From Strigamia acuminata (taxonomy: Eukaryota > Arthropoda > Chilopoda > Geophilomorpha > Linotaeniidae): a DNA stretch of 64,000 nt. The position numbers and the translations under genes are program-made. Below, piece by piece: positions 1 through 64,000 of this stretch (its first letter is position 1; each line of letters starts with the position of its first letter). The stretch covers positions 6,200,001 through 6,264,000 of the forward strand of contig OX442322.1 in NCBI GenBank assembly GCA_949358305.1. The letters run 5' to 3'. The notes below the pieces were generated by a model. It saw only the letters and a list, made by a program, of their open reading frames with translations, did no database searches and was not told the origin of the DNA.

Positions 1-800
1 GATGCAGGGCAGAAAAGTCCCTGTATAAATGCTTTATTTAAGAGCTAAAATGTTAGTAAAAATCTGGAATTTTGAGTAAAATAGTTGAAAATTTGTCCCT
101 GAAAATGAGTAAGGTTGAAAAAGCAAATTGCCTATAATATTATCAGATTTGAAAGCAAAAAAAGAGACTTGTGAAAATCAATTTTAGTGTGAAAATTGAG
201 AATTGGGAATGAATATTTGATTATTTTGTGAAAAAAGTGTTGAATATTTAATTATTTTGTGTAAAAGTGTTGAATATTTAATTAGCTTGTGTAACAGTGT
301 TGAATATCTAAGTGTTTTGAGTTGAAACTGAGCATGAATGTTAAATGAGTTTGCATGTAACTGAATATTTAATTAGTTTAAAACAATTAAACAGTATTTT
401 AGAATTAAAGCCTAGTTTTAATGATGAATCATTTTAAGGTTATAAATATTTTGAATATTTTTAAGAATTGTAAATAGTTTTAGACAATTTTAACTCATGC
501 ACAGTTATAAGTAATAATAATATGAATTATTTTCTTTTCTCCCTAGCATGGTGAAAGTGTTTTGGTGATTAGTGTTTCACAAGTGAGGTGAATTTGTGTT
601 TTGTGAGTGTATGCCTTCTATAATTGGAGTGGATCCATATTGAAGCTGGATCCTTCAAATATAACATTTCGCAAGAAATCATCAAGTATAATTGCGGAAG
701 ATAGAGGACGAAACTACACATTAACAACAGAATTCAAGTCTGATGAACATTTGGATAGCGAGATAGAATTAGAGGATAGTGACCTCTAGAAGAAGTCAAG
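1..800 (+). other. Gypsy-A copy 1 leader with about 30-bp tandem repeats
   Basis: AT-rich untranslated leader. About three and a half copies of a 30-bp unit (core GAATATTTAATTATTTTGTG) lie at 211-321. Copy 2 has a different repeat number in the same place. The stretch 607-789 is open in the gag frame, but it begins with GTG straight after a TGA and has no ATG. In copy 2 this open stretch runs into gag. Here one base is missing near 780 and the frame closes at 789. I treat it as leader, possibly a former N-terminal extension of gag. Confidence 0.7.
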
Positions 801-1850
801 ATGGCGACTAGTTCAACTGCAACCTTGGAAACCCTATTAAAAGGACTAGTAGTGCAAAAGCGCAATCCAGTCAATTATGATACCAAAACTGGAAACATTG
901 ACAAATGGATTGTTGGTTATGAAGCGATTGTTGCTACGGATACGGAACGTGCCAAGCATCTGCCGATTGTAATGAAGGAAGATGCGCTCTCCTGGTACAT
1001 CGAGCAGCTACAAGCTAACCCTAGCTGGGCTTGGGACGAATGGAAAGCAGCATTGCAGAAAAAATTCCGCCGTAGGCCCGAGCACGTCCTCAATACCCTA
1101 CACGCCCTTAAGCATGAAGAAGGGACGGCTATTGACTTTATTAAGAAAGTTCTCCACTTGTGTTCATTTGCCAGACCAGCCCTCAGTGAAACCCAGAAAA
1201 TCAACTATGTCTATCAAGCTATGAAGCAGCCTATAAAAGACAGGTTGATGACAGTTTTTCCCACGGCTATGGATGATTTGATGGAAAGAGTTCAGCTTTA
1301 TGAAGCCCATGGAGTGAAGGAAGATCCGTCGACAGCTTTACTGACCCTCGTACAGAAACTTGTGGCTGACAAGGCGACCGTCGCACCGTCAACTTATTTG
1401 ACTGGAGTGGCAGAAGCCCCAAAGTCGCTCGCAGAACTTGTAGCAGAAAACAACTTTCTAAAAGAACAGAATATGTTTTTGCAGAATGGCGTATTGCAAG
1501 AGACGATCTCTCCAATTTTCCATCAAGGGACTTGGTTTACCCCAGTCAACAATCAGCGTCAAGGAGGAAATTTTTTCCGAAGAACCCAGCAGAAGCAGCA
1601 GCAATTCCAGCAAAGTTCTCCGCAGAACTGGCAGAATTTTCAGCAGCAGCAAACTAGACCCGGATGTTTCCATCAGCCCAACTGCACCTGCTGTGCGTCA
1701 CAAAACAGAGGTGGCGGTGGGAAGAGGCGTGATACTTGGCGTTATAATAATAAGAATAATGAAGAAAATAATAGTAACCAGGGAAATGGTCCTGCTAACA
1801 GTAATTCCGGTAGTGATAATAACCAACAAGGAAATCCACCGGGGAACTAA
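801..1850 (+). CDS. gag: Gypsy-A gag polyprotein (capsid/nucleocapsid)
   Basis: A 349-codon frame encoding the structural protein of the retrotransposon particle. The first about 170 residues fit the retrotransposon gag (capsid) fold, with signatures such as [11 protein letters not shown] and [12 protein letters not shown]. Residues 210-234 form a leucine-rich heptad segment that could be a short coiled coil. The C-terminus is rich in Q, N, R and G. Instead of a clean CCHC knuckle it has an odd cysteine cluster, [10 protein letters not shown], at residues 289-298. The ATG at 801 is the first in frame. The same protein is partly encoded at 17210-17252 and 38442-39005 (copy 2), and a homologous N-terminal half lies at 43381-44100 in the non-autonomous element. 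This copy is intact. Confidence 0.88.
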
Positions 1851-4800
1851 AGAAAACAGACCCGGGGAAACTAGTAGTGCCGCAAAGACAGTCAAAGAGA
1901 AGAAGGATGAGAAGAAAGATGGAAATAGTTGACATTAACACCACTGAGGAGATGCTAACAATACCTGTTGTAGTGGATGATTTGGAAGTTAAAGGTGTAT
2001 TGGATTCAGGTGGATATAGAAACATTATAAGTGAGGAACTGGCAGACAGAGTGCACCTGTTTCGTCGGCCTTGCCCTTACATAAAACTGAGGGTAATTGA
2101 TAACTCCTTAATATCTCCTGATGGAATTGGAAAAATTACAGTCACCATTGGAAGATTGGACTATAGCATGGAGGTATTAGTAGTGCGGGGATTTGGTCAT
2201 GAGCTCTTACTAGGTGACCCTTTCCTCAAACAGGCAGGGTGTGTGTTGGACTATGACCGACGGAAGGTCTTTGTGGGGCGAAAAAGTGAAGGATTTAAAC
2301 CGGAAGTTTTTCCAATGTCAAGAAATTATCTGGAACAAACATTTATTGGCAGACTTTCTAAATCAATAAAAATTCCAGCAATGCACGAATGCATGCTTTT
2401 CATTGGAGTGAACAATAATAAAACTAATAAAGATTTATTTGCAGAGCCATTATACAATTTGACTGATAGATTGGGAGTGATTGGCTGTAAAACTCTAACC
2501 ACATTTAAGGATGGATCAGGCATAATGCGAGTTGCGAATCCGACGAAGAAGGCGGTCTACTTGCAGAAAGGAACAGCGATAGCTAAGGCATACCATGTCA
2601 TTGACATTGGCAGTTTTGAGGAGCAGCCACCTAATGGCTTGAACTTTGATTCTGCTGTGTCAAGTGATCTATTGGATACAAACCAAAAGGAGCAGCTGAA
2701 GAACCTACTGCGCAAGAATGAAGTTAGATTTGCCACTTCAGATCATGATCTCGGCAGAGTAAAGGTCTACAAGCATAAAATAGACACAGGTGATGCACAG
2801 CCAATTCACCTGCAGCCATATCGCCGATCTATGAAAGAGAAAGAAGTTGAAGCAGATGAAACCCAGAAACTGCTTGACATGGGTGTAATCAGAGAGTCTG
2901 AGAGTCCATGGAGCGCACCAGTGCTTTTAATTAAGAAACGTGACGGCAAATGGAGATTCTGTGTTGATTGGAGGCGGTTGAATGCGGTGACTAAGAAGAT
3001 GGTTTATCCACTCCCCCGAATCGACGACACCTTAGACCAACTGTCAGGTGCGAAGTATTTTTCCATGATGGATTTAATCCAGGAATATTTCTAGGTCAAG
3101 ATCGATGAGGAGGATAAAGAAAAGACTGCGTTCACAACGTCTTCCGGTCATTACGAATTTAATGTACTGGGCCAGGGCTTGTGTAATAGTCCTGCGGCAT
3201 TCCAAAAGCTCATGAACAAAGTGCTTGGTAACCTTCTAGGAAAAGTGTTTATAGCCTACTTAGACGATCTGATCATCTTTTCAAAGACATTCGACCAACA
3301 TTTGGTTGACTTAGACAACGTTTTTTCGAAATTGCGCACGGCGAATTTAAAGGTCAAATTAAGCAAATGCACTTTTGGAACAGATACCATTAAGTATTTG
3401 GGACACGTCATCAATGCAAAGGGAGTTTCACCGGACCCACGAAATTTGGAGTCTGTGGCGAAGTTTCCAAAACCAACATCCGTGAAGCAGTTGCAAGGTT
3501 TTCTTGGGTTGTGTTCTTATTATCGCAAATTTATTCGTGGTTTTTTGGACATTTCCAAGTGCCTTGTTAACTTGACTAAGAAGGAGGAAAAGTATGATTG
3601 GGGACCGCCACACGATGAAGCGTTCCAGAAGCTGAAGACAGCCCTAACGACAGTTCCAGTGCTGGCTCATCCAAATTTCAGTGAGCCCTTTATGATCTCT
3701 ACTGACGCCAGTGCATACGGATTAGGAGTTGTGCTGAAACAAAAGATAAATAAACAAGAACATGTCGTAGCCTACGCTAGCCGACTGCTTAGCAAAGCAG
3801 AGCAGAACTATAATGCAACGGAGCATGAGTGCCTAGCGATCATCTTTGGCATACAAAACTTCCGACCTTACTTGTATGGCCAAAAATTCTACGTTATTAC
3901 AGACCATTCAGATTTGCAGTGGCTCAAAACTGTGAGAAATCCCAACGGACGGCTCACCAGATGGTCACTCCAATTGGTGGACTATGACTACGAGGTCATT
4001 CACAAGAGTGGTAAAAAACATCAAGATGCAGATGCGTTAAGTCGTATTCCTGAGGCAGTGGGTGAAGAAGAAATAATTGATTTACCTTTGTTGCTACTGG
4101 AAAATCTGGATCTACCTGCTGAGCAGCGAAAGGACCAGAAACTGAAGGAACACGTCAATGCACTTCAAAATATTGAGCGCCTTTCGAAAAAGAAGAGACG
4201 ATCTTTACAACAGTTTGTGCTTCAGGATGAAGTTTTGTTCAGAAGGAAGAATTTCCTGGGCAACGAAAGGTTACTACTGGTTGTGCCAAAACACCTACAG
4301 CAAGATGTTCTGCACGAGATGCATGATGGCCTTCCAGGAGCTCATCTAGGCCTGTCGAAAACTTGGAAAAGAATAAGCACCAGATTCCATTGGCCTAGAA
4401 TTTATGCAGAGGTCAGAGACTACGTTCTGTCCTGCAAGAAGTGCGCTGCAGCAAAAACAGATACCACACCACCAAAAGGATTATTGCAGCCCTGGACAAC
4501 CGTGACCAGACCATTTCAAAGAGTAGGAATGGACACTTTGGGAAAATTCCCGACTTCAAAGAAAGGGAATAATTATGTGTTTGTTATGACGGACTATTTA
4601 TCTAGAGCGGTCTGTGCGAGAGCGTCACCAACTTGCACGGCCATTGCAGCAGCGGATGCTTTAGTTTATGAGATAATGGGGAAAGAAGGATCTCCAAGGG
4701 AAATTCTGACTGATCGTGGTACAGAGTACAGAAATGAATTGATGGAGGAGGTCTCGAGACTCTATAAATCAAAACATAAAACAACTAGCGAATATCATGC

Positions 4801-5442
4801 CAGAACAAACGGTTTAACGGAGCGTTTCAACGCAACACTTGCGAAAATGCTTCAGAATTACGTAAATAAAGATCATACGGACTGGGATGATTTCCTGCCA
4901 CATCTGTTATTTTCGTACAACACGTCGATTCACGAGACAACTGGATATACCCCATACTTTTTATTAAGGGGGTATAAAGCAGATGTTAACGTTGATGTGA
5001 ATCTGAATCTCCCGAAGAAGGAATTCACTTTGAGAACTGCCAAATTCATCGAGGCAGCAAGAAGAATTTCAAACCAGAGACTAGAGCAGATGTCAGCTAA
5101 AAGTAAAGAAAGATTTGATAGGAACAGAAAGGTTGTGGAGTTCGAGCCTGGAGAATACGTTTATTTGAAAAAACCGAACAGAAAGGTTGGACTCAGTGAG
5201 AAATTACTGCCACAATACTCTGGTCCCTACGAAATAGTGCGTCGAACTGCACCAAACGATTACCAAATAGTAGATTCAACTGGTAAAAAATCGGATATTG
5301 TTAATGTAGAAAGGTTAAAACCCTACAAGCCAAGGAAAGAAGTATCCATAATTATGGATAGGAATAGTGAAATTGAGGTGAAGGCGAAAAATTCTAACAA
5401 AACTAAGTTGATGGAAAATAAAGGAATTGAGGAAGTTAGAAT
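1847..5442 (+). pseudogene. pol: Gypsy-A pol (protease, RT, RNase H, integrase) with an in-frame amber
   Basis: Pol lies in the -1 frame relative to gag and overlaps the gag stop, so expression probably needs -1 frameshifting. No canonical slippery heptamer is present (the local sequence is GGGGAACTAA). Order: aspartic protease with the VLDSGG active site; RT with [12 protein letters not shown] and YLDD; RNase H with STDASAYGLG; integrase zinc finger (H...H...CKKC); integrase core with MDTLG, TDRGTEY and LTERFN supplying the D, D, E triad; then a GPY/F-type module (YSGPYEI). A TAG at 3092-3094 interrupts RT in the segment between MMDL and VKID, where the family normally has glutamine, so a CAG-to-TAG change is likely. 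The frame otherwise stays open to the solo LTR insertion at 5443. Confidence 0.92.
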
Positions 5443-5910
5443 TGAAGAGTTGTGATGGCCTATGCGCTGCCTAAATAACTCGAAACATCGTTTTCTGCTG
5501 GGCGGATAAATCGGACACGCGTCCGCCATCTTTTATTACAAAAGGTGTAGTAAAAATCACTTGAGTTCGAGGCTAATTGTCCTCGATCTCGTACAAAACA
5601 AAAGACAGAACGAATCATTGTCTTTACACAATGATCCATTCTTTACATTAAGAGCAGGCCAAGTTAATCAATAAACTTGATCCAAAACGAAGCAAACAAT
5701 AAGTGCTCTTTAGAGCGGATGACAATGTGAGATGTGTTATCGCAAATAATGATCGGTCGCGGTACCGTAACACGCATTGAATAAAAACCAGGATTGACCG
5801 ATCACATGAACAGGTCTAGAAGCAATAACACATCAAATGCACTAAGCCGTAAAGGTGCATTTAACTTCACACGCGCGCACGGGGACAAACAGCAAAACAT
5901 CAACCCAACA
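5443..5910 (-). mobile_element. Solo LTR of a Copia-C-related element inserted in Gypsy-A pol
   Basis: A 468-bp unit that on the minus strand starts TGTTGGGTTGATG and ends CTCTTCA, flanked by a perfect 5-bp target-site duplication, AGAAT (5438-5442 and 5911-5915). It aligns, with divergence, to the Copia-C LTRs at 11890-12375 and 14213-14659: they share the CGAGGCTA..TGCCCTCGAT block, the TTTATTCTTTACAT block and the ACCCAACA terminus. Removing it joins the pol frame cleanly on both sides. That supports a real insertion followed by LTR-LTR recombination. Its own sequence creates the pol stop at 5453. Confidence 0.85.
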
Positions 5911-6186
5911 AGAATTAACACTAAAAAATCACTAAAACAATCCAAAAAACCATGCAAAGAAAGATTCATAAATGATGAAGATCAGATTTCTTTAAAATCG
6001 TTGTTCGAACCGGAGGTGACGTCGGAGAAACGTTCGACGAAATTGCCACTAAATGGCGGTGAAAGGAAAACGTCAGAACAACGTTCGCGGAAATTGCCAC
6101 CAGAGGGCGTCGTTGACGAAACACGTGACTTCCGTTTTAAGCGGTTAAGACCACGAACACGGACGAATTATCGCCAGTTCTATTGA
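5911..6186 (+). pseudogene. C-terminal tail of Gypsy-A pol, displaced by the solo LTR
   Basis: The open frame ending at 6186 continues the pol frame after the solo LTR, counting from the AGAAT duplication. It encodes a basic, lysine- and arginine-rich tail downstream of integrase. It has a repeated pair of similar motifs (KRSTKLPLNGGERKTSEQ and SRKLPPEGV) and ends RTRTNYRQFY. No domain is recognised. Basic integrase tails often act in nuclear import or chromatin contact, but that is inference here. Confidence 0.7.
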
Positions 6187-6754
6187 ACACCTTGCGCAGA
6201 AAGTTCGTCTTCATCGAACGATTAAGCGGGAGGCCAGTAAATAAAACTGTTTGACATTGTGTTTCGACTTAGAAGTTGGATAATTATGATGGACGAACAA
6301 ACACCTTTGTCCGATTTGGATACCAAGTCAATAGAGGAAGATGAAACAACTTATGATTTAAGAAGTCGATTTGCGTTAGAAATCATCAAAGATCATCTGA
6401 TACCCTTTGAAGAGGATGCGACAATTGAAGAAATCGAAGAAGACTAAAATTGAAATTACAATTGTTACTTGTATAATTTTGTGCAAAACTTTATTTTAGA
6501 TTTTCTCTTGTGTATAGATAAACACGAAGAGCTTAATTTTATGTAATTGGCTTTTCTAAAGAAAAGTATTGTTAAACTAGGAATTGAGGAACATAGATGT
6601 AATTGAACAATTCTCGTAAATTTTGTTAACTAAAAAGCAAGAATGATAATGGAAATTAAAAGTAAGAAATGATAATCTTGAAGTAAAATTTGGGGGTACT
6701 TTAATTTGAAATAATTTGAATTTTGGAGACCAAAATTTTTCAAAGGGGGGGGGC
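6187..6754 (+). other. Gypsy-A 3' untranslated region, small ORF and polypurine tract
   Basis: AT-rich sequence between pol and the 3' LTR. A 53-codon ATG frame (6286-6447) encodes a very acidic peptide ending EEDATIEEIEED. It has no recognised family and may be chance or a small accessory ORF. The G-rich run at 6741-6753 (CAAAGGGGGGGGG), one base before the LTR, is the polypurine tract that primes plus-strand DNA synthesis. The nearby TTTTGGAGACCAAAA is also present at the matching place in the element at 42793-44987. Confidence 0.7.
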
Positions 6755-7298
6755 TGTTACGAGCGCGGACCTCGCTGTACGACAGCGGGCCTAAACGCTC
6801 TGTTTACATTAATAACTCCGAATGCTCTCACTAGGCACACTGGAGTTTCCAAACTCGCTCACCAGTTGTCGCTGTGCTAATTATGCACAGAGCAACTGGG
6901 CCATTCAATCAGGCAGAGCGGGGGTGGACCCAGAGTTTACCTGGTGGGCTGAATGAGTTTGAGAGAGCAGATTTGTTCTGAGCCTCAAACAGTTAACATG
7001 GTAAGTAAAGGCTTCTGTGGACCAGCGCACGCAGCGCTTGGTCCCACCCCGCCTAGTCCAACAATTCTGAAACATTCATTGATTATCATTCTTGCTTATT
7101 TCTTTACGTTCGTATAAATAAATGATTATGTTTATCATTTGATTTTGATTAAGATTGTAATAAATCCCACTGAATTAAAGAGATTTATTTAAGTGATAAA
7201 TCAGTTCTCTCAATCATTTCACCTAAAGGATTTCAAGGTCTTTGCTAAATTAATTAGCATTTGTTATGTGTGTGGATCACCTCAACCCACACGTAAAA
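6755..7298 (+). repeat. 3' LTR of Gypsy-A copy 1
   Basis: Matches the 15857-16402 LTR almost base for base over 544 bp. It starts TGTTACGAGCG. The partner LTR ends CGTAACA, a 7-bp inverted terminus to TGTTACG. In this copy the final CA has become AA (CGTAAAA). It is followed by an AT repeat that belongs to a Copia-B LTR. Confidence 0.92.
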
Positions 7299-7343
7299 AT
7301 ATATAAATGGCTACACATTATATTCTAACAATCGGCCCCCTCG
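7299..7343 (-). repeat. Copia-B 3' LTR stub and polypurine tract
   Basis: On the minus strand a purine run (CGAGGGGGCCGAT, 7343-7331) is followed by the LTR start TGTTAGAATATAATGTG, 32 bp of which remain before the Gypsy-A LTR. The TGTTAG start matches the Copia-B2 LTR at 53533, which also ends in the inverted CTAACA. Confidence 0.75.
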
Positions 7344-7356
7344 TATTATCAAGCGC

Positions 7357-7764
7357 TTAAAAATGTATAAGATCTGTTTTGTCGACGGATTTCGTAAAGA
7401 TATCCGCAAAATTACATTTTGTCCCCACATGCGTGATCCCACTCATTCTTTTCTGGTAAGTTGACTATTTGCTCGAAGCGCGTTGGTATGAAAACTTCGA
7501 GGTGATTCGCCTCCAAATCAATGTCGAAGTCGTCTGCGGTTACATTCGATTCGGAAGGTTTCTTCTTTCTTTTGTCTTCAAAAAGATGTTCTGGAACACG
7601 AAGATTGTGATCCGCACAATAACGCTTGACATCAAGTATTGATCGTAATTTAGGTTTGTCGTATCCTTCAATTATGTATTCGACATCCTTTTGTCCAGTT
7701 GGCCTAATCTTCTCTGTTTTCTTCCACACAAGAGGTGGTATTGTCCGTACTGGATCTGGAACTT
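7357..7764 (-). pseudogene. Copia-B pol: MBD-like linker fused by deletion to the RNase H C-terminus
   Basis: Continues in frame from the pol segment at 9512 once the solo LTR is removed (4-bp duplication ACTT). Residues encoded by 7726-7580 resemble a methyl-CpG-binding domain: an initial W, then RPTGQKDVEYI, LRSILDVKRYC and a closing HLFED. Next comes the RT entry motif (FEQIVNLPEKNEWDHA). It then jumps directly to the RNase H tail (NFADIFTKSVDKTDLIHF, stop at 7357). About 1.3 kb of RT and RNase H, judged from Copia-A, is therefore deleted at about 7418. The protein could not reverse transcribe. Confidence 0.78.
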
Positions 7765-9511
7765 TGTGACGATTCTACTTTTGGGCTAATTTATTAGTCC
7801 TTTTTGAGATAGATAATTCGGTTTATACAAGACGTTGCTAAGTTTAGCAACAACCTAACCGAGATAAGCTACGGAAGCCTTCACAAACATGAATATGTAA
7901 TCAAGTAGAAATAACTTACAGTTTTAGTGTGACATGACATATTTATTACTAAATATTAACAACAAAATATGGGTTCTTGACGCGTGTAAACGGGCGGCAT
8001 CAACTGGTTGAGGATCCGGGCGAAGCCAGAGGGATATGGCTGACTTGCGGCATCGTCACAAATATCGCTACGGAGACGTATTTGGTCCGCAGCATCGAGT
8101 ATCTAATAACGCGAAGAGTCCTTCGCATAAGTAGGAATATTCAGCAGAATATTCCATGTTCCAAATGAATAAAAGTAAAGTAATTAGTGGAATACAACAA
8201 ATGAATTGTTGTATAAATATTAATTGGGCGGGGACCGTCACGACAATTGAAAGAACGTCGCGGGAGTTGTTGAGACTCCATCCGCCAGCATGCCTTACGA
8301 CGACAAGATCTCGTGATCAGGCGCCGAGTATTTAATTGTGTGCTTTAACTCGCTATCGGTGGTACCAACCACCAGGTAAACATTTCTATGGACTTACCGG
8401 TATAAAAAGATATTGCCAATACAGGATTACCAATGCCCGAGTAATTTATTTAACACAGTGTTGTTCAACTCCTGTTCACGGGTTACTAACCCGGAGGGTA
8501 CGATGGGGCGGGGACCGTCACGTCGGTCGAGAGAACCATCGCGGGAGGATTTGACTCCTCCATCCGCCAGCATGCCTTACGATGGCGGGATCCAATGATC
8601 GAGCACCGGGTAAAATATTATTTGGTCACTGCCGTTGGATTACCATTATCCAGGTAGTTATTTACCGCAACATCTGAAGATATTACTCACGGGCTACCAA
8701 CCCGGCGTGTTACCTGTGCATTAGGCCTTTACCGACTTTTAACGAGCGGAAGGACCAATCGTAGAAAGACGGGAACCTGCGTGGGCTGTTTACAACAACC
8801 ATCCTGCAGCGGACTGTGGCCAGTTAGCTGAGGGACCTACTTTCATTTAGCAAGGTCGTACTGTATACGACCGTTATATTAAGCCACCGTACGAAGTCCT
8901 ACTGTCCCGTAGAACAGCTGGCTAACGTTACGGGGCCATTTCATGCGGATGCATGTCTATTACCGGAGTTAGCCTTCCCGAAATAGCCCTACAACAGCAA
9001 TAACAAAATAGTAATGAATACTAACTGTGGAGAGCTGAGGTGGCCTGATGTGTCGATAGAGAATAATGAAATCAAACGATAACAATTCAACTACAGACAA
9101 TATACAAGTTCAGTTATCAAGCCAGGCTCTGGAAGTGAGAAAACTGAAGCTTATATAGTTCTGTAGAACTACTAGATTGGCGACAGCCAATCAGCGTACG
9201 AATCGGTGGATTCGTGGGTCACTAGTCCGGACCTAATATATGACTATGTCCAGATGGGCCCAGTTGGGGTCCAGAAAGGTCCGATTGGTTCCCTTTGACA
9301 GGTAAGTAATGTGGATATTGATTCGATAGAATCAACACCATCAAGTAATTAATACTTAATTCATATTGAATAAAATAGTTATATTTTATTCACCGTGTTT
9401 AAATAATTATTTATCACACTTTTTAGTTTTAACCGAGTTTGAAATACGCGCGTTGGTTAAACAGCGCCATCTATGGTGAACATTGATAACTATCGATTTG
9501 TAATCATCACA
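7765..9511 (-). mobile_element. Solo LTR of Gypsy-C inserted in Copia-B pol
   Basis: A 1747-bp sequence that is nearly identical, in reverse complement, to the Gypsy-C 5' LTR at 55277-57022. On the minus strand it begins TGTGATGATTAC and ends ATCGTCACA. It is flanked by a 4-bp duplication, ACTT (7761-7764 and 9512-9515). The Copia-B frame is restored when it is removed. The few differences seen suggest it is young. Short open frames inside it are not genes. Confidence 0.92.
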
Positions 9512-11889
9512 ACTTCTGTCCTTGCTTGTGGTGCGATTGCCGGCAAATTGGCTTGAAGTTTTTCTTCTGGCAATCTGAATTTGAGTTTCAGTTGAGGTAA
9601 CTCCAGTTGTGGATCTTCTTTCTTCTTAACTGGTATTGGCGGGGGTAGCGGCGGCCTCACATCTTCGTCCGAATAATTTTGACGATCATTGTCATCATCC
9701 AAATTATCGTCCAGGTTGTCAATATATGATGTGTATCTCTCAGGTAGGCCCAGCACGCCTTCAACTCCGCGCCTGCTTTCCACAATTTAACATCGCTAGT
9801 CTCGATGACTTCTGAAAATTCTGGTAGCCATACTCGATATCCTTTTGTGATCCTGGAATATCCAAGCATGATCCCGTGCAAACCTTTGTTGTCTATCTTC
9901 CCATCTCGTACTCTCTTCTGTACAAAGCAGAACCTTCCAAATTTTCTTAAATGCCGAAGTGACGGTTTGCGACCATAGTATAATTCCATCGGGGTTTTAT
10001 CTGAATTCAGCTTGGCAATTCTGTTCCTAAGGTAATTGAAAGTGAGAATGGCTTCTCCCCAAAAACGGTGTTCCAGTTTTGCATCGTAAACAAGGGCTCG
10101 CATCCCATTTGCCAACGTTTGGTTTAATCTTTCAGATACGCCGTTCTGGGCAGGGGTATACGCGTTTGTCCTCTCTTGAATGATTCCTAGTTCCTCGAGG
10201 TATTCTCCAAACTTGTTGGAACAAAACTCCATCCCATTGTCCGTGCGAATGGCTAGAACCGATTTCCCAAGTAGTCGTTCTATTCGTTTTACGTGTTTTT
10301 GAAAAATATCAAACACCTCGTCCTTTCTCTTCATGAGGTACACTGTAGAATAACGAGAAAAATCGTCCGTAATGGTAAGGAAATACCTATTTCCTGACAG
10401 CGTCGCTGTCCCAAAAGCTCCGCATACATCCATGTGCAGAAGTTGTAATGGTTCTTTCGACCGAATTCCAGGCAATGACTTATGAGACACCGATTTCTTC
10501 TTTGCTAACGTGCAGACATCACATTGTGTAATTGGCACGTCTAGAATTGGCAGTCCAATTACCGCATCTCGCTTGCTCATCTCTTGTACGCTTGGAAAAT
10601 GGATGTGTTTAAGTCGCTCATTCCACAACCTCGCTTCCTCTGGATTGGATGTCCTTTTAGTTGAGCTAGTTGATTCTTGTTTTTGTTGTTCGCCAGTATT
10701 CGCTTTGTTGTTTTGTTTTAGTTTTAGTTTCTCAAAATCGGGTTTCTGATCACTGGTTTTGATGTAATAAAGTCTGTCCTTTTTCATTGCTTCCATCAAT
10801 TGGCTTTTCCACTGCGGGTCGTAGACTTTTACTAATCCCGAACCAATCGCGACTTTACATCCGGCCTCGTCAATGCATGGTCCCGACAACAAATGTCTTC
10901 TCAAATCTGGCGCGTAGTAGACCTTTTTCAATGTGACTGGAATTGTATCGTTTCCCACTATGCACATTACACACACATCTCCAACGCCTTGAATTTGGAT
11001 TAATGTTTTTTTATCTGCTTGGCTTATCGTTCCACTAGTTTCTTTAAAGTTGAAGAACTGGTTTCTGTCTTTGCAAAAATGTCCAGTGGCCCTGGTGTCA
11101 TAAATCCAACAATTGTTGGCTGCACTGCACTGCAACATTTTTTCTTTGTCTAATTCCGTCAGGAAACCAACGTCTAACATGTTTGTGTCCAAGTCTTCGA
11201 CTGTATTTGTGTTCAAGCTGTTGCTTGGCGCGAGCTGCACCGTGCAATCTCTCGCCCAATGTCCTGGTTGATTGCATCGAAAACACAGCCCCCGTCCCGA
11301 TGATCCGGTCGTGTTTCCGCGAAAATTCCTCAAATTTTTGCCGCCTCGATAATTCGATCTGCCGCCCTTTTGTGCGCCTTGAAAACCACGATTGTTCTGA
11401 CTATTGTGTCCTTGTTGTTGGGATTTGGGCGCGTTATCATTGCTCTTTGTGTTTGAATTGTTCTGTCCTGTGCTGAAAGCATCTATTATTGGCCCCTGGC
11501 CTGAATCTCTTCTCTGCTGCGCCAGTCTGCCTTCCTCGGCGACCAATTCGGCTTCAACCTTTTCTAGTGTGAAATTAATGTCCTCCCATCGGTAAATAGC
11601 CTGGACGATGGACTGGTATTCCTGTGGCAAATACCGAATCAGCTGGAATGCCTGATACAAATCTTCTAATTTGTGTTTCCCATCGGCGAGCTTCTTCGCC
11701 GCATTGCGTATCTTTGCCGCAAAAACTCCAATCGTTTCCGTCGCCGGGTCGTATTTCAGGCTAAAGAATTCGTCCAACAAACGAATTATCCTCGCTCTGG
11801 AGACTGGTTCGAAGTTGGCTTTGAGCGTGTCCCACACCTTCTTGGCATCGACGACCCCACTTAGTAATTCATGATACTGCTCTTCAATT
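9512..11889 (-). pseudogene. gag-pol: Copia-B gag (most), protease and integrase
   Basis: Minus-strand frame encoding, in order: UBN2/Copia gag (HELLSGVVDAKKVWDTLKA); a CCHC knuckle (CFRCNQPGHWARDC); protease; GAG-pre-integrase (WNERLKHIHFPS..CDVCTLAKKKS); and integrase core with LLHMDVCG, IRTDNGMEF and NGVSERLNQTL giving D, D, E. The protease active site reads DTRAT where the sister copy at 62681-64000 has DTGAT, so this protease is probably inactive. A one-base frameshift near 9780 moves the frame before the linker ERYTSYIDN and the acidic/proline region. The 5' part of gag lies across the Copia-C insertion at 14660-14879. Confidence 0.88.
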
Positions 11890-12375
11890 TGACGATGATA
11901 AGTGAAGTTGTCAACGCCGGGAAAGGAACTTGAGACGAAGCAGAAATCATTTTGTGCCTGAAAACCGCACAAACGCGTCAGCCATCTTTATTCAGGCAAG
12001 AACAGGTGAGCAAGTGATGATATGTACAGGTGTCGAGGCTATTTGCCCTCGATATAAAAGTAGAACAAATCAACCTGATGGAAAGGTTGATTTATTCTTT
12101 ACATAACCAAAGTAAAGATAACTCAAACCTAGCATTAACACTGGATAATGCACTGGGGGAAATAATAGATAAACTAAATCATAGCAGACGACAACTCGAA
12201 ATCCATTGTGAAACATGAACCAACTGTTGTATTTAACACGCATTGCGACAGTCAGATGCAGTTGGCTCTCGATTCCAGTGCAGTAAACAATGCGACCCGA
12301 ATTTCGCCTTTATCGCACTTAACCGGAAAAGGTGCGACATTAACTTCGTGAAATGAAAACTGCTTTGACCCAACA
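11890..12375 (-). repeat. Copia-C 3' LTR
   Basis: 486 bp. On the minus strand it starts TGTTGGGTCAAAG and ends CATCGTCA. It is preceded by a polypurine tract (AGAGGGGGTTC, 12386-12376). It carries AATAAATC- and AATAAAG-type A-rich stretches. The 14213-14659 copy matches over all but the last about 28 bp. Confidence 0.88.
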
Positions 12376-13551
12376 GAACCCCCTCTAAACAGTTATCCAT
12401 TTCAATCAAATATATGATCGCATAATGCGTCAAGACGTGGGCGGGAAACCCACTTGGTCAGAATATCCGAGATGTTCAGCTCGGACTTTGTTCTTGTCAA
12501 AGATGAAAATTCCCTCGCCCATAAATTTGCCACAGTTTCCAATGTTAGCACTAGCTACGTCCTCCGTAAATGTGATCGGTTCCAAGTAGCAAAAACTCGC
12601 AAATGGTAGAGGAACTTGTGCTCGCGGTTTCGCTTTAAAATCGAATAGGCCCGCGTCGTATTCATAATCTTCCTCCTCACACCACCTCACCACATCGATT
12701 CGACTTCTAAATCGAGTGCCCGTTGGCGCAATGTAGTGAATAAAAACATGTCCGGCTTGTGCTCCGGATTTCCTAATGTATTCTACTCTTTTCCATTTCG
12801 TGATATCAATTTGTTGTAATTCAACTCCCCCAACCGCCCCAGTATGTCTGCCCCTTACATTAGGAGACTGTGCCACTGCCTCTTCATATCTGGCATCATC
12901 GTCACTGCCTTCACTTGGAGTAGCATCTCCTGCAGTGTGAGCGACATCCTCTGGTAAACCATGGTCTAATTGGGGTAATGGAGCCGGCTGAGACGTAGAG
13001 GCCTCATCCACTGGCTCCACCGTCGTTGCAGGAATAATTTGCTGCCTGGGAGGTTCAACAGTTTGTTGTGTTGTCGACACAGGGGGACTCTGAGGAATTT
13101 CCTCCTCTTCTGCTTCGGACTCGCTAATTAGATGAATATACTCATCAGATCCAAACCCCCTCTTAGCCTTAACACTTCCCAATCCTTTTGAAACTGTTGG
13201 TGTTCCCTCGTACCGATATTGATTCTCATCAATCTTTACATGCTTCGATGCAAAAACTTTGTTCTTGTGTGGGTCCCAGATTCTGTATCCAGCTGTGGTT
13301 ATTGCATAACCAATTAGGGCCCCCGACCAAGCTCTGCTGTTTAGTTTGCTTTTCTGAGTTTGCGCTGGGATGTGCACATACACTTTCGACCCTATGCAGC
13401 GCAAATGTCGCACCGACATACGACAGCCAAAGAAAACATTATAAGGAGTCCGTCCTTGTAAACTCGAATGAGGGTATCTATTTTTCAAATACACAATGGT
13501 ATTTGCCAACTCAGCCCATAAAAAGTGTGGAAACCCATTTTCAATTTCCAT
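12376..13551 (-). pseudogene. Copia-C integrase C-terminus, acidic linker and MBD-like domain, then RNase H tail
   Basis: A 373-codon open segment (13551-12430). It starts in the integrase C-terminal region (FPHFLWAELANTIVYLKNR, then GALIGYAITTAGYRIWDP). It continues through a glutamate/proline/serine-rich linker to a domain at residues 253-305 (12795-12637) that closely resembles an MBD: RKSGAQAG, then APTGTRFRS, then a closing LFDF. An RT entry motif (EPITFTEDV) follows. The sequence then jumps, with a frame change, to the RNase H end motif ISDILTKWVSRPRLD at about 12480-12430. RT is absent. Confidence 0.8.
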
Positions 13552-14212
13552 AGCTCGTACCCCCTATATGATGGTGCGATTCGATCGCTCCGCGACCGAA
13601 TTCATCTCGGGGCTGTAGGCGTTGGTCCGTTCGCATTTGATTCCGCAAGATTTAGTAGAATTATCCCATTCTTTGGACACAAACTCACCCCCCCTATCTG
13701 TGCGGATCGTTTAAACCTTTCTAGAAGTCGTCCGCTCGACTTCTGCTTGCCATACTTTAAAATGGGCAAAAGCTTCACTTTTATGCTTTAGAAAACTGAT
13801 CCACATATATCTGGAGTGGTCGTCCACAATAATGAGATAATACTCAGCCCCCCCTAAGGATTTGCATGATGCGGGCCCCCAAAGATCCATATGAATTAAA
13901 TCTAAAATTCCCTTGGACATGATCTCGGCTATTGGAGAAAAGGTTGCTCTAACCCGCTTGGCTCTATTGCACGCATTACAAGGAGAAGCCAATTCATTGC
14001 TTAATTTAACGCCAAAATTTTCTGTGGATTTTTGCATTTGAACAATTCTCTTTGCTTTCAGGTGTCCCATTCTGCCATGCCAAAAATCCATCAGCATTGC
14101 TTTCTCGTTATCCAATTTCTTCCCATTATTGTAATTATTATTAGCTGTTAAAGCTGTTTTAATTGGTCCCACTACTGTAGGTTTAGTCTGTTTTACTCCA
14201 ATCTGGTTAACC
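13552..14212 (-). pseudogene. Copia-C GAG-pre-integrase and integrase core, disrupted
   Basis: The open part 14172-13711 holds the pre-integrase zinc region (MDFWHGRMGHLKAKRI, then CNACNRAKR) and the first catalytic aspartate (IHMDLWGP). Toward 13552 come the second aspartate (IRTDRG) and the glutamate segment (MNSVAERSNRT), but with an in-frame stop after TTSRKV, a frameshift in the G-run after IRTDRG, and another stop before 13551. It is a non-functional remnant of the integrase, which joins cDNA to the chromosome. Confidence 0.82.
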
Positions 14213-14659
14213 CGGGAAAGGAACTTGAGACGAAGCAGAAATCATTTTGTGCCTGAAAACCATCTTTATCTTTATTCAGGCAAGAACAGGTGAGCAAGTG
14301 ATGATATGTACAGGTGTCGAGGCTATTTGCCCTCGATCTAAAAGTAGAACAAATCAACCTGATGGAAAGGTTGATTTATTCTTTACATAACCAAAGTAAA
14401 GATAACTCAAACCCAGCATTAACACTGGATAATGCACTGGGGGAAATAATAGATAAACTAAATCATAGCAGACGACAACTCGAAATCCATTGTGAAACAT
14501 GAGGCAACTGTTGTATTTAACACGCATTGCAACAGTCAGATGCAGTTGGCTCTCGATTCCAGTGCAGTAAACAATGCGACCCGAATTTCGCCTTTATCGC
14601 ACTTAACCGGAAAAGGTGCGACGTTAACTTCGTGAAATGAAAACTGCTTTGACCCAACA
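14213..14659 (-). repeat. Copia-C 5' LTR, inner end deleted
   Basis: Nearly identical to 11890-12375 but lacking about 28 bp at its inner end, where it passes directly into pol sequence after CCTTTCCCGG. A small difference (AACCATCTTTATC against AACCGCACAAACGCGTCAGCC) also separates the two LTRs. Confidence 0.85.
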
Positions 14660-14879
14660 CAATTGAGTAGTAAATCAAGCTGATGGCTTGTCCTTTTCAC
14701 AGCTTGTAGTCGGATCGATCACGCCACGACGCTCCAGGTGCTAAAGCCTCTTCGGTTCCATCTGTGAATGCCCAGCATCCGTAATGCATCAAAAGCACCT
14801 TGATCTGCGGTTTCCAACTATCGTAATTTACACGGTTCAGTAACGTGACTTTTCTGTCCAATTTGTCCGAATCCATCAT
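14660..14879 (-). pseudogene. gag: N-terminus of Copia-B gag, cut by Copia-C
   Basis: Minus-strand ATG at 14879-14877 followed by a typical Copia gag start: MMDSDKLDRKVTLLNRVNYD, then WKPQIKVLL, then ASWRDRSDYKL. A TGA follows DYKL, where the sister gag at 55019 has an arginine context. The frame continues KGQAISLIYYSI up to the CAATT target site. Domain family: DUF4219/UBN2 gag of Copia elements. Confidence 0.82.
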
Positions 14880-15557
14880 AATTTGCAATTGTAAAAGACT
14901 CGAACTTGGTTTCACACTCGACACGAACACTTATTTCACGCAAAAACACTTTCTGTACTGAATAATCGCAACAAAGTGCAGTGTTGCGATGTTAGTTTGC
15001 TCTTAAATTAGGTTAGTATTTATCCTGGTACAACACTAAGCTAACAATACAATAATATCGAAAATAAACACGAAAATTGTTCATAAATGTTGTTTTTCTG
15101 TCTTGTGAATTGTTTTCCAGTTTTCGGTCCTTGTTTTGAATTCCTTTCCGCTTAATCCCGTCCAAAAATTCCGGTTCACACTTCACGTGTGGTTGTGGAG
15201 AATTTTCGTCCCGCTTTGGCACTCGTAGAATCGTTTCTCTCTCGTAACTATCGTCTCGTCGACGATACGTATTGCACCTTGCAATATCAAAACGGTAACG
15301 TCCAAAAACGTCCGAAATTCGGAAAAGAAAAACACGTAAATAATTGATTTAATATTGTTTGAACCAAAACTGTTGCTCCTGTGTTGTTTGTTGACTCGTA
15401 ATGGCTTCATTTCCCTGAATCCAGTGGCACAAACACAAGCTGGCCATGACTATCATGGGCGCCGCCATGTTGGATTTTTCCCAAATGACCTCCAAATGGA
15501 TGAAAAACACTCAAAAAGTTTTTCCAAAGTTCTCCTACGTTGTGAGGCCCATAACCT
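14880..15557 (-). other. Copia-B leader with internal iMet-tRNA primer site
   Basis: Untranslated leader between the 5' LTR and gag. At its LTR edge (15557-15546, minus strand) is AGGTTATGGGCC. It matches the complement of the anticodon-arm half of initiator Met-tRNA rather than a tRNA 3' end, the arrangement known for Drosophila copia. CACGTG-containing motifs occur in the leader, as in Copia-B2. I see no ORF of note. Confidence 0.65.
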
Positions 15558-15856
15558 TGTTGATTTTTGCTTGAAATCACTTGTAATTGTGTGGTTTTGC
15601 AGTGGTGTGGAGAACTTCAGATAGGAAATAAAAGCACAACTTGTTTACTGCTTTGAAACTAAGCATAGAGTGAATGTTTTATTCTCAGGTCATGTGACCG
15701 TCCAGTAGGTATACAGCGCCACCTTATGGCAATAAATACAAACACATTGTAAACAAAGCTGCAAAATACAATTAGTCACGCAGCTATAAGTAAACACAAA
15801 TAAATGGTCACAATAAACAGAAAGCATTACTGCTTGACAATACGACATGAATATAT
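15558..15856 (-). repeat. Copia-B 5' LTR, outer end removed
   Basis: 299 bp that end (minus strand) in ..AAATCAACA before the primer site. The first about 32-38 bp of the LTR are missing because Gypsy-A copy 2 begins at 15857. The missing piece corresponds to the stub found at 7299-7330. The last bases, ATATAT, match the bases next to Gypsy-A copy 1 at 7299-7304. Confidence 0.8.
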
Positions 15857-16402
15857 TGTTACGAGCGTGGACCTCGCTGTACGACAGCGGGCCTAAACGC
15901 TCTGTTTACATTAATAACTCCGAAAGCTCTCACTAGGCACACTGGAGTTTCCAAACTCGCTCACCAGTTGTCGCTGTGCTAATTATGCACAGAGCAACTG
16001 GGCCATTCAATCAGGCAGAGCGGGGGTGGACCCAGAGTTTACCTGGTGGGCTGAGTGAATTTGAGAGAGCAGATTTGTTCTGAGCCTCAAACAGTTAACA
16101 TGGTAAGTAAAGGCTTCTGTGGACCAGCGCACGCAGCGCTTGGTTCCACCCCGCCTAGTCCAACAATTCTGAAACATTCATTGATTATCATTCTTGCTTA
16201 TTTCTTTATGTTTGTATAAATAAATGATTATGTTTATCATTTGATTTTGATTAAGATTGTGTAATAAATCCCACTGAATTAAAGAGATTTATTTAAGTGA
16301 TAAATCAGTTCTCTCAATCATTTCACCTAAAGGATTTCAAGGTCTTTGCTAAATTAATTAGCATTTGTTATGTGTGTGGATCACCCCAACCCACACGTAA
16401 CA
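15857..16402 (+). repeat. 5' LTR of Gypsy-A copy 2
   Basis: 546 bp bounded by TGTTACG and CGTAACA (perfect 7-bp inverted ends). It is followed by a primer-binding site, TGGTGGATATGC, at 16406-16417, close to the complement of the tRNA-Ala 3' end (the relative at 42215 reads TGGTGGAGATGC). Confidence 0.93.
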
Positions 16403-17209
16403 AAGTGGTGGATATGCGGATTTGAAAAGTCCTTGTATAATTGCTTTATTTAAGAGCTAAAATGTTAGTAAAAATCTGGAATTTTGAGTAAAATAGTTGA
16501 AAATTTGTCCCTGAAAATGAGTAAGGTTAAAAAAGCAAATTGCCTATAATATTATCAGATTTGAAAGCAAAAAAAGAGACTTGTGAAAATCAATTTTAGT
16601 GTGAAAATTGAGAATTGGGAATGAATATTTGATTATTTTGTGAAAAAAGTGTTGAATATTCAATTATTTTGTGTAAAAGTGTTGAATATTTAATTAGCTT
16701 GTGTAACAGTGTTGAATATTTAATTAGCTTGTGTAACAGTGTTGAATGTTAAATGAGTTTGCATGTAACTGAATATTTAATTAGTTGAAAACAATTAAAC
16801 AGTATTTTAGAATTAAAGCCTAGTTTTAATGATGAATCATTTTAAGGTTATAAATATTTTGAATAATTTTAAGAATTGTAAATAGTTTTAGACAATTTTA
16901 ACTCATGCACAGTTATAAGTAATAATAATACGAATTATTTTCTTTTCTCCCTAGCATGGTGAAAGTGTTTTGGTGATTAGTGTTTCACAAGTGAGGTGAA
17001 TTTGTGTTTTGTGAGTGTATGCCTTCTATAATTGGAGTGGATCCATATTGAAGCTGGATCCTTCAAATATAACATTTCGCAAGAAATCATCAAGTATAAT
17101 TGCGGAAGATAGAGGACGACACTACACATTAACAACAGAATTCAAGTCTGATGAACATTTGGATAGCGAGATAGAATCAGAGGATAGTGAACCTCTAGAA
17201 GAAGTCAAG
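16403..17209 (+). other. Gypsy-A copy 2 leader with primer site and tandem repeats
   Basis: Equivalent to bases 1-800. The 30-bp repeat array at 16623-16750 holds about four units, including one exact duplicate of the TTAATTAGCTTGTGTAACAG unit. The segment that follows the array in copy 1 is missing. The stretch 17015-17209 is open and in frame with gag but has no ATG. Confidence 0.75.
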
Positions 17210-17252
17210 ATGGCGACTAGTTCAACTGCAACCTTGGAAACCCTATTAAAAG
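17210..17252 (+). pseudogene. gag: Gypsy-A copy 2 gag, first codons
   Basis: ATG at 17210 and the first residues [14 protein letters not shown], then the Copia-A LTR. The last five bases, AAAAG, are the target-site duplication. The rest of this gag is at 38442-39005. Confidence 0.9.
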
Positions 17253-17781
17253 TGTTGGTCAAAAGACCATTTTGTATCGATGAATATATTTGTTATTTCC
17301 TAGATTTCCCATTGTGTTTAGGTATACAGCGCATTTTTGTTATTATTTAATTGATTTCGATGTTACTATTCGTTTTTGCGCTGTCCCGTATGTAATTCCA
17401 TACTCCTGTATCCTTTAGACTATGATTTGTTCTTCAATTCAATGATTTGTTCACACTTAATGTTAATTTCCGGCACCAGAGTGCCACTGTCACTGTATCC
17501 ATAAATCCAAGATGGCGCGACCCTTTGATTCCAGCTCCTTGGATATTTTCCACCTGTTTTGTAATGTATATTTTGATTTATAAAGTGTTATATATATTTT
17601 TGACATTGTGTTGGGTTTATTCATTGCTTTAGAGCAGCCCACAGTGCATATAAGCGACCTTACGTCGCGCACTTTGTTTGCAAGCGATACGGATCGTATC
17701 GCCGCCGTCCGCGAGTGTAGTGCGGCTCCAAACACGCTTCCAATCGGTGATAACCGATACTTTGCGCATTCTCTGTCTACA
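17253..17781 (+). repeat. Copia-A 5' LTR
   Basis: Starts TGTTGGTCAAAAGACC, a short palindromic terminus also seen in the Copia-A relatives at 41128 (minus strand) and 52647. It ends CTGTCTACA. The primer site TTGGTAGCAGAGGATGG (17782-17798) matches the 3' end of initiator Met-tRNA over TGGTAGCAGAG. Confidence 0.94.
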
Positions 17782-18691
17782 TTGGTAGCAGAGGATGGTT
17801 GTTGGCTGAACAACCACTCCATTTGCCTAATTTTTCGACGCTTTTTCGCGAAATTCGCGAATTTGCGCTGATATTTTTATTTTCAGATTTTCCGGCGGCC
17901 ATTTTGTCTCGATTTTCGTCTCGCCTACGACGCTGACGTTCTACCGACGTTCACAGACGACCAGGGTCGTCTATCGCATCATTATTTGTCTAATTTTCTC
18001 CGAAATTCCGCGGGATTCGCGAATTTCGAGAGAAACTCTTTCTTTTTGCAGATTTCACGTCGATTTTCGCTTCGCCAACGTCGAAGCGACGTTTTTCAAC
18101 GAGAAACGGATCGTATTCCGCTGTGCATACCCCGGCGTATGCACAGTATCGTCGATCTATTATTTTCCGGACGAAGAGCCTTGATTTATCGAGAAGAAAT
18201 TCGGATTTTTCAATCCGAATTTGAGCTTTTTCCAGTTTTTCGAGAAAACTGCGCCGTGCCTTCATTTGCACGAGGATCGCAACCGCAATCGATTCAGCTA
18301 TTTCTCCTTCTGTCGAAATACCATTGTTAATCTTAAGATATTATTAAGGCTTTTGGGGGTTCCTTTAGAATCGTGTTTGCCCTTGGATCGAGTCCGGTCA
18401 AGCTTACACGTATTCTCCGGTTGTGCTTGTCGCGGTACAAGTGAGGTTTCCCGCGGCTCCAGGAAGCCGATCGGACCCTCTCAGACTGGCAACCGGAGGT
18501 TATTTGATTCCTTCAGAAGGAATTGCCCAATTTGTGGTTTTTCGCCTCGAACACCGAGGGAACCGTGCAGTGAAGTGCTCCGAATTGCGAAAATTGTGAA
18601 AAGTGCTCCAATTTCGTGCGACATTTCAGCGCCACTCTCTGAGCCTGTGTGATTTTCGCGTTGTGTTACGCTCTTCGCGAACCGATCTACG
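17782..18691 (+). other. Copia-A leader
   Basis: 910 bp of untranslated leader after the primer site. It contains TCGCGAATTT-type palindromes and inverted copies of CGTATGCACAG/CTGTGCATAC around 18120-18150 that could fold. A homologous leader lies at 53167-53532 in Copia-D. I see no ORF of its own. Confidence 0.7.
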
Positions 18692-21592
18692 ATGCAGAAA
18701 GCGGCCAACTCGAACAGTTTAATTCCGGTTCTCGGTGTCGACAATTATGAACAATGGCGATTGTCGATGCAATTTCTTTTGAAATCGGAAGGGCTCTGGA
18801 GGCACGTGACGGAGGACAAGGAAGCGGAACATATTGCCACGTTAATGCCCAAAGAATTGGACAGATTTATGGTCAAAAAGGATAAAGCGTTAGGTCACAT
18901 CTATATTCATGTGAGCCCCGCCAAGCGCACTGTTTTGGAAACCTGTAACACGCCAAAGGAGGCGTGGGACAAGTTGGCGAAAACCTACGCACCCAGCTCT
19001 AGAGCCCGTCAAGCGGCGATGCGCTGGGAGTTTCTCAGCCTCCAACTCCAACCTGGCGAAGATATGCCGGACTTTATTGCCCGCGTCGATAATTACGTGC
19101 GGCAACTAAGCGATGTCAACGAGATTATTAGCCCGGTTCACCACGCATACCAGTATTTGAAGTGTCTGCCGCCCGAATATGCTCAGGCAACATTCGCCAT
19201 ATACCACTGGCCGGATCCCCAATTCACGCCGAAGGATGTCGCCGAGCAGCTGATTTCCGAGCACATGCGGCTCAAATCCATCGGGTTACTCGGAACGAGC
19301 CAATCATCAGCTCACGCGTCTATGAAGGGACAATTCCGGCCCCGAAATAAATCCGGACCTCGTGATATCTCGACAGTGAAGTGTTTTAATTGCGATCAGC
19401 TCGGACATTACGCGAACCGATGTCCACGTCCGCCCCGTCAACAACAGGGACAACCTACGGTTTCACTCCAACGTAATTCTCGGAGCAAGAGTCGCCGGCG
19501 CAACAAGAACGCTGCTGCGAAGGCCAACAACGCGCGTCCCCGAGAAAGCTCGCATCCACACCGAGAGGGGACATATTTTGTCAATGCGCCGCAGGTTATC
19601 CAACGTCCAGTCGCTCATTTTATGCAATCCAATGAGTGGATTCTGGATTGCGGCGCTACAGATCACGTATCTCACGTGCGTGCCGGTTTCACCGAGTTCA
19701 CCGATGTCATTCCATTCGACATCGAGTTGGGACAGGGAAAGTCCCAAGTGACGGGAAAAGGAACGGTTTGTTTGCTAATGGCGATCGATAAGACCCGATG
19801 CACCGTGAACTTAACAAACGTCCTTTACGCGCCGAATTTCGAGGCAAACTTGATTTCGGTTTCGAAGATAGACAAGGCGCGACATCACATCCACATTTTC
19901 AATAGTGAGATACATGTTTACCAATCGGACATTCGCAGCCCTCTTATCCGTGCAAAGGAGAGAGGAGGTCTTTATTATGTGGACGGTTTGTGTTCGAATC
20001 CGACATTTGCGACAACGGTTTCTCCCACTGTACAACCGACTCCAACGCTACCGCCGCAAATGTACGTGACAACAGAAGAGGATTTTATTAACATTCCCAA
20101 ACCGAAGAAGGGAAAAGGACAGCAAAGAGAAATTACGGATTTTCGGATTGAAATTCCGCTAGTTGAACCCGTGAAGCAAATTCCCGTCCAACAAGCTCCC
20201 ATTCCAACCAATCCGACTCCTCCTCCTATCCCTACTCAAATCCACAACAATTTGACCACCCCTCCTTCCTATGCGAGTGCCCTACAGTCAATCCCAACGG
20301 CAACTCCTATTGCAATTCCAAATGCAAATTCCTTTCCTCCCCTCGGCAACCCGTCTCAACCGAAAAAGAAGGTCATCGCCAATCCAGCCTCCGTCAAGGA
20401 CGCCACCGGCTTATGGCATAGCCGTCTAGGCCACCTTCATACGAATGGAATGAAGCTATTGGCCGCGAACGACCAAGTTTACGGAATGTCACCAGGGGAA
20501 GTGAGCAGGGAATTGGCCTGCAACGACTGCAGAATAGCCAAATCGACAAAAGCTTCTCATAAGCCTGATCCTAATCCCTCGACTACGAAGCCTTTGGACC
20601 TTCTCCACATGGATATTTGGGGGCCAGCCCCAGTTCCATCGTTTGGAGGAGCACGTTTCGTCCTTACCGTCATCGACGACGCAACACGCTATTGCTGGAT
20701 TATACCGCTAGCCCAGAAATCGCAGGTTTTCGCAACCTTTAAGGACTTCGTCGCTCGAGTTGAGAGAATCCAGGACACTCAAATAAAAGCAATTCGGACT
20801 GATCGAGGCGGAGAGTTTATGTCAAACGAGTTTCTCCGATATCTCCAAGACAAGGGCATCCAAGGTCAACGAACAAACCCGTCATCACCACAGATGAACG
20901 GCACGGCCGAGCGCATAAACCGGACAATGGCCGACAACTTTCGTGCAGTCTTATCCGAAACCAAGTTGCCGGAGGCGCTCTGGGCCGAGCTAGCGGTCAC
21001 GTTTGCCTACATTAAGAATCGGAGCCCTCATTCTCGACTTAATAATCAGGTCCCGTACATCCTTTGGCGACAGAGAGCCCTTTCGTTACGACATCTACGA
21101 AAAGTCGGTTCCAAGTGCTGGGTGCACTACACCGCACCAGGCCGCAAGAAGCTGGATCCGCGGGCCTGGGAGGGATATTTAGTCGGCTACGCTTCAGGGA
21201 CCCGTGGATACAGAATTTGGAACCCAACTGACAACCAAGTCTACGAATGTATTCACGTTAAGATCGATGAGCGGCAGTCGTATCGGAAATCCATCAAAAT
21301 TTCGACGCAGCAGCCGCAACAATCGTTTACTGGTCCCGGACAGCAAACCGTTACATTTGATGATAACCTACATTACCATCAGTGGCCGAAGGGATCTGAT
21401 TCCGAGGCGTCAGAACATTCTGCGAACGATTCCAAACGTGTGTCGACGGCATCTGCTTCGATGCACACGCCTCTGGCTTTTCCGCACATCCACATACCAC
21501 CACCGACAACTCCGGAACGGGCATTGCTGGATTTATGTGCGACATTACCTCCAGGTTCTGCGTCTCTTCGTCAATCCCATCACATTTCGTAT
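18692..21592 (+). CDS. gag-pol: Copia-A gag-pol, N-terminal part (gag, protease, integrase)
   Basis: 967 codons up to the Gypsy-B insertion. Order: Copia gag (VDNYEQWRLSMQFLLK, then WDKLAKTYAPSSRARQ) at about residues 1-215; CCHC knuckle CFNCDQLGHYANRC at 231-244; aspartic protease with WILDCGATDH near 316-325 (DCG rather than the usual DSG); a proline-rich spacer; GAG-pre-integrase (LWHSRLGHLHT, then CNDCRIAKS); integrase core with LLHMDIWGP, IRTDRGGEF and NGTAERINRTM as D, D, E; and the integrase C-terminal region (GYRIWNPTDNQ). The frame is intact to the codon adjoining the GTAT duplication and resumes at 35598. Start: the first ATG after a long leader. Confidence 0.95.
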
Positions 21593-23181
21593 TGTGACGG
21601 TTACACTGTCATACACTTTGTTAGTATAGGACGATTACTTCACCAATAGATGGCGCTGATACGTTTTAGCGGTAATTTCAAATTTCGACAATTTTTGAGT
21701 GAATAAAATATAAATTACTATTTATATTTTATTCCACTGCAACTTTAGACACTTTTAAATACTTTTGGATGTTTAAATACTAGTTGATTTATTTGTCACA
21801 TAATTCTATTGAATTATGTGCAAACTCTACACCTGGTGAAGTCACCCCCCATCACCCACTGTGAGTTGGACTCCTTTTGGATTATAGTCAAAGGGACTTA
21901 ATCCAAAATGTGTCCTGCGTATCCAGTTCCTGTAGTGGACCTAGTAGAAGACTATGTCCTGAGTATCCACTTCCTATGATCTGGGATTGGATGGATTTGG
22001 CTGCCCAGTGATCCCATTGGATCACTGAACAGCTATTCTCCTCACCGAGTATATATCCCCCTGCAAAACGGATATAGCTCGCTCTTGTTCTGTTTTGTTT
22101 GATACTGATATTACTTGAGCACATACTATACTTCTCTGCGTTCCGACAATCCGTTGTAGAAATACTTTGTATTTAGTGTAAGTATCTAGAGTGGGTAGAA
22201 GACTCACAGACACACTTCCCGCCTCTTCATGCCAACATTCCGTTGTAGAAATGTAGTAACTAGAGTGGAGAGATTCACAGACACATTTAAGTGTAGTATC
22301 TAGAGTGGGGTACAACCCACAGACACACTCCCTCCAGCTTCATGCCAACATTCCGTTGTAGAATGTAGAATCTAGAGTGGAGTAAAATTCACAGACGCAT
22401 TGGTAATGTAGAATCTAGAGTGGAGTATTTATATTTCACAGACGCATTATCAGAGTAATCGACGCGGAGTAATTTCCCGGTTACTCTCCCGCCAGCCAGA
22501 ACCGAGTGGAGTAATTTTCCGGCGATGGATAACCTTTCCTGCGAAATACTTCGATTCATTTCGTTGTTGGTTTGATGGAACATTTAAGTCTGACTTAAAT
22601 GTTGATTGCACTCGGGGCAAAAATAGCTCGGCGCTATTTTAATTATTTCTTTATTTTTATAGTTATTTATCCAGTTTCGCGAACACAATATCATGTTTAA
22701 TTCAATGGAATTTACATGAATATTTATTCCAATTGTTTCATCATTCTTATGATCGCGCTGTATAATTATTAACAATATAATAATTATACGTGTGATGATT
22801 GTGCCAAAGTCAACCGCACCTCTCGGATATAACACACCCAAGCCTAACCATTACACACCATTTTAGAACCAATCCAGGACCATTTGGAAGCCCGAACCAT
22901 ACTCAGACGACATCTTTTACGTCACCGTAATAAGAAAGTTACATATTCTTATTACACGACTGAAAACCGCAAGTGATATTATTTCAGGGCTTTTGCCAAC
23001 CCATTGTATATTTAACATAAGTTATTTAGCCATTTGTAGGCATAGGTTTTATATAAGTCTTCCATTCGTAATAAATTGTCACATGATTTGAGAAATCACA
23101 AGCCTCCGTACTTTTACACTTTCACACGAGTTCTCGCTCTAATTGTTAAGCAATTTGTATCTCGCCAAGTCAATCGTCACA
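21593..23181 (+). repeat. Gypsy-B 5' LTR
   Basis: 1589 bp, TGTGACGGTT to CAATCGTCACA. At 22130-22450 there are about five copies of a degenerate module built from ATCTAGAGTGG followed by CACAGAC(A/G)CA, spaced 45-90 bp apart, which may be regulatory repeats. TATA-like sequences lie at 22048 (GTATATAT) and 23049 (TATATAAG), the latter 20 bp before an AATAAA at 23070. Confidence 0.95.
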
Positions 23182-24070
23182 CGTGGAGGTCCCACCGAGA
23201 TAGGTTGCATTTTTATTGAAGTGAACTCTGTGATCAAGTGTAAAATTGAAAAATGAATTTCTTGATTATTTTATGTAGATATTATAATTAGAAATTTCCG
23301 ATTTTTCTCTATAAATCTACTATGAAATATCCATTTGTTTTCAAAAAATTCTCATTATCTTTTGGAAATATCTGAATTCGAATTTTTGGATTATTTTGAA
23401 AAAACTCATTATAAATCCGAATTTCATACAAAAAAAAAAAAAAAAATCTATTTTGATTTTGTTGAGTTTCCCAGAATATTCGACTATATTCTGGAAAAAT
23501 TCGAAACCTTGAATTTCGATCAAAAAACGAATTTGACTACAAATCCTGCTGACTGAAAAATAAAAAGTTAAAACATTTTATTTTGCTGGTTAAAAAACTT
23601 GACCAAGTTTCCATTGTTCTGTTCAACGTTTTGGATTATTATTTTAATCTTTGACGAAGTAAAGAATGTGACAAAGAGAGCCACTCACGATGCAGCTCGG
23701 AGTAGGTCATCCAGATGTGACATTGTTGAGAATTTCGGATTAGAAATTATCAGGAATTTTTCAACATCGCCAATCACAGCAGACTGTCTTGACAAAGGAG
23801 ATTTTCCGGAAGCTAGTTTGACAACCAATATTCAGCCACACTTGCTTTTCGACAGTGCGACCATCCAGTTGTGCCTTTGTGACCAGTGCCCGTTTGGACC
23901 ATTCTTGACCACGCAACAGGACAGTTTTTCCCGAAGCCACTTCAGTTTCAGCAGCTAAGGTTGTATTTTTTCAAATTATTTCTTAGTTTAATATTAAGCG
24001 TGTTACATTTACGCTAGTTCAGTTAAAATTTTATAATTTTTTCTTTTGTACGTGTGTTTCTTTGAGTATT
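23182..24070 (+). other. Gypsy-B primer-binding site and leader
   Basis: Two bases after the LTR comes TGGAGGTCCCACCGAGAT (23184-23201), an 18-base complement of the tRNA-Gln 3' end including CCA. The rest is an AT-rich leader with a poly-A run near 23430. A short open frame at 23599-23958 shows no recognisable domain and I do not call it a gene. Confidence 0.8.
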
Positions 24071-26119
24071 ATGGCCCGTAGACCTGTAAGAGTTCGTGGA
24101 ACACGAGGAAATCGTGGAGCACGACGACGTGGTGGTATGTGTGAAACACCAAGAGGAATTGTGGAGTCTGATTCAGAAAGCCAGGGGGAAGAAAATGTTC
24201 CTAGAGACGTTTCCAACCCAGGTAGTTCTCGAACAGATCCACTATCAGTCCCGCATGATTTAGAGGTTTACTGTCGCCATTACCAATTGGAAGTGACGCA
24301 GTTTTCCTCTTTGTGTGAAGCTCAACAATACACGGCGAATAATCATCACGAGAGAAATCGTGTAATTACTCCCGATGTAGTTGTAACCAACGAACGAAGT
24401 GTTTCTGTAGATCGAACTGGCCCTCGTTCACCGGCCACATATCGCTACCAGCAATTACCTGGATGGCGAATGAATGTTGCTCGTGACGACAATGGGCAGT
24501 TAAATTCTTCACTATCTGTTCAACCTTCGATTCAGTTACCAGCTAGTTCTTGGCGATCGAATTCAGCCGAAAGAATGGGAAATTCCGGACAAGGAAATAT
24601 TTCTGCGCCAATTTCCCGAAATTTGCCAAGTGCGACGGCAGTAAATAATAATTTACCCGCTCCCACTAGAAATTTGAACGATTCTTTCAGAATTCCACAG
24701 CCTCGAACTAATCTGTCGATCCAACCAAGGGGGAGAAATGAAAATTATCGAAATTTTCAATCTCACGCCCAATCTGATGGAGATTTTAGGAATTATAGGA
24801 ATTCCCGCTCTCAAGGTGGACGAGCCCCGCCGAGAAACCAACGTTTTCCCGGAGCTCCAGGTGATCCACGTGACTCCGATCCTAACTCGAGTAGTGACGA
24901 ATCTCACGCTGGTAGAGGGGGAAATTATAACAATAATTTCCACCGACGAAATAATTCGCGTTCTCCACCGCCACCTGATAGACATCAAAATTTTCAAGGA
25001 GAGCCAAATCCGCCACCCAGAGACCAAGAAAGTCGGTCTACACCCAATTCGAACTCTGCTTCTAATTTGTCGGACGAAAATGTAAAACAAATTATTCAGG
25101 GTTTAGTTGGTCAAATCCGAAGTCCGAGTAATCCCAGTCAGAATTTTGGAAAAGGAATCGAGATTCCTATTTTTGACGGGAAACAGACAGAGGTTGCGCG
25201 ATTCCTTGAAATCGTCAAAGCTGTCGCACTCGGGAAAGGCATCCCTTTAGACGACATGGTACACACTGCTGTACCTGGACGACTATTAGGCCATGCACAA
25301 CGTTGGTTCCATAAGCAACGCCATACTTTTAACAGTTGGCGAACTTTCGAAGCCTCTTTTCTCGATTGTTTCGATCTCGTTCCACTTACAAGAGAAAGGC
25401 GACTTCTTAATGTAAAACAACGAGCCGACGAGTCACTTTATAGTTTTCTTCTGCGTTATACGCAAGAACAAGGTGAAGTGCCGCCAGGTGATAAAACTGG
25501 ACGTGCGCAATTATTCGACAATTTAACTCAAGAAAGTTTCACGGCGTTATGTACACAAGGAATGTATGGTGACTTTACAGTAGATGACATTCTACAATAT
25601 GTAGGAGCAAATCGCTCTAAGTTTGAAAGTTCTCAACTTGCAGCAAAATTGGAGTACGATAATCGAGAGAGTCATCCTACTCCAAAAGTTCACGAAAAAT
25701 CTAAGATTTTTCCATCCAAAACTTCACTACGTTTGACACAAACGCAAGATGAGGTTGAAGATGAAGACGAGTCGGAAAATGACGACTCAACTGACGATGG
25801 TTCAATGGAGCGATTATTTGCCGCCCAGTATGAAAAGACTACTGGAAAATGCTTTTTCTGTCACGAGCCTGGACATTTTAAAAGAGAATGTCCCGTTCTT
25901 GCTAAAAAATTAGCAGGGAAAGCAGACTCGTTAAACTCAAATAAAAGATTTAACCACTCTGCTCCCAACCCCGAGTTTAAACGACCCAAACAAAATTGGG
26001 TTACGTCAGAAACTTTAGACTCCAAATTTACTGACTTCCAGAAAAACATGGTTGACCTGTTAATTAAGCATTTACCAGCAGCCACGGATTCAGTCACTCC
26101 CGACGAGACAAAAAACTGA
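24071..26119 (+). CDS. gag: Gypsy-B gag polyprotein
   Basis: 682 codons from the ATG at 24071. The N-terminus is very basic (RRPVRVRGTRGNRGARRRGG). A long low-complexity region rich in N, R, S and P follows, to about residue 340. Next is a retrotransposon gag capsid domain (FDGKQTEVARFLEIVKAVAL, then RWFHKQRHTFNSWRTFEASF). There is one CCHC knuckle, CFFCHEPGHFKREC, near residues 597-610. The frame ends immediately after the heptamer A AAA AAC. It is homologous to the Gypsy-C gag at 58161-60337, which carries two lesions while this copy has none. Confidence 0.92.
   Translation: MARRPVRVRGTRGNRGARRRGGMCETPRGIVESDSESQGEENVPRDVSNPGSSRTDPLSVPHDLEVYCRHYQLEVTQFSSLCEAQQYTANNHHERNRVITPDVVVTNERSVSVDRTGPRSPATYRYQQLPGWRMNVARDDNGQLNSSLSVQPSIQLPASSWRSNSAERMGNSGQGNISAPISRNLPSATAVNNNLPAPTRNLNDSFRIPQPRTNLSIQPRGRNENYRNFQSHAQSDGDFRNYRNSRSQGGRAPPRNQRFPGAPGDPRDSDPNSSSDESHAGRGGNYNNNFHRRNNSRSPPPPDRHQNFQGEPNPPPRDQESRSTPNSNSASNLSDENVKQIIQGLVGQIRSPSNPSQNFGKGIEIPIFDGKQTEVARFLEIVKAVALGKGIPLDDMVHTAVPGRLLGHAQRWFHKQRHTFNSWRTFEASFLDCFDLVPLTRERRLLNVKQRADESLYSFLLRYTQEQGEVPPGDKTGRAQLFDNLTQESFTALCTQGMYGDFTVDDILQYVGANRSKFESSQLAAKLEYDNRESHPTPKVHEKSKIFPSKTSLRLTQTQDEVEDEDESENDDSTDDGSMERLFAAQYEKTTGKCFFCHEPGHFKRECPVLAKKLAGKADSLNSNKRFNHSAPNPEFKRPKQNWVTSETLDSKFTDFQKNMVDLLIKHLPAATDSVTPDETKN
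26110..26119 (+). promoter_or_regulatory. -1 ribosomal frameshift site at the end of Gypsy-B gag
   Basis: Heptamer A AAA AAC (26110-26116), in the gag frame, directly followed by the gag stop TGA. Slipping back one base enters the pol frame at 26116, which is open for more than 3.5 kb. Gypsy-C has the same arrangement at 60328-60337. Confidence 0.85.
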
Positions 26120-29100
26120 TTCAGGGGGTTGTTCAAATTGCCCAACCCCCGCCTAACGAATTGTTTCCTCTCTCGGAATTGTCAAATGATTTATTTTCAC
26201 GAAAAGATGAATTTAAATTAAGACATAAGCCTAGTCACCTCACAGTGCCATATGTCGACGATTCGAAGAATAAACCACCCTCGTTGGTCATTTCTTACGA
26301 AGCAGTGCCTGTCTGTCGGAAAGCTAGTAGTTCCACTGGCGGTGTCGATGAAAATTTAAAAGTCATGACAGACCAACTAGAAAATTTGAGTATTTTTAGT
26401 GGAAGCTGGAATGCACCGAAAAAACCACTTGTACCTAAGGTTTTCAAGTTAAGAAAACTTCTTAAACTTGAAAAATGGAACAAGAAAGAACGAAAGGTAT
26501 TTTTTGGCAAACTTTGCAATAGCAAATTAATTAACGGTGGCAAAGATGATCCGCGTATGAATATCCAAATTGGAGGTTTGGATTACAATGCACTAATGGA
26601 CTCTGGAGCCACCCAATGTTTTATTGGAGTACAACTCCTTTCAAACACAGAAATTCCGGTGGAATTCATACAAGAATGTCCCCGCGGAATGCGTGTCTGC
26701 GCAGTCGGAATAGATCACCGACCTATCGGCCAAGTTTGTCTTTGTGTCAAATGGGCAGATAAAAAGAGAGTTACGCCTATGACCTTCATAATTCTACACA
26801 AGAATGTATGTGGATTAATTTTGGGCCACAATTTTATGCGTAGAACTGGAGTCAACTTAAATCCAAAACGAGCAGTGTTCACCTGTGATGACATGCCCGG
26901 ATGGACAGCCCCGTACGAGACCATTGAACTTAACTGTTGCTTAGCAAACATTAAGACTTTGGGTCTCCAAGGTGAAGGAACTCCCACTTCACCTGACTGG
27001 GCAGAAAAACTTGTCGAAGGCTGCAACAGCTCGGCGGAAGAAAAACAATTACTCGTAAACGTTCTTTTGAAATTAAAAAACGTATTTCGAGATCAATTGG
27101 GCTGCACGAAGGTGGCCAAGCACAGCATCAAGTTTAAACCTGGTGCTACTTGGAAACACCAGCCGTATAGAATGTACAACCCGGCCAAGAAGGCCATTAT
27201 GACGGAATTGGTCGAGGAGTTAGAGGCTGATGGGTTAATCGAACCTGCCACTGGCCCTTATATAAGTCACCCCGTCATAGTAGCTAAACCCGGCGGGAAG
27301 TATCGATTATGTATCGACTACCGCTGGTTGAATGCGATCACAGAAGTTGATGCAATTCAAATGCCAAGTATTGACCTATTAATTCACCATACTAATCAGG
27401 CCAAGTACTTTACATCCATTGATTTAACTAAAGGTTATCATCAAATGGAAATGGAGGAGGAGGATACGAGCAAAACTGCTTTTTACACCCCAAAAGGCAA
27501 ATTTCAATTCAAGAGATTGCCATTTGGTCTTTGTAATGCACCTAGCTCTTTTCAACACCTCATGACTACCGTACTGGGTGACTCTTTATATAAACACGCT
27601 CTGGTCTACTTAGACGATATAATTATTTTTTCCGACACATGGGAAAATCATTTATTACATATTAAAGACGTACTTGAGAAGTTAGATGCCGCAAATCTAA
27701 CTATCAATAAAGACAAGTCAAAATTTGGTCGAACATCATTACGATTTTTAGGCCATTTAATTTCGGAGGGATCTCTTCTTCCAGACCCTGACAAAGTCTC
27801 GGCTGTAAGGAATTTTCCCAAACCGACTTGTTCTAAAGACATTCAAAGATTTGTAGGACTTGCGAATTTTTTCCGAAAATTCATTCCTAACATCGCAAAT
27901 ATTGCTCGTCCATTGACCAATATTATGCATGATCAAGCAAAGTTTGTGTGGGATGATCCACAAACAACTGCATTCGAAACTATCAAAGATATTTTGTGTG
28001 ACAAGGACCAAGCCCTTCTTCACATGCCAGATATGAATAAACCTTTTGTCATTTTGACAGATGCTTCTCATTCAGGCTTGGGTGCAGTACTCTGTCAAGA
28101 CGTAGAATTATTCTGTGAAAAGAAACAGAAATTAATAATGGTCCCGAAAGCAGTCGCGTACGCCAGTCGAGTGTTACACGGGGCCGAAGTAAGGTATTCT
28201 ACGCCGGAATTGGAGTGTTTGGCTGTTGTATGGGCAATCGAAAGATTTCGCCCATATATTGAATACACGACCTTCACTCTCGAGTCCGATGCTAAGGCCC
28301 TTAGCTGGTTGATGAGTACGCCGGAACCATCGGGAAGGTTTGGTCGTTGGGCCGTCAAAATACAATGTGGCGCGTTTAAAATTATTTTTAGACGCGGCGC
28401 AATGAACCAAGTAGCGGACGCATTGTCACGCGCCCCACTGTCTGCACTAGACACTCCGGATTACGATTATATCGAACCAGAGGAAATCACCCATTTCTAT
28501 CCAACTTGGAATGGAAACAGGTGTGCATCTTTACAAGTGACGGAGACTGAGCGCAAACATTTTCTCACAAATGTTGGCCTTAGTTTGGATTTTTTCTCAG
28601 AATCATATAATCCAGTTAGATTTCATGATTCTGGAGAAAAGGGGGAAGAAGAAGGATGTACGAGAGAAAATTGCAGACATATAGATGTCCACAATTGTAA
28701 TCACGAAAATGTACACACTGCGCTAACAGATATCCTAAAAGTAGTTCCGCCGACGCGAGACGAAATTATCGAAGCGCAGCTTAAAGATCCAGCATGTAGT
28801 AAAATCCTTGTTTACCTAAAAGGAGACGAAAAATTAAAAAATCGTATCACGGATAAACATTGGTTAAATGCGATTCGTGGCTACACTCTCGACGAACCGG
28901 AAGAAAATAAAGGTGTTATGCTAATTTATTTTGCTCCGACCGATGAGGAGGAGTTAAACGACTCCGGCAACGGGTTTAAGGCGGTAATTCCACGCTCTCT
29001 TGTGAGACGTGCATTATTCGCATGCCATGGCCACCCACTTACAGGACATGCCGGCATGAGCAAAACCCTAGATAGAGCAAAAAAGATGTATTTCTGGCCT

Positions 29101-30396
29101 AGAATGAGCAAAGACACTCGAAACTACGTTCGCAGTTGCACTCATTGCCAACAATACAAACCTAGTCAACACCAAAAGCATCGGGCAAGCTATACACCCC
29201 ACAACATGACCAACCCGTGGGAGACTGTAAGCATTGACCTGATGGGACCAAAACCAGCCGGTCGTTCACAATTAAAATGGATTTTAGTAATCATTGATAA
29301 TTGTACAAAATGGATTGAAGTCTTCCCACTAGCGACTGCATCAAGTGAATGCATCGTTAATAAAATGAGCGAAGTTTTCCACCGTTGGGGATATCCAAAA
29401 AAGATAATCTCCGACAACGGCAAACAATTTGTGTCGACAATATTTAATGATTTTTGTCGAAAAAATCACGTAGATATTGCTCACATTAGCCCATATCACG
29501 CTGCCGCTAATATTACAGAGCGGGCTAACAGGACTTTAAAAATGATGTTAGCTTTATACTCGGACATTCACTCCCACTGGCCAAAATATTTAAATTCTTT
29601 TGCTTTTGCGATGCGCACCGCTAAGTCCGAGGCAACAAATTGTTCTCCGATGATTCTTAATACCGGAAGAATCGTTCCTTTGCCATTTGACCCGCGTATT
29701 ACTTAACACGCTATCAAATTCGACAAAGAGAACCCCGAAGCCTATGTCTATAGTATTTTAGACGTAATTAGACGTGCACACGGCGAAATGCATCGAAAAA
29801 TTCAATCGAATTACGAAAAGCATGATCGACTACATAAAGACAAATATTATATTTGTCAATTCGCCAAAGGAGATCTCGTGTGGAAAGCCACACATATTTT
29901 ATCGAATAAAGATAAAGGGATTTCGGCAGGATTCGCTGAGAAACGTGATGGACCTTGGGAAATTACGGCTGTTCTCGGCGGAGGTTCCTACACACTACGG
30001 AAGCTTTCTGATAACACGAAAGCACAAGCGATCAACATACAGGATTTAATGCCTTATATCCCAAGTTACCCGATTGAGGAATGGACATTAGATCAGAAAG
30101 TCGGCACCAACGAGTCACACCCGACTCCAGATTGGATGGCAGGTCAAGTTGTTAATTCTCCAGAATTAATAAATGAACCTGTGTCCATGGAAACAGAGGA
30201 TTTAGTTGAAGAGAAAGAGGAGGAAACTCCTCAGATTTCTTCTAAAGAGGACGAAACTCCTCAAAATCCATCTAAAAAGAGGAAAAGATTTCCATCTCCC
30301 GTTCGACAGTCTAAACGAAGACCCAAGCCGAACACAAAATACGTGACCGATTTTGTACAACTCATAAATTGTTTAAAACAAGTCAATTTGGGTTAG
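26116..30396 (+). pseudogene. pol: Gypsy-B pol (protease, RT, RNase H, integrase) with one TAA
   Basis: About 1427 codons in the -1 frame of gag. Protease active site LMDSGATQC; RT with LCIDYRWLNAIT and YLDDIIIF; RNase H ILTDASHSGLGAVL and QVADALSRAP; integrase zinc finger HGHPLTGHAG, then CTHCQQYK; core with SIDLMGP, SDNGKQFV and ITERANRTLK. The C-terminal part (30396 end) has an RDGPWEI module and a basic tail (KKRKRFPSPVRQSKRRPK) that looks like a nuclear signal. The single interruption is a TAA at 29704-29706, after DPRIT. Reading continues in the same frame for 230 codons. Given the near-identical LTRs, the stop is either a very recent mutation or the copy moved in trans. Confidence 0.92.
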
Positions 30397-31704
30397 AACA
30401 CAATATATTGAAAATATTTTATTTTTAAAATAAATATTCCCAATCATATTCACGAAGGATTGTTAGATTTTATTAATTAAAAACATTTTTTTTTGTGTGA
30501 ATAAAATTTAACAAATGTTTGAGTTATTTTTACACGGCCGATCGTATTTAAATTAATCTACGTGTAAACATTTACTTGAAACTGTGTTTCCCCCTTTGGG
30601 TTAATAGAAACTTCGAGATGAGTAATTACAAACCAATCAAATTACTCCTCGAAACTCCCCTTAACCCCTGGTTTGAGATTATCACTCACTTGTTCGCCAA
30701 GTTTTGTACTGGACTGAAATCAAGGATTATTCTCGACTTTTCGACACTTCAACGGATTTTCGCTGGAATTTAGTGAGTTAAAATCTAGATGATTTTGAAC
30801 ACTTATCGTTTATTTTACTGATTTTTTCATTTGACGAATATCAGTTCAAATTCAGAGATTATCGACACGACGCTGATTATCGAAACCATCTCGTGGACAA
30901 ATCGCGAGTAAGCCTTTCACGAACTCACTAAGTGAATTCCCGGTAAATATTTAAGCAATATTTTGTCAAAATTTATAATATTTTGACATTAATTGACAAC
31001 ATTTATTTTGGTTAAGCGTTCATTACGGCAGACTTAGAATTCGCACGCGCCGCACAACGTTTTTATCAGCCAACATCGCCGGAACCGAGCAGCCCTCGCA
31101 AATACGTGAAGCTAGACATTAAACTAGCCAAATATACCCTTTTAGGACTGCACCTAGTTAGTAAGTGTTTATTTTATGAAAGATAAAAAATATCGCTTAA
31201 ATTCCTTTGAAATTGGTGAGCATACATGTGTTAACAAGTCACGTGTATGATAATAACAAACGCCGCCAGATGTCGGTGATAGATTATTTACTCGGACGAA
31301 TTATAGAATTATTCGTACAGTTAAAATCATGAAAAGTGACTATTGTCAGGTACTAAAATACTTGCAAAAATATTTTTTAATATTTTGACAGGTTTTTTAG
31401 TTATTATGTCGTTTAGATGCAAAAATTAGGTTTATTTTATTTAATAAACACTAAATTTGAATATTTTGTCAACGATATTGTTTTTAACAGATAAGATGAA
31501 ATTATCTACCAAGTCAAGAATAATTATTAATTTTAATAATTATTCGACAAATGAAGGAAACACGCTAACAAAAGGAACTTAAGAATTAATTATGAAATTA
31601 ATCCAGTTGTTGGTCGACAATTAATTTAATTTGAAATTAAATTAATTACCGACGGTTTGATGCATGTTCTCAAATAAAATTTTTTTTTTTTTGAAGAAGA
31701 CGCA
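30397..31704 (+). other. Gypsy-B spacer between pol and the third ORF
   Basis: 1.3 kb of AT-rich sequence without a convincing coding frame. It contains short inverted repeats (for example AATTAATTTAATTTGAAATTAAATTAATT near 31620, given here as a description of about 29 bp of A/T palindrome) and a T-run at 31680. It may hold a splice acceptor or internal promoter for the third ORF. A pyrimidine tract precedes several AGs near the ORF start, but I cannot decide among them. Confidence 0.5.
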
Positions 31705-33345
31705 ATGAGTCGCCGAGGTCGTGCTAGCAAGCGACAATACGTGCATTGGGATCCAGAAGAGTCGGAAGAGACGGATTATCGCTCTGACCCCGAGCTCGTC
31801 GCCAACTGGGCCCGTGATAACCCGGATCTCGTACCGCCACGAATTAGGAGCGCCATGGGCGTTAGTCCGAACGACTCGCGTCCTTCCAGAGGCCGTCAAG
31901 CTAGTCAGCGCGTCGTAACCTATGATGCGCCTCACGAGACTCCGAATTGGGATTTTTCTGACGACTCGTCACAATACTCCCGTTCTGCTTCGAGGAGACG
32001 ACGCCAAGATGACTTCTCACAAGAAGAAGAATCGGTTGAAGAAGCTCCACCTCAGACCTCCAGCAGGCAGTTTGCCCGACCACGAAATCCTCGCGATACC
32101 GCTAGTCGAGGCAAAACTGGCAAGCCCAAAGGACCCACCAAGTCCACGCTGGCATCTTCATCCGAAGCGTTGACTCGTCCAACCTCGCAGGCTCGCTCGA
32201 TATCCGAGCTAAATTTGCCAAGCTACCGTAAGCAGCGAAGAGAACATGTATTCCGCGATATGGAAGCTGCCGCCTTGGGGACAAACATCATGCCAAAGTC
32301 CAAGCTTATGTTCTGCCCATTGTGCGCAGGATGCGGGTGGCTATCCTCCCTTTTATCCGGCATTCACGCCGTAGTCTGCGTGAACTGTCACGGTGGTAAG
32401 CGCGTTGCCATATCCAGCATGTGGAATGAAGAAATTCTTCCTTTTATCGTCAAGGGGCTAAGTACGCCGACAGCACGCAATTGGGCGATGTGTCGCGAAT
32501 GTGGCCTCATCCACCAGGGCCCGGAGCAGGCTATTTACGTAGACCCGGCGCAAATGTCCAGCACCTCGACTCCACGAGGAGGATTCACGGAGCCACAACG
32601 CGAGCCGGAAACTCCCACCCCTGCGATTGATGGAACTCCAGTTGTCTCGGCGGAAAACCTTCCAACATCAATTACCGCGTCTGATTCCCCGCCGGTTGCA
32701 TCCGATTCTGGTCTGCAAACCGCCGCTTCTCCAGAGGGAACATCGACTAACAACATGATTGTAGCGACTATTCCGCTCCCCGAAGTGAACAACGCTGCTG
32801 AACCGGTTATTTTACTGGTCCACCCATATATGCCAAGACCGAACATGTCGCTCACGGAGCAAACTAAGGCGGAAGTGGAGCATTATTTCCCAATTTTATT
32901 GGAAGCAGCTAAGCGTATTAGCGTGTCGATTTCAAACGACCGAATTCCAGATTTAAGCGTGCCGCTGGCCGTGATCCAATGGATTTTTCATCCATCCCGA
33001 CCGGAATCCTTTCAAACTCGCTCTTTTATTTGGTGTAAGATTTTGCAACAGGTCTCAGCAGCAGCACACCCTTTGATTCGTGAGGGATGGCACTCTGGCT
33101 TACCCGACCACCACTTGGTTTTCTCCGAGCCAACCAGCGCTAACACCATTCCGTTAGGAGGGCCTGATCCCCTGGAAGTATTCACCGAGGAACAACACAG
33201 AATGCTCCTGAATCCACTGGCCCATGACGTTGAGCCAGATGTAGTACCGGAATTGGTAGCTATTCAACTTAATTCTCCACCCGCAGCCGTCTCGGAAGTT
33301 GTTACATCCATGGAGGGATTTATTGAGGATGAAGAGTTGGACTAG
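31705..33345 (+). CDS. Gypsy-B third ORF, unrecognised protein with paired-cysteine motifs
   Basis: Intact 546-codon ATG frame located where envelope genes sit in errantiviruses. I see neither a signal peptide nor transmembrane segments, so it does not look like an envelope. The N-terminal 180 residues are basic and serine-rich (MSRRGRASKRQYVHWDPEE). Residues about 200-270 have three cysteine pairs: CPLCAGCGW, VVCVNCHGGKR and MCRECGLIHQG. They could bind zinc. The middle is proline/threonine-rich. The last 170 residues look folded (AVIQWIFHPSRPESFQTRSF). No family is recognised. The intact frame in a young element suggests it is functional; nucleic-acid binding is only inferred. Confidence 0.75.
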   Translation: MSRRGRASKRQYVHWDPEESEETDYRSDPELVANWARDNPDLVPPRIRSAMGVSPNDSRPSRGRQASQRVVTYDAPHETPNWDFSDDSSQYSRSASRRRRQDDFSQEEESVEEAPPQTSSRQFARPRNPRDTASRGKTGKPKGPTKSTLASSSEALTRPTSQARSISELNLPSYRKQRREHVFRDMEAAALGTNIMPKSKLMFCPLCAGCGWLSSLLSGIHAVVCVNCHGGKRVAISSMWNEEILPFIVKGLSTPTARNWAMCRECGLIHQGPEQAIYVDPAQMSSTSTPRGGFTEPQREPETPTPAIDGTPVVSAENLPTSITASDSPPVASDSGLQTAASPEGTSTNNMIVATIPLPEVNNAAEPVILLVHPYMPRPNMSLTEQTKAEVEHYFPILLEAAKRISVSISNDRIPDLSVPLAVIQWIFHPSRPESFQTRSFIWCKILQQVSAAAHPLIREGWHSGLPDHHLVFSEPTSANTIPLGGPDPLEVFTEEQHRMLLNPLAHDVEPDVVPELVAIQLNSPPAAVSEVVTSMEGFIEDEELD

Positions 33346-34004
33346 AAAAGCGTCAACGATGTTGGGATCCGTTACTTTCCCGATATCTTCCCCTTTTAGG
33401 CAAGACCAGAAGTAACGAGTCCATTTTCTCCATCTCCATTTTTTGACCCGAGATGAAACAAGATTTAGTCAGGTTCAGGTGTATTTTATGCCGTTTTTTG
33501 TGAATAATTCAAAAGATCTTTAATATTTAAACTAACAATTCTGTTAAAATTTGATTACGAGTCAATGTGAGTTTGTTTATATGAATACTAATTTTAATAC
33601 TTGAATTTTAAACGTGTAAAGTGTTATTTTGCAAATCATTATATTTCCAGTGAGAAGTTAAGTTTTGTGAAAATAATTGTTAAATTTTATTAATCATTTG
33701 TTTGGTACAAGAGTTTGATGTTAGTTTAAGTTATCGCCTTTTCTTGATGCAGTTGTAAGTCCACCTGTAAAGAGAGATTGGAATTATTATTAATAATTGA
33801 GAGTTTTATAATCCTAATAAATATTTTTTGAAGCATTTGATTAAGAAATACACTTTATTTATACTATTAAGATATAAAATAAAGGTTTTTACTTACCAAG
33901 GATTACAGCTCCAGTTCCATAGATGACAGTGTGGTCTTGATCCTCAAGATATTCGGAATAAATAGTATGTTAATACAGGTATTAACATATATTTAAGGGG
34001 GACT
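33346..34004 (+). other. Gypsy-B 3' untranslated region and polypurine tract
   Basis: AT-rich non-coding sequence ending in the purine run AAGGGGGACT (33995-34004) directly before the 3' LTR. Confidence 0.75.
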
Positions 34005-35593
34005 TGTGACGGTTACACTGTCATACACTTTGTTAGTATAGGACGATTACTTCACCAATAGATGGCGCTGATACGTTTTAGCGGTAATTTCAAATTTCGA
34101 CAATTTTTGAGTGAATAAAATATAAATTACTATTTATATTTTATTCCACTGCAACTTTAGACACTTTTAAATACTTTTGGATGTTTAAATACTAGTTGAT
34201 TTATTTGTCACATAATTCTATTGAATTATGTGCAAACTCTACACCTGGTGAAGTCACCCCCCATCACCCACTGTGAGTTGGACTCCTTTTGGATTATAGT
34301 CAAAGGGACTTAATCCAAAATGTGTCCTGCGTATCCAGTTCCTGTAGTGGACCTAGTAGAAGACTATGTCCTGAGTATCCACTTCCTATGATCTGGGATT
34401 GGATGGATTTGGCTGCCCAGTGATCCCATTGGATCACTGAACAGCTATTCTCCTCACCGAGTATATATCCCCCTGCAAAACGGATATAGCTCGCTCTTGT
34501 TCTGTTTTGTTTGATACTGATATTACTTGAGCACATACTATACTTCTCTGCGTTCCGACAATCCGTTGTAGAAATACTTTGTATTTAGTGTAAGTATCTA
34601 GAGTGGGTAGAAGACTCACAGACACACTTCCCGCCTCTTCATGCCAACATTCCGTTGTAGAAATGTAGTAACTAGAGTGGAGAGATTCACAGACACATTT
34701 AAGTGTAGTATCTAGAGTGGGGTACAACCCACAGACACACTCCCTCCAGCTTCATGCCAACATTCCGTTGTAGAATGTAGAATCTAGAGTGGAGTAAAAT
34801 TCACAGACGCATTGGTAATGTAGAATCTAGAGTGGAGTATTTATATTTCACAGACGCATTATCAGAGTAATCGACGCGGAGTAATTTCCCGGTTACTCTC
34901 CCGCCAGCCAGAACCGAGTGGAGTAATTTCCCGGCGATGGATAACCTTTCCTGCGAAATACTTCGATTCATTTCGTTGTTGGTTTGATGGAACATTTAAG
35001 TCTGACTTAAATGTTGATTGCACTCGGGGCAAAAATAGCTCGGCGCTATTTTAATTATTTCTTTATTTTTATAGTTATTTATCCAGTTTCGCGAACACAA
35101 TATCATGTTTAATTCAATGGAATTTACATGAATATTTATTCCAATTGTTTCATCATTCTTATGATCGCGCTGTATAATTATTAACAATATAATAATTATA
35201 CGTGTGATGATTGTGCCAAAGTCAACCGCACCTCTCGGATATAACACACCCAAGCCTAACCATTACACACCATTTTAGAACCAATCCAGGACCATTTGGA
35301 AGCCCGAACCATACTCAGACGACATCTTTTACGTCACCGTAATAAGAAAGTTACATATTCTTATTACACGACTGAAAACCGCAAGTGATATTATTTCAGG
35401 GCTTTTGCCAACCCATTGTATATTTAACATAAGTTATTTAGCCATTTGTAGGCATAGGTTTTATATAAGTCTTCCATTCGTAATAAATTGTCACATGATT
35501 TGAGAAATCACAAGCCTCCGTACTTTTACACTTTCACACGAGTTCTCGCTCTAATTGTTAAGCAATTTGTATCTCGCCAAGTCAATCGTCACA
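34005..35593 (+). repeat. Gypsy-B 3' LTR
   Basis: 1589 bp, same length as the 5' LTR and apparently identical except at 34930. Followed by the second GTAT copy at 35594-35597. Confidence 0.95.
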
Positions 35594-35597
35594 GTAT

Positions 35598-37700
35598 GAA
35601 GAAGAACGTGACACCGACCATGACATCCGAGAGATGGACGAATTGTCGATTTATCCGGAAACATCCGAACACGTTGATGCGTCAGCGGAACAATCGGCAC
35701 GACCATCGCCTCCGACAACTTCTCGTACATCCGCTCCGCCATCACCTCAGCGATCGGCAGCGCCTTCTCTTCCCCGTGAAACACCGGTACCGACGCCGAG
35801 ATTTATTACGACGCGTCGTCAGCAACGTGTTGGTGATCAGACTACGCAAGGGTTGCAAATTTTCGACCCCGATCCCAATTCGCCGGCGACTGCGCGCCAC
35901 ACCACTCATAAGTGGCGATTTGTCGGTGGAGATAGCGAGTGCCGTGAATGGGTACGCGAGGAACATCTAAGAAAGGATCAGAAGCCCGGAAAAATCTTAA
36001 TCGACGTTTATTATTTTCCAACTCCGAAGATCCGTCTAAAATCTTATCACGACATCGAGGAGTATTGCATGTTGAACAACATCGATTACGACCCCGGACT
36101 GTTTTTCTTCGGTAATCTCGAACATAAGTTACCAACTCTTCCGGGTGTTCGTCATGCGGCTCATCTATGCCGAACCGAGCCGGCTTCATTCGCCGAAATT
36201 CCCAAGTTCAACGACGCTCCGAAATGGCGTGAAGCGATTGGAGAGGAACTCGATATGTTCAAAGAACGACAAATCTATAAAGAAGTTCCCCGACCACCCG
36301 ACACCACTATTCTTGGCTGCAAGTGGATTTTTAAACTCAAAACCGATGCAGCCGGAACCGTCACCCGATACCGAGCACGCTTAGTAGCACAAGGTTTTTA
36401 TCAAACCCTCGGAGTCGATTTTGATGAGGTGTTTAGCCCAGTCGTGAACTTCATATTGATCCGTCTGTTTTTCTGTCTTCTCGTCGTATTACGTGGTTGG
36501 CAGGACGCCCACCTCGACGTGAAAGGTGCGTACCTGTACGGGGAGTTAAAGCATAAAGTATACATGAGAATCCCTGCAGGTGCCACATGCACCGATCCAA
36601 ACAACGTGTGGCTTCTTCTCAAATCGCTTTACGGCCTCCACCAATCCGGGAGACAATGGTTTGAGAAACTCGACGAGACACTTCGGGCCCTCGGATTTCG
36701 AAGACTGCCAGCATGTAATTGTGTTTACGTGTTCGGGAATACAGCTGTTATGCTGGTCTACGTGGACGACATCGTCGTGTTCTACGCGTCCGACAGCGTT
36801 TTCAATCAGCTAATCCGTCTCATCTCTTCGAAATTCGACACAGTCAACCTCGGTCCGATCACGAAGTTATTAGGCGTCGAATTTATCCGCGACGCCGGAC
36901 GCACGTTCATAACGCAACGTGCTTATATCGCCAAACTGGTTAAGAAATTCGGGGCGTCGACCAATAATCTCGTCAAGACACCAGTGACACCGGGAACGAC
37001 ACTCGTTAGAGGATTGACCGAAAACTTGGAAGATTTTCCATACCGATCTCTAATCGGTTCACTTCTGTTTTTGGCATCGAAAACTCGTCCCGACATACTC
37101 TATTCCGTCATCGCTTTGGCACAGTACAACACGTGCTATAATCGAACCCACATCCGCGCCCTGTTGCAGGTTCTGCAGTACGTGGCAAACACTGCAGAGC
37201 TTTGCATCGAATTATCCGGTTGCTCTTCTAGTCAACTATCTGCATTTACCGACGCGTCGTGGGCAAGCGATCCGGAGACATCTTTGAGCTTCGGGGGATA
37301 CATCGTATACGTTGGAAATGTACCTATTGGCTGGTCCTGTCGTAAACAGTCGACCATAGCGTGCTCAACCATGGAAGCCGAATTTATCGCCCTGGTTGAG
37401 TGCGTGAAGGAGATTTTCTGGCTCGACAGCGTGTACACCGAATTCCCGATTCTCAATCGTCTATCCCGACCTATCGTGTATTCCGACGCCCTGGCCTCGA
37501 TTCAATTCACATCCAATGATATCGAGAACGCGAAGACGAAGCATATTCGCGTGAAGTTTCACTGGCTCAGGGAGTGGTTTACTGCGGGAGTCTTCGATCT
37601 TCGAAAGGTAGCCGGCGAAGCTAATACCGCCGACATATTCACAAAGTGGCTATCTTCGGAACGTTTACGATCATTGATTTCGAAGATCTTCCGAGCATAA
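35598..37700 (+). CDS. gag-pol: Copia-A gag-pol, C-terminal part (MBD-like domain, RT, RNase H)
   Basis: In-frame continuation of 18692-21592 after the Gypsy-B target site. It begins with an acidic and proline/serine-rich linker. It then has an MBD-like domain at 35943-36113 (EWVREEHLRKDQKPG, then IDVYYF, then IRLKSYHDIEEYC, ending PGLFFFG). RVT_2 reverse transcriptase follows (CKWIFKLKTDAAG, ARLVAQGF, DVKGAYLYGEL, and YVDD at 36759-36770). Last is Copia RNase H (AFTDASWASDPETS, STMEAEFIAL, KHIRVKFHWLREW, TADIFTKWLSSERLR). All catalytic motifs are present and no stop occurs before 37698-37700. Together with the first part this gives about 1667 codons. Confidence 0.94.
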   Translation, partial: EEERDTDHDIREMDELSIYPETSEHVDASAEQSARPSPPTTSRTSAPPSPQRSAAPSLPRETPVPTPRFITTRRQQRVGDQTTQGLQIFDPDPNSPATARHTTHKWRFVGGDSECREWVREEHLRKDQKPGKILIDVYYFPTPKIRLKSYHDIEEYCMLNNIDYDPGLFFFGNLEHKLPTLPGVRHAAHLCRTEPASFAEIPKFNDAPKWREAIGEELDMFKERQIYKEVPRPPDTTILGCKWIFKLKTDAAGTVTRYRARLVAQGFYQTLGVDFDEVFSPVVNFILIRLFFCLLVVLRGWQDAHLDVKGAYLYGELKHKVYMRIPAGATCTDPNNVWLLLKSLYGLHQSGRQWFEKLDETLRALGFRRLPACNCVYVFGNTAVMLVYVDDIVVFYASDSVFNQLIRLISSKFDTVNLGPITKLLGVEFIRDAGRTFITQRAYIAKLVKKFGASTNNLVKTPVTPGTTLVRGLTENLEDFPYRSLIGSLLFLASKTRPDILYSVIALAQYNTCYNRTHIRALLQVLQYVANTAELCIELSGCSSSQLSAFTDASWASDPETSLSFGGYIVYVGNVPIGWSCRKQSTIACSTMEAEFIALVECVKEIFWLDSVYTEFPILNRLSRPIVYSDALASIQFTSNDIENAKTKHIRVKFHWLREWFTAGVFDLRKVAGEANTADIFTKWLSSERLRSLISKIFRA

Positions 37701-37907
37701 ACTTATCGTGACATTCCTAGTTTCTTTTCACCCGACTTCGAGGATCATCGGGTTTCTGTGGGAATACCGAGCTTAGTCAAGTGATTACCACGACAGTACC
37801 CGGTTCGATGATTCGACTTTATCATTTATTTCTCAACGATTATCAACTGTAATTCCAGTTTACGTTCATCTTGTCCCCTGATAAATATTTCCATCGAAGA
37901 GGGGATT
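37701..37907 (+). other. Copia-A 3' untranslated region and polypurine tract
   Basis: Short non-coding stretch ending in GAAGAGGGGATT (37896-37907) next to the 3' LTR. Confidence 0.8.
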
Positions 37908-38436
37908 TGTTGGTCAAAAGACCATTTTGTATTGATGAATATATTTGTTATTTCCTAGATTTCCCATTGTGTTTAGGTATACAGCGCATTTTTGTTATTA
38001 TTTAATTGATTTCGATGTTACTATTCGTTTTTGCGCTGTCCCGTATGTAATTCCATACTCCTGTATCCTTTAGACTATGATTTGTTCTTCAATTCAATGA
38101 TTTGTTCACACTTAATGTTAATTTCCGGCACCAGAGTGCCACTGTCACTGTATCCATAAATCCAAGATGGCGCGACCCTTTGATTCCAGCTCCTTGGATA
38201 TTTTCCACCTGTTTTGTAATGTATATTTTGATTTATAAAGTGTTATATATATTTTTGACATTGTGTTGGGTTTATTCATTGCTTTAGAGCAGCCCACAGT
38301 GCATATAAGCGACCTTACGTCGCGCACTTTGTTTGCAAGCGATACGGATCGTATCGCCGCCGTCCGCGCGTGTAGTGCGGCTCCAAACACGCTTCCAATC
38401 GGTGATAACCGATACTTTGCGCATTCTCTGTCTACA
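37908..38436 (+). repeat. Copia-A 3' LTR
   Basis: 529 bp, TGTTGGTCAAAAGACC to TCTACA. Followed by the second AAAAG (38437-38441), after which Gypsy-A gag resumes. Confidence 0.95.
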
Positions 38437-39005
38437 AAAAGGACTAGTAGTGCAAAAGCGCAACCCAGTCAATTATGATACCAAAACTGGAAACATTGAC
38501 GAATGGATTGTTGGTTATGAAGCGATTGTTGCTACGGATACGGAACGTGCCAAGCATCTGCCGATTGTAATGAAGGAAGATGCGCTCTCCTGGTACGTCA
38601 AGCAGCTACAAGCTAACCCTAGCTGGGCTTGGGACGAATGGAAAGCAGCATTGCAGAAAAAATTCCGCCGTAGGCCCGAGCACGTCCTCAATACCCTACA
38701 CGCCCTTAAGCATGAAGAAGGGACGGCTATTGACTTTATTAAAAAAGTTCTCCACTTGTGTTCATTTGCCAGACCAGCCCTCAGTGAAACCCAGAAAATC
38801 AACTATGTCTATCAAGCTATGAAGCAGCCGATAAAAGACAGGTTGATGACAGTTTTTCCCATGGCTATGGATGATTTGATGGAAAGAGTTCAGCTTTATG
38901 AAGCCCATGGAGTGAAGGAAGATCCGTCGACAGCTTTACTGACCCTCGTACAGAAACTTGTGGCTGACAAGGCGATCGTCGCACCGTCAACTTATTTGAC
39001 TGGAG
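38437..39005 (+). pseudogene. gag: Gypsy-A copy 2 gag, right part, truncated
   Basis: Continues gag from [20 protein letters not shown] to APSTYLTG, with a few substitutions against copy 1 (for example DALSWYVKQ for DALSWYIEQ). It ends at 39005 by fusion to inverted Copia sequence. The capsid half is kept; the C-terminal nucleocapsid half and all of pol are gone. Confidence 0.9.
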
Positions 39006-39871
39006 GCCCGCGGATCCAGCTTCTTGCGGCCCGGTGCAGTGTAATGCACCCAGCATTTGGACCCGAGTTTACGCAGATGTCATAATGATAGTGACCTCTG
39101 TCGCCACAGTATATACGGGACTTGATTGTTCAGCCGTGAATGAGGCCTTCTGTTCTTAATGTAAGAAAATGAGACCGCGAGTTCGGCCCAGAGCGCTTCC
39201 GGTAATTTGGTTTCGGATAGGACTGCACGGAAGTTGTCGGCCATTGTCTAATTTATGCGCTCAGCTGTGCCGTTCATCTGTGGCGATGATGGATTCGTTC
39301 GCTGTCCCTGAATGCCCTTGTCCTGAAGGTAGCGGAGGAACTCATTTGACATAAATTCGCCACCTCGATCCGTACGGATAGCCTTGACACGTGTGTCCTG
39401 TATTCGCTCAACCCGTGCAATAAAGTCTTTGAAAGACGCGAAAACTTGCGATTTTTGAGCTAATGGAATGATCCAGCAATAGCGGGTCGCGTCGTCTATG
39501 ATTGTGAGAACGAAACGTGCTCCTCCAAAAAATGTGGTAAGAACTGGTCCCCAAACGTCCATGTGGAGGAGGTCCAATGGCTTAAAAGTACTCGGGTTCG
39601 GATCCGGTTTATGCGATGCTCTCGTTGACTTTGCGATACGGCAACCATTACATGCAAGCTCTCGCTGTACCTCCGCCGGCTCCATCCCGTAGACTTGGTC
39701 ATCTGCTGCCAATAGTTTCATCAAATTGGTGTGTAAGTGTCCTAAACGGCTGTGCCAAAAGCCAGTGGCATCCTTGACAGAAGCTGGATTGGCGATAATC
39801 TTTTTCTTGACTTGAGAATTGTCGCCAAGTGTAGGAAAGGAACTTGAGCCGGAATTTGTGCCGGGTATCAA
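39006..39871 (-). pseudogene. Copia-A3 integrase
   Basis: GAG-pre-integrase (FWHSRLGHLHTNLMK, then CNGCRIAKS) and integrase core (LLHMDVWGP, IRTDRGGEF, NGTAERIN), about 90 percent like Copia-A by eye. A TAG follows AERIN at 39247. Downstream the frame continues TMADNFRAVLSE but meets another stop (TGA) before HLRKLGSKCW. It ends at the 39006 breakpoint. Confidence 0.85.
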
Positions 39872-40465
39872 TTGCAGTGCATCTGCATAGGACGGGAAGA
39901 TAGGCGGTTCATTCTGGATGAGAGTAGGGAGAGGAGGAGGAATCGAATTGGTTGGGATAGGAGCTTGCTGGACAGGAATTGGCTTTGTGGGTTCAATAGC
40001 GAGCGTCTCTATCCGAAAATCTGTGATTTTTCTTTGTTTCTTTCCTTTTCCCTGCTTCTGCTGCGGGATATTTGGAAAATCCTGCTCAGTAGTGACGAAT
40101 GTCTGTGCAGGAGGTACAGCTTGATGCGTCGTTGCGGAAATTGTCGTCGCAAAAGTTGGAGTTGAACATTAGCCGTCCACGTAATACAATCCACCTCTTT
40201 CCTTGGCACGGATAAGAGGACTGCGAATGTCCGATTGATATACATGGATCTCGCTGTTAAGGATGTGAATATGATGGCGAGCCTTGTCTATTTTCGAGAC
40301 GGAAACTAAGTTCGCTTCAAAATTCGGCGCATATAAGACATTTGTCAGGTTCACGGTACAGCGGGTCTTATTGATGGCTAAAAGAAGTCGAACGGTTCCC
40401 TTTCCTGTTACTTGGGATTTCCCCTGCCCGAGTTCGATATCGAAGGGAATGCAATCGGAATGCAA
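39872..40465 (-). pseudogene. Copia-A3 protease C-terminal part and proline-rich spacer
   Basis: Encodes IPFDIELGQGKSQVTGKGTV, then VLYAPNFEANL and LIRAKERGGLYYVDG, matching the Copia-A region after its protease active site. The active-site part itself is lost: the LTR is joined straight to this point. A TAA follows YYVDG at about 40169. The spacer to 39872 matches Copia-A poorly and is frame-disrupted. Confidence 0.8.
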
Positions 40466-41128
40466 TGTAGCAGAGGAGTGCGCAAAATATCGGCAAGTTG
40501 TCGATCGAAGCGTGTTAAATAAAGGCAAAATGGCGTTGTACACTTGGTACGAACGTTCGCGAGACGTTTCACGTAAGCGCGCTTATGTGCGCACAAAACA
40601 AGCATTAAAGGTGCTTGAAAGTAAAGACAATACTTAAAATAAAATATACACTTTAATGAAACGAAAATATACATTACATTTAGGAAAACCAGCTATACTC
40701 TTTCCACACTCAAGGTTGACCCTGGAAGCTGGGCTCCCATTGGCCTACTTAGAAATGCAATGCTATATAGTTACATTGCAGTTCTAAGTAGGCCAATGGG
40801 AGCCCAGCTTCCAGGGTCAACCTTGAGTGTGGAAAGAGTATAGGTGACACACATCTGTGTGTTCCGCCATGTTGGAAAAGTAGAATAAGATAGTATAGGC
40901 ACTCTGGTGCCAGGAATTTATACTAACATAGAACAAATCATGTTATAATAGAACAAATCATTTTGCATTGAATAATCATATGGAATTTCATATGGGACAA
41001 TGTAGAATTAAGCACAATTATAGAAAATAACCGAATTACAAAGAATAAACACTAAATATCTAAATACAACGGAGAATAGTGAATAAATAAATATATGCAT
41101 TGATAATATTTTGGTCTTTAGACCAACA
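40466..41128 (-). repeat. Copia-A3 5' LTR with a hairpin insertion
   Basis: Minus strand TGTTGGTCTAAAGACCAAAAT (41128) to CTGCTACA (40466). 663 bp in total, or about 514 bp without the 149-bp hairpin, close to the 529-bp Copia-A LTR. The end GATATTTTGCGCACTCCTCTG parallels GATACTTTGCGCATTCTCTG of Copia-A. Confidence 0.8.
40694..40842. mobile_element. 149-bp near-perfect hairpin, probable MITE
   Basis: Two 61-bp arms (40694-40754 and 40782-40842) are exact reverse complements. After one unpaired base each, a further 7 bp (TGCAATG/CATTGCA) pair, leaving a loop of about 11 bases. Ends read TATACTC..GAGTATA, compatible with a TA target duplication as in Tc1/mariner MITEs. It interrupts an LTR that lacks it in Copia-A. 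Confidence 0.75.
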
Positions 41129-41845
41129 TCTAATTTGTCGCTTTCAATCTCGCTTTCCACTTTATCGTCCGTTTCTTCCATCGCTGCTTCTGGTTCATTC
41201 GCAATTTCGATCTTTTCGACTTATGCTTGTGCAGTGTGAATCTCCCTGATAGAAATCTTGCCGATCTTCTTGGGTTTACTGTCCAGCTTTCGTTCCTTCT
41301 TTGGCTCTGGACACGCGTTTGCCATATGCCCGATTTGGTTACAGTTGTAACATTTTATTCTGTTGGGACACGCCGTCGACAAATGTTCTGGTTCGTGACA
41401 TTTAAAACATCTAAACTCGTTCGTGCAATCCGCTCTCTGATGTCCTTCCTCGCCGCACTTGTAACACTTCGGTCCTGCGTCGAATCCTCTTCCGTTTGGC
41501 TTCGCTGCAATTGTCGTTTTTCCCTTCGTTTCGAACAGCGCGCTCTTTATTCGAGCTTCGACGTCCCGCATCGTCCGAACTATCTCGCTGATATGTTGGT
41601 ATTGTAGAAAATACATTGGCGCCACTGCTGCTTTAACCTTTAGCCTGTCTAACAAATAGTTCTTCGCATCTCTGATCGTCATTCCCAATTTTTCACACGT
41701 TGCCCATTTCCGTCGCAAATAGGTCTCGGCTGTCTCGTCATTCTTCTGCGGCGCCCGAATCAATCTTTCCTTCTCTTCGTAGGTCAATTGTTCTACTTTA
41801 TCGTTGCATCGAATCTTTGTCCTACTTCTGATGTAAACTATTGCT
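41129..41845 (-). pseudogene. gag: Gypsy-D gag fragment with three CCHC knuckles
   Basis: Minus-strand frame, open from about 41836 and closing with TAA at 41221. It encodes part of a retrotransposon gag (RLIRAPQKNDETAETYLRRK) and three zinc knuckles in a row: CYKCGEEGHQRADC, CFKCHEPEHLSTAC and CYNCNQIGHMANAC, followed by a lysine-rich tail. After the TAA the same frame stays open (VEKIEIANEPEAAMEETDDK) until the Copia-A3 LTR at 41128. So the TAA may be a lesion, or the gag stop before a read-through pol. The N-terminal half of the capsid is missing. Confidence 0.75.
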
Positions 41846-42075
41846 AGCTGACTTCAAATAAACAAAATGGCGGACCCGCTGGTCCGCGACACACACGCAA
41901 CTTAGTTAAATTCAAAGTGATTTTATTAATAAGATTTCCTCTTTAAATATCTCGCTGGTCAGCCCTGATTGGCTGACTACAAGGAACAGCCCCCAATTGG
42001 CTGTTCATCCCCAAAACGTCTGTTGGACATATTTGTGTCTGTCCGCTTGTCTCCTGGCGATCGTTGTCACCCGTC
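41846..42075 (-). repeat. Probable LTR of the zinc-knuckle (Gypsy-D) element
   Basis: Between the Gypsy-A-type leader and the zinc-knuckle gag lies a G+C-richer segment. On the minus strand it runs from about TGACGGGTGACAACG to GTTTACA, followed by TCAGAAGTAGGAC, which could be a primer site. It contains TTAATAAAATC and a motif shared with other LTRs here (GCCATTTTGTTTA). Boundaries are uncertain because no second copy is in the window. Confidence 0.4.
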
Positions 42076-42763
42076 AAACCCGAAAAACTCCACAATATGA
42101 TTTCAAAGCAATTTTTACTCTAATTTTTAGTGAATATTCAACTATTTTACTCTAATTTCGAGGTTTTTATTCTAATTTATATGCGGTGTAGAGAAAGTCC
42201 GCATCTCCACCATTTGTTACGTGGATTTTGGCCTTTTTGACTGAGGTCCACATGACTTGATTTTATTATGAATGAGAGGAAAGAAAGAGATTTATTTATG
42301 GTTTGTAAATTCAATCAAATGTGTTTATTAAGCCGGGCAAACAAAGTTTGTTTGACCTTCATTAATTCAGGTATACAATCATTTATTACAGTTCTGGAAT
42401 ATTGTCTGGATAAATTAGCATTTCACATTCATTAAACATTACAACTTTTATTAACTGTTTATGAAAACATTTATGTGTTAACCTAAAATAAAGTTGGATT
42501 AATGATTCAGTTTATACTCAGTCAGCCGGACCCTTTAATGGGCACCATTAAACTCTCTAGAGACCTGTCTCAGATCGGGCTTGCTTATTTATAAGAAATC
42601 TCCTATAACCCCCATGATTGAATTGATCGGTCCATCACATGGCGATGACGGTTTCCAATCGTCAACGCCATCTGTGGCCGAAATTTAGCAACATTAAACG
42701 AATTATAGATCGAATTATGCGTTAAAGATCGCTTGTCAATCGGGACAGTCTGTACGCGTGACA
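42076..42763 (-). mobile_element. Gypsy-A2 family: LTR and leader remnant
   Basis: LTR at 42215-42763 (549 bp; minus strand TGTCACGCGTAC to CCACGTAACA). It is followed by the primer site TGGTGGAGATGCGGAC (tRNA-Ala-like) and about 140 bp of AT-rich leader similar to Gypsy-A (AGAGTAAAATAGTTGAATATT). The rest of the element is absent or replaced by the zinc-knuckle element. Confidence 0.8.
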
Positions 42764-43240
42764 ATATTCTTACGTGGCCAAATGGCCAATGCTGACCACG
42801 TAACTTATACTTATTTTGATAAACATTTAATAATAAAGAGTCAGAGTTTGAGTTGAAAACAAAACAGTATTCTTTATTCTTTAAATATAAATCATAAAAC
42901 TAAAGCATAATTACAAATCATGAAACTAAACCTAATTAAACCTGAAACACATATAAATTAAGAGATATGATTAACACTTTGATTTCAGTTCAGTTTGGAG
43001 GGAAACGGTCACTCCACGCCAATTGCTGGCTGTTGTTAACCGTTTGTAAGCCCGGGATGGACTGAGTTCTCAGAGCCAAGGTGGCTCTTTTATATTGAGA
43101 TACCCCCCTCGATTAATCATAATTGAACAGGCCGTGATGCAATCATCACGTACGCTGTCTAGTGATAGATTTTAGTAACTCTAATAAGATTTGTGCTGGT
43201 TTGAGGCGATCGGCAGACGATGCGCCTCAACCGCATGACA

Positions 43241-43380
43241 ACTCCCTCTTTTAATTTTTTGGTCTCCAAAAACAAAACTAATTCAAAATCTAAACCAATA
43301 TAATGTTAATCATACCTAAAATATTCTAAATAATCAAAATATGAGTCCCACCCCAGTGTTAATCATATCTTTACATCTCT
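43241..43380 (-). other. 3' region of the non-autonomous Gypsy
   Basis: AT-rich 3' untranslated sequence and polypurine tract between the gag stop and the 3' LTR. Confidence 0.7.
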
Positions 43381-44100
43381 TCACAAAACAAAATTAAATT
43401 TCAACTTTTTTTCAAGTTGTGGTTTCCACTCGGTCCAAGTCCATGTTGGATTCTTTTTTAATAACTCCACAAACCATGCCAGTCCATCAGTTTTTAACGC
43501 TAATGGTAAATGTTTAACTCTCTCATAATCAGTGCCTATTGTGGCTTCGTACGCAACTAGCCATTGGTCGATATTCTCTTTTGTGGTGTCATAAGAAATA
43601 ACATCCCGCTTTTGTATCATTACACTCTTAAAAAGGTCAGTTCGAACTGCTATTGGGTCCGTCATCTTGGATTTTATTCCTTTTGATGTGGATCCTAGAG
43701 TGTTAGTTTTTACTAAAGGTGTTTGTATCTTTATTGGTGTTAATAATTCAAAAACTGATTGTAACAATTTGGGTTTTGTTAATTTCAAAGGTGAAGAAGA
43801 ATCAAGTTCCTGTTGCGATAAAGAATCTTGGAAATGATCTTCCTGGTTTATCTCAACAACTAGTTCCTCTTGTTTTATTTCAACAACTAGTTCCTCTTGT
43901 TTTATTTCAACAACTAGTTCCTCTTGTTTTATTTCAACAACTTGTTCTTCCTCTATAACTTCAGGTTTAGTGTGTTTTATCTTTCCACTTCCTCTTTTAG
44001 TTGAAACTTTGGGATTATCTACTGTCCTTTGTAGTTCTTGGTTTTGTAAATCTAGTAAATTATCCGTTTGTGTTTGTGTAAGCTTTACTGGTTTCTCCAC
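43381..44100 (-). CDS. gag: Truncated gag with an N-terminal VVEIKQEEL repeat region
   Basis: 239 codons. The last about 95 residues (MTDPIAVRTDLFKSVMIQKR, then NIDQWLVAYEATIGTDYERV, then WTEWKPQLEKKLK) align with residues 1-88 of Gypsy-A gag. The first about 145 residues are an extension with no counterpart in copy 1 of Gypsy-A. They hold four near-exact copies of VVEIKQEEL, encoded by 27-bp tandem repeats at about 43850-43945. The frame ends abruptly (FNFVL) inside the capsid domain, consistent with deletion of the rest of gag-pol. Such a protein might interfere with or join particles of a related element, but that is inference. Confidence 0.75.
   Translation of the reverse strand: MEKPVKLTQTQTDNLLDLQNQELQRTVDNPKVSTKRGSGKIKHTKPEVIEEEQVVEIKQEELVVEIKQEELVVEIKQEELVVEINQEDHFQDSLSQQELDSSSPLKLTKPKLLQSVFELLTPIKIQTPLVKTNTLGSTSKGIKSKMTDPIAVRTDLFKSVMIQKRDVISYDTTKENIDQWLVAYEATIGTDYERVKHLPLALKTDGLAWFVELLKKNPTWTWTEWKPQLEKKLKFNFVL
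43850..43945 (-). repeat. 27-bp tandem repeat in gag coding sequence
   Basis: Plus-strand unit TTTATTTCAACAACTAGTTC plus CTCTTGT, repeated three to four times with almost no change. It encodes the VVEIKQEEL peptide repeat. The homogeneity indicates recent expansion. Confidence 0.85.
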
Positions 44101-44525
44101 TGTTAAGCTTTGAAATGCACTATAATTTTTATTTTCACTACTCTATAATGCACCTCACACATTCACTAATAACCACAATTCACCAACACACAATCCTGAA
44201 ACAAACTTTATTTATTATCAATAAACACCAATTTAATTCAAAATATCAACAACAATATCACTAATTTCCTAAAAATAGACAAATTATCACTATTAGTCAT
44301 CACTAGAATCATTATAATTTTTACTGAAAACAAAAAAAATTATTTTATTAAAAGATTTTATTAAATAAATTATCATCAAAATAAATTCCCTCTTAATATT
44401 TAATATACAACAATTATAAACAACTTTAACAGTTAAATCCAAAATATTATCTAATTCAATGTAATCTTATTAAATATTCAATCACTATACTGTCTTCAAA
44501 CTCTGAGTCACTCTCTGATTCACTC
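44101..44525 (-). other. Leader of the non-autonomous Gypsy
   Basis: AT-rich leader between the 5' LTR and the truncated gag. No clear tRNA complement is recognised directly after the LTR (minus strand GAGTGAATCAGAGAGTGAC). Confidence 0.6.
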
Positions 44526-44987
44526 TGACCACGTAACTGATACTTATTTTGGTAAACATTTAATAACTAAGAGTGAGGTAAATAAAGAGTCAGAGTTCGA
44601 GTTGAAAACAAAACAGTATTCTTTATTCTTTAAATATAAATCATAAAACTAAAGCATAAATACAAATCATAAAACTAAACCTAATTAAACCTGAAACACA
44701 TAAATTAAGAGATATGATTAACACTTTGATTTCAGTTCAGTTTGGGGGGAAACGGTCACTCCACGCCAATTGCTGGCTGTTGTTAACCGTTTGAAAGCCC
44801 TTGATGGACTGAGTTCTCAGAGCCAAGGTGGCTCTTTTATATTGAGATACCCCCCTCGATTAATCATAATTGAACAGGCCGTGATGCAATCATCACGTAC
44901 GCTGTCTAGTGATAGATTTTAGTAACTCTAATAAGATTTGTGCTGGTTTGAGGCGATCGGCAGACGACGCGCCTCAACCGCATGACA
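44526..44987 (-). repeat. 5' LTR of the non-autonomous Gypsy
   Basis: Pairs with 42793-43240. Differences include a small insertion (TAAGAGTGAGG near 44569) and scattered substitutions. Confidence 0.85.
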
Positions 44988-46235
44988 ATATACTCGAACA
45001 ACAGGCCATTCTTCGGTTCTGTTTGATTATTTCTGTTTGGTATTTTACTAATGAAATATGATTCTTTGCCCACTTAAAAACCATTTGGTTCTTTGCTGAT
45101 TTATTTACAAAGAACCCCTTGCATGATTCTACAGAATCAAGCCGTCCGACAATTGAAGTCAAAGTATTGGATTCTTATGTTTCAAGTTACGGTCTCGCCG
45201 AGGAGAACCTGCCTTCTGTCCAATTCAGTATCCTCCGGGCAGGACTGAGTGGTCATTTTCAGTATCAACGCATTCCGTAGCTATTAGTAAGAACCGGTAT
45301 TGTTGAGAGTTGGTTCCTTCACCTGATGGTGCCACGTGAGAAGCACCAAGTGTTTGGCAAGCTGATTCTTATGGTATTCGGTGCCAAAGCAGTCAGTTTG
45401 TAATTAGTACCGCGAAGGACTAAACTGCTGTGTGGAGCTGCAAGCTATCGACTCCTGCGCACGTGGTACCATCAATCACTCGATGAACGACCGTGCTGCT
45501 ACGCAGGGGACGCTTGATACCGTTCTGCATGGCAAGGCGTTTTCTATCGACGCAACTGTGTGATTGCGACGGGAAGCCTAATCTTTATCTTTTATCCGTA
45601 ACAACAATATTAAGTTGAATACAAATAAAGCAATTAAGTCAGAAGACTTGATTACATTCACATTGAACTCAATGTAACAAATAAAGTTGACAACAACTTA
45701 CCGGCAAAATATCTAATGGAAACTCACAACGACTATGAATTACATATAATTCATAACTGGAATATTAATAAGTAAATGAATACATTTATTTCCACCAATA
45801 TCCTCCCAAAGTTGTGGCGATGCAGACAAAGTCAACCGCATCTCTCAGATCATTCGATTCATCGACGTGCGATGATTTACACAAGCGAACCAAGGAACCA
45901 GCAAAGTCGTATCAGACTCCAGGACGCAGCCATCCGGCTTAGATGACATCTATAACCAGGTCGAGCGATGGGGAAACCGCTCCCATACTCCGGACACGTG
46001 ATGATATTATTTTAGGGCCAATTGGCCAATGTATTGTATAGTTTAGAAGTAATTTAACTTGCCAAATGTCGGCATTAGTATTATGTATAATTTAGCTTAT
46101 TCATATTGTTTGCCAACAATAAACTGTCATGTATTGATAATTCTATTGTCTTGTATTTATCTTGTATTATATTCACTGTATTCTATCGCGACTTATCTTC
46201 GGTACCATTGTTAAATGGGAGTTGTGGTCGTCACC
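44988..46235 (+). repeat. Remnant of a long Gypsy-B/C-type LTR
   Basis: Non-coding. The right part aligns in blocks with the Gypsy-B LTR: CAAAGTCAACCGCATCTCTC matches CAAAGTCAACCGCACCTCTC, followed by a shared GATATTATTT..AGGGC..TTGCCAA block, ending GTGGTCGTCAC against AATCGTCACA. No internal region follows, so it is a solo or truncated LTR of a third subfamily. The left boundary is uncertain. Confidence 0.55.
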
Positions 46236-46435
46236 CTCACTTTAGCTTCAGGAAGTAGTCAAACCGTCAAAATTTACAACTTCTAAATTACAAATACAAA
46301 TTACTAAATTCAATAACTAAATTGAACAAACAACTGAATTTAATATGTAATTTAACATGTTCTATGTGCTATTTGCAAAAAAAAATTAGAGGTCCCCGCG
46401 TTATTTGCATTAAAAATTATTTCTCCATGCTTTAG
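46236..46435. other. AT-rich sequence, nothing assigned
   Basis: Runs of CAAATTACTAAATT-type repeats. I see no feature. It may be intron of the gene that starts being recognisable at 46436. Confidence 0.4.
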
Positions 46436-47504
46436 TGGATGGAAGATATGCGATATGTAATTTATAACAGTAGTTATTTAAGTATATTTATTAATATTAA
46501 ATAATTAAACGTGGTTGAATGGCGATTACAAAAAAGTTTTTTTAAACAGGTATTAACAATAAACGAGTTTCAAATGAAGAACTGAAAAATCTTCAAGAAG
46601 CAATTGCAGGATTTTTTACAGGTGTGATTTATTTTATATATTTATTTTCAAGCCTTTAAATAAAAATAAAAATAAATTTTATGCAGATGAATTAAACATC
46701 CTTTTGAACTTAGAGTCAATAGGTATTGTATGCTAAATATTTTTGACTAACTCAAAAATGATTTGTTTATGCCATTAAATTACAGCATTTGAAGAAGAAA
46801 AACAGTCAGAAGAAATTGAGAACAGTTTGTATATTGGAAGTGATGAAGACAATCCAAAACAAAAAGGAAAAAAGCGAGGAAAAGATGATGGTCATACAAA
46901 AAATATTGATAAAAAACGTAGAAAAAGTAGAGATGAAAGTGAAGAAATAACAGGAGGTGCAGATATCATAAGTGCTGAGGAAGATGAATTACTTAAACAA
47001 CATCATGAAAATGAATATCAAAGACTTATTGCTGTATTCAATAGAATTTTACGTAGGTTTAAAAAAATGAAAATATTTTAAAAATAATATCTAAATGTAT
47101 TATTAATTTCATTTAACATCATAGTTGCAGCCCAATCATTCCTGAGAGGCTTTGTTTTAAGTACCAATCAACATGGAAGTAATACATAAGCTAAACATTT
47201 ATAGAATTAACTACAAATAATGCAATTTATTATTTAATTAACATTATTTATTTTAGAGCATAGGAAAAATCCAAGAGAGCTGAAGCACATGCTGCAGAAT
47301 ATAAAAAATTTTCGAGCAAGTAAAAGACTTTGGAAATATCATATGCTTCTTTTTTTAAAAATAAGTTTCTCTCTTAGTGAATGATCGTGACTCTTTACCT
47401 CAATGGATCCACGATTCAACAGCTGAAACACTTTCATGTAATCTTTAATTAAATGGGTTTTGTTTAAGATTATCTTAGTTTTAACCGTTGCAGCCCCAAA
47501 CTAA
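46436..47504 (+). CDS. Spliced host-like gene fragment, protein not recognised
   Basis: Seven consecutive candidate exons bounded by AG and GT: 46436-46456, 46550-46621, 46687-46722, 46786-47052, 47131-47178, 47257-47319 and 47378-47437, plus a possible last exon 47494-47504 ending in TAA. Every internal exon length is a multiple of three (21, 72, 36, 267, 48, 63, 60), all introns are phase 1 and 56-93 bp long, and the joined frame has no stop. The product has a helical start (NEELKNLQEAIAGFFT), a lysine/glutamate-rich middle (KKRGKDDGHTKN) and a segment FNRILPQSFLRGFVLSTN. I do not recognise the family. The 5' end is missing, probably cut by the adjacent LTR remnant. It could also be an intron-bearing DNA-transposon gene. 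Confidence 0.6.
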
Positions 47505-47511
47505 AAAAAAT

Positions 47512-47875
47512 CCCTTACTCACCCAACCCGGGTCATTTTTGACCCCAAGCCAAAAACAATTTTCCAAAAATGAGTGAAAATGATTTTATTCTTTTAGTAT
47601 TTCATGTTTATGAAGTAATTTAAGCAATTCGGTATTTGTCAAAAGAGAGCGACAAAAATAATTGACATTGCATTCAAAAGTAGTGAGTAAACAAAGGAAT
47701 TTCATAAAATCTTTTTTTTGTGATTTTTAAATCTATTATTTTTTTTATTGTTTGTTATGATGGAAAATGAAAATACATGAAATTTCAGAATGAAAATCCC
47801 AATAGTATTTAGAAAAAAAAATAAAAACACTTTTGGAGGTCAAAATTGACCCTAGGTTGGGGTGGGGAGGGTTAA
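47512..47875. mobile_element. piggyBac-type MITE
   Basis: About 360 bp with terminal inverted repeats of piggyBac type: left CCCTTACTCACCCAACCCGG, then GTCATTTTTGACC. The right end is the inverted CCCTCCCCACCCCAACCTAG, then GGTCAATTTTGACC. It is followed by TTAA (47872-47875), the piggyBac target. The left TTAA is not preserved (AAAT). The inside is AT-rich and non-coding. Confidence 0.6.
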
Positions 47876-48411
47876 TGAAATATCTCCAAAAAAGTTAAAT
47901 TTTACATTACAGAAACTCTTCAAAATACAAATTACAGAAACTCCCCAAATAACATTGCATAAACTCTCCAACTTACACATTATAAAAGTTTCCAAACTTA
48001 CAAAGGAGTAAGGAGAACTTGCTTTTCAGTGAAATTGTTCTTAAGTCCAACAAAGGTGTAGATGTGAAAAATTTGTTCATTCTAATTAAAGAAAACATTC
48101 CTGACCTTAATAAAGATCCTTCTTAACAATATTTAGCTACAATAAATCAATCAGTTTAGTGGCAGACATCTTAACTATTATGTGCATTGCTGTAAATTTG
48201 AAGTTCTTAACTCTGAAAATTCATAATTCAAATGTTTCTAAGTTGAGCAGTGTCTAAATTATTTTATCCTTGTTTAAATTAATTCAAACCCTATTTTTAG
48301 CAAATTCTACACAAGAAAAAACCTACGTTTACATGACAGTAGTGTTTAACTGAGCCTCCTAGGCCAAGCAGAGCAGCAGAGCATGTAGGGGAGAGGTGAT
48401 GAAAGGTGTAG
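47876..48411. other. AT-rich sequence with a possible terminal exon
   Basis: 47880-48000 shows degenerate repeats of ACAGAAACTC/ATTACA type. The frame from about 48005 to the TAA at 48124-48126 reads like coding sequence (KENLLFSEIVLKSNKGVDVK, then LIKENIPDLNKDPS). It could be another exon of the same locus, but its phase does not fit the preceding exon directly. 48127-48411: nothing assigned. Confidence 0.35.
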
Positions 48412-48644
48412 TGTATTAACACTACAAGGAAATTATGCAGGCTTTATTGCATTGAATTAGTACACTGTATTGCCAACAATACAATGTACAAAGCAGCATG
48501 TAGCTTCCATCTTTTTTTCCTCTAGTGACAGTTGGTCAGGTCACTGACAAATAAATCTACTCTGTTTAGAAGAGTGGAGGAGGAAGTTTTGACCCAAACT
48601 GGTCTCCTGTTTTATTTCCCATCTTCAGGGCAAAGATGGAAAAG
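48412..48644 (+). repeat. Gypsy-E 5' LTR
   Basis: Matches 52446-52646 from AACAC(T/C)ACAAGGAAATT to TGTTTTATTT. The first bases differ, so the exact left edge is uncertain. Contains an inverted pair TGTATTGCCAACAATACA (48471-48488). Confidence 0.75.
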
Positions 48645-48662
48645 TGGCACCCTGACAGGGAC
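48645..48662 (+). other. Gypsy-E primer-binding site, tRNA-Lys type
   Basis: TGGCACCCTGACAGGGAC differs at three positions from the tRNA-Lys complement TGGCGCCCGAACAGGGAC used by lentiviruses. Confidence 0.7.
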
Positions 48663-49147
48663 AGGACCCAGAAGTAGAGACAGGATAAACTGTATCTTTA
48701 AAATTTTTTTTGTTGCTCTGGTTGTTTTCTTTTTTCTGTCATTTCAGAAGGTTAGGCCTGGCTTAGGCCTAACCCAACAGTACTTGGGACTTGGTAGGGT
48801 TACTAGGCCCAGTTAGGCTTATGTAGGCTTATTAAGCCTAACCTGCAATTCTGTCACCAGGAGGACAACAATGACTCTAGCCATCGTCTGAACAACAAAG
48901 GACCTCAACAATGAAACCAGAGAACAAAGATCCCAAAGAATGCCCCTGACAATGCCAACGCAACACTATGTCATTTTTAGCTCTCAGCTTAGGTAGTGCT
49001 AGGGTTTTCTTTTCCCGCTAGGGTACGATAAGGGGATAAAAGCTGCACACATCAAGCCACCTTCCAGGAGAGGGCGGCCAGTGCTGAACCCAGCTTAGCT
49101 CCTCGGAGGTAGGTACATCTTATTTCGATGTTATTTATTTATATCTG
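48663..49147 (+). other. Gypsy-E leader; most of gag missing
   Basis: Contains several TAGGCCTAA/TTAGGCTTA motifs (48745-48840). Near its end is an intron-like stretch with donor GGAG|GTAGGT (about 49109) and acceptor TTTGCAG (about 49176). Within it, 49118-49162 is almost identical to 52713-52757 in the Copia-D LTR. No capsid coding sequence is visible. Confidence 0.5.
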
Positions 49148-50386
49148 ATGATATTTGCTATTTGCTATTTGCAGAATGCAAATGCAGGACCGTCTGGGAC
49201 CCAACAGTGTGGTCAAGGAGGACGTACCGGACGCGGACGCGCACGCAGTGGTGGTCAAAGGCCTGCATACCAGCCCTTTCAGCAGAGTTGCACCCCAATG
49301 AATTATGTTCCCTCAGTCACTCAACCGGGATGCCAAATCCGGAATCCCGATTATGACCAGGATGACCCCTTTTGCATGTCAATGTGACTGGGTAAGATCT
49401 CCGTGGTAGCAACAGTGGACACTGGTTCAAGATACTCGTTGATCTCCAGAGATACTTTGATCAAGTGGATGACCTTAAGCAATGTGACATGGCCTGTACA
49501 GCCGACCAACATTACATTGATTGGTTATTTTGGCGAAAGGAGACCTGCACTTGGGGAGATCTACCTACCGGTTGGGGTAGGAGATGAAGAAGTGAAGTTG
49601 AGGTTCTTGGTGACTGCTGGTCAAGCCACAATACTGCTGGGCAGGGAAGCCACGAGGCAATCTCGTTCTGTGAGAACTTTCCTGACCAATAGGCTAGAGA
49701 GACAACAAGGGATGCACCACGGGATCAACGGGTTAATTGCGGATTTGGAGGAGGAGGACACTGTATTGAGACTGTTGCTTCAAGAGTATCAGGATGTTTT
49801 CCAGGCCTCTTTGGGTGTATATACAGGTCCGCCTGTACAACTTTACCTGAAAGAAGGTGTAAAGCCGCGCTTTTTTTGCGCGAGGCCTGTACTTGTAGCC
49901 TTGCGTACGGCAGTGGAAAAGGAACTGGAAAAGGGAGTTGCAGATGGGATCTACCAACCAATCGCATTTTCGGATTGGGCAACCCCGCTGGTATTAGTTG
50001 ACAAGAAGGACGATACAGTGCGGTTATGCGGAGACTACCGGTCAACTGTGAACCCAGCTATATTACCGGATCCATACCCACTGCCCAGAGTTTCTGATAT
50101 TATGGCTAAGCTTGGAGGCAAGAAGTTTTTTACCAAGCTTGACATCAGACAGGCTTACCAACAGGTATTGCTCACTCGGGAGAGTTCATTTATTGCTGCA
50201 ATCAACACACATAAAGGACTTTATGCAGTTAAGAGATTACATTTTGGTACTATATCAAGCAGCGGAGTATTCCATAGGATTATGAATACAATGTTTGCTG
50301 ACCTGGATGATGTCTCACCGTATCAGGATGACATTTTGATTGCGACGGACACATACGAAGAGCATGTGTGGCCAGAGAAGTCTTGA
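49148..50386 (+). pseudogene. Gypsy-E gag C-terminus, protease and RT
   Basis: One frame encodes a gag C-terminal tail (GRTGRGRARSGGQRPAYQPF). After a TGA at 49385 come protease (VATVDTGSRYSLIS) and RT (VRLCGDYRSTVNPAILPDPY, FFTKLDIRQAYQQVLL, and YQDD near 50322). The YQDD box and K02A2.6-like motifs place it in the Mag-like group. A frameshift near 50375 (EEHVWP) ends the frame. The next frame continues RRANLRLVRRKCEFF, then YLGFQVDSRG. Confidence 0.82.
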
Positions 50387-52036
50387 GAAGACTCAGGAGA
50401 GCGAATCTGCGTCTTGTAAGACGGAAATGCGAGTTTTTCAGGACGCAGGTTGCGTATCTGGGATTTCAGGTGGACAGTAGAGGAATTCGACCATCTGAAG
50501 ACAACGTCGCGACGATTAAGAAGATGCCGGCACCCAACAACTTGTAAGAACTGCGCTCATTTCTGGGGATGGTCCAATTTTATCTGCAATTTCTACCGCA
50601 TTTTGCAAAAGTCGCAGAACCTCTGCACCACGTAATGCAATTTGTGAGGAATGGATGGCCGGACAAGGTCAAGGCATCATTACAGCCATTTAAGTCGCGC
50701 AAGACAAAATTGTCAGTTCATCATGACATACTGCTATGGGGACATAGGGTGATAATACCACCTAGTCTGCGCAAGACGGCCATGGATTTGCTTCACGAAG
50801 GTCATCATGGGATAGTCATGATGAAGAATAAGGCGGCAGCAACAATATGGTGGCCGGATATAACAATGGCGATTGAACAATACGTGGCACAATGTGTTGT
50901 GTGTCAACAACATCAGCAATCCCGTTAGTTGGCCAAGACCTGCTAGACCCTGGAGCAGGATCCATATTGATTTCGTCGGACCGGTCAAGGGCAAGATGTT
51001 CCTCATTTTAGTGGACTCTTTGACCGGATGAATGCACGTAGACTTGGTACCAAGCACGTCAACGGCAGCTGCAAATGCTGTGATTAAAAGGAAGTGTGCA
51101 GATTTTGGTCTGCCTGACACAATTGTTCCAGACAATGCCACAACCTTCACCAGCGAGGAATTTAAGGGATTTATCCGACGGAAGGGTCTACTACACCTGT
51201 TCTCACCTGCATTCCATCCACAGTCCAATGGACAAGCTGAGAGGGCAGTACAGACCTTTAAAGGGAAACTGGTCAAGATGGGAATGGTCAATATCCAGGA
51301 GCAATTGGATAAGTTCCTATTTTATCAGCACAGTACACCGGGAGCGGATGAAAAGTCTCCAGCTATGCTGATGTTGCAAGGGCATTTTAAGACCCATCTG
51401 GACACACTGAAACCAACTGTGTGAGCGGCTCAAGAGGACCGGCGGCCACCTAAGAGGGTATTAGTCCCGGGACAGGAAGTGTGGGCTCGTTTGTACAGGA
51501 AGGGAGACGCGACATGGATTCCGGCAATAGTGAAGACTAGGAAGGGAGATGTCGTGTACAAGACCTAGCGTATGGACACCCAAGAGGTTAACGACCGCCA
51601 CCTTAATCAATTGAGACTGCGGTATCCACAGGCTGGAGAGCAGATAATTGCACCCAGGGAAACCCAAGACACGATTACACCTAATGTACCGTGGAATCCG
51701 ATGCCTAAGGAACCCAGGCCAAGGAAGTCGGGAAGGCAGCACACAGTGATCGTGACGAGGACGGTACCAGTTCTTGTTATGGAACCAGTTCCCGTTGCGG
51801 GACCGGTGAACACAGGGGAAAATATGGTTTTACCAGAAGTGCAGCCGACCTCAGGTCCAAGCGGCTTGGCGAGGACCGAAGTGAAGAAGACCGCTCCGGT
51901 GGTCCCAAGGACAATGCGGGACAGGACTGCACCGGTCCAAAGGATGCTTGCGCCGCTCCCATTCGATGTGACACCACGCACGAGGGCTCAGTTTGACTTT
52001 TTCCATCAAAGGAGATTGCAACAAAGCAGCCAATGA
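50387..52036 (+). pseudogene. Gypsy-E end of RT and integrase; RNase H deleted
   Basis: RT thumb (LRSFLGMVQFYLQFLPHFAK, after an in-frame TAA at 50546) passes directly to integrase without the RNase H domain. Integrase: zinc finger (LHEGHHGIVMMKNKA, then CVVCQQH), core with IHIDFVGP, PDNATTFTSEEF and NGQAERAVQTF, with stops after QQSR, SLTG and LKPTV, then a proline-rich C-terminus to 52036. The integrase catalytic residues are present but the frame is broken at least four times. Confidence 0.8.
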
Positions 52037-52445
52037 AGTCACTGCCCCTTCAGCGGTGCAACCGATAGATGAATAGACGCAACCTGACACAAGATCCACC
52101 GATTCGGAGAAAGGGTACGATGACGCGGAAGAGGAAATTCAGGATCCGAAAGACCCGAATTACCAACCATCGCGTCAGAGTTTAGACTACATAGATAGAA
52201 ACCTTTGGAATCGGGCGGATGACATAGTGTTGCGTTCGCATTTGGCTGGAGGACCGCGCTAGCAAGTAAAGCCCAAGTCGTTTAAGCTTAAGTCGTTTAA
52301 GTTTTAAGTTTCTTTCGGATTTCAAAATTGTGAGTTAATGTATATCAGAAATTTTGATGTAGACCAGACCTAACTAGGGATTTTTTGCAGCTGAAAGCTG
52401 CACGTGCTAATTTGGAAGGAATGTGCGATCTCTCTCGGTCCGGAT
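52037..52445 (+). other. Gypsy-E 3' region
   Basis: Non-coding tail before the 3' LTR, with a direct repeat of AAGTCGTTTAAG near 52275-52300. The LTR may really begin with TGTGCGATC at 52422. Confidence 0.5.
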
Positions 52446-52646
52446 CAACACCACAAGGAAATTATGCAGGCTTTATTGCATTGAATTAGTACACTGTATT
52501 GCCAACAATACAATGTACAAAGCAGCATGTAGCTTTCATCTTTTTTTCCCTCTAGTGACAGTTGGTCAAGTCACTGACAAATAAATCTACTCTGTTTAGA
52601 AGAGTGGAGGAGGAAGTTTTGGCCCAAATTGGTGTCCTGTTTTATT
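52446..52646 (+). repeat. Gypsy-E 3' LTR, cut by Copia-D
   Basis: About 97 percent like 48418-48618 by eye. It ends where the Copia-D LTR begins (TGTTGGTC at 52647). Confidence 0.8.
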
Positions 52647-53532
52647 TGTTGGTCTATAGGACCAAGAGATATATCGATGTGATATAGGATCACATTTGAG
52701 CTGTTTATTTAATCTTATTTCGATGTTATTTATTTATATCTGGTGATATTTGCTATTCTTGGTCTTTTACATTTGCTTGTTGTTAGTTAACACACAGTAT
52801 CATGCTGTGTCCAGTGTTTTCATTTAATTCAACGTTTCTTTGATTATGTAATTCGTTATCACGACACCAGGTGTCGTTATTGTACTCTTATCACCTTCTA
52901 AGATGGCGGCGACCATCGTTTTGGCTCTCGCCCACTCATTTTCGATCTGTAAATCCTTTATTTGTAAGTATTTTTGCTTTAGTAAATTTGTTTTATGCTT
53001 TTAAGCATTCGTTTCTTGATTTCACGGCGTATAAGCGCATTTGCGCGGCCGTTCAATTCGTTTACTGTCGCCGACGTCGCTAATACGTTCGCACGAGGTG
53101 CGACGCCATTTGCGACTGATTTAATTTCTTTTTCGCTCAATATTACAAGCTGGTTTAGTTTTTCCTCTGGTAGCACAGGATGGTTTAATCCTCTGCACGC
53201 TTCATTTGCTACTAATTATCGCCGAAAATTCCGCGAATTTCGCGAATTTTGCGGCGAATTTATAATTTCAGACTTTTTGTCATTTACGAGCTGGATTTCC
53301 GTGGTTTGAACGTCGACAACGTGCTAGCAACGTTCCCAAGTAGCTTGCGCTACACTTCACGAGATTCTCCAGTTAATTTCGTCTGAAATTGTGCGGCCTC
53401 GCAAATTTCGAGGCAAATTTTCATATTTTTCAGAATTTCGACGATTTCCTTTTTCGACAACGTCGACAAGACGTTTCACAACGAGAAACGAGACGATTCT
53501 CGCTACATGCACCCCGGCGTGCATGTAGTATC
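52647..53532 (+). mobile_element. Copia-D, 5' LTR and leader of a Copia-A relative
   Basis: LTR 52647-about 53166 begins TGTTGGTCTATAGGACC (palindromic start as in Copia-A). The primer site CTGGTAGCACAGGATGG (53166-53182) is the iMet type with changes. The leader to 53532 parallels the Copia-A leader (TTCCGCGAATTTCGCGAATT, ACGAGAAACGAGACG, CACCCCGGCGTGCATG). It is interrupted at 53533 by Copia-B2. The remainder is not found in the window. Confidence 0.75.
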
Positions 53533-53850
53533 TGTTAGTCTTGGACATGTATGCTCATTATATATTGTTTATTTATTCATTTGGTATTTGAGTGTATAAT
53601 ATTATAAGTGTCATATTGTTATTTACCTTTATTGCATCTTATTGCATTTTACTTTAATGCACCTCTCTGCCTATAGGCTATGCTGTTTTCTGTTTACTTA
53701 CTGTTTACTTAATTTGTACAGAGAGGGCGCCACTTTCCTTCTCCTGTTTTCTCAGTTATTAAATGGCTTGGTTGCTTCTCAACCTGTTTCCTGCCACAAA
53801 GATGGTTTTCTCATTTCATGTCCACTCACTGTGACTCTACTAAACTAACA
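53533..53850 (+). repeat. Copia-B2 5' LTR
   Basis: 318 bp bounded by TGTTAG and CTAACA (perfect 6-bp inverted ends). Directly followed by AGGTTATGGGCC (53851-53862), the same primer site as Copia-B. Confidence 0.82.
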
Positions 53851-55018
53851 AGGTTATGGGCCACTACATTGGCAAGAAGTGGACTAAAATGCAGGAATGA
53901 AAAGGGATTTAGTTTGGCAGCAAAAACTACATAATTGCAACTTACTACAAGCCAAATTGCCAGGTTTTCAAGTTTTCCAAGATGGCGGCCTCCATTGGAA
54001 AGGATGAAGTTTCTATCTCACCAGTGTCTACCAGTGATAACAACATCTAAAAAGGACAAATACAGCTTGGAACCTTTGACAGTTTGTGTTTCTGATTTAT
54101 TTTCAATTATTTACAACTGTTTTTTTGTGTATTTATTAGCGCCGAACGTCGACATTACGTTTCGAGCGCACGCCGACCGTACGTTTGCCGGGGCCGCACA
54201 TTTGCGACACGTTCGCGGCATCGATCGCTAATCAACGAGGAACGTCGCACAGACGTTAACGATCGACGAGGAACGTCGCCGAAACGTTTGCGAACATCGA
54301 GGAACGTCGCCGAAACGTTCGCAAAGGACGTGCAGCACAGAAAGCGCCCAGACGACGATTTTCATCATTTGGATTTGTACGAGGCACTCTCCGGACGTTT
54401 TGCAGTTTATTAGACGTTTTCCAGACCCAAATTTCAAGAGGAAAACGCACGTGAAGTGTGACAATTGATTTGGGCATCACAAAGCATCGAAAATTGCAAA
54501 TTTCAGACAAATTTTTGAGAAAACACACGTAAATTGTTATATTTGGACCAGGAAAATACACGTGAAGTGTTTGGACATTCTAACCAGCAGAATTACGAAT
54601 TTTTGGACCAGATTTTCAAGGAAAAACACGTGAAGTGGACCAGATGACTTCACAAACCTTTCATCTTTTGGAAAACATCAGTTTCGAAGATTTTCTTGAT
54701 TATTTGAATTTATTTGAATTTCTGAATTTATTTTTGAATTTAATCACTGAATTTTGTTGTAAACTAGCTTAGTGTTGTGTTAGCATTTTACTAACCTAAT
54801 TATAAGAGCGATACTAACCTGCAAACATTGAACCTCGTTTGCATGTAAAGCAATCCAATTTTCAAGTGACTTGTGTTTTGTGTGTGCAGTGTTTAACTAC
54901 ATCCTGTGCCATACGGATTGGAATTTGTTTGGAACTTGTTTGTGCATTGTGGAGCAATTTATTTCCCTTGTTCAACTGGGAATTCTTGTGAACTTTGTAC
55001 GACAACTTTCAACAAACC
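53851..55018 (+). other. Copia-B2 leader with tandem motifs
   Basis: Long leader. 54228-54330 has about three units of GAGGAACGTCGCCGAAACGT type. 54430-54640 has four or more scattered ACACGTGAAGTG/ACACGTAAATTG motifs, each near GGACCAG. I see no ORF. The motifs may be regulatory or RNA-structural. Confidence 0.6.
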
Positions 55019-55276
55019 ATGCCAGATTTGGAAGAAGATAACAAGATTGCTGGCCAGAAGATTGCCTTGCTTGGCCGCAACAACTACGCGACTTGGAAGG
55101 ATGAGATGGAGATAGCATTAATGTACCAGGGCTGCTGGGGTTTCGTGGGAGGAACTGAAATTGCACTAGTTGAAGCCACCGCATCATGGAGAGAGAAACA
55201 GGACAATGCTTTCAGAAAAGACCGTGCTTTTTCAATGATTTACTATGCCATTGAGAAACAGTAGCGAGGGTTACTT
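55019..55276 (+). pseudogene. gag: Copia-B2 gag N-terminus
   Basis: ATG at 55019. Sequence MPDLEEDNKIAGQKIALLGR, then NNYATWKDEMEIALMYQGCW and ASWREKQDN, then RAFSMIYYAIEKQ, aligning with Copia-B gag at 14879-14660. A TAG at 55262 follows EKQ, and the frame continues for only a few codons before the Gypsy-C LTR. It is the N-terminal part of a Copia capsid protein. Confidence 0.8.
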
Positions 55277-57022
55277 TGTGATGATTACAAATCGATAGTT
55301 ATCAATGTTCACCATAGATGGCGCTGTTTAACCAACGCGCGTATTTCAAACTCGGTTAAAACTAAAAAGTGTGATAAATAATTATTTAAACACGGTGAAT
55401 AAAATATAACTATTTTATTCAATATGAATTAAGTATTAATTACTTGATGGTGTTGATTCTATCGAATCAATATCCACATTACTTACCTGTCAAAGGGAAC
55501 CAATCGGACCTTTCTGGACCCCAACTGGGCCCATCTGGACATAGTCATATATTAGGTCCGGACTAGTGACCCACGAATCCACCGATTCGTACGCTGATTG
55601 GCTGTCGCCAATCTAGTAGTTCTACAGAACTATATAAGCTTCAGTTTTCTCACTTCCAGAGCCTGGCTTGATAACTGAACTTGTATATTGTCTGTAGTTG
55701 AATTGTTATCGTTTGATTTCATTATTCTCTATCGACACATCAGGCCACCTCAGCTCTCCACAGTTAGTATTCATTACTATTTTGTTATTGCTGTTGTAGG
55801 GCTATTTCGGGAAGGCTAACTCCGGTAATAGACATGCATTCGCATGAAATGGCCCCGTAACGTTAGCCAGCTGTTCTACGGGACAGTAGGACTTCGTACG
55901 GTGGCTTAATATAACGGTCGTATACAGTACGACCTTGCTAAATGAAAGTAGGTCCCTCAGCTAACTGGCCACAGTCCGCTGCAGGATGGTTGTTGTAAAC
56001 AACCCACGCAGGTTCCCGTCTTTCTACGATTGGTCCTTCCGCTCGTTAAAAGTCGGTAAAGGCCTAATGCACAGGTAACACGCCGGGTTGGTAGCCCGTG
56101 AGTAATATCTTCAGATGTTGCGATAAATAACTACCTGGATAATGGTAATCCAACGGCAGTGGCCAAATAATATTTTACCCGGTGCTCGATTATTGGATCC
56201 CGCCATCGTAAGGCATGCTGGCGGATGGAGGAGTCAAATCCTCCCGCGATAGTTCTCTCGACCGTCGTGACGGTCCCCGCCCCATCGTACCCTCCGGGTT
56301 AGTAACCCGTGAACAGGAGTTGAACAACACTGTGTTAAATAAATTACTCGGGCATTGGTAATCCTGTATTGGCAATATCTTTTTATACCGGTAAGTCCAT
56401 AGAAATGTTTACCTGGTGGTTGGTACCACCGATAGCGAGTTAAAGCACACAATTAAATACTCGGCGCCTGATCACGAGATCTCGTCGTCGTAAGGCATGC
56501 TGGCGGATGGAGTCTCAACAACTCCCGCGACATTCTTTCAATTGTCGTGACGGTCCCCGCCCAATTAATATTTATACAACAATTCATTTGTCGTATTCCA
56601 CTAATTACTTTACTTTTATTCATTTGGAACATGGAATATTCTGCTGAATATTCCTACTTATGCGAAGGACTCTTTGCGTTATTAGATACTCGATGCTGCG
56701 GACCAAATACGTCTCCGTAGCGATATTTGTGACGATGCCGCAAGTCAGCCGTATCCCTCTGGCTTCGCCCGGATCCTCAACCAGTTGATGCCGCCCGTTT
56801 ACACGCGTCAAGAACCCATATTTTGTTGTTAATATTTAGTAATAAATATGTCATGTCACACTAAAACTGTAAGTTATTTCTACTTGATTACATATTCATG
56901 TTTGTAAGGGCTTCCGTAGCTTATCTCGGTTAGGTTGTTGCTAAACTTAGCAACGTCTTGTATAAACCGAATTATCTATCTCAAAAGGACTAATAAATTA
57001 GCCCAAAAGTAGAATCGTCACA
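55277..57022 (+). repeat. Gypsy-C 5' LTR
   Basis: TGTGATGATTAC to AATCGTCACA, nearly identical to the solo LTR at 7765-9511. Contains a degenerate tandem duplication of about 285 bp. The block GTAAGGCATGCTGGCGGATG, followed by GTCGTGACGGTCCCCGCC, appears at 56209-56283 and 56491-56563. Confidence 0.94.
55631..55638 (+). promoter_or_regulatory. TATA box candidate in the Gypsy-C LTR
   Basis: TATATAAG, preserved in the solo LTR (9150-9157 on the minus strand). Likely element promoter. Confidence 0.5.
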
Positions 57023-58160
57023 AGTGGAGGTTCTACCGAGATAGGCTGCCAAATTTTAAATAAAATTTGAAGTTTTGCATGTCTATGGTGAATTCGAGTA
57101 GTGTAACGTTTATGGTGATTTTTTGTGTGTAAAAATTTCGTTTGAGATTTATAAGTGTTTAATATATTTTATTCGGTTGTAGAACTTCTTGCAAGATAAT
57201 AAGTGTCACTCACTTTATTCTGTTTTCTCCGCAGTGGAAATTATTTGTTTTAACAAAATAATAATTTCTACCGCGTGGTCAGGTCTAAAGGCCCAGCCCG
57301 AGAACGGAAAAATCTTGCCCGAACTTGTTGAAGTTGGTTCCGCCCGGGTACCGTCATTTTGTCATCGACAATCGGACAAAACCACGCGGTCGGGCCTAAT
57401 TTTGAAAAGTTGACTTTTGTTGGAATTCTTAAAGAATTCTATCAATTTAACAGTTGTTTTAATTTTAGAAATATTTTTCACATGTATTTTGCTTGAGACT
57501 TCAAGTTAAACCTAAATTTATTTGCCTAAATAAATTAGAAAGAAAATTGACGCTTTTCGAAGGAATTAAAATTTATATTTTATTTCAAAGTGGGTTTACC
57601 TTATTTTACAGACTTGATCTACATTAAAATGTTGGTTAAAAATCGTGATCTCAAGCCATTGAAATCGAATTATACGAATGGAATACCATTCGAATTTTAG
57701 CGAAGAAGAATTCTTGCTGTTGTGTTGCCTAGCAACCCGTGTTGTGCAGAAAAGCCGTCGATTCAAACGAATTGGCGCGTCTTTTGAAATTACGAGTTTT
57801 TAAAAAAAAAAAAAAAAAAACTTTTAAAATTCCATAAAGGTGATCATTCATTTATTAATAAATGCGGTGATATTTTAAAATACTTTGAAAAAATATCCAT
57901 TTTGTTTGGTGACTACATCATAACACTGGAATCTGTCAAGATTACGGTTCCACGAACTTGATAATTTCCACCAATCTCGGACGAGATTGGACTCTCGCGA
58001 GACTAGCGTTGATATTTGACCAATCAGAGAGGTGTATCGAAGTACCCTTACTTCCTTTCGAACTAGTGTGACCACTGCTTCGTTTGCGATCCTCCTGAAC
58101 GTTTGCAACTTCATCGTTATCTCTCAGACTTAGGAAATTTTCTTAGTTTTAAGTTTAGTT
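57023..58160 (+). other. Gypsy-C primer-binding site and leader
   Basis: TGGAGGTTCTACCGAGAT (57025-57042) matches the tRNA-Gln 3' complement with two mismatches. In the leader, CCGCGTGGT (57272-57280) and ACCACGCGG (57382-57390) are inverted copies about 100 bp apart, flanked by further G/C-rich complementary blocks. A poly-A run lies at 57800. No coding sequence is recognised. Confidence 0.7.
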
Positions 58161-58914
58161 ATGACTAATAACCAGCATCACATGAACACCCGTGGTAAGG
58201 AAAGAACTTGTTTGACCGGTGGAATGAATCTATCCGGGTTTATACCTGTTCCTAATGGAACTGAAGAAGTGGAAAACCACGCGGTCCATAATGGCGTTTC
58301 AAATGAAACAGCCGGACCATCTGGAGAGAATAGGGCTCCACGTGAACCTACTCCGCCTGGAGAAGAGGAATGCATTCCTGAAGGTTCTCATTTAGGCCGA
58401 GGCGGTCTATTATTTTGTCAGGATCACGGTTTGAACCCAAACCAATTTAGATCTTTGACCGAAGTGTTAGATTTTGTGCACGCACCTCGTGCTACGTCGG
58501 AGCAACCCCATTCCCCAGCCAGCCAAAGATTAAATAATTTTAGTCCCACTCCTTCGACGCCTATTTCTAGATATAGAAATAAAAATGCACAACCTCCTCG
58601 TCAAGATCAGTCGAATTTGACACCAGGAGATTTTAATCGTGCTTTCCAACAACGATTACGAGCGAATAACTTCGCTTGCAACCAACAAAGAAGATTTACA
58701 AATCCAGAGAACTTTGAGAATACGTTCGACAGAGCGAATTTGGGTCAGCCTAATATGGCCAACCCTAATCCAAGTTTTCAGGTGCGACAAGTGGTCCAAA
58801 CCGCCGTTTTGACCCAAATTCTAGATTTGCAAACAATTCTAGTCCAGCACCTAACATGCAAAGGGGTCACCCAGTTCCTCCGAACTCGAATAACCCAAAT
58901 AATCCTTCTAATGG

Positions 58915-59115
58915 AACTCCAGGAAATTCAAATAACTATTTGAATCGGGGTACGCCAGGTAATTCGAACTATCGTCCGAATTTTGGTAATCAAGAAAGTT
59001 CGAACAACCGTCCAAATTTTGACAATCAGGGTAATTCTAATAATTCTTCGAATTATGGGAACCAAGGCAATTCGAATAACCATTCGAACTCTGGTAACCA
59101 CGGTAGGTCAAATCA
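58915..59115 (+). repeat. Degenerate repeats encoding GNQGNSNN-type units
   Basis: Imperfect units of 36-39 bp encoding variants of GNQGNSNN followed by a tyrosine/phenylalanine or serine and asparagines, in Gypsy-C gag. A low-complexity linker in the capsid precursor. Confidence 0.7.
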
Positions 59116-60327
59116 AGGAGGGTCGAATAATTTCAACCCTAATAGTGGTGGCTCAAGTCAAAATAACTCGAGTCAACCAAATAATGGCGGGTCGTCAAAC
59201 GACAACTCGCGCCCCCCCAGTAGCTTTGGAATGACGGCTGATGACCTCGCGTCAATTGCCACAACCATGCATAAATTAATGCAGGCAGGGAAAAGTTCTG
59301 CCATTGTCCCTCAAACTAACTGTTTGAAGCCCCCAGATATCCCTGTATTCTCCGGAAAAGCAGAAGAAAGCGAACGCTTTCTCAATATTGTAAAAAATGT
59401 CGCTTTCCTGCGAAACATGTCACTCGATGACATGCTTGTTAAAGGCGTAGCCGGTTATTTAACCGAGCAAGCGCATGGTTGGTTTCATGAACGGAGAGAA
59501 GATTTCATATCTTGGGAAGTATTTGAACAGGCGTTCAAAGAACGGTTTGTAGCCACTCGGCAAGAGCGGACGAACCAACTAACTAAGTTGAAACAACTGG
59601 AAACAGAAAGTCTTTATGACTTTATGCACAAATATTACCAGTTATGGATTTTACAAGATAGTCTTGATGCAAAAGGAGCTGGTTGTCTTTTTATCGGGAG
59701 TGTAACTCCTGCTAATGATTTGCTTTTGCATACGCAAGGCATAGCGGATTTGCCTCTGACAGAGATTTATACCGTTATAACAAAAAATAAAGGCTTGTAC
59801 AGTCGTACAGCTAATGGAGCAAGGGAAAATATTTCCAATCCAGTTGTTTTCCCACCTCGGAAAACTGACACTCGTCCTCAGCCAAAGACAAATGTTAAAT
59901 CTTTAACTTTGGATTCACAAGAACAACTTAATATCTGTGAAGAAGAGTCACCTGAGGAATGCGAGGCCGTTTATTTAATAAATGGAGTAGTGGATCAGAC
60001 CAGACGTGGTCAATTAGTTTGTTACCACTGTTAGAAACCGGGACACATGCGTCGAGAATGTCCAGATTTAAAACCACGTGCAAATTTCAACTCTGAAGAG
60101 TTGCAAAAACGAAGTACGCCGGATTCCCCGACTGTGGATCCTACTTCTAAACGTCCTAATAATAGGTGGATAACTCAAGAAGTGTTGGATGCAACACTAG
60201 ATGCTAAACTTGATGCGAAACTTAATACTTTTGAAAATAAGTTACAAACTTCGCTGACTAACTCGTTGGCAGAAATGGTCAAGACTTTGATCAAGCCCGA
60301 ATCTGCTGATTCAAGTGCGACTAGTTC

Positions 60328-60337
60328 AAAAAACTAG
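60328..60337 (+). promoter_or_regulatory. -1 ribosomal frameshift site at the end of Gypsy-C gag
   Basis: A AAA AAC (60328-60334) followed at once by TAG. The -1 frame from 60334 is pol. Same position and sequence as in Gypsy-B. Confidence 0.85.
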
Positions 60338-62680
60338 ATCCGGGGGACGAAGGTTTATTCCATCCCCCAGAAGTGGCTAATGCTAAGTCGGAATCTTTAT
60401 TTATGGATGTAGACACAACTTGTCTTGAAGTAGCCACTAGTCATAGTGGCGGAGTAGAGGAAAATTTGCAAGAAATGACAGAACAATTAAAAAATCTGAC
60501 ATTATTTCCTCACAAGTGTTACACGAAGAAATTCTGTAGACTTCGCCGACTCAACAGAGTCATAGGCGGCAATAATTTGCACAATATTACTTTAGGTAAT
60601 AATAAAGATGATCCTCGAATGAAGATCACAATTGGTGGGCTCACCTATAACGCGCTCATGGATACAGGAGCATCTCAATGTTACATTGGAGAACAACTTT
60701 TGTCTGAAACTCAGGCTCTGCCGGATTTTTTGCAAGAGGCTCCCAGAAACATGTTGGTTAACGCTGTAGGCGTAGCACACAAGCCTGTCGGACAAATAAC
60801 TTTGTGCGTGCAATGGGCTGATGAATTTACACCAATGAATTTCATCGTTTTAGCAAAACGAGTTTGTGGCTTGATACTTGGCCACAATTTCATGCGCAGA
60901 CAGAAAATTAGTCCGCATCCACATTTACAAGAGTTCTCTTGTGCAGATAAACCTAATTGGTCCGCTCCTTATGAATCGGAAGAAGCCAATTTGGCCCTCG
61001 CCCCATTAAATCGAATTACTTTCGATTATTTAGGACTGTCGTCCACTCTCAACTCAATTGAGTTAACAGACACTTCTGTGTTGACTTGGGATGAAAAATT
61101 AGTTGAGGAGAGCGACTGCACTCCGGAACAAAGACTAGCACTTCGCGAAGTGGTTAACTCGATACCGAATGTATTTCGTGATCAAGTTGGGTGCACTAAC
61201 GTGACCCAACATCATATTAAGTTCAAAGAAGGGCATTCATTGCCCAAAATGCAGTATAGAATGTATAACCCGGCCAAGAGAGCCATTATGACCAAACTAG
61301 CTGCAGAATTGGAACAGGATGGACTCATTGAAAAGGCCAAAGGGCCCTTCATAAGTCATCCCGTCATTGTTGCGAAGCCTGACGGCTCGTATAGGATGTG
61401 CATCGACTACCGGTGGCTAAATGCCATCACTGAAGTCGAAGTAATACAAATGCCAAGTATTGACCTTTTATTGCATAATACTGGTCCGGCAAAGTATTTT
61501 ACGTCTATTGACCTTGTTAAAGGTTACTACCAAGTCGAAATGTGTGAGGAAGATCGTCCAAAAACGACGTTTTATACGCCAAACGGCCCTTATCAATTTG
61601 TGCGAATGCCGTTCGGCCTTTGCAATGCGCCTTGTACTTTCCAGCGTCTGATGGAAGGCATTTTAGGCTCAGCTTTACAAGACTACGCATTAGTTTATTT
61701 GGATGACGTAATTGTGTATTCAGATAATTGGGATGATCATCTCAAACATGTCCGAGATGTTTTGGAAAGGCTTAACCAAGCCAACATGACGATAAATAAA
61801 GCGAAATCTCGTTTTGGGCGTACAGAATTAAAATTCTTGGGCCACTGGATTAAACCCGAAGGTCTCTTCGGTGATCCCGATAAAATATCGGCGATCATGA
61901 AATTTCCCACCCCCACGTGTGCTAAAGACATTCAGCGCTTTCACGGCATGACTAACTTCTTCAGGAAGTTTGTTCCAAATCACGGAACTATTGCCGCACC
62001 ATACACACGTATGATGAATGAGAAAACTCCATTTGAATGGGGAGATGAGCAGACAGAAGCTTTTAATAAATTTAAAGAGCTACTTTGTGGTGACAATTGT
62101 CTACACAAACCAGATATGACTTTACCATTTGTTGTCATGACTGACGCTTCACATGAAGGCTTAGGAGCTGTCCTTTGCCAAGACGTCGATATATTCGATG
62201 AAAAGAAGCAGAAAAACATTTCTGTACCCAAACCTGTAGCTTATGCAAGCAGAGTTTTACGTGGAGCGGAGAAGCGTTATACAACGCCGGAACTCGAATG
62301 TCTCGCAGTCGTGTGGGCTATTGATCGATTTAAACCATATCTCGAATATGGTACATTCACTTTAGAGTCAGATGCAGAAGCACTGAAATGGTTGATGCGA
62401 ACGCCTGAACCATCTGGGAAATTTGGCCGATGGGCCTTAAGAATCCAATGTGGAAATTTTAAAATTGTTTTTCGAAAAGGTGCTGCTAACCAAGTTGCAG
62501 ATGCACTTTCTAGAGCCCCACTAACAGAGGAAGACATTCCTCTTCGTGATCATGTGGAACCTGTCGAAATTAAACAATACTGGCCTGAATGGGACGGAAA
62601 TCCTTCTGTTTCATTAAATCGTGCCCCGGAGAAACGAGAATATTTGGCTAGTGTGCGTTCCTATTTTTCAGAAAATTCCG
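60334..62680 (+). pseudogene. pol: Gypsy-C pol: protease, RT, RNase H; integrase missing
   Basis: Open frame in the -1 register of gag. Protease LMDTGASQC (DTG, against DSG in Gypsy-B); RT with MCIDYRWLNAIT and YLDDVIVY; RNase H VMTDASHEGLGAVL and QVADALSRAP. After ASVRSYFSEN the sequence switches at about 62680 to inverted Copia-B3, adding a few meaningless residues before the stop at 62739. Up to that point there is no stop or frameshift, so the truncation removed integrase cleanly. Confidence 0.92.
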
Positions 62681-64000
62681 TCTCGTACTTTCTTCTGCAC
62701 AAAGCAGAGACTTCCAAACTTTCTCAAATGACGCAATGATGGTTTTCGTCCATAATAGAGTTCCATTGGCGTCTTCTCGGAATTCAGCTTGGCAATCCTA
62801 TTTCTCAAGTAGTTGAACGTTAGGATGGCCTCTCCCCAAAATCGATGTTCCAGTTGTGCATCGTGCACAAGCGCTCGCATTCCATTGGCTAATGTTTGGT
62901 TTAGTCTTTCAGAAACTCCGTTCTGGGCGGGCGTGTACGCATTTGTTCTTTCGTGTGCAATTCCTTGTTCCTCAAGGTATTGGCCAAATTTGTTGGAACA
63001 GAATTCCATCCCATTGTCCGTTCTTATTGCCAAAATCGATTTTCCGAGCAACCGCTCAATTCGTTTCACATGCTTCTTGAACAACTCGAATACTTCGTCC
63101 TTTTGTTTCATTAGATAAACTGTCGAGTATCGTGAATAGTCATCTGTGATAGTGAGAAAATATCGGTTTCCAGATAGTGTGGGAGTTCCAAACGCCCCGC
63201 ACACATCCATGTGCAAAAGTTCAAGCGGTCCTTTTGACCTAATCCCCGGAATTGACTTGTGCGACACAGATTTCTTCTTTGCAAGTGTGCACACATCACA
63301 CTGTGTGATTGGCACGTCGAGCACGGGCAGTCCAATCACCGCTTCTGTCTTGCTCATTTGTTGCACGCTAGGAAAATGGATATGTCCAAGTCGCTCGTGC
63401 CAAAGTCGTGCTTCTTCTGGATTGGAAGCTGTCTTGCTTGATTGAGGAGATTGTTGTTTCTTCTCTTCACACGTATTAGCTTTGTTCTTTTCCTTTTGTT
63501 TCAGTTTTTCAATGTCGGGTTTTTCATCACTAAGTTGAATGTAATAGAGTCTGTCCTTTTTGACTCCTTGCATCAACTGCCGTTTCCATTGTGGGTCGTA
63601 AATCTTCACTAAACCTGCACCTACCGCTACTCGACATCTCGCCTCATCAATGCACAGCCCCGATAATAAGTTTCTCCGCAAGTCCGGCGCATAATAAACC
63701 TTTTTTAGTGTGATGGGAATTGTCTCTGTCCCAACCAGGCACATGATGCAGACATCTCCAACTCCTTGGATCTGGATGAGTGTCTTTTTGTCAGCTTGAC
63801 TGATCGTTCCCGTCATCTCTCGAAAATTGTGAAATTGATTTCTGTCTTTGCAGAAATGTCCGGTGGCCCCAGTGTCATAAATCCAGCAGTTGTTGGTTCC
63901 GCTGCACTGTAACATCTCTTGTTCACTTAATTCTGTGAGAAATCCCACATCCAACATGGCGGTGTCAAGTTCTTCAACCGTGTTTGACTTCATGTTGCTA
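62681..64000 (-). mobile_element. Copia-B3 fragment: protease to integrase, runs off the window
   Basis: Minus-strand reading frame from the window end to the junction, open throughout. It contains protease with the intact WIYDTGATGHF active site, GAG-pre-integrase (WHERLGHIHFPSVQQM, then CDVCTLAKKK) and integrase core (LLHMDVCGAFG, IRTDNGMEF, NGVSERLNQTL), up to FVQKKVRDG. It is closely similar to Copia-B at 9784-11300 but keeps the DTG that Copia-B has lost. Gag lies beyond base 64000. The C-terminal part is cut at the Gypsy-C junction. Confidence 0.9.

Follow-up and report, generated by a model that had tools for sequence, protein, structure and literature searches.

A Copia retrotransposon on the minus strand of a 64,000-nucleotide stretch of Strigamia acuminata DNA (contig OX442322.1, positions 6,200,001 to 6,264,000; here called the window) carries a domain whose identity as a methyl-CpG-binding domain (MBD) is supported by its profile match, its sequence and the fold predicted for it. 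It is proposed with good confidence that an ancestor of this and related Copias acquired an MBD of host type in the spacer that separates integrase from reverse transcriptase (RT), that the descendants retained it, and that the MBD would act with the integrase complex, bind methylated CpG and tether integration to methylated, CpG-dense and repeat-rich chromatin, genes being spared; the window copy is a broken descendant without RT. The proposal starts from what the sequences show: the domain and where it lies, both arginines that read the bases, an MBD fold in structure prediction, and purifying selection.

Positions 12637-12795 of the minus strand translate to 53 residues, 253-305 of an open reading frame of 373 amino acids, as the initial annotation had described when it suggested an MBD at this place. 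This piece alone matched the Pfam MBD profile (PF01429) with an E value of 2.1e-10, and the whole reading frame with 1.1e-9 and 38.3 bits, exceeding the curated cut-off of 21 bits. The closest PDB match was MBD1 (6d1t, 1.6e-6), and the alignment ran from the tryptophan to beyond the RS motif free of gaps, as had been claimed for the MBD core. MBD1 and MBD2 chains ranked at the top of the PDB matches and MBD3 lower, and structure prediction of the domain yielded an MBD fold. The two arginines which had been pointed out as methyl-CpG-type, and which we take to read the CpG in MBDs, are both present in the window copy and in all 21 rows of an alignment of representatives. In the DVYY strand the aspartate is replaced by phenylalanine and the first tyrosine by histidine; neither is a condition for membership in PF01429. 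The remark that this aspartate is not conserved thus holds for the window copy, yet 15 of the 21 chosen representatives keep it.

The window copy (Table 1) is flanked directly on both sides by AATTG (11885-11889 and 14660-14664), and its long terminal repeats (LTRs; 11910-12375 and 14206-14659 were compared) are 95.3% identical. Integrase pieces, the SH3 domain and the LTRs of a Ty1/Copia element are present, and RT is absent. The integrase is split in two open pieces, the first of which scored below the Pfam cut-offs both for gag_pre-integrs (2.4e-5, 24.4 bits, cut-off 28.4) and for rve (0.005, 17.5 bits, cut-off 32.6), and the space is insufficient for gag or protease. A tblastn search with the 505 amino acid RT/RNase H piece of a sister copy (locus L020) found a match by its last 41 residues only, and this remnant is out of the frame of the MBD and extends beyond the stop of the 373 amino acid frame. 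The initial annotation had located the domain between the integrase C-terminus and RT; the integrase SH3 domain indeed lies upstream, no RT follows here, and the full order is shown by relatives. The window copy is dead and broken and comes from a branch that lacks RT. The gag part of a different Copia reading frame (9657-11972) forms its 3' flank. A further MBD-like stretch at 7415-7774 of the minus strand, scoring 25 bits with a home-made profile, perhaps belongs to the Copia with this gag-integrase frame on the same strand.

Table 1. Features of the Copia elements in the window
Feature	Position	Strand	Evidence
Whole insertion, LTR to LTR	11890..14659	-	LTR pair; LTR 3' end via copies elsewhere in the genome
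3' LTR	11890..12375	-	LTR pair and comparison with copies elsewhere
Remnant of pol C-terminal end	12405..12527	-	tblastn with L020 RT/RNase H piece, query 465-505 only
373-aa ORF with the SH3 of integrase, then a linker, the MBD and a short tail up to the stop	12430..13551	-	ORF and Pfam
Methyl-CpG-binding domain, residues 253-309	12625..12795	-	PF01429 1.1e-9; PDB matches; predicted fold
Retroviral-polymerase SH3-like domain (integrase C-terminus), residues 41-112	13216..13431	-	PF25597 (SH3_retrovirus) 2.5e-23
Open piece with gag_pre-integrase and the beginning of the integrase core	13711..14172	-	Pfam
5' LTR, last bases missing; internal deletion starts here	14206..14659	-	LTR pair
Second Copia, gag-integrase half	18692-21591	+	Interrupting repeats
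Second Copia, RT half, MBD before RVT_2	35594..38143	+	RVT_2 3.5e-57; 3' end by comparison with L048

A search of the genome with the PF01429 profile gave 1,092 first-look candidates, the best 150 of which were scored and all exceeded the cut-off; among these best 150, at least 107 copies on large contigs have frames of 1,400 amino acids or more. The MBD was found by tblastn in 45 of 46 loci, the exception (L027) being a host gene, BAZ2-like by eye. The initial annotation had also called for a search for intact genomic copies; a frame of at least 559 codons continues unbroken from the MBD in 24 of the 45 loci. RT was read downstream of the MBD in 12 sister copies (L009-L013, L015-L020, and L022), and where it was read, SH3 before the MBD and RT after it share its frame. 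A chance resemblance, or a fragment of a host gene lying next to a Copia, is contradicted by this shared frame and by the 45 of 46 loci as well as by the agreement of Pfam, PDB and predicted fold, and can practically be dismissed.

In the alignment of 21 representatives, which leaves out near-duplicates as well as L014 and L024, whose MBD is interrupted by a stop, W15, R22, G29, R44, and S45 are invariant. The first position of the DVYY strand is aspartate in 15 rows, phenylalanine in four including the window copy, and tyrosine in two; FIHY or FVHY stands in place of DVYY in L001-L008, L013, and L019-L021, and YAHY in L009, L022, L045, and L046. MBD3-type domains bind without preferring methylated sites, and with the aspartate and tyrosine replaced in the listed loci the MBD of the window's branch might likewise bind DNA or CpG irrespective of methylation and serve the integrase as a general DNA clamp. 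This is considered rather unlikely, as both arginines remain, aspartate is found in 15 of the 21 rows, and MBD1 and MBD2 chains outscore MBD3.

In a tree of RT sequences, from which L023 was dropped as too short, all 15 MBD-bearing pieces fell on one side of a branch with support of 100/98 against seven database Copias, a sample with no close MBD-free relative. To judge from these sequences the tree agrees with a single capture of the MBD, the nearest of the seven (P0002) being of uncertain MBD state: it starts at RT, and a label of "no MBD" is therefore unsafe. Residues 225-345 of the window reading frame, used as query for MBD-Copias elsewhere, gave 48 candidates with none at an E value of 0.001 or lower. 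An RT-bearing sister as query gave 12 matches, P0002 among them, none with PF01429, and the best E value of a home-made MBD profile on these 12 was only 0.64.

The window contains a second Copia, which is split in two halves by a Gypsy element (Table 1). Its divergent MBD at about 35943-36110 was recognised by a home-made MBD profile (33 bits, 2e-9), and PF01429 gave no match there at an E value of 0.001. The second arginine is a lysine in this copy, and a natural mutant with a degenerate MBD was considered; the candidate was dropped since the intact sister L048 has arginine at this position, which also means that the family is divergent and not dead. Two direct repeats of 1,590 bp (21592-23181 and 34004-35593), 99.94% identical, are the LTRs of the young Gypsy (pol 26161-29706) inserted into this Copia. 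Two further reading frames inside the Gypsy, 29788-30396 and 31705-33345, gave no Pfam match and could be an extra gene.

Rates of change along pol indicate that the MBD is kept under purifying selection in the Copia lineage. In 15 pairs of copies, which are not independent of each other, the dN/dS ratio of the MBD was 0.00-0.16 in 11; of the other four pairs one was unchanged and three were saturated. SH3 (0.00-0.13, 13 of 15 pairs) and the first part of RT (0.01-0.13, 7 of 9) resembled the MBD in this, whereas the linker ranged over 0.15-0.48 (13 of 15). The idea that the MBD is a functionless passenger of the element, with which the dead state of the window copy would be in line, is contradicted by the low ratios in the 11 computable pairs and by the invariant arginines in 21 of 21 rows, and is very improbable.

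To characterise the RT-less branch, nine loci (L001-L008 and L021) and the window were screened with the RT/RNase H piece of L020. In a separate search, 21 of 110 scored matches reach the end of its own query, and the inspected nine are drawn from these 21. The last 27-41 residues of the L020 piece were matched in all nine loci and in the window; its first 25-28 residues gave weak matches (E 0.05-0.14) in the six loci L003-L008, and an extra RT match at L002 lies outside its LTR. As the C-terminal remnant of pol is out of the frame of the MBD in all nine loci, and the MBD frame stops soon after the join, RT/RNase H was lost by a shared deletion which was not in frame; an in-frame deletion, which had been considered, is ruled out by the position of the remnant in these nine inspected copies.

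Between the MBD and the end of the 3' LTR, loci L003-L008 share 96.9-99.9% identity; past that point they diverge, and they therefore represent six separate recent insertions. Their open frames span 1,065-1,126 amino acids. In L003, Pfam recognised Pol_BBD, the integrase core, SH3, and the MBD, whereas gag_pre-integrase (28.3 versus 28.4) and the zinc knuckle (20.5 versus 20.8) stayed slightly below the cut-offs. The protease DTGA as well as the D, D, and E of the integrase are readable in this locus. The LTRs of L001-L008 share about 88-96% identity with those of the RT-bearing loci L019 and L020, and the window copy was therefore most likely copied by the RT of relatives of this type. A tentative reading, given somewhat less than an even chance, is that the branch is non-autonomous: after one shared RT/RNase H deletion a single open frame still holds zinc knuckle, protease, integrase, and MBD, the parts for aiming and insertion are retained, and the branch has recently multiplied by copying borrowed from relatives with which it shares LTRs. 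If so, the MBD of this branch would be selected for the landing site and not for copying. The RT-less branch would offer a chance to study the purpose of the MBD apart from reverse transcription. No mention of an RT-less MBD-Copia branch was met in the portions of the literature consulted, where it was not sought by name and which had the 2019 paper discussed below outside their scope.

Between L001 and L003, both RT-less, the MBD differs by 13 silent and no replacement changes. Silent divergence shifts abruptly along pol of this pair (dS 0.40 in SH3, 0.09 in the linker, 0.51 in the MBD), so that the two copies seem to be mosaics whose constraint may have built up in RT-bearing relatives; the pair was for this reason not counted as proof of selection within the RT-less branch. 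The pattern suggests template switching between sub-families.

Among database sequences, the COX1 of this genome (L049, P0015) came closest to that of Mecistocephalus marmoratus, a geophilomorph centipede, at 84%; three horseshoe crabs followed at 81-83%, and after them the centipede Bothropolys and more myriapods along with other arthropods, so that the host was taken to be a centipede. The host likely methylates its DNA, because DNMT1-like and DNMT2-like loci were found and transposable elements of the centipede Strigamia maritima are methylated. A genome search with PF00145 yielded 11 matches, which from their sequences are interpreted as five loci, four of them DNMT1-like and one DNMT2-like (L051-L054 and L056). 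No DNMT3 was recognised with PF00145, a result of little weight as split exons were searched in six frames. Strigamia maritima is described to have four Dnmt1 and one Dnmt3 (PMC4244043), and a fraction of 0.758 of its 719 transposable elements is highly methylated, with methylation falling sharply at the element borders (PMC7343188).

The suggestion of the initial annotation that the MBD could steer integration agrees with the CpG-dense flanks and with a distribution unlike that of a Gypsy family, though neither is proof. In the 400 bp beyond the 3' LTR the median CpG density was 60 per kb (n=25) versus 39 at 20 random places (p=0.011), and in 800 bp it was 62 (n=24) versus 33 (p=0.004). GC is also higher in these flanks, and CpG observed/expected is equal to that at random places. 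The test covered 25 of 30 tails (the LTR end was not fixable in L082, L013, L016, L018, and L022), with the ends of L015 and L083 extrapolated and the random places coming from 9 contigs only; because repeats are shared (L084/L007, L089/L011, and L002/L020) the flanks are not fully independent.

The distribution along the genome was compared for listed, best-scoring copies on 11 large contigs whose frames reach 1,400 amino acids or more, the size of C11 being guessed, in two sets of MBD-Copias (107 and 89 copies) and one Gypsy family (113 copies). The median distance to the contig end, which may be a centromere or a telomere, was 2.58 Mb and 2.68 Mb for the MBD-Copia sets versus 5.75 Mb for the Gypsy family (p=2e-7 and 2e-6, or 1e-5 and 4e-5 when C1 is left out). 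The Gypsy distances were indistinguishable from uniform (p=0.40), and no difference was seen between the two MBD-Copia sets (p=0.83 and 0.44). Kinase-domain loci, an uneven gene marker, were at a median distance of 1.96 Mb from MBD-Copias versus 1.26 Mb from the Gypsy family (p=0.002; second set p=0.048), computed for 101, 82, and 104 copies. A binned comparison of chromosomes was set aside, as the bins were picked post hoc and the lists were hand-chosen (99/150 and 84/150, of which the 41 and 36 copies lying on C1 and C3 together were used).

Purging of genic Copia insertions, with those at gene-poor ends surviving and the MBD serving a different purpose, for example competition with host repressors, would also place the copies farther from kinase loci than Gypsy, and would fit the unremarkable CpG observed/expected of the flanks. 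However, the Gypsy family of this genome, whose frames are of similar length, is indistinguishable from uniform in its distance to contig ends, and purging would therefore need to hit Copia far harder than Gypsy. Such a passive origin of the pattern is considered rather unlikely, and tethering of integration by the MBD is preferred.

Two observations were made alongside. On contig C1 of the assembly (G000), long kinase-domain frames free of interruptions are numerous at about 29-47 Mb, most of them with about 340-450 amino acids; kinase genes without introns have apparently expanded locally there. On contig C157 of G000 (L049) mitochondrial cox1 adjoins, on the opposite strand, a stretch which by eye resembles 12S rRNA, an order which seems unusual.

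With an MBD inside the pol of an arthropod retrotransposon, as in the published elements, the window MBD-Copia is the phenomenon published in 2019, encountered anew. In the work of de Mendoza and colleagues the Copia MBDs of the centipede Strigamia maritima reportedly bind methylated DNA, and young copies are said to gather in CpG-dense regions; a spider's copies reportedly prefer methylated gene bodies, and the steering of integration by a methylation reader is said to have been proposed there. That family likewise is an arthropod retrotransposon with a captured MBD; the window copy differs from it in being without RT and without gag. The study (de Mendoza A, Pflueger J, Lister R, Genome Res 2019;29:1277-1286) is reference 15 of PMC7343188, and the same title is cited in PMC8226279, PMC9246332, PMC12344493, and PMC11292947. 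The raw sequence confirms that a retrotransposon can acquire a reader of DNA methylation, and extends the published case by a deep set of MBD-Copia sub-families within one genome, whose natural variants with aspartate, phenylalanine, or tyrosine in the DVYY strand form a series for testing methyl specificity versus insertion sites.

Compared with the MBD1, MBD2, MeCP2, and MBD4 domains (PF01429), the profile, the arginine pair, the tryptophan, the glycine, the RS motif, and the fold are in common, whereas the window's branch has other residues for the aspartate and first tyrosine of the DVYY strand. The integrase chromodomain of chromoviral (Ty3/Gypsy) elements is a chromatin reader beside the integrase which biases integration. 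The principle is the same as in MBD-Copia, but the chromodomain reads histone methylation, is carried by Gypsy elements and has an unrelated fold. Retrotransposons of dinoflagellates and charophytes which bear a DNMT (PMC5890265, in whose main text "mbd" has 0 occurrences) also took up a protein of cytosine methylation; these elements carry the writer of the mark, whereas MBD-Copia carries its reader.
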